DNA from: Dongshaea marina
Lineage (GTDB): Bacteria > Pseudomonadota > Gammaproteobacteria > Enterobacterales > Aeromonadaceae
Length of the DNA: 64,000 nucleotides
Direction of reading: 5' to 3'
Assembly: GCF_003072645.1 (NCBI RefSeq)
Contig: NZ_CP028897.1
Coordinates: 2,865,658 to 2,929,657 of the forward strand
In this document: in pieces, positions 1-64,000 of the stretch
Numbering within the stretch: the stretch's first letter is position 1
Layout of the letters: every line of letters starts with the position of its first letter
Notes under the pieces: generated by a model
Database searches by the model: none
What the model was told of the DNA's origin: nothing
What the model saw: only the letters and a program-made list of their open reading frames with translations
Made by a program: the position numbers and the translations under genes

Positions 1-544
1 CCTTTCCAAGCTTCTCATCACAAAAGTGGCTCACCAAACTTACCAGCTCAGCAGAGGTCTCCTCACCGGCCACCAGCTCCAGTAGCCGCATATAACGGGG
101 AGGATTAAAAAAGTGAGTGATCATAAATTCGCGGGTAAATTCCTCAGGCATGCCATCGACCAATTGCGCCCGGCAAAGAGTCGAGGTGTTGGAGGAGACC
201 AGACTGCCCGGAGTACGAACCTCCTGAATTTTCCGGTAGAGGCTTTGCTTCACCGAAACCTCTTCGAGAATCGCCTCAATGATCCAGTCGCATTCAGCCA
301 ACTGCCCCAGATCATCCCGGGTATTGAGTGGGGTGATGAGTTTTGCATTCGAGGGGTGCATCAATGCCGCCGGGTTGCTCTTAGCCAATCGGGTCAATGC
401 CCCCCGGGCGATCGCATCGGGATCATCCCCATCACTGACGCGATCAAAAAGCAGCACCGGAACCCCGGCATTGGAAATCTGGGCCGCAATCCCCGCCCCC
501 ATGACACCTGCACCAATCACAGCAACTTTATCTATGGATCTCAT
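1..544 (-). CDS. 3-hydroxyacyl-CoA dehydrogenase, partial (runs off window edge)
   Basis: The first ~181 residues are visible; the 3' end lies beyond base 1. The N-terminus is a Rossmann fold with the NAD-binding motif GAGVMGAGIA at residues ~10-19. It is followed by the family segments IIEAILE and SNTSTL and by HFFNPPRYMRLLE, whose His is the expected catalytic residue. The family oxidises L-3-hydroxyacyl-CoA to 3-ketoacyl-CoA in beta-oxidation or short-chain acyl-CoA metabolism. The ATG overlaps the thiolase stop by four bases (ATGA on the minus strand), indicating translational coupling. It is the last visible gene of a minus-strand lipid operon. Without the C-terminus I cannot tell a stand-alone 3-hydroxybutyryl-CoA dehydrogenase from a larger FadB/FadJ-like protein, although the start directly at the Rossmann domain favours a stand-alone enzyme. 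Confidence 0.85.
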   Translation of the reverse strand, partial: MRSIDKVAVIGAGVMGAGIAAQISNAGVPVLLFDRVSDGDDPDAIARGALTRLAKSNPAALMHPSNAKLITPLNTRDDLGQLAECDWIIEAILEEVSVKQSLYRKIQEVRTPGSLVSSNTSTLCRAQLVDGMPEEFTREFMITHFFNPPRYMRLLELVAGEETSAELVSLVSHFCDEKLGK

Positions 545-1682
545 TCATAAGCCTCCAGAATGGTTGCTATGCCTTGTCCCGCCCCGATACATTGAGTTGC
601 CAGGGCAAAACGTCCCTGCTCCCGCTTTAACAGCTGGGCGGCCTTGCCGGTAATTCTGGCTCCGGTGGCCCCCAGCGGATGACCTATAGCAATGGCTCCA
701 CCATCGAGGTTGAGTTTGCCCTGATCCAGCTTGAGATCCCGAATGCAGGCCAGCGCCTGGCTGGCAAAGGCTTCGTTGAGCTCTATGACATCGAGATCAT
801 CAAGGGTGATCCCGGCTCTTTTCAGAGCCTTGTGGGTCGCCGCAACCGGGCCGATCCCCATCACCTCCGGCGCACAGCCGGTCACCGCGATTGCACGAAT
901 TTTTGCCAGAATATCTAACTGCTGCTCACGGGCAAAAGCTGCACTACAGACGATGACAGCCGAGGCTCCATCGGTCAGGGGCGATGCGTTTGCGGCAGTC
1001 ACGCAACCGCCCTCTTTAAATGCAGGTGTCAGCTCGCTCAGCGCCTCCAGGGTACTGCTGCCGCGGATACAGCCATCCTGCTCGATGAGAGCTCCCCTAT
1101 CGTTCCTGACCGCAATGATCTCCTGAGAGAGCTTGCCAGACTCCTGAGCCATACTGGCCTTTTGATGACTACCCAGAGCAAAGCTATCCTGTTCGCCACG
1201 GCTGAGCTTATATCTGTCCACCAGGATTTCGGCGGTATCGCCCATCGAGATATAGGCCTCGGGGAGCTCTGCGGCCAGGGTTGGATTGAGCATAGGATTA
1301 AAGCCCATCATGGGGACCCGGGTCATCGACTCGATTCCGGCACAGATGTAGGCCTCGCCGGCTCCCATGCTGATCGCTCCTGCCGCCATCTGGATCGCCT
1401 GCATTGAGGAGCCGCAAAAATGGTTCACCGTCACCCCCCGACCGAGCGGGGTAGCTTGGCCAGAAACACCGCCAAGCGCGCCATGTTGAGCCCTTGCTCA
1501 GCCTCGGGAAAGGCACAGCCCATAAACACAGCCTCGATGGCTTGCTCCTCGATTCCGGAGCGATCAACCAGGCCCCGGATCACCTGGGCCACAAGATCAT
1601 CGGGACGCGTCTTGGCCAGAGCGCCTTTATGGGCATAATGAAAAGGTGATCTTGCATAGCCCGCAATGACAATATCTAGCAT
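541..1682 (-). CDS. Acetyl-CoA C-acyltransferase (3-ketoacyl-CoA thiolase), frameshifted in this sequence
   Basis: The thiolase cleaves 3-ketoacyl-CoA to acetyl-CoA and a shortened acyl-CoA. The reading frame is broken. An N-terminal part (1682-1431, starting MLDIVIAGYARSPF) ends at PRSVGG. The rest continues in the next frame from TVNHFCGSSMQAI, which carries the nucleophilic Cys. The C-terminal part has GHPLGATGARI (catalytic His) and QCIGAGQG (second Cys). Restoring one base in the six-base C run at 1434-1439 (G run on the coding strand) rejoins them into ~380 residues, a normal thiolase length. The start lies one base after the ligase stop and the end overlaps the dehydrogenase start. A single-base sequencing deletion is more likely than real loss. 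The exact chain-length specificity is not visible. Confidence 0.85.
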
Positions 1683-1683
1683 T

Positions 1684-3378
1684 TTAGCCTCCCGTGCTCT
1701 TATGCTGATGTTCTTCCCTCAGCTCTTTTTTGGAGAGCTTGCCGATCATGGTTTTAGGAAGCACCTGACGAAACTCTATGGCCCTTGGCATCTCCATCGG
1801 CGACAGGTGCTCCTTGAGAAACTCCAGAAGCTCGGCTTCACTGACCTCCATGCCTTCAACACACTTGATAAAGGCTTTGGGGATCTCGCCATGCTCCGCC
1901 TCTGCAACTCCGATCACCGTCACCTCCGCAACCGCGCCATGACGATTAATCGCCTCCTCAATCACTCTTGGGTAGATGCTATAGCCGTTACAGATGATGA
2001 TATCCTTGAGTCGATCGAGCAGGAAGATATAGCCCTGTTCATCCATATAACCAACATCCCCGGTGTGTAGCCGCCCCTCTTTAATGGCGTTTGCGGTGGC
2101 TCTTTCGTTGTGCCAGTACCCCTGGGTCACCTGGGGACCCACAATACAGATCTCCCCCTTCTCACCGACATTGAGCAGCTGGTGAGGCGATTCAATCTCC
2201 CTGACCTCGATCCGGGTTTCGGGAAGCGCGAGACCGATCGATCCCTCCTTATTCACACCATCCATCGGGTTGCAGGCACAAACCGGCGAGGCTTCTGTCA
2301 GTCCATAGCCCTCCACCAATCGGCAACCAGTCAGGCTCTCAAACTGCTGCTTGGTATCCATAGGCAGCGGAGCGCCCCCCGAGATGCAATATTTAACCGA
2401 GGAGAGATCATAGCGCTTGACCAGGGGAGAATGATTCACCGCACTATAGATGGAAGGGACCCCCATCATCAGGGTGGGCCTCTGGCGATCGATGCATTTA
2501 AGCATCTGCTCGAGTTGAAAACGGGGTAGCAGAACGATCTCGGCTCCAAGGGCGATCCCCATGTTCAGGATGCTGGTCATGGCAAATACATGGAACATCG
2601 GCAGTACCCCGAGGATCCGCTCCTCGCCTATCCTGGCATCGGCGAACCAGGCCATGACCTGAGCCGTATTGGCGATAAGGTTTCCATGGGTCAATATCGC
2701 ACCCTTGGGGTTTCCCGTGGTCCCCCCTGTGTACTGCAGGACCGCGATATCGTCTCGATTTACTTTCACGGGAGTCACTTCGCCGGAATTAGCTATAAGC
2801 TCAGCGTACTCGAGAAACTCCGCTCCCCTGGGATGGAGCGTTTTATGAAACTGGAATAGTGAAAACAGAGCTCCCTTGACGGTTGACATCGCTCGGGCGA
2901 GGCGACAGATCAGCACTTTTTCTAAACCTGTGTGGGGAAGCTGCTTCATCACCTTATCGCACAAGATCTTAAGATCCAGGGTGATCAGAATTTTTGCACC
3001 ACAATCCTGGATCTGGTGCTCCAGCTCACCCGGGGCATACAGTGGATTGGAGTTGACGACTATGGCACCAATTTTTAGCAGGGCGTAATAACTAATCACA
3101 TAGTAGGGGCAGTTTGGCAAGAAGAGGATCACCCGATCGCCTTTAGCAACTCCTTGCTGCTGCAACCCGGCGGCAAGCTGCTGCACCTCATCATAGATCG
3201 CCTGGTAACTGTAGCTTCGTCCCAGAAACTCCAGGCAGGGGCGCTCAGCGAACTCGCTCGCAACCTGCTCCAGGTTCTGATAGAGCGACTGATTATCCGG
3301 CTGTGCCGGACTTCTCTTTGAACTCGAACCCTTGGGTTGCTGCCCAATCTGTTGCGCTATCTGTGGCGTTTTCTCCAT
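1684..3378 (-). CDS. Long-chain fatty acid--CoA ligase (AMP-binding enzyme)
   Basis: A 564-residue ANL-superfamily ligase that activates a fatty acid to acyl-CoA through an acyl-adenylate. Visible motifs in order are the P-loop YTGGTTGNPKG (about residue 217), the adenine-binding GYGLTEASPV, the LHTGDVGY segment with the ribose-binding Asp, and near the C-terminus PKTMIGKLSKKEL with the catalytic Lys. Length matches E. coli FadD (~561 residues). The first ~30 residues are polar and low in complexity before the core begins. It sits 37 bases downstream of the acyltransferase-hydrolase gene and one base upstream of the thiolase, so the four genes form one operon. FadD-like is the best description; the substrate range is inferred from the neighbours. 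Confidence 0.9.
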   Translation of the reverse strand: MEKTPQIAQQIGQQPKGSSSKRSPAQPDNQSLYQNLEQVASEFAERPCLEFLGRSYSYQAIYDEVQQLAAGLQQQGVAKGDRVILFLPNCPYYVISYYALLKIGAIVVNSNPLYAPGELEHQIQDCGAKILITLDLKILCDKVMKQLPHTGLEKVLICRLARAMSTVKGALFSLFQFHKTLHPRGAEFLEYAELIANSGEVTPVKVNRDDIAVLQYTGGTTGNPKGAILTHGNLIANTAQVMAWFADARIGEERILGVLPMFHVFAMTSILNMGIALGAEIVLLPRFQLEQMLKCIDRQRPTLMMGVPSIYSAVNHSPLVKRYDLSSVKYCISGGAPLPMDTKQQFESLTGCRLVEGYGLTEASPVCACNPMDGVNKEGSIGLALPETRIEVREIESPHQLLNVGEKGEICIVGPQVTQGYWHNERATANAIKEGRLHTGDVGYMDEQGYIFLLDRLKDIIICNGYSIYPRVIEEAINRHGAVAEVTVIGVAEAEHGEIPKAFIKCVEGMEVSEAELLEFLKEHLSPMEMPRAIEFRQVLPKTMIGKLSKKELREEHQHKSTGG

Positions 3379-3415
3379 TCACTGACCTCCCTGTAAGGTA
3401 AACCCTTGCCCTGTG

Positions 3416-5752
3416 CTAGCTCAGATCAACCTGTTGCTTCTCAAGCTCCCCGATAAAATCCAAAATCCTGCGCTGACAATCGCCGATATTCTGATGCAGG
3501 ATCCCGTGGTTGACCGACTCAATCATCTGCAGCTGCTTATTCTTTGAGCCGATGAGTTTAAACAGCTCCTTCACCCCCCGGGCCTCCACCACGGGATCAT
3601 CGGTTCCCTGATAAAGACGGATCGGACAGGATATTTCAGGCAGTTCCCGGGCAAGTTCGTCGTGTAACAGATGGAGTTCATAGGCGATCCGGGTCGGGAA
3701 ACTGTGATAATTCAGCGCCGGATTCTCGGACAGGTAATCGCGAAAGATTCCCTTCTTCTTCACCACGGGTGTCCAGCTGGTGAGCTGCTCCCAGCCGTAG
3801 GCAAGATAAGCAGCCATCAAATGGCTGGTCTTAAACTCCCAGGGCACTGAGACTGCGGCAACCCCGCAGATACCCTTAGAGTGACGGGCCGCCTCTAACA
3901 GACAGAGGGTTCCCCCGGTTGCAAAACCTACCAGGAAGATACGATCGGCAAAGGCGGATAAGATTCTTCGACCCCGCTGAATCGACTCGAGCCACTCAAA
4001 CCAGCGCCGATCCTTGAGATCCCAGGGTGAGGAGCCATGGCCCTTAAGGCGCACCCCCAAAGCCACATAGCCAAGATCCGATATCTGCCTGGCAAAACTC
4101 GAGAGCTCAGCCGGTGAGGCCAATAGGCCATGCACCAGCAGTACCCCGATTTTGTTACGGGGACCTTCCGGAAGATAGAGATAGGGTTTTCCCGCGCCCC
4201 TGGCCTGCTCCTTTTGATTGATCGCAAGATAAGGTTTCTTCTGAAATCTCTGCCAGTCAAATTGGGCGCTGCGCCGTTCATCATCATACAGATGCCAGGC
4301 CCACTGAGTTCGCTCCAGAGATAGCAGAGTGTTGCAGGCATCCTCAACGGAGGATACCGCCCCGTGGATCGGCGTAACCTCGTTAGCATAGACCTGGATG
4401 AGGTTTTCAAGACGAACCCGGTTAAAGCTGGATTGCCGGATCAGGGAATCATCAAAGCAGTAGTAACGCCCCTGCTGGCGGATATGCTCCGCACACCCCT
4501 CGGAGACAAGGTATTTTTCCAGCTCGGGGCAGGTTTGTCCCCGGGCGAGCTGCCAATAGTTCTCCGGGTTGTCCAAGCTAGCATGCAGATGCACCTTGTC
4601 ATCGGCCTGACACGCCTTGATCGCAAGATACAGAGCCTTATGATAGAGGGGCTTGGGAAGCCTCTGCTTACCCAGCTCAACCAGGCGGCGGATCAACAGG
4701 GAGGCCAGGTGGTAGAGATTAACGGTCACCCCGGAATAGATGGCTTCCATATAATAATCACGAAGCCGACTGGTGCCACGCAGGCTGCAAATCTTAAATA
4801 GCTTTTGCGTAGTGGTGCCGGGTGCTTCAGAAAATCTGAAGAAATCATCCAGGGCATTGATCTGGTGAAACACGATTGCAAGCAGCTTTCTCTCCCACCA
4901 GTGCCAAACGTTCTGCACATGCAACGGACGACTGATCCGAATATCCATATCGCAATCTTTAAGGAGAATATTTGCTTCGATCAACACCTCCTCAACCAAT
5001 CTTGGGTTACTCCCTTTGCTAAAAAACTCGGCGCTGCGGCTCAGGATATTGTCGCAGGCACGAATCGGATAAAAGGTGATATTGGCAGGGATGATCTCTG
5101 TCGGTTTATTGGCGACCTCAAGAAGAGAGTCAATGGAGTCAATTTGCAAAGCATGGGCCCAGCGCTCCAGCCGCCGGTGATCCTTAGCCTCAAAAACGGC
5201 CTGCACCCTTTGTTTGAAAAGCTCAACCATCAGCGCCAGAACCGCAGCGCCCTTATGATGCTTCCTTCTCATCTTAGCCGTGGGTGAGAACACACTGAAC
5301 TCCCCGGAGTCCTCCATCACCTGGCGATCTTTGACCATGCCACCCTCGGGGAAGAAAATAACCTTTCGCCCCCTGAGAATTTCCGCAGCAAGAAACGGCA
5401 GCAGTCTTGGGTAGTTGTGGGGAAGTGCGCCCAATCCATACAGAAAGCTGGCAAAGGACTGGCTGGCATTAAACAGTTCTCCGGCGGCAACGCAGCGGCA
5501 GTACTGGCCGGTGGATTGATAGATCAGGTATTGAGGAATGATGGTTTCAAAGCGAGCGAAGTGATTAAACAGGTAAATGTCGCCATTGGCAAAGCTGTCG
5601 TCGTCATCGTGAAGACAGATATTGATCCCCAGGCGCTTTTTGACCAGCGAGAAAGCCCGAACACACCAGTCATAGGTCGGTTTAAACTCAAGATCCAGCT
5701 CTTTGTCCATTCCCTCACCCAAGCCTCTGTTATCCTTAAGAAGCTTAATCAC
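3416..5752 (-). CDS. PlsC-like acyltransferase fused to an alpha/beta hydrolase domain
   Basis: A 778-residue two-domain protein. The N-terminal third resembles the glycerophosphate acyltransferase fold: NHFARFE at residues 63-69 stands where PlsC proteins have HxxxxD, and FPEGG is at 134-138. A helical middle of ~350 residues follows. The C-terminal ~240 residues are an alpha/beta hydrolase beginning KIGVLLVHG, with an acid at D718/D719 (GTDDPVV) and His749 (VNHGILH). The nucleophile elbow reads GFATGG, with Ala611 (codon GCA) where Ser is expected, so ordinary Ser hydrolase chemistry looks lost unless another residue serves. It is first in the operon with acyl-CoA ligase, thiolase and dehydrogenase, which suggests lipid remodelling that feeds or uses acyl-CoA. 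The physiological reaction is unknown. Confidence 0.8.
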   Translation of the reverse strand: MIKLLKDNRGLGEGMDKELDLEFKPTYDWCVRAFSLVKKRLGINICLHDDDDSFANGDIYLFNHFARFETIIPQYLIYQSTGQYCRCVAAGELFNASQSFASFLYGLGALPHNYPRLLPFLAAEILRGRKVIFFPEGGMVKDRQVMEDSGEFSVFSPTAKMRRKHHKGAAVLALMVELFKQRVQAVFEAKDHRRLERWAHALQIDSIDSLLEVANKPTEIIPANITFYPIRACDNILSRSAEFFSKGSNPRLVEEVLIEANILLKDCDMDIRISRPLHVQNVWHWWERKLLAIVFHQINALDDFFRFSEAPGTTTQKLFKICSLRGTSRLRDYYMEAIYSGVTVNLYHLASLLIRRLVELGKQRLPKPLYHKALYLAIKACQADDKVHLHASLDNPENYWQLARGQTCPELEKYLVSEGCAEHIRQQGRYYCFDDSLIRQSSFNRVRLENLIQVYANEVTPIHGAVSSVEDACNTLLSLERTQWAWHLYDDERRSAQFDWQRFQKKPYLAINQKEQARGAGKPYLYLPEGPRNKIGVLLVHGLLASPAELSSFARQISDLGYVALGVRLKGHGSSPWDLKDRRWFEWLESIQRGRRILSAFADRIFLVGFATGGTLCLLEAARHSKGICGVAAVSVPWEFKTSHLMAAYLAYGWEQLTSWTPVVKKKGIFRDYLSENPALNYHSFPTRIAYELHLLHDELARELPEISCPIRLYQGTDDPVVEARGVKELFKLIGSKNKQLQMIESVNHGILHQNIGDCQRRILDFIGELEKQQVDLS

Positions 5753-6034
5753 TCATAGTTATGGTTTTAATCATCTCTATTTCAACACAACCCAGAGGGA
5801 TATGAGCTCTTTATGGAACTCATCCCTCCCTTGAAGTAAAGCACAATCCGGGCCGATTTGTTTCGACAAAGAGCCGGTTCCCGTTCAAAATTTGAACTCA
5901 ATCGCATCCAGCTCAAACCGTATTTGCCACTGAGGATTTTTTCTTCCCGAAAAGGTTGATCGGATGAGCTCTCGTCAATCGGAAAAAGCTGTGACAAAAT
6001 CAAAAATACCTCCCCACAAAGGGCAAAGAGCGCG
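5753..6034. other. Intergenic region between divergent genes
   Basis: These 282 bases separate the minus-strand lipid operon from the plus-strand TfoX-N gene and should hold both promoters. I see no convincing operator or hairpin. A 73-codon minus-strand frame inside it has no recognisable features. Confidence 0.4.
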
Positions 6035-6367
6035 ATGGCATACGATCAGGGATTAGCACAACGAGTCCTCGAATATTTTGAGAGCCGCCTGGATCTCGAA
6101 ACCAAAAAGATGTTTGGCGGCCTCGGCTTTTTGATTGTCGGAAATATGTGTTGTGGTGTTGTCGGGGATAAACTGATGGCCCGGGTCGGACCGGATGAGT
6201 ATGAAGCCTGCCTCAAGATGCCCCATGTGGCTGTCATGGATTTTACCGGCAAATCGATGAAGGGCTTTGTGTATGTATTGCCCGAGGGCCTGGAAGACGA
6301 TAGTGACCTGGCCTTCTGGCTTGGTAAATGTGAAGACTTCATCAACACTCTAACTCCCAAGCTCTAA
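6035..6367 (+). CDS. TfoX N-terminal domain protein
   Basis: A 110-residue protein matching the TfoX N-terminal family by its opening pattern: a helix, then KKMFGGLGFLIVGNMCCGVVGDKLMARV and a C-terminal FWLGKCEDF helix. Full-length TfoX/Sxy proteins (~200 residues) regulate competence and have an additional C-terminal domain, which is missing here. Stand-alone TfoX-N proteins are common and their function is unknown. The gene is single, facing away from the lipid operon, with a DUF4345 membrane protein 110 bases downstream. I would not infer competence control from this domain alone. Confidence 0.8.
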   Translation: MAYDQGLAQRVLEYFESRLDLETKKMFGGLGFLIVGNMCCGVVGDKLMARVGPDEYEACLKMPHVAVMDFTGKSMKGFVYVLPEGLEDDSDLAFWLGKCEDFINTLTPKL

Positions 6368-6482
6368 GGCTCTAAGGCTCTGTTGATATTTAAAGTGAAC
6401 TAATTTAGCTTCAATAGAAGAAAGGAAACCGGCAGGATGAAATGAATTTCGGCGTAACATTCGAAACCTTAAAGGAGCAGTG

Positions 6483-6863
6483 ATGATAGATAGCATACTG
6501 CAAGGCCTGGTAGGGCTAAGTTGCTTGTTTTTGATCGGGCTGGGCGCAAAAACCATGTTTGCCCCAAAATCGATGTTTGGAATTCTTGGCATCGAAGCCC
6601 AGGGGGCCACCGGTCTCAACAGCATTCGCGGTTTTCTCGGTGGCCTGTATCTTGGTAGCTCAATCTTGCTCGCCGCAGGGCTCGCAACAGGCAACACCTT
6701 GTTTTTTCTTGCCGTCGCAACGACTATGGGAACCGCTGTCATTGGCCGACTCGTCGGTATTGCGATGGATGGTTTAGATAAAAAAGTGATCGCCCCGCTG
6801 ATCGCAGAGATTGTCATGGTCACCATTTTTATCACTGCCCACTTACAATTGGGGCTTGCTTAA
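6483..6863 (+). CDS. DUF4345 family membrane protein
   Basis: About 126 residues, almost entirely hydrophobic, with four predicted membrane segments near residues 4-22, 44-66, 70-90 and 100-122. The pattern with RGFLGGLYLG in the second segment and a short polar loop near MDGLDKK fits the DUF4345 family of small inner-membrane proteins. A GTG at 6480 is also in frame, but AAGGAG at 6472-6477 is spaced five bases from the ATG at 6483 and only two from the GTG, so I chose the ATG. Function is unknown and the neighbours give no pathway. Confidence 0.7.
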   Translation: MIDSILQGLVGLSCLFLIGLGAKTMFAPKSMFGILGIEAQGATGLNSIRGFLGGLYLGSSILLAAGLATGNTLFFLAVATTMGTAVIGRLVGIAMDGLDKKVIAPLIAEIVMVTIFITAHLQLGLA

Positions 6864-7130
6864 GCGTATTCGCTACCACAACTATATAAGTTGAGTACTT
6901 ATAAGATGAATCCTGAAGAAGGATGAATGGCTCAAGCACTCAATGCAATCAGTTTCCATGTTAAGTGGCTAGGATTCGTGGCCGTGATGCTCCAGTTACC
7001 GAAGACGGGTTTCAACCCCGGGACAGATGGCTTATGCTGCTGAAACCAGTATGTTTGATATGAGTTGCCGATCTGAGTCATGACAAACAAACTTGATGGC
7101 AAGTTTATTGTTTATGAAAGCTAAAAAATA

Positions 7131-8033
7131 TTAACTCACCAGAGCAGGTCTATTGACTGAATCAAGCTTATAGCGCTCAACTTCATCACGAAAATTATGT
7201 GTGATGAAATCGATGATAAGCTGATTTTTTTTGGCATCTTTATCACCTTTTGGGTAAGCAAGATAGAGGGTGCTGGGGGGCTCATGATGATCCTTGATAA
7301 CATGCATCAACTTCCCTGATCTTATGAGCGGGATCGCCTCATAGTCGGGTAGATTCGCGACGCCATGACCATGTAAAACAAAGAAGCTTCTCGTAATTGC
7401 ACAATCACAAATAATATCTGCATCAAACTGATTCATATCCCCTTTATAGGAGATAACACAGTGGTTTATTAGATCCTCTATAGATGCTGGCTCACCATTT
7501 TTGATTATATAATTAGGCGATGCACAGAAGTAACGTTCAAATTCGCCTAGTGTCTTAGTATATATATCCAGCGCTTTCATTGGCCGATGGCGAACCGCCA
7601 CATCAACACTGTCTTGAATTAAATCAGGTTCATTATCCGATAGGCGGATATCCAACTTGATCTTAGGGTATATTACCCTGAACTTTTCCAGCAAAGGCAA
7701 CAGGATTTTTTCACCAAGTGCTACCGGGCTATACAAGGTTAGCTTCCCCTCTGGCTCTGCCGTAACCCTTTCCATCAGATCCCAGGTTTTATCTACCGTG
7801 GCCGAAATTTGAAGGCAATATCGATAATAGGACTCTCCGCTGGAAGTGAGACTGAATTTCTGGGATGTCCGGTTGATCAGGGTCAAACCACACTTACTCT
7901 CAAGCTTTTTTATGTGCTCTGTGACGGTAGAGTTGGTCACCCCAAGCAAGCGGGCCGCTTTGGTAAAACTCTTTAAGTCAGCTACATGTGCAAAAACAAT
8001 CAGGCTTTTACTCAACTCGAACGAAGTCTTCAT
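7131..8033 (-). CDS. LysR-family transcriptional regulator
   Basis: A 300-residue LysR-type regulator. The N-terminal winged helix-turn-helix covers residues ~8-65 (LKSFTKAARLLGVTNSTVTEHIKKLE is the recognition region, with Thr-Val-Thr in place of the more usual Ser-Val-Ser). The substrate-binding domain starts near GKLTLYSPVALGEKILLP. It is transcribed divergently from the CoA-transferase gene with 98 bases between the starts. That gap contains two symmetric elements sharing the half-site TCCGAA, and the nearer one begins only 7 bases from this start codon. Autoregulation and control of the CoA-transferase are therefore likely. The inducer is unknown. Confidence 0.9.
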   Translation of the reverse strand: MKTSFELSKSLIVFAHVADLKSFTKAARLLGVTNSTVTEHIKKLESKCGLTLINRTSQKFSLTSSGESYYRYCLQISATVDKTWDLMERVTAEPEGKLTLYSPVALGEKILLPLLEKFRVIYPKIKLDIRLSDNEPDLIQDSVDVAVRHRPMKALDIYTKTLGEFERYFCASPNYIIKNGEPASIEDLINHCVISYKGDMNQFDADIICDCAITRSFFVLHGHGVANLPDYEAIPLIRSGKLMHVIKDHHEPPSTLYLAYPKGDKDAKKNQLIIDFITHNFRDEVERYKLDSVNRPALVS

Positions 8034-8039
8034 AGATGT

Positions 8040-8094
8040 TTCGGAGTTCCGAATTTTATTGGTCGTTTTTATGATATTGATTGGATATCCGAAT
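8040..8094. promoter_or_regulatory. Probable LysR operator: two palindromes with shared half-site
   Basis: A perfect inverted repeat TTCGGA-GT-TCCGAA lies at 8040-8053. A second, imperfect one (TTGGATATCCGAA) lies at 8081-8093. Their centres are 40 bases apart, about four helical turns, in the divergent intergenic region. Paired sites on one DNA face fit a tetrameric LysR regulator. The link to this LysR is inferred from position. Confidence 0.55.
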
Positions 8095-8131
8095 GTAAAT
8101 AGTATGACTGAACACCCAAGGAGGAGTTATT

Positions 8132-9568
8132 ATGAAAAGGTCATACCAATCGAACCAGCTCCCTGAAATAAATGAAATTATTTCAGAAGTCGAGATGAGC
8201 GATTATATCCATGGTGATTTTATCCTGAGGGGACAGGATCCAATCATTCGCTCTCCCCATCGTTTAGGTTACGCAAGCGCTGTTGCTCAGGGTGCTAACT
8301 CACTACTGGCAGGGATGATTTGGCATGCCAGAACCGGTCACCACCTAACGGCTTCAATGCCTATAGAGAGTGCACTAAACTATCTTCATTACAGCCATTA
8401 CACAAAGCAAAATGGCTTCCCGATGCAAGTAGGTGCCGAAACTGTCAGCGTCAATTCCTACTTTAAATGTAAGGATGGCAGAGCTATTCACACCATTGCA
8501 GGCCCTCCATACATGAAGCTTCTCAATGGCTACCTGGATTTCTTTGATTGTGGCAATAGCAGAAAACGTATTGCTGAAGAAGTTGCAAAGTGGAACTCAT
8601 TTGAGCTTGAAGAGGCACTGGCAAAGGCGGGACTTCCGGCTTGTGTCGCACGCTCAAAGCAAGAGTGGTTAATGCACCCTGTGGGGAAAGCGCTCAATAA
8701 AAGACCTCTTATCTCTATTGAACACATTCATGAAGGTGAAGCTGTTCCTTACTCACCACAGCCGCAAGAAATTCTGGATGGAATCAAAGTTATTGATTTT
8801 ACACATGTTCTTGCAGGGCCCATGCTAGGACAAAACTTGGGGCGATTCGGAGCTGAGACACTTCATATTTCCAGCCCTAAGCACCCTGATACATTAGCGC
8901 AAAACCTTATCACAGGATTTTGTAAACGGAATGCTTATTTGGATTTACATGATCATGAGCATCTTACAAAAATGAAAGAGCTCATGGCTGAGGCCGATGT
9001 ATTTATCAACTCATATCGTCCCGGGATCCCTGATCGCTTTGGATTGGATGCAGCTCAAGTGGCTTCAATGAGCCCAAAAGGGATCATCTATGTTGATATC
9101 AGTTGCTACGGTCACGAGACTCTCTGGAGTGACAGGCCCGGTTTTGAAACAATTGGTCAGGCATGCTCCGGATTTTCAGTTGCAGAGGGCACATTTGATG
9201 ATCCCAAATTCTCACCCGTTTTTTATTTAAACGATCCCTTAACCTCATTCCATGCCCTGAGCGGTGTCTTGGCTGCACTGCATAAAAGAGCATTATTTGG
9301 TGGCTCCTACCATGTGAAGGTCTCCCTAGCAAAGACTGGCATGTGGGTCACTGATCTGGGACTGTTAGAGGATGACAAATACAAAGACTGCCCTAAAGAG
9401 GATATCCATCAGCCTGAGACCAAAGAGATCGAAACCGTTTATGGGAAAATTACCCGGCTGGCTCCCTGCTACCAATTTAATGAGCTAAGGCTACCGGAAG
9501 AAAAGCCCGTAGAACCATTTGGTGCAAGCACACCAAATTTCGAGCATGTCTCAGACCCGATGTCATGA
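8132..9568 (+). CDS. Family III CoA-transferase (CaiB/BaiF type) with permuted domain order
   Basis: A 478-residue CoA-transferase-like protein preceded by a strong AGGAGG ribosome site. The classical family front half, starting DGIKVIDFTHVLAGP with RPGIPDRFGLD, does not begin until about residue 213. Residues ~46-190 look like the rear half of the same fold (GANSLLAGMIWHARTGHH, then YFKCKDGRAIH and an AGLPACVARSKQEW segment). The order is therefore rear-front compared with CaiB or Frc. Family III enzymes move CoA between carboxylic acids through an aspartyl intermediate; I could not place that Asp confidently. The gene is divergent from a LysR regulator and has no co-directional partner nearby, so the acid substrate cannot be deduced. 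Confidence 0.8.
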   Translation: MKRSYQSNQLPEINEIISEVEMSDYIHGDFILRGQDPIIRSPHRLGYASAVAQGANSLLAGMIWHARTGHHLTASMPIESALNYLHYSHYTKQNGFPMQVGAETVSVNSYFKCKDGRAIHTIAGPPYMKLLNGYLDFFDCGNSRKRIAEEVAKWNSFELEEALAKAGLPACVARSKQEWLMHPVGKALNKRPLISIEHIHEGEAVPYSPQPQEILDGIKVIDFTHVLAGPMLGQNLGRFGAETLHISSPKHPDTLAQNLITGFCKRNAYLDLHDHEHLTKMKELMAEADVFINSYRPGIPDRFGLDAAQVASMSPKGIIYVDISCYGHETLWSDRPGFETIGQACSGFSVAEGTFDDPKFSPVFYLNDPLTSFHALSGVLAALHKRALFGGSYHVKVSLAKTGMWVTDLGLLEDDKYKDCPKEDIHQPETKEIETVYGKITRLAPCYQFNELRLPEEKPVEPFGASTPNFEHVSDPMS

Positions 9569-9634
9569 TGGATTTCAAATAATACCAATCACCTTTTCGT
9601 ACACTTACACCGACCGAGGAAAATTGCCCCTTCG

Positions 9635-9829
9635 TTGGATATAAAAGCCGCGGGTCAGGAGGTGCCTCCCGACCCGCACAAACCTATACCCTCCCCAGCT
9701 CCTGGGCAGGCTCCACCGTACTGGCGAGAAAAGCCGGATACAGGGTGGCGATCAGGCTCATCAACAGCACACAACCACTGACAATCGCCCCCCAAATGCA
9801 TCTGGGATGGGATAAAGTCGATAAAATAG
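9635..9829 (-). pseudogene. Detached, diverged copy of the lolE 3' end
   Basis: These ~195 bases repeat the end of lolE and its terminator at 10949-11148. The first ~150 bases are nearly identical and include the stop region and hairpin. After the motif ACAATCGCC the copies differ by substitutions and small indels, then similarity fades at about 9829. Only the last ~50 codons of lolE are represented. With the intact lolE end 1.3 kb away, the two copies bracket an accessory segment like a direct repeat left by insertion at a gene 3' end, or by a segmental duplication. Confidence 0.75.
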
Positions 9830-9926
9830 ATCAAACTTTATTGCCTTTCGACAGAAATCCGCCCTTTCCTGGAGCTTTTGTTTTGGAGGTAAATCAGGAC
9901 TATTCAGGAAGGAGGGTAGTTTATTT

Positions 9927-10325
9927 TTATCCACCCCTTAATTTACTACAGATGGCCCTTAAGAGTTCATGCGTTATGATATCTGGCGTTATTTTTCCAT
10001 CGTTAATATTGCTAAACTGTGGGACTACATCAGAACCATAAGGGCAGCCAGGACCTTTATCCCAAACCGGCTTGTTTCCAATGGGATATTCCTTGATTAT
10101 CCCATGCCTATACTCACATATCTCTTTACCGTTATGGTCTAGCAGTGGATTGCAGCGATAGAAGTGAAGAGTCAAGACACCTTCACTTGTAACATATACC
10201 CCCACACCATCGTCACCACGCTGAATCGCTTTCGAAACCAGCTTTTCAATTTTTGTTCTGCTTGAGTAAATCCTATCGAAGTCTACTTTCATACAGATAA
10301 GACTCATAGAGCTATCAATGGTCAT
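9927..10325 (-). CDS. Hypothetical protein in the lolE-flanked insert
   Basis: A 132-residue frame with no family I recognise. It contains a mixed alpha/beta composition, five cysteines, and a C-terminal half rich in Gly and Pro (GNKPVWDKGPGCPYGSD, then a DGKITPDIITHELLRAICSKLRGG helix). The ATG at 10325 has no clear ribosome site; an internal Met at 10307 is an alternative start. It lies alone inside the 1.3 kb segment bounded by the two lolE 3' copies and has lower GC content than the lol genes, which fits acquired DNA. It could be a small cargo protein, but nothing visible assigns a function. Confidence 0.45.
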   Translation of the reverse strand: MTIDSSMSLICMKVDFDRIYSSRTKIEKLVSKAIQRGDDGVGVYVTSEGVLTLHFYRCNPLLDHNGKEICEYRHGIIKEYPIGNKPVWDKGPGCPYGSDVVPQFSNINDGKITPDIITHELLRAICSKLRGG

Positions 10326-10948
10326 AGGTAATTATAGCTACTCGCCTGCCTTAGGCAGCACAATCAAAACTCGAAAGCCCATTAAGACTTGGAGCAGCAG
10401 ATTTACGATGCGGCTCAGATATCAGCAGGATATGCCAGGCCTCAGCTTAAGGCTTGATACTGAGCTGTGACTTTTGTGAGCGAACGGACATTTGATTTTC
10501 TATTCATGAAGGGAAAATCACAAAGCTCTTTGCAAATAGAATCGGTTTAGTGAGATTTATATATGGGCAAACCCCTTTAAGCGATATCGGATATCTCTCT
10601 AAAGCTAGATTGACGTTCATTCATTGCGATATTCGCTACCACGCGATACCAAGTATGACTCAAAGCTGTGTTCGCTAAGGCGACAAAACGCTGTCCACCA
10701 CAGGTTGAATCTAACTTAATTATTGAGAATTAATTTCTTCGAGGCAAGATGCCGAGCTGGGAGGATGGCCAGGGATGGTTATCATCGAGCTTGGGAGATG
10801 TATCAGGGATGATAAATACGATGCGCGGGGCAAGTTTTTGATTACTTTTGGCGATACAAAAATAATGTGCCGTCGGCATCCCGACACATGTTGCGCAGCC
10901 ACAAAATCGAGCAGCATGCCCTGCAGAAAAATCCGCAGATAATCATAC
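10326..10948. other. Gene-poor remainder of the insert
   Basis: About 620 bases with no gene I can support. A 65-codon minus-strand frame (10720-10917) has no ribosome site or recognisable motif. No integrase, transposase or tRNA-like sequence is visible. The base composition is lower in GC than flanking genes. It may be decayed accessory DNA. Confidence 0.4.
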
Positions 10949-10963
10949 GTGGATATAAAAGCC

Positions 10964-10991
10964 GCGGGTCAGGAGAAGCCTCCTGACCCGC
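10964..10991 (-). terminator. lolCDE operon terminator
   Basis: A perfect 12-base-pair stem (GCGGGTCAGGAG / CTCCTGACCCGC) with a 4-base loop immediately follows the lolE stop. On the minus strand it is followed by GGCTTTTA. A slightly altered copy of the hairpin (one A-C mismatch) is present at ~9650-9676 in the detached lolE end. Confidence 0.8.
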
Positions 10992-10997
10992 ACAAAA

Positions 10998-12245
10998 CTA
11001 TACCCTCCCCAGCTCCTGGGCAGGCTCCACCGTACTGGCGAGAAAGGCCGGATACAGGGTGGCGATCAGGCTCATCAACAGCACACAACCACTGACAATC
11101 GCCACATCTCCCAGGTGCAGCTGGGATGGGATAAAGTCAATAAAGTAGATGTCCGGATTGAGAAACTGGTGGTTAATCAGGTGCTGAAACGCGCTCGACA
11201 GTGGCGTCAGATACCAGGAAAACAACACCCCAAGACCAACACCGATCACACAGCCTATGATGCCATTGACCATCCCCAGGACCATGAAGGTCACGCGTAT
11301 TCGCCACTGGGTCAGCCCCAGGGTACGCAAGATGGCGATCTCTGAGCGTTTATCATTAACCGCCATCACCAGGGTCGAGACGATATTGAAACAGGCGACC
11401 GCCACCAGCAGCAACATGATGAGGTAAAGGATGGTCCGCACCATCTGGATATCCTGATAGAGATAACCCTGAGCATTCATCCAACTTGAGACATAAAAGG
11501 GCACACCCAGACCCATCGCAGCCTGTTTAGTGAGCTGCTCCGCCTCAAAGATATTATTCACCCTCAGGGTGAACCCCTGGATCTTGTCCTGCCACCCCAG
11601 CAGGCGCTGAGCATCCTTGAGGTGAATAAAGCCCAGCAGGTTATCCAGTTGCCCGCCAATCGACAGCAACCCAGCCACCCGGAACCGCACCGTCTTGGGA
11701 GAGAGAATTCGCGAGCTATTCTCCCCCATCTGTGGCAACAGCAGGGTCACATAATCCCCCACCTTGAGCTTTAGCTTGTGGGCAATCCCGGCTCCGAGGA
11801 TCAGATCGTCTGCTCCCGGTTTGAGGGCCTGCCAACCCTTGCCACTCATGAAGTGTCCCGCATCCGAGATCCCCTGCTCATCCTGTGGCAACACGGCCCT
11901 CAGTTGCACCGCCTTGAGCTTAGCGCCATTTTGCAGCAAACCGTTAAGCTTGATATCCGGAGCCACCGCCGTGATCCCAGGCTTGGCCGCCAGCTGCTTC
12001 ATCAAAGGCTGCCAGTTGCCTATGGGAGGGGCCATCGCCTGCAGCTCTCCCTGGGGGATCACCATTAGCACTCGCTGGCGCAGCTCCTTCTCAAAGCCGT
12101 TCATCGCCGACAGGCAAACGATCAACACCATCACCCCCAGTGCAATCCCCAGCACCGAGGAGCGGGCAATAAACTGGGTAAAACCACTCTTGCCCCGCAA
12201 CCGGCTAAATCGCAGCCCGAGTCTGAAAATCAGCGAGGGGCTCAT
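10998..12245 (-). CDS. lolE: Lipoprotein-releasing ABC transporter permease LolE
   Basis: A 415-residue FtsX/MacB-type permease. It has one N-terminal membrane helix (~residues 25-48, IARSSVLGIALGVMVLIVCLSAMNGFE), a large periplasmic domain of ~220 residues, and three C-terminal helices with the conserved NDKRSEIAILRTLGLT coupling loop. In the LolCDE complex it extracts outer-membrane lipoproteins from the inner membrane and passes them to LolA. It is the last gene of lolC-lolD-lolE, its ATG overlapping the lolD stop by four bases. The last ~50 codons exist a second time at 9635-9829. Assignment as LolE rather than LolC rests on gene order and sequence flavour. Confidence 0.9.
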   Translation of the reverse strand: MSPSLIFRLGLRFSRLRGKSGFTQFIARSSVLGIALGVMVLIVCLSAMNGFEKELRQRVLMVIPQGELQAMAPPIGNWQPLMKQLAAKPGITAVAPDIKLNGLLQNGAKLKAVQLRAVLPQDEQGISDAGHFMSGKGWQALKPGADDLILGAGIAHKLKLKVGDYVTLLLPQMGENSSRILSPKTVRFRVAGLLSIGGQLDNLLGFIHLKDAQRLLGWQDKIQGFTLRVNNIFEAEQLTKQAAMGLGVPFYVSSWMNAQGYLYQDIQMVRTILYLIMLLLVAVACFNIVSTLVMAVNDKRSEIAILRTLGLTQWRIRVTFMVLGMVNGIIGCVIGVGLGVLFSWYLTPLSSAFQHLINHQFLNPDIYFIDFIPSQLHLGDVAIVSGCVLLMSLIATLYPAFLASTVEPAQELGRV

Positions 12246-12925
12246 CGTTGGCTCTCCAGTTTGCCATCACACAGGGTTTCACTGCGATCCAGCTGAGCCG
12301 CCAGCTCCCGGTCGTGGGTCACCATCACGAAGGCCGTTCCCATCTCACGGTTAAGCTCACACATCAAAGAGTAGACTGCCTCCGCACTCTGGTGATCCAG
12401 GTTCCCCGTCGGCTCATCGGCCAGCACCAGCTGAGGCTGGTTAATAAGCGCCCGGGCGATGGCAACCCGCTGGCGTTCGCCGCCGGAAAGCTCTGCCGGA
12501 CGATGGGCCAGACGCTTACCAAGACCCACCCGCTCCAGCATCCGCGAGGCACTGCGCTTTGCCTCGGCAAAGGACTGACCCGAGATCATCAGCGGCATCG
12601 CCACATTCTCCTGGGCCGAAAACTCTCCCAGCAGGTGGTGAAACTGATAGATAAAGCCCAGCTTTTGATTGCGAAACGCCGCCTGCTGACGGGTGTTCAG
12701 GGTAAAGACATCCTTTCCCTCAAACAGTACCTGACCCGAGCTTGGCTGATCCAGTACCCCAAAAAGATGCAGCAGGGTGCTTTTTCCCGAGCCTGAGCTG
12801 CCGACAATCGCTACCATTTCGGCAGGCCTTAGTGAAAAATCGATCCCCTTGAGGACATCGGCTTTTACCGAGCCCTCCTGATAGCTCTTGGTCAGGCCGA
12901 TTCCCTGCAATAGCCACTCACTCAT
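12242..12925 (-). CDS. lolD: Lipoprotein-releasing ABC transporter ATPase LolD
   Basis: A ~227-residue ABC ATPase that drives lipoprotein release by LolCE. Motifs visible are Walker A GSSGSGKST, the Q-loop region, the signature LSGGERQ, Walker B LVLADEPTGNLD (the D-loop form typical of the LolD/MacB subfamily), and the switch His in MVTHDRE. The frame is open 20 codons further upstream, but the ATG at 12925 begins MSEWLLQGIGLTKSY, the normal family start, and overlaps the end of lolC by eight bases. Tight overlaps on both sides indicate translational coupling in the operon. Confidence 0.95.
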   Translation of the reverse strand: MSEWLLQGIGLTKSYQEGSVKADVLKGIDFSLRPAEMVAIVGSSGSGKSTLLHLFGVLDQPSSGQVLFEGKDVFTLNTRQQAAFRNQKLGFIYQFHHLLGEFSAQENVAMPLMISGQSFAEAKRSASRMLERVGLGKRLAHRPAELSGGERQRVAIARALINQPQLVLADEPTGNLDHQSAEAVYSLMCELNREMGTAFVMVTHDRELAAQLDRSETLCDGKLESQR

Positions 12926-14153
12926 AACGCAACTCCTGTGCCGGACGGATCTTGGTGGCGCGGTACGCCGGGTAGAGGGTGGCAAACAAACTCATCAATA
13001 AAGCTCCAACAATAATCAACAGGATCTGCATGGGGCGAATATCAACCGGCAGCGCCATGCCGCCTACCGCCTGATAGAAATTAAGTCCAACCATAGACAA
13101 CAGGGGGTTGAGTTTATAGGTCGCCAGCAGGCCTACAATGCCGCCAATCAGGGTCCCCAACACCCCGCTATAGAGCCCCTGGAACACAAAGACCCGCAAG
13201 ATAGTCCCGGGCGTCGCGCCCAGGGTCAGCAGTATGGCTACCTCCCCTCGCTTATTACTGATCACCATCACCAGGGAGGAGAGAATATTAAAGGCCGCAA
13301 CAGCGATGATAAGACACAGCATCAGCCCCATCATATGTTTTTCCATCGAGACCGCCTGAAACAGCTCGCCGCGGGTGGCTCGCCAGTCACTGGCAACCAG
13401 CTGATCCGGGAGTGGCTTGGCCAGGGTCTCACCAACGGCAAAGGGATCATCGAGCCACAGCCGAACGCCTGTGATCTCTCCCTTGGGATAACGCAGCAGG
13501 CGACCCGCATCCTGGATATTGGTCAGGGCCACGGTATTATCGACATCGGCACCGACCCCGAAAATCCCGGCCACTGTAAACAGCCGCTGCGAAGGCATCT
13601 GTCCAAAGGGGGTAAAAATTGGCTTACGGGTTACCAACACCCGAACCTTGTCCCCCACATACACCCCAAGTTGATTGGCAAGCCCCTGGCCTAAGATCAA
13701 CCGATAGGAACCAGGGGTGAGGCTCTTGAGCGAGCCAATCAGCAGGTTGTTGGCGATCTCATCCTGTTTGGGCTGCAGCTTGGGATCGATGCCGTAAAGC
13801 TCCATTCCCTGCAGGCGTCCGCGGGTCTGGGCCACCGCCTCATCGATGATCAGCGGAGCCAGGGCGGTCACATGGGGCAACTTCTCCAGGGCCTTGCTAT
13901 AGGCGGACCAATGGGCTAACTGCTGGCTGGGATTACTCACCACCACCTGGGGAACCACCCCGAGGATGCGGGTTTTCAACACCCCCTGAAAGCCGTTCAT
14001 CACGGAAACCACGACGATCAGCGCCATCACTCCGAGGGCAATCCCTCCGGTAGAGAACAGGGTGATAAAAGAGACAAAGCGGCTACGCTCGCGGGAGCGA
14101 GTGTAGCGCAGACCGATAAACAGGCTTAACGAGCGGGCAAAAGAGCTTTTCAA
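12918..14153 (-). CDS. lolC: Lipoprotein-releasing ABC transporter permease LolC
   Basis: A 411-residue permease of the LolCE family, with an N-terminal helix (FSTGGIALGVMALIVVVSVMNGFQ), a periplasmic domain, and three C-terminal helices with the NKRGEVAILLTLGATPGTI loop. It pairs with LolE and LolD to release lipoproteins to LolA. The annotated start is a TTG at 14153, giving MKSSFARSLSLFIGLRYTRSRER, which lines up with the usual LolC N-terminus; no stronger ATG with a ribosome site is visible. It is the first gene of the operon and is divergent from the PilZ-like gene, with ~70 bases between them for both promoters. Confidence 0.92.
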   Translation of the reverse strand: MKSSFARSLSLFIGLRYTRSRERSRFVSFITLFSTGGIALGVMALIVVVSVMNGFQGVLKTRILGVVPQVVVSNPSQQLAHWSAYSKALEKLPHVTALAPLIIDEAVAQTRGRLQGMELYGIDPKLQPKQDEIANNLLIGSLKSLTPGSYRLILGQGLANQLGVYVGDKVRVLVTRKPIFTPFGQMPSQRLFTVAGIFGVGADVDNTVALTNIQDAGRLLRYPKGEITGVRLWLDDPFAVGETLAKPLPDQLVASDWRATRGELFQAVSMEKHMMGLMLCLIIAVAAFNILSSLVMVISNKRGEVAILLTLGATPGTILRVFVFQGLYSGVLGTLIGGIVGLLATYKLNPLLSMVGLNFYQAVGGMALPVDIRPMQILLIIVGALLMSLFATLYPAYRATKIRPAQELRYE

Positions 14154-14224
14154 ATCGAGTCGCTTAAGTTGCGTATTGATAGAGATACGAGATAATAAAT
14201 GTAAACCGCTACCAACAACAAGGG

Positions 14225-14811
14225 ATGGTCTCTATGTCCAAGGAGCAATATTTCACTGTGGCCCACAGATTACCGGTCAATGTGATCCCGCAACCAACCG
14301 GTTTTGAACTTCCGGACATAGAGCAACTTGAAGCCGAGATCCCAGACCCTTTCCGCATCTCCACCAGCATTGCGGCCATCGACATCAACAAATCCCGCCT
14401 GGTGCGCAGCTATGGAGAGGAGGTCCAGGAGCTGATTGAGATCATCAATCAACAGTCACGAAAAATAGATATGATCATGGGCTATGTGCTGGCCCAGCAG
14501 GACGATCCGGCCCATCGATTTCACAGCCTGCAGTTTGGTGGGGGGAGCTGGTCTACGCGGCCCCCGAGGCTTTAGATCTAGGGTGTTATGTCCGGCTCAA
14601 GATCTTTCTTCCCGAGGAAGCCGCCGCCATCTACTGCTATGGCCAGGTCTCGGGGAGCAAACCCCACCAGAATCAACAGCTCATCGCGTTGCGTTACGCT
14701 CAGATCCGCGAACAGGATCAGGAACTTCTGATCCGTGCCAGTTTACATATTCAATCAAAACAGCTAAAACAGCGAGCAGAGATGCGTTCGCGCCAACAAC
14801 CGACTCAATAG
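14225..14811 (+). CDS. PilZ-like domain protein, frameshifted in this sequence
   Basis: Two frames join into one ~195-residue protein if one base is added to the six-G run at 14540-14545. The first part runs to HRFHSLQFGGG. The second continues ELVYAAPEALDLGCYVRLKIFLPEEAAAIYCYGQVSG and ends RSRQQPTQ. The N-terminal helical region (VQELIEIINQQSRKIDMIMGYVL) followed by a beta-rich segment fits PilZ-type proteins found beside mfd in related bacteria. The classical RxxxR and D/NxSxxG c-di-GMP motifs are not obvious, so ligand binding is uncertain. ATGs at 14225 and 14234 are both possible starts; the second has AGGGATG spaced better. Confidence 0.6.
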
Positions 14812-14826
14812 TAGCCCCAATATCGA

Positions 14827-17800
14827 ATGAAAATCGAAGCCGTCGCCACACGTCCCCGCCCCAAGGCCGGGGACAAAAAAACTCTTGCGGGCCTGTATGG
14901 TAGTGCCCTCTCCTATGCTATCGCCCGCTGTGTTGCCAGCCGGGATGCGCTGCAACTCCTGGTGGTCGCAGATACCCCGACCGCCCTGCGCCTCGAACAT
15001 GAGGTGTCCGGCCTGCTGGACGATCCCAGCCTACCGGTGACCTTGTTTGCCGACTGGGAGACACTCCCCTACGATCATTTCTCCCCGCACCAGGATATCA
15101 TCTCCGCCAGGCTGGAGACCCTGTACCGCCTCGGTAGCTGGCAGAAGGGACTACTGATTGTCCCGGTCTCGACCCTGATGATGCGCCTGCTCCCCGAAAG
15201 CTTTTTGCAGCAATTTACCCTGCTGCTGAAAAAAGGGGAGAAGATGGAGCTGCATACCTTGCGCGATCGCCTGGAGCAGGCGGGCTACTACGCCACCTCC
15301 CAGGTGATGGAGCATGGTGAATTCTCGGCCCGCGGCTCGATTCTCGATCTCTACCCCATGGGGAGCTCTACTCCCTATCGGATCGACTTTTTCGATGATG
15401 AGATCGACTCTATTCGTCCCTTTGATCCCGAGACCCAACGCTCCGAGGACCAGGTCAACTCCCTGTCCCTCCTGCCGGCCCATGAGTTTCCCACAGATGA
15501 GGCGGCGATAACTCTATTCCGCCAGCAGTATCGTGAGCAGTTTGAGGTGCGCCGGGAGCCCGAGTCCATCTACCAGCAGGTCAGCAAAGGTACCCTGCCC
15601 CAGGCATTGAGTACTACCTGCCGCTGTTTTTTGAGAAGCTCTCGACCCTGTTTGATTACCTGCCGACCAACACAGAGCTGCTGTGTCACGGCGATCTCCA
15701 CGGGGCTGCCGAGCAGTTTCGCGATGACATCAGGACTCGCTACGAGCAGTTGCGCTACGATCAGCTGCGCCCACTGGTCAAGCCAGCAGCACTCTATCTT
15801 GAGGTTGAAGAGCTCTTTTCCGGTCTCAAACCCTATCCAAGCCTGCAACTCAATCAGCAACCCGAAGAAGGCCGGGGTGGGATCAGTGCCGACATCACCC
15901 CCCTGCCACCCATTCAGGTGCAGCCACAAAAAGAGCGCCCCCTGAGCGCCCTGTGTGAATTTATCGACGACTATAGCGGACGAGTGGTGCTGATTGCCGA
16001 GTCCGAAGGACGCCGGGAAGCCCTGCTGGAGCTGTTATCCGGCGCGGAACTTCACCCCAAGCTCTGCCAGAGCATGCAGGATGTGCTGACCTGTAAATCC
16101 CCGCTAATGCTGTTGGTCGCATCCATCGAGCAGGGCTTCACCCTCGGCGAATATCAGCTGGCGGTGATCAGTGAGAATGAGCTTTTAGGTGAGCGGGTTA
16201 CCCAGAGCCGGCGCCGCAAGAGCCAGAAAACCAGCTCCAGCGATATCGCGATCCGCAACCTGGCGGAGCTGACCCAAGGCCAGGCGGTGGTACACCTGGA
16301 TCATGGGGTGGGCCGCTACCTTGGATTACAGACCCTGGATGCCGGTACCCTGCCCGCCGAATATATGGCCCTGGAGTACGCCGGGGGGATAAACTCTATG
16401 TTCCGGTCACCGCTCTGCATCTTATCAGCCGATACAGTGGCGCCGAAAACCCGCCACTGAATAAGCTTGGCAATGAGACCTGGGCCAAGGCCAAGCGAAG
16501 AGCCGCCGAAAAGGTCCGTGATGTGGCCGCCGAGCTGCTGGATGTCTATGCGCGGCGCGAAGCGGAAGCAGGCCATGCCTATTCCCTGGAGCGGGATCTC
16601 TACGCCCAGTTTGCCGCAGGCTTTCCTTTTGAGGAGACCGCCGATCAGCAAAATGCCATCGACGCGGTTCTGCAGGATATGCGCCAACCCAAACCGATGG
16701 ATCGCCTGGTGTGTGGTGATGTGGGCTTTGGTAAAACCGAAGTGGCGATGCGCGCCGCCTTTGTGGCGGTGCAAGCCGATAAACAGGTGGCGATGCTGGT
16801 TCCCACCACACTGCTGGCTCAACAACATTTTGAGACCTTCCGCGATCGCTTCGCCAACTGGCCAATTCGGGTGGAGGTCCTGAGCCGCTTTAAGAGCCCC
16901 AAAGAGCAAAAAACAATTTTGCAGGATGTGGCCGATGGCAAGGTTGATATCCTGATCGGCACCCATAAACTTTTAGGAAGCTCCCTTAATTTTGCCGCAC
17001 TGGGACTCTTGATCGTCGATGAAGAGCACAGATTCGGGGTTCGGCAAAAAGAGAAGATCAAGGCGATGCGGGCCAATGTGGATCTACTCACCCTGACCGC
17101 GACCCCGATCCCCCGAACCTTGAACATGGCGATGCACTCGATTCGTGACCTGTCGATTATCGCCACCCCACCCGCCAAGCGCCTGGCGATCAAAACCTTT
17201 GTCCAGCAGAGCAGTGATGCCCTGCTTAAAGAAGCGGTATTGCGTGAGCTCAAGCGTGGAGGCCAGGTCTATTATCTGCACAATAACGTCGAAACCATCG
17301 CCAAGTGTGCCGAGAAACTCACCGAATTACTGCCTGAGGCACGGATCACCATAGCCCATGGCCAGATGCGCGAGCGCGAGCTGGAGCAGGTGATGAGTGA
17401 TTTTTACCATCAGCGGCATAATCTACTGGTGTGTACCACCATTATCGAAACCGGCATCGACGTTCCCAGCGCCAACACCATCATCATGGAGCGGGCAGAT
17501 ATGCTGGGTCTGGCGCAACTTCACCAACTTCGCGGACGGGTCGGTCGCTCCCACCACCAGGCCTATGCCTACCTGATGACCCCTCACCCCAAGCGAATGA
17601 CTTCAGATGCCAGAAAACGCCTGGAAGCGATCGAATCACTGGAAGATCTGGGTGCCGGATTTACCCTGGCGACTCACGATCTTGAGATCCGTGGCGCCGG
17701 TGAGCTTCTGGGGGAAGATCAGAGTGGCCAGATGCAGTCGGTGGGCTTTACCCTGTATATGGAGATGCTGGAGCAGGCGGTCAAGGCGCTCAAAGAGGGC

Positions 17801-18277
17801 CGCGAACCATCCCTGGATGATCTCTTGCAGCAGCAAAGTGAGGTCGACCTCAAGCTTCCAGCCCTCATTCCCGATGACTACATTCCGGATATTAATCTCA
17901 GGCTCTCCATCTACAAGCGGATCGCCTCCTGCAGTGATCACCAGGCCCTGGATGAGATGCAGGTTGAGCTCATCGATCGCTTCGGGCTACTGCCGGCGTC
18001 GACCAAGAACCTCATTGAGATCGCTCACCTTAAGGTGGATGCCAGCCAGGTCGGCGTCAGCCGTGTTGAAGCCCATGAGCGAGGCGGGTATATTGATTTT
18101 GCGGCCCATACCAAGGTGGATCCAACCTATCTGGTGGGGCTACTACAAAAGCATCCACAGCTTTATCGTTTAGACGGCCCGAGCCGTCTGCGTTTTATGA
18201 TTGAAACCCCGGATCGCCGGGATCGGATCAAACTGATCCAGTCTCATCTGCGTGATTTTGCCGCTAATGCCGCTTAA
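14827..18277 (+). CDS. mfd: Transcription-repair coupling factor Mfd, two frameshifts in this sequence
   Basis: Mfd removes RNA polymerase stalled at DNA damage and recruits UvrA. Three consecutive frames together give ~1150 residues, the normal length (E. coli 1148). The UvrB-like N-terminus includes DWETLPYDHFSPHQDI and SRGSILDLYP-type sequence. The RNA-polymerase-interacting region (VHLDHGVGRYLGLQTL) lies in the second frame. The translocase has Walker A GDVGFGKTE, DEEH (VDEEHRFGV), TATPIPRTLNMA and RGRVGRS. Breaks are at the C run 15598-15601 (one C short of PGIEYYLPLFFEKL continuing) and the G run 16383-16388 (one G short of GGDKLYVPV). Two such lesions in otherwise perfect coding sequence suggest sequencing indels. 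csiV follows within ten bases. Confidence 0.93.
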
Positions 18278-18287
18278 GGAGAGTTCG

Positions 18288-19301
18288 TTGAAAAAAGTTG
18301 CCATTTTTATCCCTTTATTGATGCTTGCATCCATGAGTCAGGCCTGGGCTGCGCCACGCTTTGAAATTGAGATGATCCTGTTCGAGCGCAACGTCAATCC
18401 TGCAAGCATCAATGAAAACTGGCAGGCTGAGGCGCATCGCCCGGACTTCACCAAGGCGCGCTCACTGCTCCCTCCCGATGCACACCCTTACCCGGCGACG
18501 GTCACCAGCGCAGATATCAATCCATCACAGCTACCGCGTGGGGTGACCCTGCTCAGTAACCAGCAGCTCCAGCTCAACCGTGCATTTGCACGGATCAGCC
18601 AGGATCCATCCCTCACCCCTCTGCTTCACTTAGGCTGGCGCCAGCCGGTTTACTCCAAGCGCCGCGCCCAGATCTGGCATATTATCGGTGGCAACAATCT
18701 ATGTCCGGTGCTAAATCAGGACGATTCGCAGCCAAACCCGCTCACCACCGACAATGCAGCGTCTCAGGAAAGTGAGGGTATGGTCAGCTCGGTCACTGAA
18801 AATGATGGAGCCACCACATTGGAAGTTGGTAGTCCCGACAGTAGCAGCTCTGATGAGGCTAGCAGTATCCCGCTGATCCCGGCGCCATCTTCAGACTTTC
18901 ATCCCTGCTGGTCACTGGATGGGACCCTTCGCATCTACCTGCGTCACTATCTCTACATAGAAACAGATATGCTGCTTCGGGAAAAAAGCGATCAGCCCCC
19001 CACTGAAGTGAATCCTCTCGAGGACAAGAGCGGTGATACAACAAGCACTCAGGCTGACGATAGCACAGTGACGACTCAAGTCTCGGATGTCACCAGCAGC
19101 AGCGAAAACGAGCCGAACACGACAGCGGCCCCTGTATCAACCCCAGCCAATCATGATCTGAGCCCAAATGGGGATGGCAGCTGGATCATCAGCTATCCGA
19201 TGGAGCAGTTCCGCCGGGTTCGCAGCTCAGAGATCCACTACTTTGATCACCCCCTGATGGGGATGATCATCCAGATCCGCAAGATCCCAAAGGCTGGCTA
19301 A
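18288..19301 (+). CDS. csiV: CsiV/LpoV-family periplasmic protein
   Basis: A ~337-residue exported protein. I chose the TTG at 18288 because AAGGAGA sits at 18276-18282 and the resulting N-terminus is a clean signal peptide, KKVAIFIPLLMLASMSQAWA, cleaved before APRFEIEMILFERN. The FEIEMILFER start and the C-terminal SSEIHYFDHPLMGMIIQIRK are hallmarks of the CsiV family, usually encoded just after mfd. In Vibrio cholerae the family member (CsiV/LpoV) activates the peptidoglycan synthase PBP1A. Here the middle (residues ~150-290) carries two Ser/Thr/Asp/Glu-rich low-complexity stretches, probably flexible linkers. There is no lipobox Cys after the signal, so it appears to be soluble or otherwise anchored. 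Confidence 0.8.
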   Translation: MKKVAIFIPLLMLASMSQAWAAPRFEIEMILFERNVNPASINENWQAEAHRPDFTKARSLLPPDAHPYPATVTSADINPSQLPRGVTLLSNQQLQLNRAFARISQDPSLTPLLHLGWRQPVYSKRRAQIWHIIGGNNLCPVLNQDDSQPNPLTTDNAASQESEGMVSSVTENDGATTLEVGSPDSSSSDEASSIPLIPAPSSDFHPCWSLDGTLRIYLRHYLYIETDMLLREKSDQPPTEVNPLEDKSGDTTSTQADDSTVTTQVSDVTSSSENEPNTTAAPVSTPANHDLSPNGDGSWIISYPMEQFRRVRSSEIHYFDHPLMGMIIQIRKIPKAG

Positions 19302-19307
19302 CTCCAA

Positions 19308-19331
19308 CGGGAGCAGCCGCCGCTGCTCCCG
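19308..19331 (+). terminator. Hairpin after csiV
   Basis: A 10-base-pair perfect stem (CGGGAGCAGC / GCTGCTCCCG) with a 4-base loop begins six bases after the csiV stop. No T-tract follows directly, so it may be a weak terminator or an mRNA-stabilising hairpin. Confidence 0.55.
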
Positions 19332-19481
19332 ACCCTCCTACATGAGTCCCAAGAAAAAGAGCAAAAACCCCCCTCTTAATCCATTTTTTTCAAGAAGAGT
19401 TTAAAAAAACAAGTTATCTTTTGATTGCACTGGGCAGGGATTGAGTGCTAAAAATAGCAAAAACCGACAAAAGGACACCCG

Positions 19482-20804
19482 ATGAATCCTGTTGCCATTG
19501 CTGTATGTTTAATGTTGTTGCTCAGTCTGCTGCGGATCAATGTGGTGGTCTCCCTGACTCTCAGCGCCCTGGTCGGGGGTCTGATCGGCGGTTTGTCACT
19601 GCAACAAACCCTCACCGCCTTTAGCGGTGGCCTGGGAGGCGGTGCAGAGATAGCACTCTCTTATGCAATGCTCGGCGCCTTTGCCGTTGCTATCTCCCGC
19701 TCAGGGATCACCGATTTGCTGGCGCACAAGGTGATCAGCCAGCTTGGCAAAGAGGCTAGCCCGGGCCGGGTACTCTGGGTAAAAAGCATGATGCTAACAG
19801 CCATCCTGCTGGCCGCCATCGCCTCGCAGAACCTGATCCCGGTCCACATCGCCTTTATTCCGATCCTGATCCCGCCGCTGCTGCATGTGATGGCACAGAT
19901 GAAACTGGATCGACGGATGGTCGCCTGCATCATCACCTTTGGCCTCACCGCCACCTATATGTTGCTGCCGGTGGGTTTTGGCGGGATCTTCCTCAATACT
20001 ATCCTGGCCAAGAACCTCATCGATAATGGTCTGCAGATCTCGGCCAGCCAGCTGCCGCTGGCGATGGCGATCCCCGTTGGTGGCATGCTGCTGGGGCTCC
20101 TGGTGGCGGTATTTATCAGCTACCGCAAGCCAAGGGAGTATGATCTGCAGAAGATCCTGGATGCGGAGCCGGAAACCGTGGATCTCAATCCGCGTCACCT
20201 ATGGGTGGCAGTAGTTGCGATCGCTGTTGCCCTGGGGTTACAGCTCAAGACCGACAGCATCATCCTCGGGGCCCTGGCGGGCTTTGTGATCTTTACCTGT
20301 GGTGGGGTGATCAAGTTTAAAGAGAGTCAGGATGCCTTCACCCAGGGGGTGAAGATGATGTCCCTCATCGGCTTTATCATGATTGCCGCAGCCGGCTTTG
20401 CCTCGGTGATGAAGGCCACCCACGGCGTCGAAGCCCTGGTGCAGTCGGTCTCGGTGATGATGGTAAATCACAAGGCGATTGCCGCTTTAGCACTCCTGGT
20501 GGTGGGACTTCTGATCACCATGGGGATCGGATCCTCTTTCTCCACCATCCCCATCATAGCGACCATCTATGTGCCTCTGTGTATCCAGCTGGGCTTCTCC
20601 CCCATGGCCACCATGGCCCTGGTGGGCACCGCAGGCGCCCTGGGGGATGCGGGCTCCCCGGCATCGGACTCCACCCTGGGGCCCACATCCGGCCTGAACA
20701 TCGATGGCCAGCACGATCATATCTGGGATAGTGTGGTTCCAACCTTCATCCACTTTAATATTCCGCTGATCCTGTTTGGCTGGATTGCGGCGATGACCCT
20801 TTAA
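19482..20804 (+). CDS. Na+/H+ antiporter family permease
   Basis: A 440-residue polytopic membrane protein with about eleven hydrophobic segments, starting [29 protein letters not shown]. The pattern GFGLTA-like [24 protein letters not shown] and the late [24 protein letters not shown] segment, repeating polar residues inside a membrane region, match the YuiF/NhaC-like Na+/H+ antiporter group of the ion transporter superfamily. It probably exchanges protons or sodium, or takes up an organic acid or amino acid; the exact substrate cannot be read from sequence. It is a single gene with its own upstream region and converges with the hydrolase gene (32 bases between stops). Confidence 0.75.
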
Positions 20805-20836
20805 TTGAAGATATCTTTACAAGATAAGAGGCAGGA

Positions 20837-21817
20837 TCAGCAATGATCCTGCTCGACAAACCAGCGAAGTAGTAGTTGATCCATCCAGCGCAACTCCCGC
20901 CCCTGGGTCGGCAGGGCCATAAAACCCATGTGCCCTCCCAGCTCAGTCAAAAGCAGATCCAGCTGTGGATTATTAAGGCCGGACAGGACGCGGTTATCCA
21001 CCACAGGATCGTCCCTGGAGCCCAGCAGCAGGGTCGGTACCCGGATCTGTGGCATGAGTGGCAGAGCCGAAGCCTTGTGGTAATAATCCTCGGCACTCTC
21101 AAACTGGCAGCTGGGGGCGGTAAACTTCTCATCAAAGGCATAGATCCCATCGATGCTATGCCAGTCAAAGGTTGTATCCTGTTTCATCAATTGCTTAGCC
21201 AATGCAACCAGTCGCCGGGTAAAATAGGGATCAAACAGAGGGCCATGCTGGCGAACCCACTGCGAACAGGCAAGCAGATCGACCGGGGGAGAGATCGCGA
21301 CAAGTGAGTGCAGCGGGCACTGCTCCCCCTCTTCCCCCGCCATTTTTAGCGCGGTATTTGCGGTCAGGGAAAAGCCAATCAATGATATCGCCATTGCGGG
21401 ATAGATACTCTGTAATCGAGCTATGATCTGTCTTAAATCCTCGCTGCGTCCGGCATGAGCGATACCGCTTGCCAGGTGAGCTGCCGGGCCGGCACAACGC
21501 ATGTTGACCCGAAACACCGGGTAACCCAGCGCCACCAGCTTACGAGCGAGACGACTTAAGTAACCGGAGCGATAATCGCCGGTTAGCCCATGCACCATGA
21601 CGACCAGGTGATCGCGCATGCTCTGATCGGGCCAGTTCTCACAGATAAATAGCCGATCCCCATCGCTGAGCCTTAAATTCAGCCAGCTATCAGGTTTGAG
21701 GTTTATTTTTTGTGGCCAGTAGGATGCCGCTATGGTCTGCCCGTAACAGGAGTGCAGCCCCGGCAGGGGCTCGAAAGAGGGAACCGCCAGACGCTTCAGA
21801 AGCTCACAATCACCCAT
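20837..21817 (-). CDS. YheT-like alpha/beta hydrolase
   Basis: A ~326-residue alpha/beta hydrolase of the YheT/EMB8 type. The strand-loop MVHGLTGDYRSGY is the oxyanion region, the nucleophile elbow is LIGFSLTAN (GxSxT rather than the common GxSxG), the acid lies in GSRDDPVVD, and the His in GGHMGFM. The frame is open to a TTG at 21871, but the ATG at 21817 (MGDCELLKRLAVPSFEPLPG) matches the family better. Substrates of this family are poorly known; short-chain esterase activity has been reported for relatives. It is convergent with the antiporter gene and 19 bases downstream of the first binding-protein gene on the same strand, allowing co-transcription. Confidence 0.8.
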   Translation of the reverse strand: MGDCELLKRLAVPSFEPLPGLHSCYGQTIAASYWPQKINLKPDSWLNLRLSDGDRLFICENWPDQSMRDHLVVMVHGLTGDYRSGYLSRLARKLVALGYPVFRVNMRCAGPAAHLASGIAHAGRSEDLRQIIARLQSIYPAMAISLIGFSLTANTALKMAGEEGEQCPLHSLVAISPPVDLLACSQWVRQHGPLFDPYFTRRLVALAKQLMKQDTTFDWHSIDGIYAFDEKFTAPSCQFESAEDYYHKASALPLMPQIRVPTLLLGSRDDPVVDNRVLSGLNNPQLDLLLTELGGHMGFMALPTQGRELRWMDQLLLRWFVEQDHC

Positions 21818-21889
21818 AGGCTGACATCCGGGCGGTAATGCGTTTTTTTCTGTAGCAGGCCAAAGGGGCAACTGTGACTCGGATCAAAG

Positions 21890-22870
21890 CTAGTCCACAA
21901 ATTTTGCTTTAGAGACTATGGATGCCGGCAGGTTGGTTCGCCACTTTTTCAGCTGAGTGCGGCTAAAAAGATAGTAGCCTTTTTCAGCGGTTCTGGGACT
22001 GATCCGGCTGGGAGCCTTTCCTGCAAGGATCTCCCTGGCAATTGCAGCGGCCTCTTTCCCCTGCTCATAGCCCGAAAGTACCATGCCGCCGAGCGCCTTA
22101 TCTGCTCCAACCTCAAAATCCCAGAAGGCAAAAGGTGGGATCGGCGTATGCTCCGAGGTCCAGCGGATCACCTTCTCTGCCGGAACATGCAGCCCCTCAT
22201 CATCGATCAGGGTGTGATAGAGGCCAATCACCATCACATCGTAGTGCTTATTGGCCTCAAGTACCGTCTCCTGCCAAACACTCCAGTCGCCGATAAATTT
22301 CAATGAGATCTTAAGCCCCAGTAGCTTTATCTCACTGCGTCCCTGGAACACCTCCTGGGAAGACGCCTGAGAGGTAGTTCCCGAATCAAACAGCACCAGC
22401 ACGGACTCTGTGTTTGGATAGGTGCGACGAATATCTACAATCGCCCGCTTTAACAAAGGGCGCTCCAGAACGCCGGTAATATTGCGCCCCAACGGAATAT
22501 AGTCACGGGGATTATTATTGATGCCGAGGTAAACCACCGGGGTGCTGGTTTCAATCAGCTTAGGGCCAAGGTAATTGAGCGCGTTATCATCCCCCAGCAC
22601 CACCAGCACAGGTTTAAGCTCCTGATATTTTTTCCAGGCCAGATCGGCACGCTTCTCATAGAGGGATTTAGGCAAGCGTTTGGTATCCATCTCAAAATAA
22701 TTCAGTTGATACTCCTTGCCCAGGTACTCCTGAAGCGCTTTTTTGTAGCTTTTATCCCAGGGGTATCCGTCATGATAACTCTCAATCACCAGGATCGCCG
22801 GCTTGTCCGCAAAACAAGCGCCTGTCCACAAACCCAGGACAAGGGAGATCAACACTATCCATAGTCTCAT
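21890..22870 (-). CDS. Periplasmic substrate-binding protein, paralog 1 of 4
   Basis: A 326-residue exported protein with signal peptide MRLWIVLISLVLGLWTGACFA. It belongs to the ABC_sub_bind type (PF04392-like) with a two-lobed fold. Shared cluster motifs are VIESYHDGYPWDKSY near the N-terminus, FEMDTKR, VVLGDDNALNYLG, LGINNNPRDY, TGVLERPLLKR, and FAFWDFEVGADK. The four cluster members are clearly homologous but diverged. No permease or ATPase gene is near, so the protein may serve a distant transporter or present ligand to a sensor. The gene diverges from paralog 2, with 123 bases between them. The ligand is unknown. Confidence 0.8.
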   Translation of the reverse strand: MRLWIVLISLVLGLWTGACFADKPAILVIESYHDGYPWDKSYKKALQEYLGKEYQLNYFEMDTKRLPKSLYEKRADLAWKKYQELKPVLVVLGDDNALNYLGPKLIETSTPVVYLGINNNPRDYIPLGRNITGVLERPLLKRAIVDIRRTYPNTESVLVLFDSGTTSQASSQEVFQGRSEIKLLGLKISLKFIGDWSVWQETVLEANKHYDVMVIGLYHTLIDDEGLHVPAEKVIRWTSEHTPIPPFAFWDFEVGADKALGGMVLSGYEQGKEAAAIAREILAGKAPSRISPRTAEKGYYLFSRTQLKKWRTNLPASIVSKAKFVD

Positions 22871-22894
22871 CGCGCTATCCTTTTACCCTTTCGC

Positions 22895-22915
22895 CTCCAG
22901 ATGGATGCTCTGGAG
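22895..22915. promoter_or_regulatory. Inverted repeat between divergent binding-protein genes
   Basis: A perfect 7-base inverted repeat (CTCCAGA / TCTGGAG) with a 7-base spacer lies in the 123-base gap between paralogs 1 and 2. It could be an operator for coordinated control or a leader hairpin. I do not recognise the motif. Confidence 0.35.
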
Positions 22916-22993
22916 TCAACTGAAAACTGGGAAAATTGAACCCTGGATACTATAAGGTTAATGATACTTGGCCAAAATGAAAGGAATCACCCC

Positions 22994-23983
22994 ATGCGAT
23001 CATTCACTACCCTATTAGGTGCCCTGTTGCTGACTCTGTGCTGGGGAGTCGCCTCGGCAAAGTCTGTACTGGTTATCGAGAGTTACCATGCCGAATATCC
23101 CTGGGATGCCAGCTATATGGAAGGGCTTAAAAAAGAGCTGGGCTCAGGCTTCAGTATTAGTAGCTTTGAGATGGATACCAAGCGGGTTCCCAAATCTGAG
23201 TATCAGGCCAAGGCCGATGCAGCCTGGGCTGAGTATCAGAAGATGAAGCCGGACCTGGTGGTACTGGGCGATGATAACGCTCTTAAGTTCCTGTTCCCGA
23301 AGTTTAAAGAAACCCAGACCCCGGTGGTCTTTCTTGGGATCAACTCCAACCCACGGGATCTGAAAATCAGCAGCGCAAAAAACTTTACCGGCGTGCTGGA
23401 GCGTCCCCTGTTCAAGCGCTCGGTGGCCGAGCTTAAGAAAATCTTAAAACCTGCCCCCAAAAAAATGATGGTGCTGTTTGACTCAGGTAATACCTCCAAG
23501 GCCGCGGTTGCCAAGTTGTTTGCCGGTCAAACCTCGACCAAGATTGCCGGTGTCACCGTTGATCTCAAGCTCATCGGTAAGCTGGATGATTGGAAAAAGA
23601 CCGTCAGCAGTGCCAAGGCCGATGGTTATGATGCCATCATAGTTGGTCTCTACCACACCCTGGTGGACTCCGCCGGTAAACATGTTCCGGCAGGTGAGGT
23701 GCTGAGCTGGACCTCCAAGGATACTCCGGTTCCTGTCTTTAGCTTCTGGGACTTTGCGGTCGGTGCCGATAAGACCGCTGGAGGCCTGGTGCTGTTTGGC
23801 CAGATCCAGGGAGAGGAAGCCGGTAAGCTGGTGAAGAAGATCCTGGTCGATGGCGCATCACCAAGCAGCCTCAAGCCACAAGCCGCCGAGAAGGGACGTT
23901 TCCTGTTTAGCAAGGCTCAGCTGGCTAAGTGGAAGATTACCCTCCCCGCCTCTATTGAGAAAAAAGCAAACTTCACTGACTGA
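22994..23983 (+). CDS. Periplasmic substrate-binding protein, paralog 2 of 4
   Basis: A 329-residue protein. The ATG at 22994 follows AAAGGAAT and gives a good signal peptide, MRSFTTLLGALLLTLCWGVASA; the frame also opens 33 bases earlier. It shares all cluster motifs: VIESYHAEYPWDASY, FEMDTKRV, VVLGDDNALKF, LGINSNPRDL, TGVLERPLFKR, LFDSGNTS and GLYHTLVDSAGKHVPAGEV. It is more Lys-rich than its neighbours. A strong hairpin follows the stop. It is probably the most highly expressed copy, judging by the ribosome site and terminator, but that is inference. The ligand is unknown. Confidence 0.8.
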   Translation: MRSFTTLLGALLLTLCWGVASAKSVLVIESYHAEYPWDASYMEGLKKELGSGFSISSFEMDTKRVPKSEYQAKADAAWAEYQKMKPDLVVLGDDNALKFLFPKFKETQTPVVFLGINSNPRDLKISSAKNFTGVLERPLFKRSVAELKKILKPAPKKMMVLFDSGNTSKAAVAKLFAGQTSTKIAGVTVDLKLIGKLDDWKKTVSSAKADGYDAIIVGLYHTLVDSAGKHVPAGEVLSWTSKDTPVPVFSFWDFAVGADKTAGGLVLFGQIQGEEAGKLVKKILVDGASPSSLKPQAAEKGRFLFSKAQLAKWKITLPASIEKKANFTD

Positions 23984-23994
23984 TATCCATATCT

Positions 23995-24026
23995 TTTCTC
24001 GCAAGACCTTTGGGTCTTGCGAGAAA
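23995..24026 (+). terminator. Hairpin terminator after binding-protein paralog 2
   Basis: A perfect 14-base-pair stem (TTTCTCGCAAGACC / GGTCTTGCGAGAAA) with a TTTG loop lies 12 bases after the stop. The A/T-rich base of the stem substitutes for part of the missing T-tract, and bidirectional function is possible. Confidence 0.65.
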
Positions 24027-24087
24027 TCACCTCTATGATCATCCCTGAGCTATCCTTAATCCAGGAGCCATCATCTCAGAGCCATGT

Positions 24088-25086
24088 ATGGGAGTCCTCA
24101 CCCGCGTTATCTGTCTTGCCATCTGCCTGCTGCTTCCGGGGGCAACCAATGGCCAGGTAAAGCACCGGGTATTGGTCATTGAAAGCTATCACGCCGAATA
24201 CCCCTGGGATGCCAGCTACAAGGAGGGACTTCAATCTGAGCTCGGCTCCGACTACCAGCTTGATTTCTTCGAGATGGATACCAAGCGGCTTGCCCGCGAG
24301 CGCCATCTGCAGCGAGCCAATGCCGCCTGGGAGCACTACCAGCAAACAAAGCCTGATCTGGTGATCCTGGGAGATGATAATGCGATCCGCTTTCTCGGGC
24401 CTTTGCTGGCACAAAACTCGGTCCCTGTGGTTTATCTTGGGCTCAACAATAATCCCAGGGATTACAGCATCTATGGTGCACCTAACATCACAGGGGTGCT
24501 TGAGCGCCCGCTGATCAAACGCTCCATCGCTTCGGCCAGCCAGTTCTTTACTCCTCACCCCAAACGGATATTGCTGCTGTTAGACAGTGGCCAAACCTCG
24601 GAGACTATTTACAAGGAGATTTTCAATGACCAGCCCAACAATACCTTCTTAAAGATCTCGGTGGATGTCCGGCTGGTCGGTAGCTGGGAGCGTTGGCAAA
24701 AACTGGTCAAACAAAGTAAAAAACAGGGTTATGACCTGCTATTTGTCGGCCTGTTTCACACCCTGCGCAATCATCAAAATCAACACATCCCGGCTCAGGA
24801 GGTGCTTCAATGGACCTCAACCCATACACCTATCCCTCCCCTGGGGTTATGGGATTTTGCCGTTGGCAAAGATAAAACCATCGGCGGGTTGGTACTCTAT
24901 GGCAAGGAGCAGGGGATCACCGCGGCCTGGATCGCCCGGCAGATCCTGGAGCAGGGAGTCTCTCCCGGCAAAATTCACCCGGTTCCGGCCGAGAAGGGGC
25001 GCTATCTGTTTAGTCGATCCCAGCTGGAAAAATGGAATACCAAACTGCCTGATTTCATCGAAACAAAAGCCCAGTGGGTCGATTGA
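24088..25086 (+). CDS. Periplasmic substrate-binding protein, paralog 3 of 4
   Basis: A 332-residue exported protein with signal sequence GVLTRVICLAICLLLPGATNG. The family motifs VIESYHAEYPWDASY, FEMDTKRLAR, VILGDDNAIRFLG, LGLNNNPRDY, TGVLERPLIKR and LLLDSGQTS are all present. The region equivalent to GLYHTLVD reads GLFHTLRNHQNQHIPAQEV, so it has diverged at a likely ligand-facing loop. It lies downstream of paralog 2 on the same strand but is separated from it by a hairpin. No transporter partner is encoded nearby. The upstream AGGAG is ~20 bases from the ATG, so the start is not certain. Confidence 0.78.
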   Translation: MGVLTRVICLAICLLLPGATNGQVKHRVLVIESYHAEYPWDASYKEGLQSELGSDYQLDFFEMDTKRLARERHLQRANAAWEHYQQTKPDLVILGDDNAIRFLGPLLAQNSVPVVYLGLNNNPRDYSIYGAPNITGVLERPLIKRSIASASQFFTPHPKRILLLLDSGQTSETIYKEIFNDQPNNTFLKISVDVRLVGSWERWQKLVKQSKKQGYDLLFVGLFHTLRNHQNQHIPAQEVLQWTSTHTPIPPLGLWDFAVGKDKTIGGLVLYGKEQGITAAWIARQILEQGVSPGKIHPVPAEKGRYLFSRSQLEKWNTKLPDFIETKAQWVD

Positions 25087-25273
25087 TGGCGAATACCTTT
25101 CATGAAAGAAATGTGATCGGCTTGCTGATCATCCATGAGTCATTTGGGCCACGCAGCAAGTACATCCATGTATGCTCGATGCCAGCATCCATGCTGACAA
25201 CGGGCTAAATCACTCACAGATTATCCAAATCAGTGCAAGTCACATTCTGATCACCTAACTATTGGGATTGGTA

Positions 25274-26338
25274 TTACTCGACGAATTTAGCCTTGCGCGC
25301 GATCTTATCCGGAAGTTTAATGTTCCACTTTTGTAGCTGCGAGCGGCTAAACAGGTAATAGCCTTTTTCGGCGACCTTAGGCGAAACCGACGCAGGATCC
25401 ATCCCATTTAGGATCTTTTTGGCCAGCACCCCGGCGGCTATCCCCTGCTCATAGCCGGATAGCACCATGCCGCCTACGGTTCGCTCCCTGCCGACCGCAA
25501 ATCCCCATAGCCCAAACAGAGGTAACGGCGAATGCTGTGAGCTCCAACGGATCACCTCTTCTGCCGGAACGTGTTGCCCCTGCTGATCAACCAGGGTGTG
25601 GTAGAGACCTATCACTATGGCATCGTAATGCTTCTTGGCATGACGGACTATGGTCTGCCATGACTCCCAGCGGCCGATATAGCGCACCGTCACCTGGGTA
25701 TTGAGAATGGTCACCTTACTCTCCCCCTCCATCACCTCATTGGCGATGATCCGCGAGGTCACACCTGAATCGAACAACAGCAGGATCCGCTCCACACCGG
25801 GAACCAGACGCCGCAGCTCGGCGATAGAGCGCTTGATCAGCGGACGCTCTAAAATCCCCGTTATGTTGTAGCCGATCGGGATATAGTTACGGGGGTTGTT
25901 GTTGATCCCTAAAAACACCGTTGGCGTCCCGGATTGAATCAACCGGGTCCCCAGGTAGCGCAAAGCATTGTCATCCCCGAGGATCACCAGATCAGGCTTG
26001 ATCTTTTTATATTCAGCCCAGGCAGCATTGGCACGTTCTACGTAGCGTGTTTTATGAACCCGCTTGGTATCCATCTGAAAATTAAAAAACTGAACCTCAT
26101 CGGCCAATACATGTTCCAGGCCACGCTTGTAATCCTGATCCCAGGGGTAACCATCATGATAACTCTCGATCACCAGTACCTTGGGCTTATCTGGGACTGA
26201 CGCGGCAAAAGCACCACAGGAAAAGAGAAACAAGGGGATCAGCAACAAACAGCAACCAAGGGATCGAGGATAGAACGCCGATCGCAAGTTTCCCCACAGC
26301 CCTCTCAGGCTCATCACAGTAGCAGCCCTAGTTTGCAT
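25274..26338 (-). CDS. Periplasmic substrate-binding protein, paralog 4 of 4
   Basis: A 354-residue protein, longer than its paralogs because of the N-terminus. A basic stretch precedes a hydrophobic signal core, CCLLLIPLFLFSCGAFAAS; an internal ATG at 26314 would give a shorter version. Motifs VIESYHDGYPWDQDY, FQMDTKRVHK, VILGDDNALRYLG, LGINNNPRNY, TGILERPLIKR, LLFDSGVTS and GLYHTLVDQQGQHVPAEEV are conserved. It is closest in appearance to paralog 1 (shared YHDGYPWD and YFLFSRS/QLKKW-like ends). It points toward the other three and ends 187 bases from paralog 3. The ligand is unknown. Confidence 0.78.
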   Translation of the reverse strand: MQTRAATVMSLRGLWGNLRSAFYPRSLGCCLLLIPLFLFSCGAFAASVPDKPKVLVIESYHDGYPWDQDYKRGLEHVLADEVQFFNFQMDTKRVHKTRYVERANAAWAEYKKIKPDLVILGDDNALRYLGTRLIQSGTPTVFLGINNNPRNYIPIGYNITGILERPLIKRSIAELRRLVPGVERILLLFDSGVTSRIIANEVMEGESKVTILNTQVTVRYIGRWESWQTIVRHAKKHYDAIVIGLYHTLVDQQGQHVPAEEVIRWSSQHSPLPLFGLWGFAVGRERTVGGMVLSGYEQGIAAGVLAKKILNGMDPASVSPKVAEKGYYLFSRSQLQKWNIKLPDKIARKAKFVE

Positions 26339-26379
26339 CTCCAGCCTATCGGTATGGATACATGCTAAAAGTCTAGCAG

Positions 26380-27120
26380 TTATAGGGAGTTAAACTCCTC
26401 GATATGCGAATGACCGCGCATCTTGAGAAAATCGAGCAGAGCCCTGGGCGAACGGGCCAGTAACCGCTCCTCGGGAAAGCCCGCGAGCTTTACCAAACGA
26501 ATGCAATGCTCAAAGTCTCCCAGGGTAAACGCCACATGGGAGTCGGAGCCAAAGCTCAGATAGGCACCGAGATCCCGCGCCAGCTCAACCACCCTCAAAC
26601 AGTTGGCCTCACTCCCCTTTCGCGAGTGGATAAACGAAGAGTTATTGATCTCAAGGGCTACCTGGCTCTGGGCCGCCGCGCTGATCACAGCCTCTAAATC
26701 AACCGGATAGGCGGGGTTTCCAGGATGGGAGATGATATCAACCCGCCCGGAGCGGATCGCCGCTATCATGGCCCGGGTATGACTCTTGGGATCCCTCGGA
26801 GGAAACACGGTTTCATGAAAGCCGGCCATCACCAGATCAAGCTCTTTAAGATAGCTGTCCGCAAGATCGATCTCGCCCTGCTCATTTTTGATATTGGCCT
26901 CAATCCCGCGCAAGATCCCAACACCATTGACCACTCTTGGCAGGATCCGCATATTCACAAAATGCCAGGGATGAGGCGCATCCTGCATCTCGGGTCCGTG
27001 ATCGGTAATCGCGAAAAGCTTGATCCCTTTTTGTGGTGCAACCGCCAGGTAATCGTGCAGGGTGCTATAGGCGTGGCTGCTAGCCACCGTATGAGTGTGA
27101 GTATCGACCGAAAAGTGCAT
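26380..27120 (-). CDS. PHP-domain phosphatase, YcdX family
   Basis: A 246-residue PHP-fold metal-dependent phosphoesterase. Metal-binding motifs are DTHTHT at the N-terminus, AITDHGPEM, the Glu of [25 protein letters not shown], and the C-terminal FGSDSHVAF. The order matches E. coli YcdX, a trinuclear-zinc phosphatase. The ATG at 27120 is preceded by GGAG nine bases upstream; an in-frame TTG at 27138 is less likely. The natural substrate of this family is not settled. It lies alone on the minus strand downstream of a small outer-membrane-like protein gene. Confidence 0.88.
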
Positions 27121-27213
27121 GAGGGCTCCGGGTTCCAAGAATTTTTCTCACAATACCAGCTCGCCCCAAGGCGAGTCACTACACCACTAAGGATATTATG
27201 CCCGAGGCAAAGA

Positions 27214-27594
27214 TCAGAAGCTGGCATCAAAGCGCAGCCAAAAACCATTATGCTCCGGCCCCTGCCCGGCAACGACCAGCCCATGATGGTAGTGCAGGCC
27301 AACAGAAACCGCCTCATTGACCGAGAGGATCATCCCAGCTCCCACCTGAGTTCGCTGCGGCTTCCTTGCAAGCCACAGCTGTGACCCATGATAAAGCAGG
27401 GCGCGCCGTCCAATATCCAGTGAGGGAACGAGCCCAGCCTGCCAGGACTCGGAAGTATGTTGCCACTGCCGCTGACAGCTCTGGGAATAGATACACAGGG
27501 GCTTAAGTTGCGCCTGCTCGAGGGCTGAGGCTTCACTGACCGCGCTCAAACCACACCAGCATACAAGGCTGACAATCATCTGCAGAAACTTCAT
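27214..27594 (-). CDS. Small exported protein, possible outer-membrane beta protein
   Basis: A 126-residue protein with signal peptide MKFLQMIVSLVCWCGLSAVSEASA. After two Cys (CIYSQSC, a likely disulphide) it has alternating polar/hydrophobic strands (SLDIGRRALLYHGSQLWLA, VGAGMILSVNEAVSVGLHYHHGLVV) and ends FWLRFDASF. The terminal Phe and alternation suggest beta strands of an outer-membrane protein, although it is short for a full barrel. The ATG at 27594 has GAGG eight bases upstream. I do not recognise the family. It lies between ycdX-like and serB on the same strand. Confidence 0.55.
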   Translation of the reverse strand: MKFLQMIVSLVCWCGLSAVSEASALEQAQLKPLCIYSQSCQRQWQHTSESWQAGLVPSLDIGRRALLYHGSQLWLARKPQRTQVGAGMILSVNEAVSVGLHYHHGLVVAGQGPEHNGFWLRFDASF

Positions 27595-27652
27595 CTGCAA
27601 TACCTCGAACCGATAAGCCTAACTCAGTTCAAGCAATATCATTGCCAGCTTA

Positions 27653-28638
27653 TCACGACCAAAACCAATTGAGCCTGGAGCTTGCCCCGAGTAATCCGCG
27701 AACCACCTCAAGATTGCCATGATTTACAACACATTGTGCAGCCTGCTGCACCTTGGGTTTGGCATGCAGCGCGATTCCAACCCCGGCGGCAGCCAGCATC
27801 TTGAGATCGTTTGCACCATCGCCGATGGCAACGATTTGCCTGCCCGTGACTCCCAACTGCCCGGCCAACATCCGGAGCTGCTGCTGCTTGACGCTGGCAT
27901 CGACAACTCTCCCCTCAACCTCCCCGCTGAGTTCATCCCCACAAAATGCTAACCGATTGGCACAGACACCATCGAGATCCAGCTGTTTTTGCAATGCTTC
28001 TGCAAACAGGGTGAATCCGCCCGATGCTATGTGAACCTGCCATCCGGAGCGCCTGACGCAACCGACCAGCTCTTCAAGGCCCGGCATCAGGGGAAGAGAG
28101 TGAGCCAGCGCTTCAAGTTGCTGGCGCTGCATCCCCTTAAGCTTCATCAAACGGGCCCGCAAACTTTGCTCAAAATCCAGCTCACCACGCATGGCCCTGG
28201 CTGTGATAGCCGATACTGCATCACCGACACCGGCCAAATGCGCCATCTCATCGATGCACTCAATCGTGATGGCTGTTGAATCCATATCCATCACCAGTAA
28301 TCCAGGCTTATCAAGACGTGGTAGTTCGTCAAGATAAAAGGTATCAACCCCAAGGCCCAGCTGCTTCAGGTGCTCTGAAAAATCAGGATCAAAGCGTTCA
28401 ACTCCAAAGGCAATAAACTCCAGCCCCCCGCCAGCCAGGGTTGTGAAAGACAGTGCTGAAGCCGAAATTGATTAAGCAACTCACTAATCGTAACTAGCTC
28501 GCCAAGTTCAAGCCTGGGCGCTGTCACCAGCAAAGGGGTACAGTTGCCGGGTAATTGATCCCGGGGAGACAGGCCGGTTTGGGAGAGTGACCAGTACCCC
28601 GGTGAGGTATGTTTATCTAATTGCTCTAACAGCTGCAT
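27653..28638 (-). CDS. serB: Phosphoserine phosphatase SerB, frameshifted in this sequence
   Basis: SerB hydrolyses phosphoserine in the last step of serine synthesis. The catalytic HAD part is clear: DMDSTAITIECIDEMA (nucleophile Asp), SGGF with Ser, and GDGANDLKMLAAAGVGIA. The N-terminal regulatory part starts MQLLEQLDKHTSPGYW and leaves frame after PWLAGG. Adding one base to the six-C run at 28424-28429 continues into LEFIAFGVERFDPDFS and joins the two, giving ~328 residues (E. coli SerB 322). The uncorrected downstream frame would start only at MMDMDST. The lesion is a single base in a homopolymer, so I treat the gene as intact. Confidence 0.92.
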
Positions 28639-28702
28639 CCTGCATCCTCGGTAAAAATCAGCTATTCACCATAACACATGCAGGCAAGGTGTCAGCCCCT
28701 GA

Positions 28703-29617
28703 TTAAGCGGCCGGTGGATCCGGCTCATTAATCCCGCTGGCTGTCTGCTGCAAAAGCCACTCAATCACCTGACGCACCCCGGGGTGACGAACCCGCTCTT
28801 TGCGGCATAACAGGTAATAACTTGAGCTACTCAAAAGAGTCTCTGGACAGAGTTCGACCAGCAGGCCAGCCTTCAGTTCATCCAGGACAAAAATGCGGTG
28901 GGTCACCAGCACTCCAATCCCGGCAATAGCGGCCTGGATCGCCTGGACCGAATTTTGAAAATAGTTTCGCACCTTGGTTTCAGGTAAAGCGACCCCCATG
29001 CTTTGACACCATAGCTCCCAATCTTTGGCGCGGAACGGATCTTTCACCCAGATGGTATTTTGTTGGGCTAAAGCCCCCCTCAGATCCAAGGTATCCCGGT
29101 ACTTAGCCGGTTGACCCACCAGCACCAGATGATCCTCACTCCAGGGATACACCACATAGTCTGGCCAGTTATCGCGCTCCCCATAACTGATCGCAAGATC
29201 AAGGTTATCCCTTTGTAGATCGACCCCAAGGGTCGAGTGGGTCGAAAGTCGCAGATCGATATCCGGGTATAGGGCCGTCAACTCAGGAAGGCGTGGGATC
29301 AGCCATTTGAGAGCCAGAGTTGGCATCGCATTGAGAGCAACCTGCCGCTGTGATCTCAGCTCGCGTTCGGTCGCCTGCTCTATCAGCCGCATCCCCTCCT
29401 CAATGGCCTGACGATACCGCTCTCCCTCTGCCGTCAGATGCATCTGCCGGGTGGTACGCTGCAACAGGCATTTTCCGAGGTAACTCTCAAGATTTTGGAT
29501 ATTCTGACTCACCGCAGAGTGGGTAATACAGAGCTCCCGGGCAGCCTTAGTGAAGTTGAGGTGACGACAAACACTTAAAAAAACGGGTAGCGTCTTGAGA
29601 GGAGGCAGGTACTTCAT
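28703..29617 (-). CDS. LysR-family regulator, GcvA-like
   Basis: A 304-residue LysR-type regulator. The helix-turn-helix is in residues ~8-60 (LNFTKAARELCITHSAVSQNIQNLE), and the effector domain begins at QVALNAMPTLALKWLIPRLPELTALYPDIDLRL, the form typical of GcvA-like LysR proteins. It is divergent from the isochorismatase-fold gene at 29801 with ~180 A/T-rich bases between, so it probably controls that gene. The inducer is unknown. Confidence 0.88.
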   Translation of the reverse strand: MKYLPPLKTLPVFLSVCRHLNFTKAARELCITHSAVSQNIQNLESYLGKCLLQRTTRQMHLTAEGERYRQAIEEGMRLIEQATERELRSQRQVALNAMPTLALKWLIPRLPELTALYPDIDLRLSTHSTLGVDLQRDNLDLAISYGERDNWPDYVVYPWSEDHLVLVGQPAKYRDTLDLRGALAQQNTIWVKDPFRAKDWELWCQSMGVALPETKVRNYFQNSVQAIQAAIAGIGVLVTHRIFVLDELKAGLLVELCPETLLSSSSYYLLCRKERVRHPGVRQVIEWLLQQTASGINEPDPPAA

Positions 29618-29800
29618 CGGCTGATTTGTTAGTTATTCTTACATAATCGTTAATATATATTGTTTCCCCTCAGACAGCCAGATTTCTATAATAGCCCTAT
29701 CTTCTTATCTTCCCTGCCCGCTAAACGCATTGAGTGTTCCTGTACTCAGGTTGCAGAGCTCAAAAGCCCGCAGGTTCTCTTCGAAAATTGAGGTTTTATC

Positions 29801-30370
29801 ATGAAAAAAGCACTCCTGGTCATCGATTTTATCAATGATATCGTCCATCCCGATGGCAAGATCTCATCTTGTGCCGCCCACACCCGGGAGCAAAATGCCA
29901 TTGCTCATGCGAACCAGGCCCTGGCTTACGCCCGTGAACAGGGCTGGCTGACGATTCTGGTCAAGGTTGGATTTGAGAGTAACTACCACGCTCAGCCCAA
30001 AGACTCGCCAATTTTTGGTAAGGCAAACCAGTTTCGCGCCGTTGAGCTGGGGAGTTTTGGCACCGATTTTTACGAAACTCTGGATGTTCAAGCCACGGAC
30101 TTCATCATTGAGAAGCCCAGGGTCAACCCCTTCTACGGAACGCCTTTGGAGCCGGTGCTGCGCGCCAATAAGATTGAGCACCTCTACCTGAGCGGCGTCA
30201 GCACCACCTGGGCTATTGAGGCGACCACGCGTGATGCCCATGATCGCGATTACAAAGTCACCATCATTGAAGACGCGTGCGCGGCAGGTGATCACAAGGA
30301 GCACCAGCAGTCTATTGAGACCATGTCGCGAATTGCCGAAATCATCAAGGCCGATCAGCTGACCGACTGA
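29801..30370 (+). CDS. Isochorismatase-fold (cysteine hydrolase family) protein lacking the Cys
   Basis: A 189-residue protein of the isochorismatase-like hydrolase superfamily. The catalytic Asp9 (LLVIDFIND) and Lys105 (IIEKPRVN) are in place. The nucleophile motif, usually GVxTxxCV, reads GVSTTWAIEATTRDA, with Ala138 (codon GCT) where amidohydrolase members have Cys. True isochorismatases such as PhzD also lack that Cys, so a vinyl-ether hydrolase or other Cys-independent activity is possible. The usual family annotation as cysteine hydrolase would therefore mislead. It is divergent from a LysR regulator and followed by a terminator hairpin. Confidence 0.82.
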   Translation: MKKALLVIDFINDIVHPDGKISSCAAHTREQNAIAHANQALAYAREQGWLTILVKVGFESNYHAQPKDSPIFGKANQFRAVELGSFGTDFYETLDVQATDFIIEKPRVNPFYGTPLEPVLRANKIEHLYLSGVSTTWAIEATTRDAHDRDYKVTIIEDACAAGDHKEHQQSIETMSRIAEIIKADQLTD

Positions 30371-30378
30371 TCGTCTGC

Positions 30379-30402
30379 TTCCCGCAGCTTCGGCTGCGGG
30401 AA
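30379..30402 (+). terminator. Terminator after the isochorismatase-fold gene
   Basis: A 9-base-pair stem (TTCCCGCAG / CTGCGGGAA) around CTTCGG, a loop with the stable UUCG tetraloop, starts 8 bases after the stop. Confidence 0.7.
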
Positions 30403-30623
30403 TACCCTTCATGGTGTTGCTCATCACCATTGTGAGCTTTACTCAGGACCTGAGATAGCCGTTTCTTCCCGCGCTTGCGCCACAGAACTAAGCCGCTCCC
30501 GTTGCAACACACCAGCATCAGGCTGAGCTCAACATGGTGCCGTCAAGGTACTTTAGCTTTAGAACCGGCCGCGGATGGATAAAGCAAAACTCTACAACTG
30601 ATATTAAACAGGAGCCAATGCCT

Positions 30624-31661
30624 ATGAATCTATTCTCTGACCTTCGAAAAGAGCTCGCCGGCTGGTTTAATCTGTCTGAGCTGTTGCTGATGCTGATCAC
30701 CACCCTACCCTGCCTGGCAATGTTCTGGATAAGTGGGGATCATATCTGGTTAAAGTTAGGTCTTGTCAGTATCCCGCTCTATATTGTTCAGGCAAAACTT
30801 CGCTGGGGAATATTCCCCTTGCTGGGCCACTGGCTGCTGATCCTGACGGGCTTCACCCTGCTGTATTTTACTCAGGATACCAGCTGGCGGTTTGCCCTGC
30901 TGTGCGCTTGCCTTGGGGCCTGTAGCATAGGACTTGGGGTGTTTGGCCAAAAATTACGATCCCTTGGAAGCTGGATCCTGATCCCCTCCCTCTATCTTGC
31001 ATGCGATCTCTATGATGCAGCACACCCCCAGCTGATGCTAAAAAACTATATGGCGATGCTTCCAAAGCTCCCAGTCACCCTGATAGGCCCAGTGCTGGTG
31101 CTGATTTATGAGTACCTGAAATCTATGGGTCAAAAAACAGATTGCTATCCTCTGCTCTGGATGAATAAGGGAGCGTTTGGCAGCGCCGAACACAGCTTAG
31201 GCTGGACGGTTGCAGGCATCTTTATTGCCATTTTTGTCACCGCCCTGAGCGTTAAGCTCCTTGGTATAAATCATGGACAGTGGGTGATCTGGTCCTCTGT
31301 CAGTGTCAGCACAGGGGAGCTAGAAAGCATGCACCGCAAACTTCGCCATCGTAGTTTGGGTGCCATCATAGGGCTTGCCCTCGGAATCGGCTGGATGTTC
31401 TTGATCCCACAACACAGCCAAATCAACGGCCTGGCCGCGATGCTGATCCCCCTGACTCTGGTGATCCGAAGCTATCCTGTTTCCTTTACCAGCCGCTGCA
31501 TGCTGATCGCCATTGCCGCCGGCACTCTCAGTCAAAGCGAAACTATTGCCACGTTGCGAATGCTAAACGTGATGGCCGGAGGGATCATCGGCGTGCTGTG
31601 CGCCTACCTGATGATGCAGCTCTCTCACTATTATCAGGCGTACCGCCCCAATGCCGGATAA
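30624..31661 (+). CDS. FUSC-family inner-membrane protein
   Basis: A ~345-residue membrane protein with two blocks of hydrophobic helices separated by a polar stretch (KSMGQKTDCYPLLWMNKGAFGS). The second block has the FUSC-type sequence INHGQWVIWSSVSVSTGELESMHRKLRHRSLGAIIGLALG. FUSC proteins are related to aromatic acid exporters (AaeB) and plant ALMT channels. The frame opens at 30534, but AGGAG at 30610-30614 is nine bases before the ATG at 30624 (three bases before the ATG at 30618), so I chose 30624. The usual membrane-fusion partner (AaeA-like) is not beside it. The substrate is unknown. Confidence 0.75.
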   Translation: MNLFSDLRKELAGWFNLSELLLMLITTLPCLAMFWISGDHIWLKLGLVSIPLYIVQAKLRWGIFPLLGHWLLILTGFTLLYFTQDTSWRFALLCACLGACSIGLGVFGQKLRSLGSWILIPSLYLACDLYDAAHPQLMLKNYMAMLPKLPVTLIGPVLVLIYEYLKSMGQKTDCYPLLWMNKGAFGSAEHSLGWTVAGIFIAIFVTALSVKLLGINHGQWVIWSSVSVSTGELESMHRKLRHRSLGAIIGLALGIGWMFLIPQHSQINGLAAMLIPLTLVIRSYPVSFTSRCMLIAIAAGTLSQSETIATLRMLNVMAGGIIGVLCAYLMMQLSHYYQAYRPNAG

Positions 31662-31743
31662 ACAAGCTCAAGGCATCGTCAGGCTGTGCCCACTGAACTA
31701 CACTGGATCAATAACAAGGATAGATGGCTCCATAGGCCCCTAA

Positions 31744-32492
31744 ATGCGGCTCTTTGCGTTACTGATCAGCATACTGTTTAGCCAGCTCTTGTCGGCAAAG
31801 CCATGTGAATTGATGGTCCGGGTCAGCCAGGAATCAAAGCCTTTTTACTGGCAGGTGGACGGAAAATGGCAGGGGATCTCGGTCGATCAAATCACAGCAA
31901 TACTCCATGAAATCGGTTGTCAGCCCAAGTTCAGAGTCATCCCCTGGAAAAGAGCCCTCATGGAGATGGAGATGGGTCATGTCCACCTGATGACGAACCT
32001 CTCACTGACAGATGAGCGCAAGCAATATATGTACTTCATAGGCCCCCACTTGCCAGAGATTATGGCGCTGATCGTACGAAAAGATAGCGACTACCGAATC
32101 CACTCCATGCAGGATCTGAAAAAGCTCCCCGCAAAAGTTGAAATCATCCGAGGGGCTTCTATGGTCGGGAGTTTAATGAATTATTAGAAGATGACCCTCT
32201 CTTTCAGGATAAATTCCTGCAAGTGCCCTATCTCCGGCTACATATTGAACGCCTCATGAAAAAGAGGATCTCTGGCTATATTGAGGAGCTTATCTCATTT
32301 AACTTCGAGCGCAGAAGCGATCTACGCTTAAAAGAGTTTAAGGCTCACCCATTTTACATCAATCAGGACTCTGTCTATTTCGGCGCTTCAAAAAAAGCAG
32401 TTGATGACGCGCTACTTAAAAAGTTACAGGCCGCATTTACTCTCCTGAAACAGCGGGGAGAACTCCAGAGGATTGCAAAAAAATATCAATAG
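31744..32492 (+). CDS. Extracellular solute-binding protein (family 3 type), frameshifted
   Basis: Two frames give one ~249-residue protein. The first part has a signal peptide (LFALLISILFSQLLSA) and KPFYWQVDGKWQGISVDQITAILHEIG, followed by PWKRALMEMEMGHVHLMTNLSLTDER, typical of amino-acid-type periplasmic binding proteins. It breaks at RGAS; one missing base near 32157-32161 restores YGREFNELLEDDPLFQDKF leading into the second part, which ends LLKQRGELQRIAKKYQ, the usual C-terminal helix. No permease or ATPase is adjacent. Orphan family 3 proteins of this kind may have signalling or uptake roles. The lesion is probably a sequencing indel. Confidence 0.72.
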
Positions 32493-32854
32493 TAGAAATA
32501 TACAGATCTAAGTTTTCATTGCAATCTTAGCGGAGCATTAAATAATCAAACTCACTATGAAAACATATTCACTGCTTGATGACTAATGTCAGCCTGTTTT
32601 ATCTATATATATCACTAAAAATAACTTATATTTTAGGAAATGATCTGGTTATTAAAATAACTCCACGCGGTTATGTCTCAGATCCGTTGCTCATACAAAG
32701 GTGTACTGATTTCAAGGTCACCAACCTGCTGTCGCAGGAATGCGGCAGCAGAGGTTCCATGGACGAATACACACAGTGTTGGTGAAAAGTGAAATCAGAC
32801 ATCAACAACAGCTGTGAAACACGAGTCTGTATGCCACAGGTGGCTTAAGATTCA
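32493..32854. other. Intergenic stretch, no supported gene
   Basis: About 360 A/T-rich bases. A 69-codon plus-strand frame at 32576-32785 has no ribosome site and atypical composition, so I do not call it. No clear terminator or repeat is seen. Confidence 0.35.
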
Positions 32855-33196
32855 TCAGGCAACCGACAGATATTCACTCAGATCGCCATTCGCCAAGCCA
32901 TCAGCTATGCGGTGAGCCCGACCCGGGCATGTGGTTGACAGTGGGCTGCACATCACCATCCAGGATGCTTTTTTCCAGTGCCTGAGTTCAAGCTCTTCGA
33001 GCAGTTCCTGATGCTTGAGGATCCATGGCTTGCCCATGGCATCAACCAGATTAAGAAAAGCAACCTTGCGGGGAGAGTCAAGCTGCTCCGCTATTGCATA
33101 GATGGTATCGTTATCTGATTTAGTAATTTGATGGTGTAATTCAGGATTGAGGTGATGTTCAAAATTAAGTGCCTGGGATAAAGTGATCTGTTGCAT
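32855..33196 (-). CDS. Hypothetical protein
   Basis: A 113-residue cytoplasmic protein I do not recognise. The first ~80 residues look like genuine helical protein (SQALNFEHHLNPELHHQITKSDNDTIYAIAEQLDSPRKVAFLNLVDAMG). The end may be out of frame: after HWKK at an A6 run (T6 on the plus strand, 32968-32973) the alternative frame reads SILDGDVQPTVNHMPGSGSPHS and then stops. Which C-terminus is real cannot be decided from the sequence, since both readings are plausible. It is a single gene between low-content intergenic stretches. Confidence 0.45.
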   Translation of the reverse strand: MQQITLSQALNFEHHLNPELHHQITKSDNDTIYAIAEQLDSPRKVAFLNLVDAMGKPWILKHQELLEELELRHWKKASWMVMCSPLSTTCPGRAHRIADGLANGDLSEYLSVA

Positions 33197-33643
33197 GAAT
33201 TGACCTCACAGCTTTAATTCAAAAATTGCACTCCCTACAGTTTCGCAAAGCACTCCCTGTCTATTGAAGATAATTAACAGTGAAAACGAAAAACTCTCTT
33301 TCAAATCATTTGTTCGCTTATGTGGTTATTTTACCTTTTTATCGGCCATGAGATAGTCATCCTTCAGATCAGATCCAAGGGAGTTTGTTAACCCAAGGTT
33401 AAATAGAGATCTTGCCGAAAGGCCCGGCTGCTCATCCGGAATAATGAATCCGCATGGATATCTTCTGACGGCTCCGAATACCTTCAGCTCATATCTCTGT
33501 TTTCCCATGTTTAAGCTGTCATACACAACTAGCCGGGATAACAAAGCGGTTTAGCGCCTGCTCCCGAAATGATATTGTCCTAAAAGACAGATCATCAGGG
33601 AAAATCGGGAGTTGCTCCCGGTTCTGAACATAGGGAGGCCAAT
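33197..33643. other. Intergenic stretch with a weak minus-strand frame
   Basis: About 450 bases. A 72-codon minus-strand frame at 33326-33544 has no recognisable motif or strong ribosome site; it may be a fragment. A small hairpin (CGGGAG-TTG-CTCCCG, 33606-33620) lies just before the ribosome site of the GNAT gene and could affect its translation. Confidence 0.35.
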
Positions 33644-34135
33644 ATGTCCGTCACAATACGCCACATCGAAAAGGGTGATTATAAGCAGATCCATGCCATG
33701 TTTACCGAGCCGGCGATTTATGAAGGAACGCTGCAACTCCCCTACCCCTCACTGCAAAAATGGCAGCAACGCCTGGATGAACAAAGCCCAAACCAACACA
33801 CCCTGGTTGCAATCCTGGATGATAGCATAGTCGGAATGTTGGGCTTGCAAACCGAGCAAAACCCACGCCGCCGCCATGTGGCAACCTTTGGTATCACTGT
33901 GAGTACTAAATTTCAGGGGCGCGGAATCGGCAGCAAACTGTTGGCCGCAGCCACAGAGCTGGCCGACAACTGGCTAAATACCAAACGGATTGAACTGACC
34001 GTCTATACCGATAATAGCGCAGCCATTGCACTCTATAAGAAACATGGCTTTGAAATTGAAGGCACTAGCTGTGCCTTTGCCTTCAGAAATGGCAGCTATG
34101 TCGATGCCTTTCATATGGCAAGAGTCCGCAACTGA
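33644..34135 (+). CDS. GNAT-family N-acetyltransferase
   Basis: A 163-residue GNAT acetyltransferase. The acetyl-CoA-binding motif A is visible as VSTKFQGRGIGSKLLAAATELA (the Q/RxxGxG/A pattern) at residues ~87-108. It is followed by motif B (WLNTKRIELTVYTDNSAAIALYKKHGFEIEG), which is characteristic of the PhnO/RimI/SpeG-like group. The ribosome site GGGAGG is six bases before the ATG. The acceptor substrate cannot be inferred; polyamines, small amines or protein N-termini are all possible for this family. An MFS transporter follows 91 bases downstream. Confidence 0.87.
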   Translation: MSVTIRHIEKGDYKQIHAMFTEPAIYEGTLQLPYPSLQKWQQRLDEQSPNQHTLVAILDDSIVGMLGLQTEQNPRRRHVATFGITVSTKFQGRGIGSKLLAAATELADNWLNTKRIELTVYTDNSAAIALYKKHGFEIEGTSCAFAFRNGSYVDAFHMARVRN

Positions 34136-34226
34136 GGTTAGAATGAGTCAGGACCCGCTCCCGGGCCCTGACGCTGCTCCTATGAGCGCTCTGCAACCCT
34201 GATATCGGCTCCGGATCACCCTTTCC

Positions 34227-35471
34227 ATGAAAACCGCTTTTTCTGCCCGTTACTTCACAATCTTTGTTATCACCTCCTGTTTCGTGTTGCTGCAATTTGC
34301 CCTGCAAACCTTTCCCAGTATTGCGGTCGAGCCCTGGCGGCACACCTTTGAGATCTCACTGACCAACGTCACCTTCTTATCGGATTCTTTTTTTCTGTTC
34401 TACCTGATATGCCAGATCCCGGCGGGTGCCCTGGTGGATCGTTATGGAGCCAAAAGAGTCAGTATACTGACCCTGCTACTGGCCGCCCTGCTCTGTTTTG
34501 CGTTTGCCTCTCAGAGCTCGGTATGGCTGGCTTATGGGATCCGGATCCTGCAGGGTGGGGTCTGTGCCGGTGCGATCGTCTGCTCTTTCAGTGTCGCAAA
34601 ACGCTATCTTCCCGCCCATTTTTTTCCAATCGCGGTTGGGATCACCGAATCGATCGGTATGTTGGGGGGATTTTTGTGCCAGAGCACCCTCTCCCGGGTG
34701 GTCGAAAACCACAGCTGGCAGTTGGCGATGCTCCTGATTGGGGGGCTCTTCCTGATCAGTAGCCTGTCACTCGCTCTGCTCTACCCCGGATCATCAAAGA
34801 TAACAGCCCCTGCCACTCCCCGAGTTGTGTGCAGCCAAACCAGCCTCAGGGCCCTGTTACTCAACCCTACAATCTGGCTCTATGGCTGTATCGGCGGCAT
34901 GTTTTTCTCGATCGTTTTATGCTTTGCATCCCTTTGGTGCCTGCCGTTTCTCCAGCAGGGACTGAACCTCAGCTACACTCAGGCCAGCCTGTGCAGCTCA
35001 ATGCTGTTTTTAGGCATTATTCTCGGGAACCCGCTGCTGGGACATTGGGTCAGCAAGCGAGGCTGTTATCACCAAGCCTTCTATGGCTGTGCCCTGCTCT
35101 GCCTCCTGCTCTTAATCACCATCCTGTTTGGTAAACTCAGCTATTTTGGTCTTGGGAGTGCACTGTTTGGCATTGGGTTTCTCTCCAGTGCCTATGTGCT
35201 GCCTTTTCCCATCATCAGCAATAGTGTCCCCGACGAACTGCACGCCAAGGCGATGAGCATGGCAAACATGATCATCATCCTGGTGGGAGCCGCCCTGGTA
35301 GAACCAGCGATGAATGGGATCGCCTACTTTAGTCAAAACTACCAATTGATCCTGCTGCCCCAGCTTCTGGCTATCCTCGCCATTCCTGTTACTCTGTGGA
35401 TCTACCGTTACTGTACCGGCCCCGATACACAAGCATCAGGGTCTGCGGCAAAAAATCCACTTAAGGGGTAG
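34227..35471 (+). CDS. Major facilitator superfamily transporter
   Basis: A 414-residue protein with twelve predicted membrane helices. The MFS signature between helices 2 and 3 is GALVDRYGAKRVSIL, and the equivalent in the second half is LGHWVSKRGCYHQ. A longer polar loop (PGSSKITAPATPRVVCSQTSLRAL) separates the two six-helix halves. The family moves small solutes with H+ symport or antiport; the substrate is unknown. It is separated by four bases from the DUF2937 gene downstream, so the two are co-transcribed. Confidence 0.85.
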   Translation: MKTAFSARYFTIFVITSCFVLLQFALQTFPSIAVEPWRHTFEISLTNVTFLSDSFFLFYLICQIPAGALVDRYGAKRVSILTLLLAALLCFAFASQSSVWLAYGIRILQGGVCAGAIVCSFSVAKRYLPAHFFPIAVGITESIGMLGGFLCQSTLSRVVENHSWQLAMLLIGGLFLISSLSLALLYPGSSKITAPATPRVVCSQTSLRALLLNPTIWLYGCIGGMFFSIVLCFASLWCLPFLQQGLNLSYTQASLCSSMLFLGIILGNPLLGHWVSKRGCYHQAFYGCALLCLLLLITILFGKLSYFGLGSALFGIGFLSSAYVLPFPIISNSVPDELHAKAMSMANMIIILVGAALVEPAMNGIAYFSQNYQLILLPQLLAILAIPVTLWIYRYCTGPDTQASGSAAKNPLKG

Positions 35472-35475
35472 AAGC

Positions 35476-35999
35476 ATGCTAAGGGAGTATCTACGACTGG
35501 CAACCTTTGCCTTGAGTATGTTGATCGGATTACAGCTACCTGGCTTCATGAACCAGTATCAACAAAGGGTTGATGCACATCTTAAAGAGGCGCAACACAA
35601 CCTCGGGGGTTTCAGGCAACGGCCGACCGTTACTTTGAAGGCAGTCTTCCTCACCTGATAAGCCATTACCAAAAGAGTGCCGATCCTGTGATGCAAAGTG
35701 ATGCGCCCCATATTGCACAGATCTATCAGCGCGTCCGGTTATTAGACACAGAGCTTAAGCAGCTTCAGGGGAACTGGTACTCCCGGGCATGGCACATTGC
35801 ACTGGCCCACGATGGAGCCATCTACAAAGAAACCCTCACCCACTACAGCGCCGTGGTTCCTCTCAACCAGCAGGCGATCATCTGGGGAATTGGCTGTGGA
35901 TTTGCCGGCGCGCTGCTGATTGAACTACTCCTGCTGATCCTGCTCAGTGGTAGCAGGCACCTTCTGATAAGGGGCTACAGGCGACTGTTGCGGTCCTGA
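35476..35999 (+). CDS. DUF2937 family protein, frameshifted in this sequence
   Basis: Two frames form one ~174-residue membrane protein. The first part is MLREYLRLATFALSMLIGLQLPGFMNQYQQRVDAHLKEAQ (N-terminal membrane helix followed by a coiled region). After HNLGG the frame is lost. One extra base in the G run at 35605-35609 continues FQATADRYFEGSLPHLISHYQ and reaches the C-terminal helix IIWGIGCGFAGALLIELLLLILLSG. The layout of helix, periplasmic helical domain and C-terminal helix fits DUF2937. Function is unknown. The gene begins four bases after the MFS stop. Confidence 0.75.
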
Positions 36000-36267
36000 T
36001 AAGCCAAGACTCACGCTACCTCTTGACCAGAAACAAGGGGTATTTGAGTGTATTCCCTGAGGGCAGCTTTTCAGTTGCTAGGCACTCCGTCCTTCAAGGT
36101 ATGGGCTTTTGCCCAAGGCGCAGAGGCCGAGCTGTAGATATTAACCATGAATGTGTAAATACAGGATGCTCATGGGTGACGTTAGCTGCCTGTAGCCTCG
36201 GTCGTTTTATTGTCACCCCATAACTTCACGCCGTCCTTGGTTGTCGACATCTGTACCCAAACTCAAC

Positions 36268-36906
36268 TTAATTGAGTACGGGCTGTATTGAGTTAAGCAA
36301 ATCCCGGTATAGTTTCTGCTGATCTTGTTGCTGTGAGCGATTTTCATAGGCCATCAGCATTGAGGCTTTCATTACGGATGCCGGATATTGTTTAGTACCC
36401 GGGTATAGAACAATAGTCTTTGTCATTGCCCTGCTATTTTTCTTATCATGCTTAAATGTCAGGGTGCACTGATAAGCCTGATGCCGGCCAACCCAAAGCT
36501 CCCAGCAAGTTGGCTTTGCATGCTTCGTATCATAATGTTTTCTAAACTCTGAAAAACTATGAGCCATGCTCTTTTGAGCAAAGGTCCGGAAATCCCCAGT
36601 GATCCGCTTAGTTATTTTCCCCTTTGGGATCGGGCTCCAGTCCAGGGAAAAAGCAGGCCCAAAATCTAATGAATAATTACTCACCTCCACATATTCCACC
36701 TGATTCTTTGCTATATCAAATTTACCCTCTGTAAGGTGGATCATCTCATGATCTTCAAGATCATAGGGAAACACGGCAGTAAAAAGATGTGATGGCGATG
36801 TATATTGGCCTTTCTCTGTGTATCTCCCCTGTAAATTCGGGGTCGCCGAACAGGCCGGTAAGATGATGGTTAACCCAACCAGAGCCAACAAATTTCTCAG
36901 TGTCAT
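36268..36906 (-). CDS. Hypothetical lipoprotein
   Basis: A 212-residue exported lipoprotein. The signal peptide TLRNLLALVGLTIILPACS carries the lipobox L-P-A-C with Cys19 as the lipidated residue, and the following S-A would allow outer-membrane sorting. The mature part is beta-rich and ends in a Gln-rich helix (YENRSQQQDQQKLYRDLLNSI). I know no family for it. It is a single gene between the DUF2937 and SDR genes. Confidence 0.7.
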   Translation of the reverse strand: MTLRNLLALVGLTIILPACSATPNLQGRYTEKGQYTSPSHLFTAVFPYDLEDHEMIHLTEGKFDIAKNQVEYVEVSNYSLDFGPAFSLDWSPIPKGKITKRITGDFRTFAQKSMAHSFSEFRKHYDTKHAKPTCWELWVGRHQAYQCTLTFKHDKKNSRAMTKTIVLYPGTKQYPASVMKASMLMAYENRSQQQDQQKLYRDLLNSIQPVLN

Positions 36907-37119
36907 GGTCTTCTCTTAAAAGGATATTAAAGAGAAGTGATTGTATCGGGGCGATACAGCAACTAATACCAAATTTGCTAAAGTTGCCAATACTGTGCCC
37001 TAAGGTATTACTTCATAATACTTAGGACACTCAGTTATAGAGCTGTGAGGATGTTCACTCCGATCTTTTCGGTTTGAGGAGCATCAACGACTGACAGCTC
37101 ATCGCGACGAGACCAGGCG

Positions 37120-37947
37120 CTATGCTGAGTTCGCCAGCAGGCGATCCAAGAGTGAAGTGGGTAACACCCGCCTGAAAAATCCCATTAGGTGTGTTGGTAC
37201 AGTGACAGCATAGCGGGCTTTAGGGCTCCTGCTGTTTAATGCATGCAGTAGAGGTTTGACACAGGCATCTGCAGGCAGAGTAAAGCGCCCGGAGGGCCCC
37301 TCTTTATCCAGTCTTTGCAGTGTTAGCTGGTAGGCATCCTGGTGGCGGCTCTCATCCATGCAGATCTCCTGCAAAAAGGCTGCGCGGGCATTTTTCCGAA
37401 ACGCCGTGTCTATGGGCCCGGGTTCAATCAGGCTGACGCAAACCCCGCTCCCCTTGAGCTCCTGGCGCAGTGTATCCGTATAGCCCTCCAGCGCAAACTT
37501 ACTGGCGTTATAAGCCCCCCGGTATTTCATCGCAACCAGCCCCAGTACCGAGCTGTTTTGAATGATTCGCCCCTCTTTCGCCTCAAGCATTGAGGGCAGG
37601 AGCAACCGGGTAAGATGATGCAGGCCGAACAGATTGGTTTCAAACTGCCGGCGCAATGCCGAAGTTGGAAGATCCTCTAATGCCCCCGGTTGACCATAGG
37701 CACCATTATTAAACAGGCCATACACACGTCCCTGCCCCAGCTCCAGAGCCTGCGCGGCCGCTCGCTCCATTGAGCTCTCACAGGTTAAATCAAGTTCTAT
37801 GGTAGTCAGCCCCTGCTGTCTGAGCATCTCAATGTCGGCAGGTTTGCGTGCCGAGGCGATGACCCGATATCCCTGCTCCCGCAGAGCCATGGCCGATGCG
37901 TACCCTATGCCGCTGGAGCAGCCGGTGATCAATACAGTCCGTTCCAT
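37120..37947 (-). CDS. Short-chain dehydrogenase/reductase
   Basis: A 275-residue classical SDR. The cofactor motif TGCSSGIG is at residues 8-15, NNGAYG is the NNAG-equivalent, the catalytic Ser is in QNSSVLG, and YNASK carries Tyr and Lys of the active site. The Arg/Lys after strand 2 (ASARKPAD) suggests NADPH preference. The C-terminal ~70 residues (HALNSRSPKARYAVTVPTHLMGFFRRVLPTSLLDRLL) resemble YbbO-like or retinol-dehydrogenase-type SDRs with a membrane-associating end. The substrate is unknown. Confidence 0.85.
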   Translation of the reverse strand: MERTVLITGCSSGIGYASAMALREQGYRVIASARKPADIEMLRQQGLTTIELDLTCESSMERAAAQALELGQGRVYGLFNNGAYGQPGALEDLPTSALRRQFETNLFGLHHLTRLLLPSMLEAKEGRIIQNSSVLGLVAMKYRGAYNASKFALEGYTDTLRQELKGSGVCVSLIEPGPIDTAFRKNARAAFLQEICMDESRHQDAYQLTLQRLDKEGPSGRFTLPADACVKPLLHALNSRSPKARYAVTVPTHLMGFFRRVLPTSLLDRLLANSA

Positions 37948-38260
37948 TCAATCCCCCAATTGTAAAATCATCTCATGATAACAGGATAAATCCACCGGTG
38001 AGCTTATTAAGCAATGTTTAAACCTCTACTGAGACTACAAAATTTTACGAAATTGAGAGCTGACTCATTTGACTACATTTGATGGCTTCGGTACCCTGCG
38101 CGCGGCTGGGTTTCGGGAGACCAAACTCCCATTTTTGATAGAAGCCCACCTCATTAACGCTCGGTTTTAAAAATCAAGCGCCAGCAACTCCTTAAACAAT
38201 CTATAATTTTTTCTAGACACAGCTGAAGCCGTGACTGTCACCAGGATCAGGATAACAGGA
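37948..38260. promoter_or_regulatory. Leader region of the type I secretion operon
   Basis: A 313-base divergent gap that must carry the promoter for the lapB-like operon. It has a hairpin-plus-T sequence at 38115-38136 (GGGAG / CTCCC followed by ATTTTTG), which would act as a weak terminator inside a leader. An overlapping alternative pairing (TGGG / CCCA) could form instead. I do not recognise a riboswitch consensus. Confidence 0.35.
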
Positions 38261-40414
38261 ATGCATGAACATCAAGAGTCCCGAAACGTTGTCGACCCGC
38301 TACTCGAGTGCTTGTGGTGGATAAGCCGTCGCTTTGGTGCTGTTTGCAGCCGCGAATCGCTGCTCGCTGGCCTGCCTCTTCCTGAAGGAAGACTCACCGC
38401 TAGTTATTTTCCCCAGGCCGCTATTCGGGCCGGCCTCAGCTCGCGAGTCTTTGATAAAAAACTAACCGATCTTGATCCGGAGCAACTTCCCTGTATTTTA
38501 CTGCTCGGCAAGCAGACCGCCTGTGTACTGATGGAGCTTGATCTTCAAAAACAACAAGCCCGGGTGATGATGCCCAGTAAGAACTCGGGAGAGATCTGGA
38601 TCGAACTTAGCGAGCTGGAGAAGGATTACCAGGGAAACCTGTTTTTTCTCAAGCAGGAGTTTCGTTATGATCAACGCTCCCCTGATCTCAAGCTCTCAAA
38701 ACATGGTCACTGGTTTTGGAGCGTGATTTTCCGTTCTATCCCCATCTATGCTGATGTTCTCTATGCCTCATTGCTGATCAATATTTTTGCCATCGCAGCG
38801 CCACTGTTTACCATGAACGTCTATGACAAGATAGTTCCCAACCTTGCATTTGAATCGCTGTGGGTGCTGGCGATCGGGGCGGCTGTGATCTTCCTGTTTG
38901 ACTTTGTGATCCGCCAGCTTCGAAGCTACTTTATCGATGTCGCAGCCAAAAAATCCGATGTCATCCTCTCTGCCGAGATCTTTTCCAAGGTGATGCGTAC
39001 CCGGCTGGAGTCTCGCCCCATCTCGACCGGGGCCTTCGTCCGCCATCTCCAGGAGTTCGAGTCGATTCGTGAGTTTTTCACCTCAGCAACCATCACCTCT
39101 CTGGTGGATTTTCCCTTTGCCCTGCTATTCCTGTTCGTGATCTGGCTGTTTGCCGGTAGCATGGTGTTGATCCCGATCACTGGAATCGCAATTCTCATCA
39201 TCTACAGCTTCCTGATCCAGGCGCCTCTACAGCGCAGTGTTGAAGAGGGAAGTCGTCTCGCATCACAAAAGCATGCCAACCTGGTGGAGAGCGTCTCAGG
39301 AATTGAAACCGTTAAGCTGTTGGGCGCCGAAGGTGTCTTCCAGTTTCGCTGGGAGCAGGCCGTCAACCATATGGCTAACTGGGGCACCAAGACGCGTAAG
39401 ATCACCACCTCGGTCAGTGCCACCGCCAGCTATATGCAGCAAATGATTACTGTCTCCTTGATTGTCTATGGCGTTTATCTGCTGGCCAATGGTGAGTTGA
39501 GCATGGGGGGGATCATCGCCTCTGTGATGCTGGGCTCACGGGCGATCGGCCCCATGGTTCAGCTATCGGTTCTCTCCACCCGTTATAACCAGGCCAAGTC
39601 GGCTCTGAAGATCCTCAGTCAAATCATGGAACTTCCCGAGGAGCGCGAATCCTCTGACAAGGTGACCAACCCCATCATCAAGGGCAATGTGGAGTTCACC
39701 GACGTATCCTTTGTCTACCCCGGAAGCGATGCCAAATCGGTCAACCACCTCAACCTTTCGATCCGTGCAGGTGAAAAAATTGGCATTATCGGACGGATCG
39801 GTGCAGGTAAAAGCTCACTGATGCGTCTGTTAAGTGGACTCTATCAGCCTACTGAGGGCTCCATCTATCTCGATGGGATCGATATCCAACAGTTTCCTGA
39901 GAGCTTCCTGCGGCGTAATGTTGGTTGCATGCCCCAGGATATCACCCTGTTTTTCGGCTCAATTCGTGACAATATCTGCCTGGGACAACCTTGGATCGAT
40001 GATGAAACCATTCAAAGAACCGCCATTCGCTCCGGAGTTGCCGAGTTTGCCATGCGCGATCCAAACGGACTGGAGCGACAGGTTGGAGAGGGAGGACGCA
40101 ACCTGTCCGGAGGCCAGAAGCAGACCATCGGCCTAGCCCGAGCGCTGCTTCATGATCCACCGGTTCTGATTTTAGACGAGCCAACTTCGGATATGGATTT
40201 TCGAAGTGAGATCCAGGTCAGAGAGTCATTGAAGAAACTCAACTCCAAACAGACCATGTTGCTGATCACCCACCGCTCCTCCATGCTGGAGCTGGTTGAT
40301 CGCATTCTGGTTTTTGATAACGGGCGGTTGGTTGCAGATGGTCCCAAAGAGGAGGTCATGCAACAGCTAAGTGAGGGTAAAGTGCGAGCGCCGATGCAAG
40401 GAGACTCTCAGTGA
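38261..40414 (+). CDS. Type I secretion ABC transporter (LapB-like)
   Basis: A 717-residue exporter with fused ATPase and membrane domains. The first ~130 residues are a C39-peptidase-like domain without the catalytic Cys/His arrangement, as in LapB/HlyB, where it docks substrate. Six helices follow (residues ~150-430), then the ATPase: Walker A GRIGAGKSS, signature LSGGQKQTIGLARAL, Walker B LILDEPTSDMD and switch TH. It would export the giant adhesin encoded on the opposite strand at 45.5-56.7 kb. The ATG at 38261 has AGGA nine bases upstream; an in-frame GTG at 38231 is possible. The stop overlaps the adaptor gene (GTGA). Confidence 0.9.
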   Translation: MHEHQESRNVVDPLLECLWWISRRFGAVCSRESLLAGLPLPEGRLTASYFPQAAIRAGLSSRVFDKKLTDLDPEQLPCILLLGKQTACVLMELDLQKQQARVMMPSKNSGEIWIELSELEKDYQGNLFFLKQEFRYDQRSPDLKLSKHGHWFWSVIFRSIPIYADVLYASLLINIFAIAAPLFTMNVYDKIVPNLAFESLWVLAIGAAVIFLFDFVIRQLRSYFIDVAAKKSDVILSAEIFSKVMRTRLESRPISTGAFVRHLQEFESIREFFTSATITSLVDFPFALLFLFVIWLFAGSMVLIPITGIAILIIYSFLIQAPLQRSVEEGSRLASQKHANLVESVSGIETVKLLGAEGVFQFRWEQAVNHMANWGTKTRKITTSVSATASYMQQMITVSLIVYGVYLLANGELSMGGIIASVMLGSRAIGPMVQLSVLSTRYNQAKSALKILSQIMELPEERESSDKVTNPIIKGNVEFTDVSFVYPGSDAKSVNHLNLSIRAGEKIGIIGRIGAGKSSLMRLLSGLYQPTEGSIYLDGIDIQQFPESFLRRNVGCMPQDITLFFGSIRDNICLGQPWIDDETIQRTAIRSGVAEFAMRDPNGLERQVGEGGRNLSGGQKQTIGLARALLHDPPVLILDEPTSDMDFRSEIQVRESLKKLNSKQTMLLITHRSSMLELVDRILVFDNGRLVADGPKEEVMQQLSEGKVRAPMQGDSQ

Positions 40415-41805
40415 TCCCGTCAAACAAAAAAAAGATCCCTGCCCAGGAGCAGGAGTTTTTAAACGACCTCTCTGCCGTTAATCTTTCCAAGCCAATCCGT
40501 GGTGCCCGGATCATGCTGTGGTTCACCCTGATCCTGGTCGCATCTTTTATTATCTGGGCGCTGTGGGCCAAGATTGATGAGGTGGCAGTGGCTCAGGGTA
40601 CCGTGATCCCATCCAAACAGCTGCAGGTGGTACAAAACCTGGAGGGAGGGATCCTCAAAGAGATCTATGTACGTGAAGGACAAAAGGTCAAGATAGGTGA
40701 AAGGCTGCTGCTGATAGATGATACCCGTTTCAAATCGGATCTCAGGGGACGCTTTCAGGAGATCATTGGCCTTGAAGCAGATATCGCACGTTTGCAGGCA
40801 GCGGTGACCAGTGTCATCGTCAACCCATCCAAGTCTCTTAGTTGGAGAGAGCAGGTCCGGGTCAACTTCAATCAGCCACGCTTTACCAAGGAGCTGTGGA
40901 AAGATCATCCGGTGGAAGTTTCTCAACAGGAATCTCTACTTCAGGAGCAGCTCAAAAACCTAAGCGCCGATCTTGAGATCATGGGCTACCAGATTGAGCA
41001 GGAGGAGCAACTGGCCAAAGAGCTGGAGGCGACCATCCGCACCCAGACCGAAAATATCAAACTGGCCCAGGAGGAACTCTCATTGTCAGCACCTCTGGTC
41101 AAAGAGGGGCTGGTGCCTCGGGTTGAATTCCTCAAGATGAAGCGAGATCTCAACAATCTGCAGGGTGAGCTGGTCAACAAGCGCCTGGAGATCCCCAAAC
41201 TCAAGGCCAGCCTCGGGGAGAAGATCCTCAAACGGCGCAATGTTGCCCTGAGTTTTCGCTCTGATGCCTACGAAGAGCTCAATCAAAAGCGTGCTGAGCT
41301 GAAGAAACTCAAAGAGACCCAGGTTGGCTTAAAAGACAGGGTTGAGCGCACCATGGTGCTTTCTCCCGTCAACGGCACAATCCAAAAAGTTGAGGTCAAT
41401 ACCGTGGGGGGTGTCATTCAGCCTGGGATGGATCTCATCAATATCGTACCGGATGAAGACTCGCTGCTGATCGAGGCCAAGATCTCTCCCCGGGATATCG
41501 CCTTCCTTCGCCCCAAACTCAAGGCGATCGTCAAATTCTCAGCCTATGACTTTACTATCTATGGCGGTCTTCCGGGTGAGGTGGAGCACATCAGTCCCGA
41601 CTCATTCCAGGATGAGAAAGGCAACCCCTATTTTCTGGTTCGGGTGCGAACCAGTGTTAACTTCCTTGGCACACCCGAACATCCTCTGCCGATCATACCT
41701 GGGATGCAGGCCACAGTGGATATCATGACCGGCAAGAAGCGAGTGATCGATTACCTGCTAAAACCGATACTCAGAGCCAAATACAATGCATTGCGTGAAC
41801 GCTAG
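40411..41805 (+). CDS. HlyD-family membrane-fusion protein (LapC-like)
   Basis: A 464-residue periplasmic adaptor. It has one N-terminal membrane anchor (~residues 28-52, GARIMLWFTLILVASFIIWALWAKID), the lipoyl-like half QVVQNLEGGILKEIYVREGQKVKIGE, and long coiled coils (residues ~115-310). The second lipoyl half follows, then the beta-barrel with MVLSPVNGTIQKVEVNTVGGVIQPG. It connects the ABC exporter to an outer-membrane TolC-type channel, which is not encoded here. It starts at a GTG overlapping the transporter stop by four bases. Confidence 0.92.
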   Translation: MIPSNKKKIPAQEQEFLNDLSAVNLSKPIRGARIMLWFTLILVASFIIWALWAKIDEVAVAQGTVIPSKQLQVVQNLEGGILKEIYVREGQKVKIGERLLLIDDTRFKSDLRGRFQEIIGLEADIARLQAAVTSVIVNPSKSLSWREQVRVNFNQPRFTKELWKDHPVEVSQQESLLQEQLKNLSADLEIMGYQIEQEEQLAKELEATIRTQTENIKLAQEELSLSAPLVKEGLVPRVEFLKMKRDLNNLQGELVNKRLEIPKLKASLGEKILKRRNVALSFRSDAYEELNQKRAELKKLKETQVGLKDRVERTMVLSPVNGTIQKVEVNTVGGVIQPGMDLINIVPDEDSLLIEAKISPRDIAFLRPKLKAIVKFSAYDFTIYGGLPGEVEHISPDSFQDEKGNPYFLVRVRTSVNFLGTPEHPLPIIPGMQATVDIMTGKKRVIDYLLKPILRAKYNALRER

Positions 41806-41880
41806 TTAGAAGAGAGGACTCTTCAGGTTTCGTGTTGCAAGACCCCAAAGGAAGATGGGAACTGGATGGATGGAGACACG

Positions 41881-43818
41881 ATGACACTTAATAAGAAGCT
41901 ACTGATCATTACCTCTGTGATCCTGCTGCTGCTGCTGGCCATCGGATTTTTTGTCCAATGCAAAATGTTGCAGTTCGAGCATCAGCAGCAACAACGAGTG
42001 TTGCTCAATAAGAGTACCCAATTTATTAAGGTCGCTCTGATCCCCTATATTGAGATTGGCGATACCCAGGGGATTGAGGGAACACTGGATGTGATCTTTG
42101 ATGGCAAATACCATCAGAAGATAGAGATCACCACCTTCCCTCTGGATGAGATCTTTACCCGAACCAGCCGGCTCACCAGCTCACAGGCCCCGGCATGGTT
42201 CACCGGGCTAGGCTTGTTCCCACAGCTTACGAGTCAAGCCAGTGTCATGGTTCACTCCGAGGCCTTTGGTGATTTTGAGGTGGGCCGTGTCGAACTCACC
42301 AACAATCCTGCTTCAGCCTATAATGAGCTCTGGGGCGAGGTCTCCAAGCTGTTTATTCTGTATCTGACCACATTTATTGTCTGTGTTGTGCTGTTTTTTA
42401 TCATCTATAACCTTAACTTCCGCTCCCTCATCCGCCTGAGAGACAGTGCTATCCGCTGTCAGAAAAGTAATGATGGCTCCAATATTGAGCTCCCTAAGGA
42501 GTCTGATCTCAAACCTATTGCCCAAACCATCAATGCATTAAGCACTCAGCTCAAGGTGTATCTGGATGGCAAGTCCAAGCAGATCGAAGATCTCTACAAG
42601 ATGGCTTATGAAGACAGCACCTCTGGCCTTGGCAACCGCGACTACTTTATCAGTCAGGTCAAGGAGTGGATCGCCGAGGATGGTGTGGGTGGCATGATGA
42701 TCATCTCCATCGATATTCTGGATGAGATCTATCAAAAAGATGGCTTCATGGCCCGGGATCAGTTCCTCAAATCAATTGGTGAGACACTTCAGCTGCAACT
42801 CAAACCCTATGATCGCCATGAGGTGGCTCGCTTCTCGGATACCGAGTTTGCCATCTTGATCCCGGGGGTGAATCAACAGGAGCTGCTCAATATAGCCGAA
42901 AATCTTAACGGGAATATCTCCAACATCTTGGTCAATCCCCTGAGTGCTCCCCGGATTATATCCACCATAGGTGCCGCGATGCGCACCGATCAGGAGTCTC
43001 TTCCTGAGCTTCTGAGCACAGCCGATCAGGCCCTGCTCAAGGCACGGATGGATCACCTGGAGATCTACATCAAGGAAGACAAGTCACAGGAGCAGCTCGG
43101 GCGCTTTGAGTGGAAGAGGATCATTGAGACGGCGATAAACCAGCAACAGATCCACTTCTATATTCAGCCGGTGTTCGCCATCGATCAGAAAACCCGGCTG
43201 CATACTGAGCTATTTAGCTACATCGATGATGGTCAGAAAACCTATAGCGCTGGTGAATTCATGCCCGCGGTGGAGCAGTTCCGCCTCGGAGATAAGCTGG
43301 ATCAGCATATTCTTGAACATCTGATCCCGCTTTTAGAAAGCCACCCCGAGATGAATTTTGCACTCAACTGGTCACGGACCGCGATTACCAATGAAAAATT
43401 CTGTGCCTGGATCATCCAAACCCTGATTCAGAACAAGGGGTTAGCAAAACGCTTGTGCTTCGAGATCCAGGAGTCGGTACTACTCAAGGCATCGGATAGG
43501 ATCCAAAATACTCTTGAGGAGCTCAGAGCCCATGGCTACATGTGGGGAATCGATCAATTTGGTCGCCACCTTCATGCCACCGACTACCTGAAGCGACTCC
43601 ATCCGGACTATGTGAAGATAGACCATACCTTCACCAAGATGCTGGTCAAGGATATCAATGATACCACCTGCCTCTCCGCCATCTGCGATATCGCCCATGG
43701 GGCTGGAGCCAGAGCCATTGTGACTCAGATTGAGAGCCAGGCTGTGCTTGATAGCCTCAAAGGCTTGCCCATCGATGGCTACCAGGGGTATATCAACCCA
43801 CCCCACCCTTTAAAATAG
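41881..43818 (+). CDS. LapD-like c-di-GMP receptor with degenerate GGDEF and EAL domains
   Basis: A ~645-residue inner-membrane protein. Its order is membrane helix (LNKKLLIITSVILLLLLAIGFF), a periplasmic LapD/MoxY-type sensor, a second helix (~residue 165), a HAMP-like linker, GGDEF and EAL. The GGDEF site reads RFSDTEFAIL and the EAL site HTELFSY, and the late catalytic motif is YQGYINPP, so both enzymatic sites are degenerate, as in LapD. LapD binds c-di-GMP with its EAL domain and sequesters the protease LapG, keeping the adhesin on the surface. It lies 75 bases after the adaptor gene, and a terminator follows. The start could instead be the ATG at 41866. Confidence 0.9.
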   Translation: MTLNKKLLIITSVILLLLLAIGFFVQCKMLQFEHQQQQRVLLNKSTQFIKVALIPYIEIGDTQGIEGTLDVIFDGKYHQKIEITTFPLDEIFTRTSRLTSSQAPAWFTGLGLFPQLTSQASVMVHSEAFGDFEVGRVELTNNPASAYNELWGEVSKLFILYLTTFIVCVVLFFIIYNLNFRSLIRLRDSAIRCQKSNDGSNIELPKESDLKPIAQTINALSTQLKVYLDGKSKQIEDLYKMAYEDSTSGLGNRDYFISQVKEWIAEDGVGGMMIISIDILDEIYQKDGFMARDQFLKSIGETLQLQLKPYDRHEVARFSDTEFAILIPGVNQQELLNIAENLNGNISNILVNPLSAPRIISTIGAAMRTDQESLPELLSTADQALLKARMDHLEIYIKEDKSQEQLGRFEWKRIIETAINQQQIHFYIQPVFAIDQKTRLHTELFSYIDDGQKTYSAGEFMPAVEQFRLGDKLDQHILEHLIPLLESHPEMNFALNWSRTAITNEKFCAWIIQTLIQNKGLAKRLCFEIQESVLLKASDRIQNTLEELRAHGYMWGIDQFGRHLHATDYLKRLHPDYVKIDHTFTKMLVKDINDTTCLSAICDIAHGAGARAIVTQIESQAVLDSLKGLPIDGYQGYINPPHPLK

Positions 43819-43844
43819 CGCCAACCTTTGCATCTTATCGATAC

Positions 43845-43866
43845 TGCCCGGCTTTTAAGCCGGGCA
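43845..43866 (+). terminator. Terminator of the lapB-lapC-lapD-like operon
   Basis: A perfect 10-base-pair stem (TGCCCGGCTT / AAGCCGGGCA) with a 2-base loop lies 27 bases after the LapD-like stop. It marks the end of the three-gene operon. Confidence 0.75.
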
Positions 43867-44150
43867 AGTTATAAGGTTCCTCAAGGGGAAAATCATTGTT
43901 TTAAACTATGATTGTTGAGTTCTGATAAAGAATGTTTGTGCAAAGCAGATTCTGTCTGTTATGGCTTTCAAAACAAGCCCAGGCTTTGTTAAACAGACCT
44001 ACTAATGCCACTTTCATGCGGTATAACTACCATAGAAAAGCACATGAACATATCTTGTATATCATCGCATGACACTCAAGGTTTGACTCTGTCTATAACA
44101 AAACTATTTCATAAAATTATCGTTAAATATCAGTTCTACTACATTCCCCT
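43867..44150. other. Low-content stretch between the terminator and the IS element
   Basis: About 280 A/T-rich bases between the operon terminator and the IS left end. A 71-codon plus-strand frame starting at 44005 crosses into the IS and has no ribosome site, so I do not call it. No other signal is seen. Confidence 0.35.
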
Positions 44151-45299
44151 AGAGCATTTTAGACTTAATCAACCTGAGCTGCGCATAAGAGGGGAACTAA
44201 AAGCCCAAGCTGCGATCTGATCGTTTGTCCAGAACCATCAATCGCCAAGGAGCTTGGGCATGATCAATTTAGAAGCTATTTTCGTTGATGTCGATGATTT
44301 CTGTCAGGTCTTTCTACCCGCTTGGCAAAAACAGCAGATCTCCTTAGGTGTGAAGCAGCGGAACAGACCCTCTCGCCTGGCTGTCAGTGAAGTGATGACC
44401 ATCGTCATCGCATTCCATCGCTTGGGATTCCGAGACTTTAAATCCTATTATCTTCAGTTCGTATGTAAGTACTGGAAAAGCGAGTTCCCCGGCCTGGTGA
44501 GTTACACCCGGATGTTGAAATTGATGCAAACGACCCTTGTCCCTTTGTGCTCCTATCTCACCCACAGACAAGCAAAACCTACTGGGATTGCATTCGTCGA
44601 CTCAACAAAACTTCAGGTTTGCCATAACCTTCGCATCCCTCGACATCAAGTATTTCAAGGTGCTGCCAAGCGTGGCAAAGGAACCATGGGGTGGTTTTAT
44701 GGATTTAAATTGCACCTTATCATCAATGATCAAGGTGGTGTTATCTCGGTCAAATTAACCCCAGCCAATGTTGATGACAGAACTCCTCTTCCTGAAATGT
44801 GCGAGCAGCTCTGGGGTTCACTCTATGGAGATAAAGGCTATATTTCAGGACCACTTGCAGAAGAGCTGGCAGACCAAGGGGTCACATTAATTACCAGCAT
44901 CAGGAAGAATATGAAACCAAAGTTGATGCGGCTATGGGATAAGCTGATGCTCCGCAAACGCTTCATCATTGAAACCGTCTTTGATCAGCTGAAGAACATC
45001 TCTCAGATAGAACACTCACGGCATCGTAGCTGCATCAGCTTTATGGTGAATCTCCTTGCTGGCCTCATTGCATATACCTTCCAGGAAAAGAAGCCGAGCA
45101 TCCGAATGTCTCGGCTTGAAAAGGAAGCGCTTATGCAGATCTGAGGTTAATCAGGGTCGCTATTCGTTCCCTCAAATTCAAGCGCTGCTTTGAGCTTTTT
45201 TAAGCTGACCTTCTGCAGCAAGGATGTGACTTGCGTATCAGCGTTCAAAGTTGAAGCGGCTCTTATGGAGAGTGAACCCATTTATCCGGAAAATGCTCT
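44151..45299 (+). mobile_element. IS982-family insertion sequence (ends tentative)
   Basis: The element is defined by the transposase at 44260-45144. A perfect 10-base inverted repeat AGAGCATTTT lies at 44151-44160 and 45290-45299, giving about 1.15 kb, close to the usual IS982 length. IS982 inverted repeats are normally longer, and no target-site duplication is obvious, so the precise ends are uncertain. The insertion lies between the Lap-like export operon and the adhesin gene. Confidence 0.6.
44260..45144 (+). CDS. IS982-family transposase
   Basis: A 294-residue DDE transposase. Its catalytic residues are visible in FVDSTKLQVC (Asp), YGDKGYIS (Asp) and FIIETVFDQLKN (Glu), the spacing typical of IS982. 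The N-terminus (VFLPAWQKQQISLGVKQRNRPSRLAVSEVMTIVIAFH) also matches the family. The ATG at 44260 is seven bases after AAGGAG; the frame also opens at a TTG two codons earlier. The frame is intact, so it may be active. Confidence 0.9.
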   Translation: MINLEAIFVDVDDFCQVFLPAWQKQQISLGVKQRNRPSRLAVSEVMTIVIAFHRLGFRDFKSYYLQFVCKYWKSEFPGLVSYTRMLKLMQTTLVPLCSYLTHRQAKPTGIAFVDSTKLQVCHNLRIPRHQVFQGAAKRGKGTMGWFYGFKLHLIINDQGGVISVKLTPANVDDRTPLPEMCEQLWGSLYGDKGYISGPLAEELADQGVTLITSIRKNMKPKLMRLWDKLMLRKRFIIETVFDQLKNISQIEHSRHRSCISFMVNLLAGLIAYTFQEKKPSIRMSRLEKEALMQI

Positions 45300-45380
45300 A
45301 AGTAAATCGTAATAATAGCTGATATTTTGGTGTCATACACTAGGCATTTCAGACGATTAAATAGTGCTTCAAAAATTTAG

Positions 45381-45422
45381 AAGGCAATGACCCTGAAGGT
45401 GCATCCTCAGGGTCACTGCCTT
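45381..45422 (-). terminator. Terminator of the giant adhesin gene
   Basis: A 16-base stem with one mismatch (AAGGCAATGACCCTGA / TCAGGGTCACTGCCTT) and a 10-base loop lies ~40 bases after the adhesin stop in minus orientation. It may act in both directions. Confidence 0.7.
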
Positions 45423-45462
45423 CTCTAGCATAAACTATAGCTTTAGGACGACAGTTATTTCA

Positions 45463-48400
45463 TCATTCAACTGTCGGACCTTTGACTATATCTTGTAAAA
45501 GGTCCTCATAGTTTTGTTGTCCTACACTCGACCCTCCAAAGTCATCGAGAACAATCGTAACTTCCTGTTGATCCTCATTCTGAACCTTCAGCTCAATATC
45601 ATTGCCCTTAGAGCTAATAGATACATCCAGACTCGTTAAATCTGAAGCTTCAGGATCTTCATCTGCTAGGAACGCATTCAGTTGTTCCTGCGCGGAGCTA
45701 TCCAACACATGCGATAGATCAATCCGATCACCTTTCTCTGAGTTGAACTGTTGAATATGCACCTCAGCTGCAGGTTGATCAGGAATGATGAAGTTCTCAC
45801 TCACATCATCTAGACCATAAAGAATGATCTCTTGTGAATCACCTGAAGATAGATCACTCGAGCTAATTAATATATCATCAGCCTCAATAGTCATCCCTGG
45901 ACGACTTGGCTTAATATCAAAGACCACATCGGTGTAATCCTTGTCATCCGATGGGCCTAAATTATATTGATCCTCAATACCTATGGTTAAAGAACCATCT
46001 AGATTTGTTTGTCCCTCGTCTATAGTTCCATCTGGGTTTCTGGTGCCAATCTGGAAATGCTGTTTCCCATCTGCATTAAATGATGCATTCGTGAAGAATG
46101 CGTTATCCATTTCAACACCATTAATTAGCGCCCGGTAGCTCCCATCATCTTGCTTATCAAAGCTCAGATTACTCTGGGTAACAGTGGCATCAGCATATTC
46201 GTTATTGATAATGAAGAAGCCTACTTTTTCTCCCGTTTCATAACTTGCACCTAAACTCTGACCCACTTGTCCTTTGATGTCCTGTGATGAACTGATCAGA
46301 AGCTGGAAGCTATCAATCTCTCCTTGGGCATTTAGCGTATAAACACCAAATGAATTGTCATAGCCATGCTCCTGACTTACATTATTTAGCCAGACATCAC
46401 AGGAACCACCATCAAGATTAAACTCAACACTATTTTTCCCCTTAGATACATCCCCATCTGAATCAATAAAGTCATAACTCATTGTAAAGTCTTGCTTGCT
46501 CTCTCCACTTGGTACGAAAGAGTAAGTACCATCACTGAAGTTGAAGTCTAAAGTTCCAACTACTTTCGAGCCTGAATCCTCATAAACTGTTATCTTAACA
46601 GGATCATCATGGCCCGGATCCTTGTACTCCACACTACCAATAGTGATAGTGTTGACTCGCATCCCATCCACAGACTTCATAACATCTCCAGTTGTCTCAG
46701 GCTGTGGTATCGTCGCTTCGAGAGCTGCATCTAAGTCACTAAAGTCATTCATTGGGATAACTTGGCTATCATCACCCCCTGCCATTGCTTGTAAGTCTGA
46801 GTTATCTACCCCCCCAACACCGATAGACCAATGATTATCAAAAGCCCCACTATCAAGGATGCTATCCATCTCTTGAGTAAGAAGTTCTCCTCCATCAATC
46901 TCAGAATGAATTAACGAGGTTCCTTCATGCCAATTACCAAATATGTCTTTGTAGAAAGGAGTATTTGCTCTAAAACCTTCTGTTGGCTGACCATCTGAAA
47001 TAAAGTAAAGTTGGCCATTACCATCAGTGATTTCAGTTCTATTATCTCCTTGAGCAAGGTAGCTTTCTAAAGCCTCAGCCGCACTCTGATAGTTGGTTCC
47101 ACCCTCAACGTTAAGGGCATTAAACCACTGAGATTCGAGTTTACTTTCAACCTCTTCATAGCTACTACCCTGCTTGATTCTAAAGGCTTCAACAGCTGAA
47201 GCTGAACTCGCAAAACCCATTCCATGTAAAACAACACTACCTGTCTGAGCATACTCGTACGCCATCTTCACAATAGATTCTTGTGCTTTTGAAAAATTAC
47301 TGTTGGGATCTGACTTATCTCCCATGGATCCAGATGTATCAAGGAGAATAACCAGTTGATGCTCAACAGCATTCAAAGATACAGATTCCTGCGTGTGGAC
47401 CTCACTAACAGGCACCAAGTTGAAATCGACTTCTGACTTACCAGATATATCCCCATCAGTATCGATCAGATCATACTTCAAGGTAAAATCATCTAGTGAA
47501 TCACCGCTTGGTTTAAATTTATAATCACCCGTTTCAAAGTTGAATGTGAGTTTACCAAGTGCATTTCCTGAATCATCCTGAATCTCTTTGCTCAACACAA
47601 AATCATCACTAGCATCCGCAGTATTCTTATTTGCGTAATCTTGAGCAAAATAAGTGTGTCCCTGAACTTCAATTGAGTGAACTGTGCCCCCCTCAACCAC
47701 AGGAAGCGTTCCATCAATCACATCTCCGCGAACTTCTCCTTGTGCAGCATCAACCAAAATATCACTGAGATCTGTTGCCTGATCAACCGTAATAACTTCA
47801 TCAGGATCACCGCCTGTCATCGCGGTTAAATGAGCAACATCATCGCTTGAAAAGCCTATGCCGATGGACCAGTTATTTTCAAAGTAATTGTTATCACCTA
47901 ATACATTGTTATTTATCCGTTCTGCTAAGCCACTCGTATCTGACGAAGACTCACCGTCAGATATAAAGTATAGATTGCCATGGCCTTCAGAGATCATGTC
48001 ACCATAAGAGCCAACTGTACTTTCGATACCTGAAGCTGCTTGATCATAATCAGTGTACTGCCCTTGATTAACTTCATGGATAGCTTGTGCTTCCCAGGAT
48101 CCAAGCTGACTCTTAATCTGCTCCATTGAACTTCCCTGGGAGATCGTAATTGGAGCATTCTGAGTCGTTGAGTTTGAGAACGTTGAGCCATAAAATGTTA
48201 CATCGCCGCCCTGAGCATACTCAAACAACATATCCTCAATTGCTTCAAGTGCAACCTGAATGCTAGATTGGTACCCTATAAATTGACCGGTCTCATCGTA
48301 AACAGGTACTTGGGATTGCATAGAACCTGATACATCCAACATGACCACCACTTGATAATCTGCGGTATTCTCAACATTAACATCAACATCTTGTTGAATA

Positions 48401-51400
48401 TCAGGCCCACGATCAGGAACTGAGTCTTTTATATTTACGGTCAGGGTTGCATCACTTAACCTGTGGCCATTGGTGTCTGTCACCTCGACACCAAGCTTAA
48501 GAGGTAGTTCGTTCTTATCTTGGCCCGGAGCATGATCGACCGGCTTATACAATTTAACATTAGCTGTCGTACTATCCTCTGATGAGTTTAGAGTAACCTC
48601 AAATACTTTATCAGTGGTTCCATGGATAACCGAAGTGAGAATAGTTCCATCATCTGTGATGGAATAATCCAGCTTCTGTCCTTCAGAGGTCATATTATTA
48701 AGAGCATTCTGCTGTTCGGGAGACAGGTTGAATTTGAGAACATCTACGCTATCAGCAACCCCAACCTTAAAATCTCCGCCGACTATCTCAGAATCCTGAT
48801 TGAGTAAAGCAGCCTCATCGACCGTAACGGTAATATCACTTAGCGAGTCGTCATCTATAATGTTCGTTACAACTGGTGTTAGGTCTTCTACAACATTATC
48901 GTAGTGAGTACCGCCTATGGATACATTAGAAGCCCCTTGATTGAGAGATACCTTATAGGTTTCAGTAGCTTCTATCTTGTTATCTTCAAGAGCTGAAGCA
49001 CTGAAGACTTCATTGAGGTTAACCGACATGGTTTGACCAGAGGTTGAATAATCATCGACTGTAGCTGTGCCATCAGTGAAGGTCACATCGACAGTGCCCT
49101 CAGCATCAGAAATCAGATTACCATCATCATCAACCAGGATAGTCTTGTAGTAAGCTGTCTCACCTTCTTTCACTAACTTACCGCCTTCAACCAGATATAC
49201 ACCATCATTGAAAATAAGTTTCTCTATGCTATATAAGTTATCTCCTGCCTCGTAAGTATCCAGTCCCTGATTGTCTGCATGAGCCCAACCTTTACTCGCA
49301 TCGTACCTGTTATCCACAATATTCAGGGTAATATTGGTACCATCTTCAACAAAGCGAATGGTGTAGTCAGAGAAGTTACCCTTGTAGATAACTGTATCTG
49401 TACCATCAGCATCGTCAGGTAAAGATCCTTCATGACCACCATAGATGGCCTCATCTCCCTCACCACTAATAAAGACATCATTACCATCGTGCCCAACCAT
49501 CTGATCCGATAAAGCATCTCCATAGAATGCATCAGCCTGATCACTACCAACCAGCTGATCCGCTAAAGGCGTACCATGGAAAGTATTATCAGCATCATCA
49601 ATGAGATCCTGCACAGTTTCGTTATAACTAAACCTTGAATCATCTATGATGTTGCCATCTTTGTCACAAGCAACGAGTCTAACTGTAACTGCACTTGTAT
49701 CCGTGATCGTGGTCTCCACCACACCACTTCCGGACACGCTGCCTACATCCACCGTCCCCAGATTAACCTGGTAGGTCTCATTCCCCTCATATGTGTTGTC
49801 TTCGATCGTATTCACCGTAAAGTCGAGGCGGTCTCCAATATCCAGTGGCCCCTGCACCGTCAGCTCACCACTGACCGCATCGTACACCACACTCTGGCCT
49901 GCACCCGCCACCAGAGCCTCAAAATCCACGCCCTTGAGTGCCGAGCCATCTTCGGTGGTCAGCTTCAGCGTGACACTTTCACCGTCATCGATATTCCGGC
50001 CACCCAGCGTGATGCTGTAGCTCGCCGCAGCCCCCTCGGCCACACTGCCCGTGCCAGTCAAGCTGAAGGTCAGGGCATCCGCATCCCCCTGGTCTGTAAT
50101 GGTCGCCGTCGCCGAGTCATCGCTGATCTGACCCAGGGATGGGTTGCTCAGGTTCACACTGAACTGCTCGTCCCCCTCATAGGTGGTGTCATCCACCGTG
50201 GGCACGCTGAAGTTGATCTCGCCGCCATCCGCCATCGGACCATTGATGGTCAGGGTGCCGGTCGCCGCGTCATAGCTGGCGTTCTGCCCTGAACCCAGGG
50301 TGATATCCCCGAAATCCGCCGCCACCGCGGTGCCTTCCGCCGTGGTCAGCTGCATGGTCACACTCTGACCCGCCGCCAGGCTGCCCCCACTCAGGGAGAC
50401 CGCGAAGCTCGCATCCTGCCCCTCGGCCACCGTCACATCATTACTCAGGCTGAACCGCAGGGCATCCGCATCCGCCTGGTCCGTAATGGTCGCCGTCGCC
50501 GAGTCATCGCTGATCTGACCCAGGGATGGGTTGCTCAGGTTCACACTGAACTGCTCGTCCCCCTCATAGGTGGTGTCATCCACCGTGGGCACGCTGAAGT
50601 TGATCTCGCCGCCATCCGCCATCGGACCATTGATGGTCAGGGTGCCGGTCGCCGCGTCATAGCTGGCGTTCTGCCCTGAACCCAGGGTGATATCCCCGAA
50701 GTCCGCCGCCACCGCGGTGCCTTCCGCCGTGGTCAGCTGCATGGTCACACTCTGACCCGCCGCCAGGCTGCCGCCACTCAGGGAGACCGCGAAGCTCGCA
50801 TCCTGCCCCTCGGCCACCGTCACATCATTACTCAGGCTGAACCGCAGGGCGTCTGCATCCGCCTGGTCCGTAATGGTCGCCGTCGCCGAGTCATCGCTGA
50901 TCTGACCCAGGGATGGGTTGCTCAGGTTCACACTGAACTGCTCGTCCCCCTCATAGGTGGTGTCATCCACCGTGGGCACGCTGAAGTTGATCTCGCCGCC
51001 ATCCGCCATCGGACCATTGATGGTCAGGGTGCCGGTCGCCGCGTCATAGCTGGCGTTCTGCCCTGAACCCAGGGTGATATCCCCGAAGTCCGCCGCCACC
51101 GCGGTGCCTTCCGCCGTGGTCAGCTGCATGGTCACACTCTGACCCGCCGCCAGGCTGCCGCCACTCAGGGAGACCGCGAAGCTCGCATCCTGCCCCTCGG
51201 CCACCGTCACATCATTACTCAGGCTGAACCGCAGGGCGTCTGCATCCGCCTGGTCCGTAATGGTCGCCGTCGCCGAGTCATCGCTGATCTGACCCAGGGA
51301 TGGGTTGCTCAGGTTCACACTGAATTGCTCGTCCCCCTCATAGGTGGTGTCATCCACCGTGGGCACGCTGAAGTTGATCTCGCCGCCATCCGCCATCGGA

Positions 51401-54400
51401 CCATTGATGGTCAGGGTGCCGGTCGCCGCGTCATAGCTGGCGTTCTGCCCTGAACCCAGGGTGATATCCCCGAAGTCCGCCGCCACCGCGGTGCCTTCCG
51501 CCGTGGTCAGCTGCATGGTCACACTCTGACCCGCCGCCAGGCTGCCGCCACTCAGGGAGACCGCGAAGCTCGCATCCTGCCCCTCGGCCACCGTCACATC
51601 ATTACTCAGGCTGAATCGCAGGGCGTCTGCATCCGCCTGGTCCGTAATGGTCGCCGTCGCCGAGTCATCGCTGATCTGACCCAGGGATGGGTTGCTCAGG
51701 TTCACACTGAACTGCTCGTCCCCCTCATAGGTGGTGTCATCCACCGTGGGCACGCTGAAGTTGATCTCGCCGCCATCCGCCATCGGACCATTGATGGTCA
51801 GGGTGCCGGTCGCCGCGTCATAGCTGGCGTTCTGCCCTGAACCCAGGGTGATATCCCCGAAGTCCGCCGCCACCGCGGTGCCTTCCGCCGTGGTCAGCTG
51901 CATGGTCACACTCTGACCCGCCGCCAGGCTGCCGCCACTCAGGGAGACCGCGAAGCTCGCATCCTGCCCCTCGGCCACCGTCACATCATTACTCAGGCTG
52001 AACCGCAGGGCGTCCGCATCCGCCTGATCCGTAATGGTCGCCGTCGCCGAGTCATCGCTGATCTGACCCAGGGATGGGTTGCTCAGGTTCACACTGAACT
52101 GCTCGTCCCCCTCATAGGTGGTGTCATCCACCGTGGGCACGCTGAAGTTGATCTCGCCGCCATCCGCCATCGGACCATTGATGGTCAGGGTGCCGGTCGC
52201 CGCGTCATAGCTGGCGTTCTGCCCTGAACCCAGGGTGATATCCCCGAAGTCCGCCGCCACCGCGGTGCCTTCCGCCGTGGTCAGCTGCATGGTCACACTC
52301 TGACCCGCCGCCAGGCTGCCGCCACTCAGGGAGACCGCGAAGCTCGCATCCTGCCCCTCGGCCACCGTCACATCATTACTCAGGCTGAACCGCAGGGCGT
52401 CTGCATCCGCCTGGTCCGTAATGGTCGCCGTCGCCGAGTCATCGCTGATCTGACCCAGGGATGGGTTGCTCAGGTTCACACTGAACTGCTCGTCCCCCTC
52501 ATAGGTGGTGTCATCCACCGTGGGCACGCTGAAGTTGATCTCGCCGCCATCCGCCATCGGACCATTGATGATCAGGGTGCCGGTCGCCGCGTCATAGCTG
52601 GCGTTCTGCCCTGAACCCAGGGTGATATCCCCGAAGTCCGCCGCCACCGCGGTGCCTTCCGCCGTGGTCAGCTGCATGGTCACACTCTGACCCGCCGCCA
52701 GGCTGCCGCCACTCAGGGAGACCGCGAAGCTCGCATCCTGCCCCTCGGCCACCGTCACATCATTACTCAGGCTGAACCGCAGGGCGTCTGCATCCGCCTG
52801 GTCCGTAATGGTCGCCGTCGCCGAGTCATCGCTGATCTGACCCAGGGATGGGTTGCTCAGGTTCACACTGAACTGCTCGTCCCCCTCATAGGTGGTGTCA
52901 TCCACCGTGGGCACGCTGAAGTTGATCTCGCCGCCATCCGCCATCGGACCATTGATGGTCAGGGTGCCGGTCGCCGCGTCATAGCTGGCGTTCTGCCCTG
53001 AACCCAGGGTGATATCCCCGAAGTCCGCCGCCACCGCGGTGCCTTCCGCCGTGGTCAGCTGCATGGTCACACTCTGACCCGCCGCCAGGCTGCCGCCACT
53101 CAGGGAGACCGCGAAGCTCGCATCCTGCCCCTCGGCCACCGTCACATCATTACTCAGGCTGAACCGCAGGGCGTCTGCATCCGCCTGGTCTGTAATGGTC
53201 GCCGTCGCCGAGTCATCGCTGATCTGACCCAGGGATGGGTTGCTCAGGTTCACACTGAACTGCTCGTCCCCCTCATAGGTGGTGTCATCCACCGTGGGCA
53301 CGCTGAAGTTGATTTCGCCGCCATCCGCCATCGGACCATTGATGGTCAGGGTGCCGGTCGCCGCGTCATAGCTGGCGTTCTGCCCTGAACCCAGGGTAAT
53401 ATCCCCGAAGTCCGCCGCCACCGCGGTGCCTTCCGCCGTGGTCAGCTGCATGGTCACACTCTGACCCGCCGCCAGGCTGCCGCCACTCAGGGAGACCGCG
53501 AAGCTCGCATCCTGCCCCTCGGCCACCGTCACATCATTACTCAGGCTGAACCGCAGGGCGTCTGCATCCGCCTGGTCCGTAATGGTCGCCGTCGCCGAGT
53601 CATCGGTGATCTGACCCAGGGATGGGTTGCTCAGGTTCACACTGAACTGCTCGTCCCCTCATAGGTGGTGTCATCCACCGTGGGCACGCTGAAGTTGATC
53701 TCGCCGCCATCCGCCATCGGACCATTGATGGTTAGGGTGCCGGTCGCCGCGTCATAGCTGGCGTTCTGCCCTGAACCCAGGGTGATATCCCCGAAGTCCG
53801 CCGCCACCGCGGTGCCTTCCGCCGTGGTCAGCTGCATGGTCACACTCTGACCCGCCGCCAGGCTGCCGCCACTCAGGGAGACCGCGAAGCTCGCATCCTG
53901 CCCCTCGGCCACCGTCACATCATTACTCAGGCTGAATCGCAGGGCGTCTGCATCCGCCTGGTCCGTAATGGTCGCCGTCGCCGAGTCATCGCTGATCTGA
54001 CCCAGGGATGGGTTGCTCAGGTTCACACTGAACTGCTCGTCCCCCTCATAGGTGGTGTCATCCACCGTGGGCACGCTGAAGTTGATCTCGCCGCCATCCG
54101 CCATCGGACCATTGATGGTCAGGGTGCCGGTCGCCGCGTCATAGCTGGCGTTCTGCCCTGAACCCAGGGTGATATCCCCGAAGTCCGCCGCCACCGCGGT
54201 GCCTTCCGCCGTGGTCAGCTGCATGGTCACACTCTGACCCGCCGCCAGGCTGCCGCCACTCAGGGAGACCGCGAAGCTCGCATCCTGCCCCTCGGCCACC
54301 GTCACATCATTACTCAGGCTGAACCGCAGGGCGTCTGCATCCGCCTGGTCTGTAATGGTCGCCGTCGCCGAGTCATCGCTGATCTGACCCAGGGATGGGT

Positions 54401-56747
54401 TGCTCAGGTTCACACTGAACTGCTCGTCCCCCTCATAGGTGGTGTCATCCACCGTGGGCACGCTGAAGTTGATTTCGCCGCCATCCGCCATCGGACCATT
54501 GATGGTCAGGGTGCCGGTCGCCGCGTCATAGCTGGCGTTCTGCCCTGAACCCAGGGTGATATCCCCGAAGTCCGCCGCCACCGCGGTGCCTTCCGCCGTG
54601 GTCAGCTGCATGGTCACACTCTGACCCGCCGCCAGGCTGCCGCCACTCAGGGAGACCGCGAAGCTCGCATCCTGCCCCTCGGCCACCGTCACATCATTAC
54701 TCAGGCTGAACCGCAGGGCGTCTGCATCCGCCTGGTCCGTAATGGTCGCCGTCGCCGAGTCATCGCTGATCTGACCCAGGGATGGGTTGCTCAGGTTCAC
54801 ACTGAACTGCTCGTCCCCCTCATAGGTGGTGTCATCCACCGTGGGCACGCTGAAGTTGATCTCGCCGCCATCCGCCATCGGACCATTGATGGTCAGGGTG
54901 CCGGTCGCCGCGTCATAGCTGGCGTTCTGCCCTGAACCCAGGGTGATATCCCCGAAGTCCGCCGCCACCGCGGTGCCTTCCGCCGTGGTCAGCTGCATGG
55001 TCACACTCTGACCCGCCGCCAGGCTGCCGCCACTCAGGGAGACCGCGAAGCTCGCATCCTGCCCCTCGGCCACCGTCACATCATTACTCAGGCTGAACCG
55101 CAGGGCGTCTGCATCCGCCTGGTCCGTAATGGTCGCCGTCGCCGAGTCATCGCTGATCTGACCCAGGGATGGGTTGCTCAGGTTCACACTGAACTGCTCG
55201 TCCCCCTCATAGGTGGTGTCATCCACCGTGGGCACGCTGAAGTTGATCTCGCCGCCATCCGCCATCGGACCATTGATGGTCAGGGTGCCGGTCGCCGCGT
55301 CATAGCTGGCGTTCTGCCCTGAACCCAGGGTGATATCCCCGAAGTCCGCCGCCACCGCGGTGCCTTCCGCCGTGGTCAGCTGCATGGTCACACTCTGACC
55401 CGCCGCCAGGCTGCCGCCACTCAGGGAGACCGCGAAGCTCGCATCCTGCCCCTCGGCCACCGTCACATCATTACTCAGGCTGAACCGCAGGGCGTCTGCA
55501 TCCGCCTGGTCTGTAATGGTCGCCGTCGCCGAGTCATCGCTGATCTGACCCAGGGATGGGTTGCTCAGGTTCACACTGAACTGCTCGTCCCCCTCATAGG
55601 TGGTGTCATCCACCGTGGGCACGCTGAAGTTGATTTCGCCGCCATCCGCCATCGGACCATTGATGGTCAGGGTGCCGGTCGCCGCGTCATAGCTGGCGTT
55701 CTGCCCTGAACCCAGGGTAATATCCCCGAAGTCCGCCGCCACCGCGGTGCCTTCCGCCGTGGTCAGCTGCATGGTCACACTCTGACCCGCCGCCAGGCTG
55801 CCGCCACTCAGGGAGACCGCGAAGCTCGCATCCTGCCCCTCGGCCACCGTCACATCATTACTCAGGCTGAACCGCAGGGCATCGGCATCCGCCTGGTCGG
55901 TTATCGTTGTTTCAATAATGGTATCTCCACCCAACTGTGAGTTACCGCCAGATGTACCAGTTATTTCGACACTGTAATTTTCATCACCTTCCGCTAAGGC
56001 ATCATCAATGATCTCTACGGTGAAATTGGCTGAGGTTTGTCCGGCTGGAATAGTGACCTGAGTAAATCCTTCTTGATAGTCAACACCGCCACCGGTAGCT
56101 GTGCCCGGGGTATAGTTGATGGTGACTGTAATATCCTGATCAGAAGGCTGATCCAAACTAATGGTATACACAGCTGAACCATCGGACTCTGTCACCTGTC
56201 CCGGACCAGACAGGGAGACTATGGGTGAGACCTGGGGAGCGATCTCTTCTTGTGCTGTCTCAATAAAAGGGGTATCTGCGGCTTGCTGCTGATCCTGAGC
56301 CTCAGCTGGGGAGAACTGAGTATCAAAACCTGCTTCTGCCAAAGTTTCTGCGCCGGTACGGGAAACCGATGCACCCTCTTGAATACTATCACTAACACCG
56401 CCGCCCGCAGCTGCGGCCTCAAATAGCTCAGTCGGATCTCCGCCATCAAGCACGGCTTGCTGAAGTGCGGCCAGATCAAGATCATCACTATTCACTATAT
56501 GGGGAGATTCTGTGCCAAGCTCCGCACCTTTCAGGTTCAAAATACTGTTTTCACCTAACTGCTGACTAAAGCCTTCTCCCTGAAGTAGAACAGAGCTGCC
56601 CTCACTGGTGACGATTAGTGAATTGGGATCCACCTCCTGGCCAAGTTGCAGGGGGATTTTCTCACCCTCTGAGTTAATCAGATAAGCTTCACCATTAAGA
56701 CGGGTAACTACACAACTGAATATTTCATTTGAGCTAGCCATAACCAT
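45463..56747 (-). CDS. Giant repetitive type I-secreted adhesin with retention module, one frameshift
   Basis: One ~3,761-residue surface protein, broken in this sequence into 1036- and 2725-codon frames by one missing C at 53655-53658. All other repeat copies have five Cs there. The N-terminal ~130 residues are a LapA-type retention module (FSCVVTRLNGEAYLINSEG) with a di-Ala segment EAAAAGGG at ~112-119, the likely LapG cleavage site. A divergent Calx-beta-like domain follows, then 15 nearly identical 129-residue repeats and one divergent repeat. Next come an RTX-like stretch (GHDGNDVFISGEGDEAIYGG, about 49.45-49.55 kb) and two von Willebrand A domains (MLDVSGSM and LLDTSGSM, MIDAS motifs). 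The C-terminus is a type I secretion target region (GDRIDLSHVLD). It is convergent with the LapB/C/D-like operon. The start may be the ATG at 56741 (MASSNEIF), which has better GGGA spacing. Confidence 0.9.
50101..55904 (-). repeat. 15 tandem 387-bp repeats inside the adhesin
   Basis: Each unit is exactly 387 bases (129 codons), starting for example at 50101, 50488, 50875 and so on to 55518. The unit spanning 53584-53969 is one base short. Differences are single bases scattered between copies. Some variants recur every third unit: TCTGTAATGG with GATTTCGCC near 53191, 54351 and 55512. That suggests recent expansion in blocks of three units (1161 bases). The unit encodes a beta-sandwich segment beginning DADALRFSLSNDVTVAEGQ. 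Confidence 0.95.
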
Positions 56748-57097
56748 TTCCCCAGTTATTCGTTCCGCTGAATCACTCAGCTAGTCCGGTGCGATATCAA
56801 TAAATAGAATGACGCATTAAATAAGGCTAGTCTGACTATACATAATCTCCAGAAAAATGGAGTTCAACTGAGACCAGTTTTTTTAAAAAATATAAGAAAA
56901 ATCATAATTCTATTTATCAGTCTCCAATTGGACACCACAAATGAAACAGAAAGGCTAAAAATGTTAATCAGAAGTAACGTCAATTTGACGCTGATAGTGC
57001 TATTTTTTTTCTGATGAGGGATTGCTTATTCCTTCAGGTTATTAAAAACTTGATAAATCGCCCTTAAAGCATAATTACATGGGTTTCAGGTAGCACC
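56748..57097. promoter_or_regulatory. Divergent promoter region of the adhesin and 5'-nucleotidase genes
   Basis: A 350-base A/T-rich gap. It contains T- and A-tracts (for example 56879-56894) and TATACATAAT at ~56837, a possible -10 element. No conserved activator site is recognised. The unusual length and low GC suit a regulated adhesin promoter, but this is inference. Confidence 0.4.
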
Positions 57098-58048
57098 ATG
57101 TCATATCCTATTGAACAAAAATTAGTTATCGCAGTCTCGTCCAGCGCCCTTTTCAACCTGAATGAATCTCATCAGGTGTTTCTCGAGCAGGGCCCAATCG
57201 CGTACAAGAGATTCCAGGAGCAACATCTGAATGATGTACTTGATAAGGGCGTTGCTTTTCCCTTTATCAGGCGCTTTCTCAAGATCAATGAGCAGTTTCC
57301 AGGTGAACAGCCTGTCGAGGTGATCCTGCTGTCGCGGAACTCAGCCGCAACCGGCAAACGGGTGTTCCGCTCGATTGAACACTATGGACTGAATATCTGC
57401 CGGGCTGCTTTTTTGGAGGGAAAGTCACCCTATGAGTACCTTCCCGCCTTTAATGCGTCGCTATTTCTTTCTGCAAACCCAGTGGATGTAAAGAAGGCAA
57501 TAGATGCAGGCTATCCCGCCGGAACGGTGCAACCTTCGGCTGTGAATGATGATCTCCAAGATGATGAGTTAAGAATCGCTTTTGACTTTGACGGTGTCAT
57601 CGCTGATGACGAGTCTGAAACCATCTATAAACAAGGAGAACTCTCGGCCTTTCATGATTACGAGGTGCAAAACTCGCAGATCCCCCACCAGCCAGGCCCG
57701 CTCGCCCCTCTGTTCACCCAGATCTCCAACCTGCAAAAACTGGAGGATGCCTTGGTAGATCAGGATCCAGATTATCAAAGAGCTCTGCGGACCATGATAG
57801 TAACGGCTCGCAGCGCCCCGGCACATGAACGGGTGGTCACCACACTGGAGCATTGGGGGGTCAGTGCAAACGAAACATTTTTTCTGGGAGGAATGAAAAA
57901 AGAGCGCGTGCTTGCAACACTACGCCCTCATATCTTCTTTGATGATCAGCGCACCCACCTTGAATCAAAGGCGGGAGACATCCCCATGGTGCATATCCCG
58001 TTTGGGATCAGCAACCAAGAAGGGAGTTTTACTAACCCAGCAGATTAA
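57098..58048 (+). CDS. 5'-nucleotidase, cytosolic NT5C1-like family
   Basis: A 316-residue cytosolic 5'-nucleotidase of the PF06189 type, related to vertebrate cN-I. The N-terminus VIAVSSSALFNLNESHQVF and the HAD-like nucleophile motif IAFDFDGVIADDESE (Asp near residue 165) are diagnostic, as are VTARSAPAHERVVTTL and the late FFDDQRTH. It dephosphorylates nucleoside 5'-monophosphates, probably AMP or deoxynucleotides. The gene is single, divergent from the adhesin and overlaps the end of modC on the opposite strand by 17 bases. Confidence 0.88.
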   Translation: MSYPIEQKLVIAVSSSALFNLNESHQVFLEQGPIAYKRFQEQHLNDVLDKGVAFPFIRRFLKINEQFPGEQPVEVILLSRNSAATGKRVFRSIEHYGLNICRAAFLEGKSPYEYLPAFNASLFLSANPVDVKKAIDAGYPAGTVQPSAVNDDLQDDELRIAFDFDGVIADDESETIYKQGELSAFHDYEVQNSQIPHQPGPLAPLFTQISNLQKLEDALVDQDPDYQRALRTMIVTARSAPAHERVVTTLEHWGVSANETFFLGGMKKERVLATLRPHIFFDDQRTHLESKAGDIPMVHIPFGISNQEGSFTNPAD

Positions 58049-59093
58049 CCGCTTTAAAATAGGCAAAGACTGATTGACCCGCTTTGAGTTTTAAGCGCTG
58101 ATAGGAGTGGTGAGTCAGAGTCGCTAAAAACCTCTGCTCACCGACTTTGAGCTGGACCAACACCCTTGCCCCCTCAATCGATTCACAGGAGCAAAGAGTC
58201 ACGGCCAGACCATTAAACAGGCTGCTCCCCTCAAGTGATTCGGTTGCCAGGACGACATCCCGGCTGCGCAGGCGCACCTTGATCGCATCGCCACACTGGT
58301 AGTCATGCACTCCGGACAGAAACAGCTCCTGGCCTTCCAGATCAAAGCGCCCGAGCTGGCGCTGCTCACAAAAACCCAAATAGCTAAGCCTGAGTAGAGA
58401 GCTGGCCTCTCGCTGACGCGCCAGAAACAGATCCGGGCGGCTAAACAGGCTCTCCGGTGAATCCTGAGCAACCACCCTCCCATCATGGATCAGCACCATC
58501 TCATCACACACCTGGCAGATCTCATCGCTGGAGTGACTAACCAGCAACATCATCAGCTCCTGCTCGCGGGCTATCTTCTTTAGCTCTCGTAACAACTTAA
58601 AGCGGGTCGGTTGATCCAGTGCCGATATGGGTTCATCCAGCAGCAAGAGTCTGGGCTCGGCCAACAGCGCGCGCACGATGGCAACCCGTTGACACTGACC
58701 TCCCGATAGCTGTTGCACCGGTAGGCTCAGCAGCTCGGTGATCCCAAAGCGCTCGGCCAGATCGTCAATAGCAAACCTGCCACTGCCCTTACGCGCCGCA
58801 AGTTTGAGATTCCCCAGCACCCGGGTATGTGGAAACAAGCCCGATTGCTGAAACACCATGCCCACTCGCCTCTGGTGAGGAGGAGTCCAGCGCCGCCCCT
58901 GTTGCCAGATCTCACCATCAAAACAAAGCTCCCCAATATCGGGACGATTCAGTCCGGCAATAAAGCGCAGCAGGGTTGATTTGCCTGCTCCCGAAGGTCC
59001 AAAGATGCCGGTGATCCCACAAGGCTCCAGGGTGAGATGATAATCCAGGGTGAGGTTTGAGTAGGGCTGATAATAGCGAAGCTCAAGGCTCAT
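58032..59093 (-). CDS. modC: Molybdate ABC transporter ATPase ModC
   Basis: A 353-residue ATPase. Walker A GPSGAGKST is at residues ~34-42, signature LSGGQCQRVAIVRAL, and Walker B LLLLDEPISALD. The C-terminal ~120 residues form the molybdate-binding TOBE/MOP domain (LSGVHDYQCGDAIKVRLRSRDVVLATE). It energises molybdate import with ModA and ModB for molybdenum cofactor synthesis. It is last in modA-modB-modC, its start overlapping the modB stop by four bases. Confidence 0.95.
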   Translation of the reverse strand: MSLELRYYQPYSNLTLDYHLTLEPCGITGIFGPSGAGKSTLLRFIAGLNRPDIGELCFDGEIWQQGRRWTPPHQRRVGMVFQQSGLFPHTRVLGNLKLAARKGSGRFAIDDLAERFGITELLSLPVQQLSGGQCQRVAIVRALLAEPRLLLLDEPISALDQPTRFKLLRELKKIAREQELMMLLVSHSSDEICQVCDEMVLIHDGRVVAQDSPESLFSRPDLFLARQREASSLLRLSYLGFCEQRQLGRFDLEGQELFLSGVHDYQCGDAIKVRLRSRDVVLATESLEGSSLFNGLAVTLCSCESIEGARVLVQLKVGEQRFLATLTHHSYQRLKLKAGQSVFAYFKAVNLLG

Positions 59094-59770
59094 AATAACA
59101 TCCTCTGCTGACGCTTTTTCAGTACTCCATACACCAACATAAGCATCGCGACTGACGCCACCAGCAGCCCTGCAGCCAATTGGTGAGCCTGGGTGTACTC
59201 CAGGGCTTCAACATGATTAAACAGAGCGATCGATAGCACTTCGGTCTGACCCGGGATGTTGCCTCCAATCATCAGAACAACCCCAAACTCCCCCATGGTG
59301 TGGGCAAACCCGAGCGCCGCTGCAATCACAAACCCGGGCAGAGTCATGGGGAGCACAATCCAGAAGAATCGCTGAATCGGCCCGTACCCTAAGGTTGCGG
59401 CTGCCTCCAGTTCACAACGCCCCAGGCTGACGAAGGTCCCCTGCAGGGGCTGCACAACAAAGGGCAGAGAATAGATCACCGATGAGACAACCAGGCCTGA
59501 GAAGCTAAAGGCCAGGGTACTGCCCATCACTGATTGCCACAGCTGTCCCAACCAGTGGTTGGGTGAAAAGGCTATTAGCAGATAGAAACCTAAGACTGTC
59601 GGAGGCAATACCAGAGGTAGGGTCACGATCGACTCTACAAATGAGCGTGACCAATGCTTGCCGCGGGCCAGCCACCAGGCAAGAGGTGGAGCAATACAGA
59701 GTAGAAGCAGCGTGGTGTATGACGCCAATTTGAGGGTCAACACCACCGCCTGCAGATCGGTATCAAGCAT
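59090..59770 (-). CDS. modB: Molybdate ABC transporter permease ModB
   Basis: A ~226-residue inner-membrane permease with five to six helices. The coupling motif is EAAATLGYGPIQRFFWIVLPMTLPG (the EAA loop), which contacts ModC. I chose the ATG at 59770 (MLDTDLQAVVLTLKLAS), the normal family start; the frame is open to 59800. Its start overlaps the end of modA by eight bases and its end overlaps modC, so the three proteins are translationally coupled. Confidence 0.95.
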   Translation of the reverse strand: MLDTDLQAVVLTLKLASYTTLLLLCIAPPLAWWLARGKHWSRSFVESIVTLPLVLPPTVLGFYLLIAFSPNHWLGQLWQSVMGSTLAFSFSGLVVSSVIYSLPFVVQPLQGTFVSLGRCELEAAATLGYGPIQRFFWIVLPMTLPGFVIAAALGFAHTMGEFGVVLMIGGNIPGQTEVLSIALFNHVEALEYTQAHQLAAGLLVASVAMLMLVYGVLKKRQQRMLL

Positions 59771-60509
59771 GGGCTGGAAGCTGATAGCCTGCTTTTTCAA
59801 TCATGGTTTTAGCGTCGTTACGCAGATACTGATAGAGCGCTTTTGCGGCGTTGTTGTTCTGAGCGTGTTTGAGGAGTACCGCTTGTTGCTCCAGGGGTGC
59901 ATGCAAAGTGGCAGGAACAATCCAGGCATTGGCCTGCTGATGCTTGGTAACCAGCTCAGAGTAAGCCACAAACCCAAGTTGCACATTGCCACTTGAGACG
60001 AACTGATAGGTCTGGGTAATGTTGTTACCATATACCGCATGAGGAGCAACCGATCCCCATAGCTTCATTTTTTCCAGAGACTGTTTGGCAGCCAGTCCGT
60101 AGGGAGCTGTCTTAGGATTCGCCAGGGCAATTTTCTGCTGCCAATGATTCAGCAGTGCTCTGTCAGCCTTCTGTTTAGGGCTCCACAGAGCCAGTAGCCC
60201 GGTTGCATAGGTAAAACGACTATTGGGGACGATCTTACCCTGTTTCTCTAAAAGCTCAGGACGCCGGGCATCGGCCGCTAAAAAAAGATCAAAGGGGGCG
60301 CCATGCTGGATCTGGCTATAGAGAATACCGGTCGAGGCGGAAGAGACTGTCACCTTATCCCCCGTCTTTGCGGTAAACTGCTGGGCGATTTTCTCCATGG
60401 TGGTGCGGAAATTGGCAGCCACGGCCACATGCACAGTATCGGCGCTCGCGGCGCCACAAGTCAGTAACAAAGCGATCCCTATCCCTTTGAACAGCATCTT
60501 TGTTTTCAT
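59763..60509 (-). CDS. modA: Molybdate-binding periplasmic protein ModA
   Basis: A 248-residue binding protein. The ATG at 60509 follows a GGGGA ribosome site and gives the signal peptide MKTKMLFKGIGIALLLTCGAASA; the 41 upstream codons are not plausible protein. The mature part shows HVAVAANFRTTMEKIAQQF, VSSASTGILYSQIQHGAPFDLFLAADARRPELL (oxyanion-binding Ser and Asp loop) and GNVQLGFVAYSELV, all typical of ModA. It is first in the operon. No ModE regulator or clear ModE box is seen. Confidence 0.95.
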   Translation of the reverse strand: MKTKMLFKGIGIALLLTCGAASADTVHVAVAANFRTTMEKIAQQFTAKTGDKVTVSSASTGILYSQIQHGAPFDLFLAADARRPELLEKQGKIVPNSRFTYATGLLALWSPKQKADRALLNHWQQKIALANPKTAPYGLAAKQSLEKMKLWGSVAPHAVYGNNITQTYQFVSSGNVQLGFVAYSELVTKHQQANAWIVPATLHAPLEQQAVLLKHAQNNNAAKALYQYLRNDAKTMIEKAGYQLPAHA

Positions 60510-60787
60510 CTTTAATCCCCTAAATTGCACATACGAAAAACGCCGGGTAAAACCATGATGATCATACGGAAAACCTGCAGCGCGCGGGCATCTTAGCAAA
60601 TGACAGGCTCTATTACAGCCGGTTCCAACCATCCCCAGCTCATCAATTGCTCAGCCCGGCCACCGAACGTAGCAGTAGCACCCGTGCGATGTTATCATCA
60701 AGCGGACCCGAGTCGCCAAGTAAACTCAATAATCAGAAGCGGCCGGGGCGATGCAATAAACTCCAACAACCCTACAAGAGAGTTGAA

Positions 60788-61423
60788 ATGCAACAGCATA
60801 CTGTTTTGGTCATTGACGACCATCCACTGATCCGAAGAGGGATCATCGGCGCCCTGAGCTCTGATACCCCTTTCGAGGTGATCGCCGAGGCTGGTGATGG
60901 GCAGCAAGGGCTCGAACTTGCCTTGGAGCTGGATCCCGACCTTATTCTTCTGGATCTCAACATGAAAGGACTCAGCGGGTTAGAAACCCTGCGCCTGCTG
61001 CGTCAGAAAAAATTCTCCAACAAGGTGGCACTGTTCACGGTTTCCGATAAGCGCCAGGATGTGATCAATGCGATCCGCTATGGCGCCGATGGCTACCTTC
61101 TTAAAGATAGTGAGCCAACCCAGCTAATCATGCAGCTCCGGCACCTGATGAGTGGCCAGCGGGTGGTCAGCCCGGCGGTCCATCACTATCTGGATCAACT
61201 GCATCAACGTGAGCACAGCCTTCAGGAGAAATTAGCCACCCTCACCCGCCGCGAATGGCAGATCCTCAGGGAGTTATCTCAGGGGCTCAGCAATAAACAG
61301 ATCGCTCTCAACCTCACGATTACCGCGGAAACCGTCAAGGCCCATGTTAAAAACCTTCTGCGTAAACTCGAGGTTGGATCTCGTACCGAAGCGGCTATTC
61401 TCTATCATGAGCAGCTAAAATAA
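60788..61423 (+). CDS. NarL/FixJ-family response regulator
   Basis: A 211-residue response regulator. The receiver has acidic pair DD (VLVIDDHPLIRRG), phospho-acceptor Asp in LILLDLNMKGLSGLETL, the Thr in LFTVSDK, and Lys in GYLLKDSE. The C-terminal LuxR-type helix-turn-helix is LTRREWQILRELSQGLSNKQIALNLTITAETVKAHVKNLLRKL. It resembles NarP/NarL, which respond to nitrate, and the molybdate operon beside it (needed for nitrate reductase) fits that role, but this is inference. No sensor kinase is adjacent. The ATG at 60788 is chosen; the frame opens at 60647. Confidence 0.88.
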   Translation: MQQHTVLVIDDHPLIRRGIIGALSSDTPFEVIAEAGDGQQGLELALELDPDLILLDLNMKGLSGLETLRLLRQKKFSNKVALFTVSDKRQDVINAIRYGADGYLLKDSEPTQLIMQLRHLMSGQRVVSPAVHHYLDQLHQREHSLQEKLATLTRREWQILRELSQGLSNKQIALNLTITAETVKAHVKNLLRKLEVGSRTEAAILYHEQLK

Positions 61424-61468
61424 ACCCCTGATGACCCCCTTTGTGTCAAAACCAACAAGGATGAAACC

Positions 61469-61648
61469 ATGGATAAAAAGAGTAAGTTTGTCACTAAAAA
61501 TGCAGCACGAATTTTTTCGGCCATGTTCGCAAACTCCCAAAAAGATCCCAGTGCTAAAAACGCAATTCTGGAAGCCGAAGATCTCTGGCTGGAGCTGGTA
61601 AAAAAAGGTTACCTTGAGGAGTCTGAAGGAGAAGCTGGTAACGAGTAA
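61469..61648 (+). CDS. Small conserved-looking protein (59 residues)
   Basis: A 59-residue frame starting MDKKSKFVTKNAARIFSAMF and ending YLEESEGEAGNE. It has a basic N-terminus, an amphipathic helix and an acidic C-terminus, typical of a small soluble helical protein. A weak AAGG precedes the ATG. A terminator hairpin lies 10 bases after the stop, so it is probably co-transcribed with the response regulator. I do not recognise the family; it may bind nucleic acid or a partner protein, but that is a guess. Confidence 0.6.
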   Translation: MDKKSKFVTKNAARIFSAMFANSQKDPSAKNAILEAEDLWLELVKKGYLEESEGEAGNE

Positions 61649-61658
61649 CTCCCTCTCT

Positions 61659-61684
61659 AACCGGAGCTCCCTTGGGCTCCGGTT
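61659..61684 (+). terminator. Terminator after the small protein
   Basis: A 9-base-pair stem (AACCGGAGC / GCTCCGGTT) with an 8-base loop starts 10 bases after the stop, with an A/T-rich stretch after it. Confidence 0.75.
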
Positions 61685-61852
61685 ATTGGTTATTTCAGCG
61701 TTATTTTTTTGACACTGCCAAAAAATAACGCGTCTCTCATCATCATGACACTCTGCAAGCCCCCGCCAATAGGGGACTCATTGATATCCTTTTCTATCTG
61801 GCACACTTTTTGATTATTCCCTATATCGGCTCAGATTTAAGGGGATAAAGTT

Positions 61853-62455
61853 ATGGAAAGATCATCACTGCCACTACTACGTATCACCTGCCATCTGCTT
61901 CCGGGCGGGATCCTGCCGTTACGCCTGAGCGATCCCGTCCAAGTCGAACTGTGCAAGGCGGCCCTTACCCAGGATGGGCTGATTGCGCTGGGTTTTATTG
62001 ATGAACAACAAAAAAGATCGAATCTGACACCTGATAGCATGCACGGAATAGGAACCCGAGCCGAAATCATCGATTTTTTTCTTACCCCGGATCAAACCTT
62101 GTCGATCACAGTAAAAGGGATCGATCGCTTTAAGTTCAAGCAGGTCCGCGAGGCCCGTGATGGGCTCGAGTGGGCTGACATTGACCCTCTCCCCAATTGG
62201 CAGGATCAACTGTTAGATGGTGAAGAGCAGGTTTTAGCGTCCATGTTGGAAGACATCTACCTCAGCTACCCAGAGCTGTCTGAGCTACATCCACAAAAGG
62301 CGCTCGACGATGCGGCCTGGATCTCTCAGCGCTGGCTTGAGTTGCTGCCGATCTCCGATAGTGAGAAGCAGATGCTCCTGGAGCACTCCAGCTGTACCCC
62401 GGTGGTTGCCTACCTGCAACAGATGCTAAGCCAATCAACCATGAGTTGTCATTAA
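61853..62455 (+). CDS. Stand-alone Lon N-terminal (LON substrate-binding) domain protein
   Basis: A 200-residue protein like the N-terminal domain of Lon protease: LPLLRITCHLLPGGILPLRLSDPVQVELCKAAL, GIGTRAEIIDF, and LSITVKGIDRFKF are typical strands. The second half is helical. It has no ATPase or Ser-Lys protease domain, so it is not a protease. Such proteins are widespread and may recognise substrates or act in protein quality control; their role is unsettled. A terminator follows. Confidence 0.85.
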   Translation: MERSSLPLLRITCHLLPGGILPLRLSDPVQVELCKAALTQDGLIALGFIDEQQKRSNLTPDSMHGIGTRAEIIDFFLTPDQTLSITVKGIDRFKFKQVREARDGLEWADIDPLPNWQDQLLDGEEQVLASMLEDIYLSYPELSELHPQKALDDAAWISQRWLELLPISDSEKQMLLEHSSCTPVVAYLQQMLSQSTMSCH

Positions 62456-62460
62456 GCCAG

Positions 62461-62489
62461 CGCCCGCCACCTCAAATCGATGGCGGGCG
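62461..62489 (+). terminator. Terminator between convergent Lon-domain and Nif3-like genes
   Basis: A perfect 9-base stem (CGCCCGCCA / TGGCGGGCG) with an 11-base loop, followed by ATTTTT in the plus direction. It sits six bases before the Nif3-like stop and may serve both genes. Confidence 0.85.
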
Positions 62490-62494
62490 ATTTT

Positions 62495-63255
62495 TCACAC
62501 CGGATTATCAATATCGATAAAGCTGACGTCCAGTCCATGTTGCTGCTGTAACCACTCCCCCAATGCTTTCACGCCATAACGCTCGGTGGCATGGTGCCCC
62601 GCAGAGAAAAAGTGGATCCCCCCTCCCGGGCAATATGCACAGTTTGCTCCGAAACCTCACCACTGATAAAGGCATCACAGCCCGCCCGGGCGGCCTGCTC
62701 TATATAGCTCTGACCACCACCGGTACACCAGGCAATCCGCTTGATGACCGCCGGCCCGGAATCACTACATACGAATGGCTCTCTTCCCAGCGCTTGTTTG
62801 ATCCGCTGGGTTAACTGGGCCGCCGACGCACTCTCACGCAATTCACCCAACATGGCGATCGGCTTTTTCTCAGCCGGATCCAGTCCTCCCAAGGCCTCTA
62901 GCCCAAGAAGCTTGGCCAGCTGAGCGTTATTTCCAAGCAGGGAGTGGCCATCCAGGGGAAGGTGATAGGCAAAAAGATTGATATCGTGGGCCAACAGCGT
63001 CTTAAGGCGGCGCTGCTTGATCCCCACCAGAGGTGCAGCCTCCCCCTTCCAGAAGTAACCATGGTGAACCAGCAGGGCATCGGCTTTTTCAGCCACTGCA
63101 GCATCGATCAGAGCCTGGCTTGCGGTAACACCTGTCACCACCTTTCGAATCGAGGAGCGCCCTTCGACCTGCAACCCATTGGGGCAGTAATCGCGATAAA
63201 AATGGGGTTCAAGAAGCTCATTGAGCAGATGTTCAAGCTGAAAATTTTCGATCAT
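62495..63255 (-). CDS. Nif3-like dinuclear metal-binding protein (YbgI family), frameshifted
   Basis: A ~253-residue Nif3/YbgI protein, the length of E. coli YbgI (247). Metal ligands include the HH of LLVHHGYFWKG and the later His pair of AGHHATERYG. The latter appears only after adding one base to the six-C run at 62618-62623. Uncorrected, the frame turns to GGSTFSLRGTMPPSVMA and stops early; corrected it continues IHFFSAGHHATERYGVKALGEWL to DNPV. Family members form hexamers and bind two metals; GTP cyclohydrolase-like activity has been suggested for some. It is convergent with the Lon-domain gene. Confidence 0.88.
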
Positions 63256-63357
63256 GAAAGAAGTTCCTGTTACTCAGCGATGGCGCCAATTGTAACAGAT
63301 TGCTGGCAATGAAGTTGCTGGAAAAAGAATCGAAAAGTCAGGAGATATAAAGAGAAC

Positions 63358-63431
63358 TGGAGGCGCGTCCCGGAGTCGAACCGAGGTCCACGGATTTGCA
63401 ATCCGCTGCATAGCCACTCTGCCAACGCGCC
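63358..63431 (-). tRNA. tRNA-Cys (GCA)
   Basis: A 74-base cloverleaf on the minus strand: GGCGCGT acceptor pairing with ACGCGCC, anticodon stem-loop with TTGCAAA (anticodon GCA), and the T-loop GGTTCGACTCC. The encoded CCA is present. It lies nine bases downstream of tRNA-Gly in the same orientation. Confidence 0.96.
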
Positions 63432-63440
63432 TTCATTTTT

Positions 63441-63516
<76 letters not shown>

Positions 63517-63734
63517 TTGTCTTGAAGACGAGACGAATTATAAGTACTCTGGCTCTGGGTGCAAGCTTTTTATCTAGAAAAAGGTTTGTTTGCCGTAAAA
63601 TCACCCAAGATGGGTGAATTGACAACATATCCTGGTGATTCAGCCCTCTTCGGCCCTGTGCACTGAACAATTCACCACCGGATAATTAATTCCCCCTTGG
63701 GACAGATTCAATCACTGAGCAAATAGGAATAAGC

Positions 63735-63977
63735 ATGAGCGCTATCCAGTTCTCCAACGAGGAAAAAGCCGAGATCCTTACTAAAATCCAGAAATACCTG
63801 CTCGATGAGCTGGATCTCCCCCTTGAGCAGTTTGATGCAGAGTTCCTGCTGGATTTTTTGAGCAAAGAGCTGGGGCCCTATTTCTATAACCGGGCGATTT
63901 ATGATGCCCAGAGCCTCCTTGAAAAACAGATGGATAATCTTCACGAGAGCCTCTACCTTCTGGAAAAATCCTCTTAG
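63735..63977 (+). CDS. DUF2164 family protein
   Basis: An 80-residue soluble helical protein matching the DUF2164 pattern: FSNEEKAEILTKIQKYLLDELDLPLEQFDAEFLLDFLSKELGPYFYNRAIYDA. The ending QMDNLHESLYLLEKS is coiled-coil-like. Function is unknown. It faces away from the tRNA genes with ~220 bases between. Confidence 0.82.
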   Translation: MSAIQFSNEEKAEILTKIQKYLLDELDLPLEQFDAEFLLDFLSKELGPYFYNRAIYDAQSLLEKQMDNLHESLYLLEKSS

Positions 63978-64000
63978 GCCGATAGCGCCGGCATCATCCT

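Follow-up and report, generated by a model that had tools for sequence, protein, structure and literature searches.

What four homologous binding-protein genes located side by side do when no transporter gene accompanies them is the question raised by a locus of the Dongshaea marina genome, which was analysed within a stretch of 64,000 nucleotides (the window). The four reading frames, W1 to W4 (Table 1), are all open and arranged in the order -,+,+,-, and the encoded proteins share 46-55% pairwise identity (51-56% to the first row in a second alignment). The motifs YHxxYPWD, FxMDTKR, LGDDNA and ERPLxKR, as read off the alignment, are each present in all four. No permease, ATPase or sensor gene adjoins W1-W4, the flanking genes coding for an alpha/beta hydrolase and a PHP-domain protein, so that the arrangement, homology and orphan status described in an earlier note made from the sequence were borne out.

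Table 1. Coordinates of features discussed (positions are those of the window unless a locus is given)
Feature	Position	Strand	Description
Alpha/beta hydrolase	20837-21871	-	flanks cluster
W1	21890..22870	-	326 aa, orphan ABC_sub_bind-type binding protein, putatively periplasmic; PF04392 35.8 bits
W2	22961..23983	+	340 aa as listed; PF04392 41.7 bits
Hairpin between W2 and W3	23995..24026	+	14 pairs, loop of 4; -24.1 kcal/mol, z -7.5 (folding)
W3	24088..25086	+	332 aa; no Pfam match at E 0.001, aligns throughout with W1, W2 and W4
W4	25274..26338	-	354 aa; PF04392 54.8 bits
PHP-domain protein	26380-27138	-	flanks cluster
659-aa CHASE5 kinase	L133:5579-7558		candidate receptor, D. marina genome
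273-aa CHASE5 protein without kinase	L134:6474-7295		candidate receptor, D. marina genome

Hydrophobic N-termini, judged by eye, suggest that W1-W4 are exported. The true start of W2 is probably 22994 rather than 22961 because an ATG preceded by a purine-rich stretch was seen there by eye. The strong hairpin between W2 and W3 is a possible transcription barrier and W2 and W3 may therefore be separate units; it was not among the sites listed by a terminator scan, and a promoter scan, with 0 sites against 3.7 expected in shuffles, was of no use. The location was compared in five relatives, all from a single genus within the same family (G003, G007, G015, G018 and G036), where the flanking PHP and hydrolase genes were far apart or on different contigs and a comparison with an empty site was therefore not possible. 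The hydrolase matches in those five relatives reached just 30-36% identity and might not be orthologous.

W1, W2 and W4 scored above the curated cut-off of 25.9 bits for PF04392 (ABC_sub_bind), and no enzyme families were among the Pfam matches of the cluster proteins. An AF2 model of W2 (pLDDT 93.3), on which the fold comparison rests for one of the four proteins, best matched the structures 3lft, 3lkv, 6hni and 6hnj (Z 24.8-25.2, rmsd 3.8-3.9 over 274-281 residues), and family and modelled fold are thus those of a two-lobed binding protein. Many further structures matched the fold; one of them, a TorS-TorT complex chain that is presumably TorT (Z 16.8, 253 residues, 3.7 A), serves as a precedent for mechanism only. 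The scores of W1-W4 against the TrpX equivalog NF041285 were 29.1, 34.3, none and 32.5 bits where the cut-off is 390 bits. Published selectivity residues (Ala246/Tyr262 in VC_1101, Glu263/Tyr279 in CD0873 and Ala268/Gln284 in SP1069) were mapped through a profile alignment, by which both columns were replaced in all four proteins, Ala/Glu by Trp and Tyr/Gln by Gly. Among 70 aligned proteins, 55 had this Trp and 57 this Gly. The divergence in ligand loops that had been proposed among W1-W4 was not confirmed, as the two selectivity positions are identical in all four.

The D. marina genome encodes nine such paralogs (W1-W4 and G5-G9) and four distant PF04392 proteins, thirteen in total. W1-W4 as a single clade was rejected by the AU test with a log-likelihood 124 lower, and the best partners were located outside the cluster. 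W3 pairs with G5 (L034; 100/100), which is 63% identical and approximately 775 kb away, W1 groups with G7 (L036; 98/88) and these two then with W4 (98/97), and W2 groups weakly with G6 (L035) and with those Vibrio proteins whose genes adjoin CHASE5 histidine kinase genes (87/79 and 86/73). The tree giving these pairings comprised 41 of 94 rows, distant and near-identical rows being left out, and the 94-row tree was a quick version. The tree test thus rejected the reading of the four as sister duplicates, and simple local duplication was not supported. An older lineage expansion, since partly dispersed, is possible because the AU test did not reject a single clade of the genome's seven close copies (p 0.37). 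The presence of nine copies in one genome and this seven-copy result would also fit redundant copies of a dispensable family, left by duplication and lacking specialised function, although this is very unlikely as all nine are intact and diverged (identity 46-63% across six and 31-69% across all nine) with family motifs at least partly kept, unlike recent redundancy.

Alternatively, W1-W4 could all feed one ABC transporter whose genes lie at another place in the genome, since one permease can serve several binding proteins. PF04392 proteins located beside permease and ATPase genes are importers, and the trio of binding protein, permease and ATPase was present in three of the five TrpX-type loci inspected. 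In Streptococcus suis, TrpX is transcribed together with permease and ATPase genes (PMC9382623). The permeases scanned from TrpX-type operons were all BPD_transp_2 (3/3), but this family (PF02653) had no match anywhere in the D. marina genome (100% complete, 2 contigs), while the same search was positive in 12 of 14 control genomes. A TrpY/TrpZ-like pair was not found beside any of the thirteen PF04392-type proteins of the genome; at the examined loci ATPase-like matches were at least three genes and weak permease matches at least five genes away. Neither sign of a TrpXYZ-type importer, an adjacent BPD_transp_2 permease with an ABC ATPase or such a permease elsewhere in the genome, was thus present. 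A partner permease next to one of the relatives had been named in the note as a refuting case, and two possible examples were encountered: a close homolog at L081 adjoins two BPD_transp_1 (sugar-type ABC) permease genes, which favours a transporter, and a homolog at L053 adjoins a TRAP transporter having its own binding protein, DctP. A sodium symporter adjoins the homolog at L050. With the neighbourhoods, the genome-wide search for this one permease family and both replaced TrpX selectivity residues taken together, the importer reading is disfavoured and a shared transporter is unlikely.

Genes adjacent to the homologs were frequently receptor genes. Matches to kinase, CHASE5 or chemoreceptor profiles were found in 20 of 94 adjacent genes and in 8 of 175 genes at a distance of three or four (Fisher p 4e-5; this and the other p values for linkage and co-occurrence ignore shared ancestry). 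These are counts without thinning. A first control set comprised 94 of 177 genes after hand-thinning for redundancy and cut ends, with dropped rows including the CHASE5 piece at L037 and the kinases at L054 and L057, and the unthinned recount was used because hand-thinning favoured the receptor reading. Loci left out of the counts were L067 and L047, where no homolog reading frame was picked and a homolog was reported in other searches, and L083, a fragment. Grouping of the homologs at 55% identity gave 26 groups, of which 8 had a receptor next door, and the mean receptor rate by group was 0.14 for adjacent genes versus 0.05 three places and 0.008 four places away. The Pfam families counted over the 94 adjacent genes included HATPase_c (13), CHASE5 (12), HisKA (10), MCPsignal (7) and HAMP (6). 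Chemoreceptors alone were not enriched in these counts (7/94 against 3/94 control genes, Fisher p 0.33). The homologs at L056 and L059 each have a HAMP protein lacking an output domain as neighbour, which brings the receptor-type loci to 22 of 48.

The remaining 26 of the 48 homolog loci had no kinase, chemoreceptor or HAMP neighbour and count against a receptor role, as do the absence of a receptor gene beside W1-W4 themselves and the fact that the CHASE5 linkage is mostly from Vibrio. All five loci examined in genomes of the same family (L039-L042 and L046) and three of the four other loci of the D. marina genome (L034-L036) had no receptor neighbour. At G342 a homolog (L164:5495-6514) and a CHASE5 protein (9199-11889) are parted by a gene that looked helicase-like by eye, and this locus was counted as non-adjacent. 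It is conceivable that W1-W4 serve the periplasm in another way, such as by buffering ligand or acting like a chaperone, and that receptor genes lie beside some relatives by coincidence, which these 26 loci would fit. Kinase and binding-protein genes located nearby need no functional link; PMC11113362 describes two such Pseudomonas neighbourhoods for which published tests gave no interaction. This alternative is nonetheless rather unlikely given the adjacent receptors in eight homolog groups, the two-lobed binding-protein fold, Pfam matches free of enzyme families, and the fusion of cousins to signalling outputs. Long reading frames with a distant homologous domain, located by the family profile, ended in signalling outputs in all ten cases scanned, nine having GGDEF (three of these also EAL) and one HisKA/HATPase_c. 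The long frame at L094 and three others, in G408, G197 and G245, were outside the scan.

The CHASE5 linkage was most regular in Vibrio, where 11 of 12 loci had the binding-protein gene divergent from a CHASE5 histidine kinase gene (644-655 aa, one 692) and a gene for a DUF3369-HD regulator met the end of the kinase gene in 9 of 11. Within the D. marina genome, the tandem paralogs G8 and G9 (L037) are located directly after a CHASE5 kinase gene into which an insertion sequence has gone, and one of the thirteen PF04392-type proteins adjoins a kinase with a sub-threshold Cache match. The same genome encodes two further candidate receptors of the CHASE5 type (Table 1). Across 369 sampled genomes of the class, homologs were present in 44, CHASE5 in 36 and both in 11 against approximately 4.3 expected (hypergeometric p 0.001, or 0.003 excluding the D. 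marina genome). At the family level CHASE5 was present in 14 of 14 genomes with a close homolog but also in 16 of 23 without, and this comparison was given no weight. A CHASE5 model (pLDDT 78.5) best matched a WalK-YycH model (Z 10.4), CdgS9 (9.8), WalK (9.1) and CitA (about 8). With ribosomal proteins also matching at up to Z 8.5, it says little on docking; the absence of LuxQ and TorS from the 50 matches listed excludes nothing.

Of the two orphan roles first put forward for the cluster, ligand-presenting signalling thus gained support and feeding a shared transporter was less well supported. W1-W4 are probably periplasmic ligand-binding subunits of membrane signalling receptors encoded elsewhere rather than of an importer. 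Each protein would close its two lobes around a small molecule and, once loaded, would dock on a receptor of the inner membrane at its periplasmic sensor domain. That receptor would most likely be a CHASE5-type histidine kinase, with the L133 and L134 proteins as candidates, or a chemoreceptor. For the Vibrio sets, the DUF3369 regulator with its HD-GYP-type domain would be the linked output and would act in c-di-GMP breakdown. A bolder extension, to which we give little credence, is that a transporter family has turned wholly into a receptor toolkit in this lineage, forming a many-to-few periplasmic sensing array. The binding proteins, multiplied to nine, or thirteen with the distant cousins, would then include several interchangeable ones that signal different molecules to a small number of CHASE5 receptors, one of them without a kinase, while the importer permease family is absent from the genome.

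For most receptors of bacteria the signal has yet to be identified, one cause being that a separate binding protein rather than the receptor can hold the ligand (PMC11113362). In the available excerpts PMC9602780 counts 13 families as receptor activators and names PF04392 in a methods list only; PMC6816091 and PMC4212101 are further sources. A literature search on ABC_sub_bind together with histidine kinase found no paper, titles among the matches listed for CHASE5 were unrelated, and the listings gave nothing on a pairing of PF04392 proteins with receptors. If the family is the input of CHASE5 receptors, concrete protein pairs are available in the adjacent genes of Vibrio and in the D. marina kinase located beside two copies. 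A receptor role would also mean that the label 'ABC transporter substrate-binding protein' is no proof of an importer.

The characterised relatives TrpX, CD0873 and VC_1101 (PDB 3lft, 6hni/6hnj and 3lkv) are aromatic amino acid binders of PF04392, like three of the four cluster proteins, and share the predicted fold of W2 at 16-21% identity. The cluster differs from them in the NF041285 scores far below the cut-off, the selectivity residues and the matching permease that was not found in the genome. Closer to W2 are the Vibrio proteins (L068, L069, L071-L078 and L080), which are close-family members 39-43% identical to it and group weakly with it in the tree; there the receptor gene adjoins the binding-protein gene, whereas no receptor gene adjoins the cluster in the window. 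In the fused PF04392-like proteins of the class the homologous domain provides the signalling input, which is the role proposed for the cluster, although these cousins are distant (77-108 bits) and are one-chain receptors where the cluster proteins would be separate subunits. Among established systems, LuxP-LuxQ, TorT-TorS and NspS-MbaA are pairs in which a periplasmic protein, once it has bound its ligand, switches on a kinase or cyclase in the membrane. They belong to other binding-protein families and the putative partner of the cluster is not adjacent, but the way of working predicted for W1-W4 would be the same.

The four genes encoding binding proteins (W1-W4) were present as the earlier note described them, open over their full length, and all four motifs that it listed were common to them. 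They are flanked by genes for a PHP-domain protein and an alpha/beta hydrolase, whose best NCBIfam match, PRK10985, scored under its cut-off, and a strong hairpin is located between the two central genes (W2 and W3). Three of the four proteins passed the Pfam cut-off for ABC_sub_bind (PF04392), while W3 had no Pfam match at E 0.001 and nonetheless aligned over its whole length with the other three. Export of W1-W4 is predicted from inspection by eye.

Nine such proteins were identified in the Dongshaea marina genome (2 contigs, 100% complete, 2.6% contamination), including the four in the window, three single copies (L034, L035, L036) and a tandem pair (L037). Four further PF04392 proteins were more distant. 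W1-W4 shared 46-55% identity, compared with 63% between W3 and a copy some 775 kb distant and 57% between W1 and another copy in the genome. A careful tree built from 41 rows paired W3 with its distant copy (support 100/100), W1 with the L036 copy (98/88) and W4 with that pair (98/97), while W2 was joined weakly to the L035 copy (87/79) and then to Vibrio proteins (86/73). Monophyly of the four, a group fixed before the tree was built, was the test that the earlier note had itself proposed for its claim of local duplication. Constraining W1-W4 to a single clade cost 124 log-likelihood units and was rejected, so the cluster is no set of local sister duplicates. The same constraint on the seven close copies cost 5.3 units (p 0.37) and was not rejected, which allows an older expansion inside the lineage whose copies were later dispersed or brought together.

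Other genes of interest are included in the table. Two abutting ORFs in the window, one with a LapA domain and the other with a VWA domain, look like parts of a single giant adhesin, and genes for a LapD-type protein and a peptidase-containing ABC exporter are located nearby.

Features in the window and in sequence stretches (L) around homologs, CHASE5 genes or related genes
Feature	Location	Strand	Length	Remark
W1	window 21890-22870	-		
W2	window 22961-23983	+		
W3	window 24088-25086	+		
W4	window 25274-26338	-		
ABC exporter	window 38231-40414			
LapD-type protein	window 41866-43818			
Calx-beta-repeat ORF	window 45463-53640	-	2725 aa	
Calx-beta-repeat ORF	window 53637-56747	-	1036 aa	
CHASE5 kinase	L133		659 aa	
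CHASE5 membrane protein	L134:6474-7295	+	273 aa	no kinase; stops after coiled coil (by eye)
CHASE5 histidine kinase gene	L037:5058-7659	+		CHASE5 1.4e-16; interrupted by insertion sequence
Transposase-like ORF	L037:5600-6490			in the insertion sequence (by eye)
Distant PF04392 binding protein adjoining kinase	L135:4143-8028	-		sub-threshold dCache match in kinase; kinase region reads as two ORFs
Peripla_BP_4 binding protein	L036:8830-9702	-		own genome; no transporter beside it as far as read
Periplasmic binding protein (by eye)	L140:11018-12166	+		own genome; no transporter beside it as far as read
Two-gene set divergent from homolog	L044:8663-10159	+		resembles haem-NO-binding protein (by eye) and histidine kinase
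Homolog flanked on both sides by SBP_bac_3 genes	L054:6996-9760	+		cluster of different binding-protein families, no obvious permease

A structure model of W2, built from 70 aligned proteins, was confident (pLDDT 93.3, pTM 0.87). Its top matches, 3lft, 3lkv, 6hni and 6hnj (Z 24.8-25.2), were well apart from the next (Z 18.2 and below) and have tryptophan, phenylalanine or tyrosine bound, except 6hnj (PEG or open). Two residues are reported to set selectivity in TrpX-like binding proteins (PMC6816091), and by profile alignment these fall on Trp263 and Gly280 in the W2 ORF. W1-W4 all have Trp and Gly there in place of Ala/Glu and Tyr/Gln. As both residues are replaced, the ligand probably differs from that of the structural relatives.

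In Streptococcus suis, the TrpX gene shares a transcript with permease and ATPase genes (PMC9382623). TrpX-type proteins, none reaching the TrpX cut-off, were found in 6 of 59 sampled genomes of the order Enterobacterales; in three of five stretches inspected the binding-protein gene stood with genes for both a permease and an ATPase, and all three permeases scanned belonged to BPD_transp_2. The D. marina genome had no BPD_transp_2 match, against 12 positives among 14 control genomes, and profiles derived from those permeases and the accompanying ATPases detected an adjacent permease/ATPase pair at none of the examined homolog loci, where ATPase-like matches were at least three genes away and weak permease matches at least five. 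Both results argue against a TrpX-type importer. Evidence on the other side came from suspicious neighbours checked with Pfam: homologs adjoin two BPD_transp_1 permease genes in Saccharospirillum impatiens (L081), a TRAP transporter and its own DctP in Desulfamplus magnetovallimortis (L053), and a sodium symporter at L050. The own-genome permease search covered the BPD_transp_2 family, so an importer of another kind is a less likely alternative.

Thirty-seven loci from relatives were fetched and their neighbours read, which with own-genome stretches and further relatives gave 48 loci with a homolog ORF. A receptor-type gene was adjacent in 22, including a histidine kinase in thirteen (eleven Vibrio, L037, L079), a chemoreceptor in seven (L043, L051, L052, L055, L057, L082, L084) and a HAMP protein without output domain in two (L056, L059). 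By profile count, receptors occurred at 20/94 adjacent positions, 4/92 at distance 2, 6/90 at distance 3 and 2/85 at distance 4 (Fisher p 4e-5 for adjacent versus distance 3-4). After homologs were clustered at 55% identity, 8/26 groups had a receptor adjacent, 4/25 had one at distance 3 and 2/24 at distance 4. The linkage is therefore real, but partly carried by Vibrio. Chemoreceptors alone were not significant (7/94 versus 3/94 in a control set); this earlier Pfam set was thinned by hand and not relied on.

The binding-protein gene was divergent from a CHASE5 kinase gene in 11 of 12 Vibrio loci, CHASE5 being detected by single scan in L073 (1.8e-27) and through alignment and profile in the others. 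A gene for a DUF3369 and HD regulator meets the end of the kinase gene in nine of these eleven, with the receiver domain under the Pfam cut-off in seven and unlisted in two, while L069 and L074 have a LacI-type gene in its place. HD and GYP motifs were readable in the L073 regulator. Vibrio cholerae VCA0210 (REC, DUF3369, HD-GYP) is an active c-di-GMP phosphodiesterase (PMC4212101), and resembles these regulators in its DUF3369 and HD domains. D. marina has three CHASE5 proteins as candidate partners (L133, L134, L037), none near the four, and the tandem paralog pair directly follows the interrupted gene of L037. The HAMP-ended, output-less proteins of L056 and L059 may be compared with the L134 protein. 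Homolog and CHASE5 occurred together in 11 of 369 genomes of the class sample versus about 4.3 expected; the family sample was uninformative on co-occurrence.

Distant homologs matching the same profile formed the N-terminal parts of long proteins, several incomplete at the end of their stretch. GGDEF was present in nine of ten fusions scanned (L026, L027, L028, L030, L032, L033, L092, L097, L112), accompanied by EAL in three (L032, L092, L112), and a kinase output in one (L109). The homologous domain is therefore a signalling input when fused. Between the two roles proposed in the earlier note, receptor linkage and fusions favour signalling, and the shared transporter is less favoured given the missing BPD_transp_2. 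Ligand-presenting receptor subunits fit the facts better than an orphan importer, and the window proteins, if exported as predicted, would present a ligand to a receptor by docking. This kind of mechanism is already known; within limited literature searches, the use of this family as a receptor subunit, its link to CHASE5 and the size of the expansion may be new.
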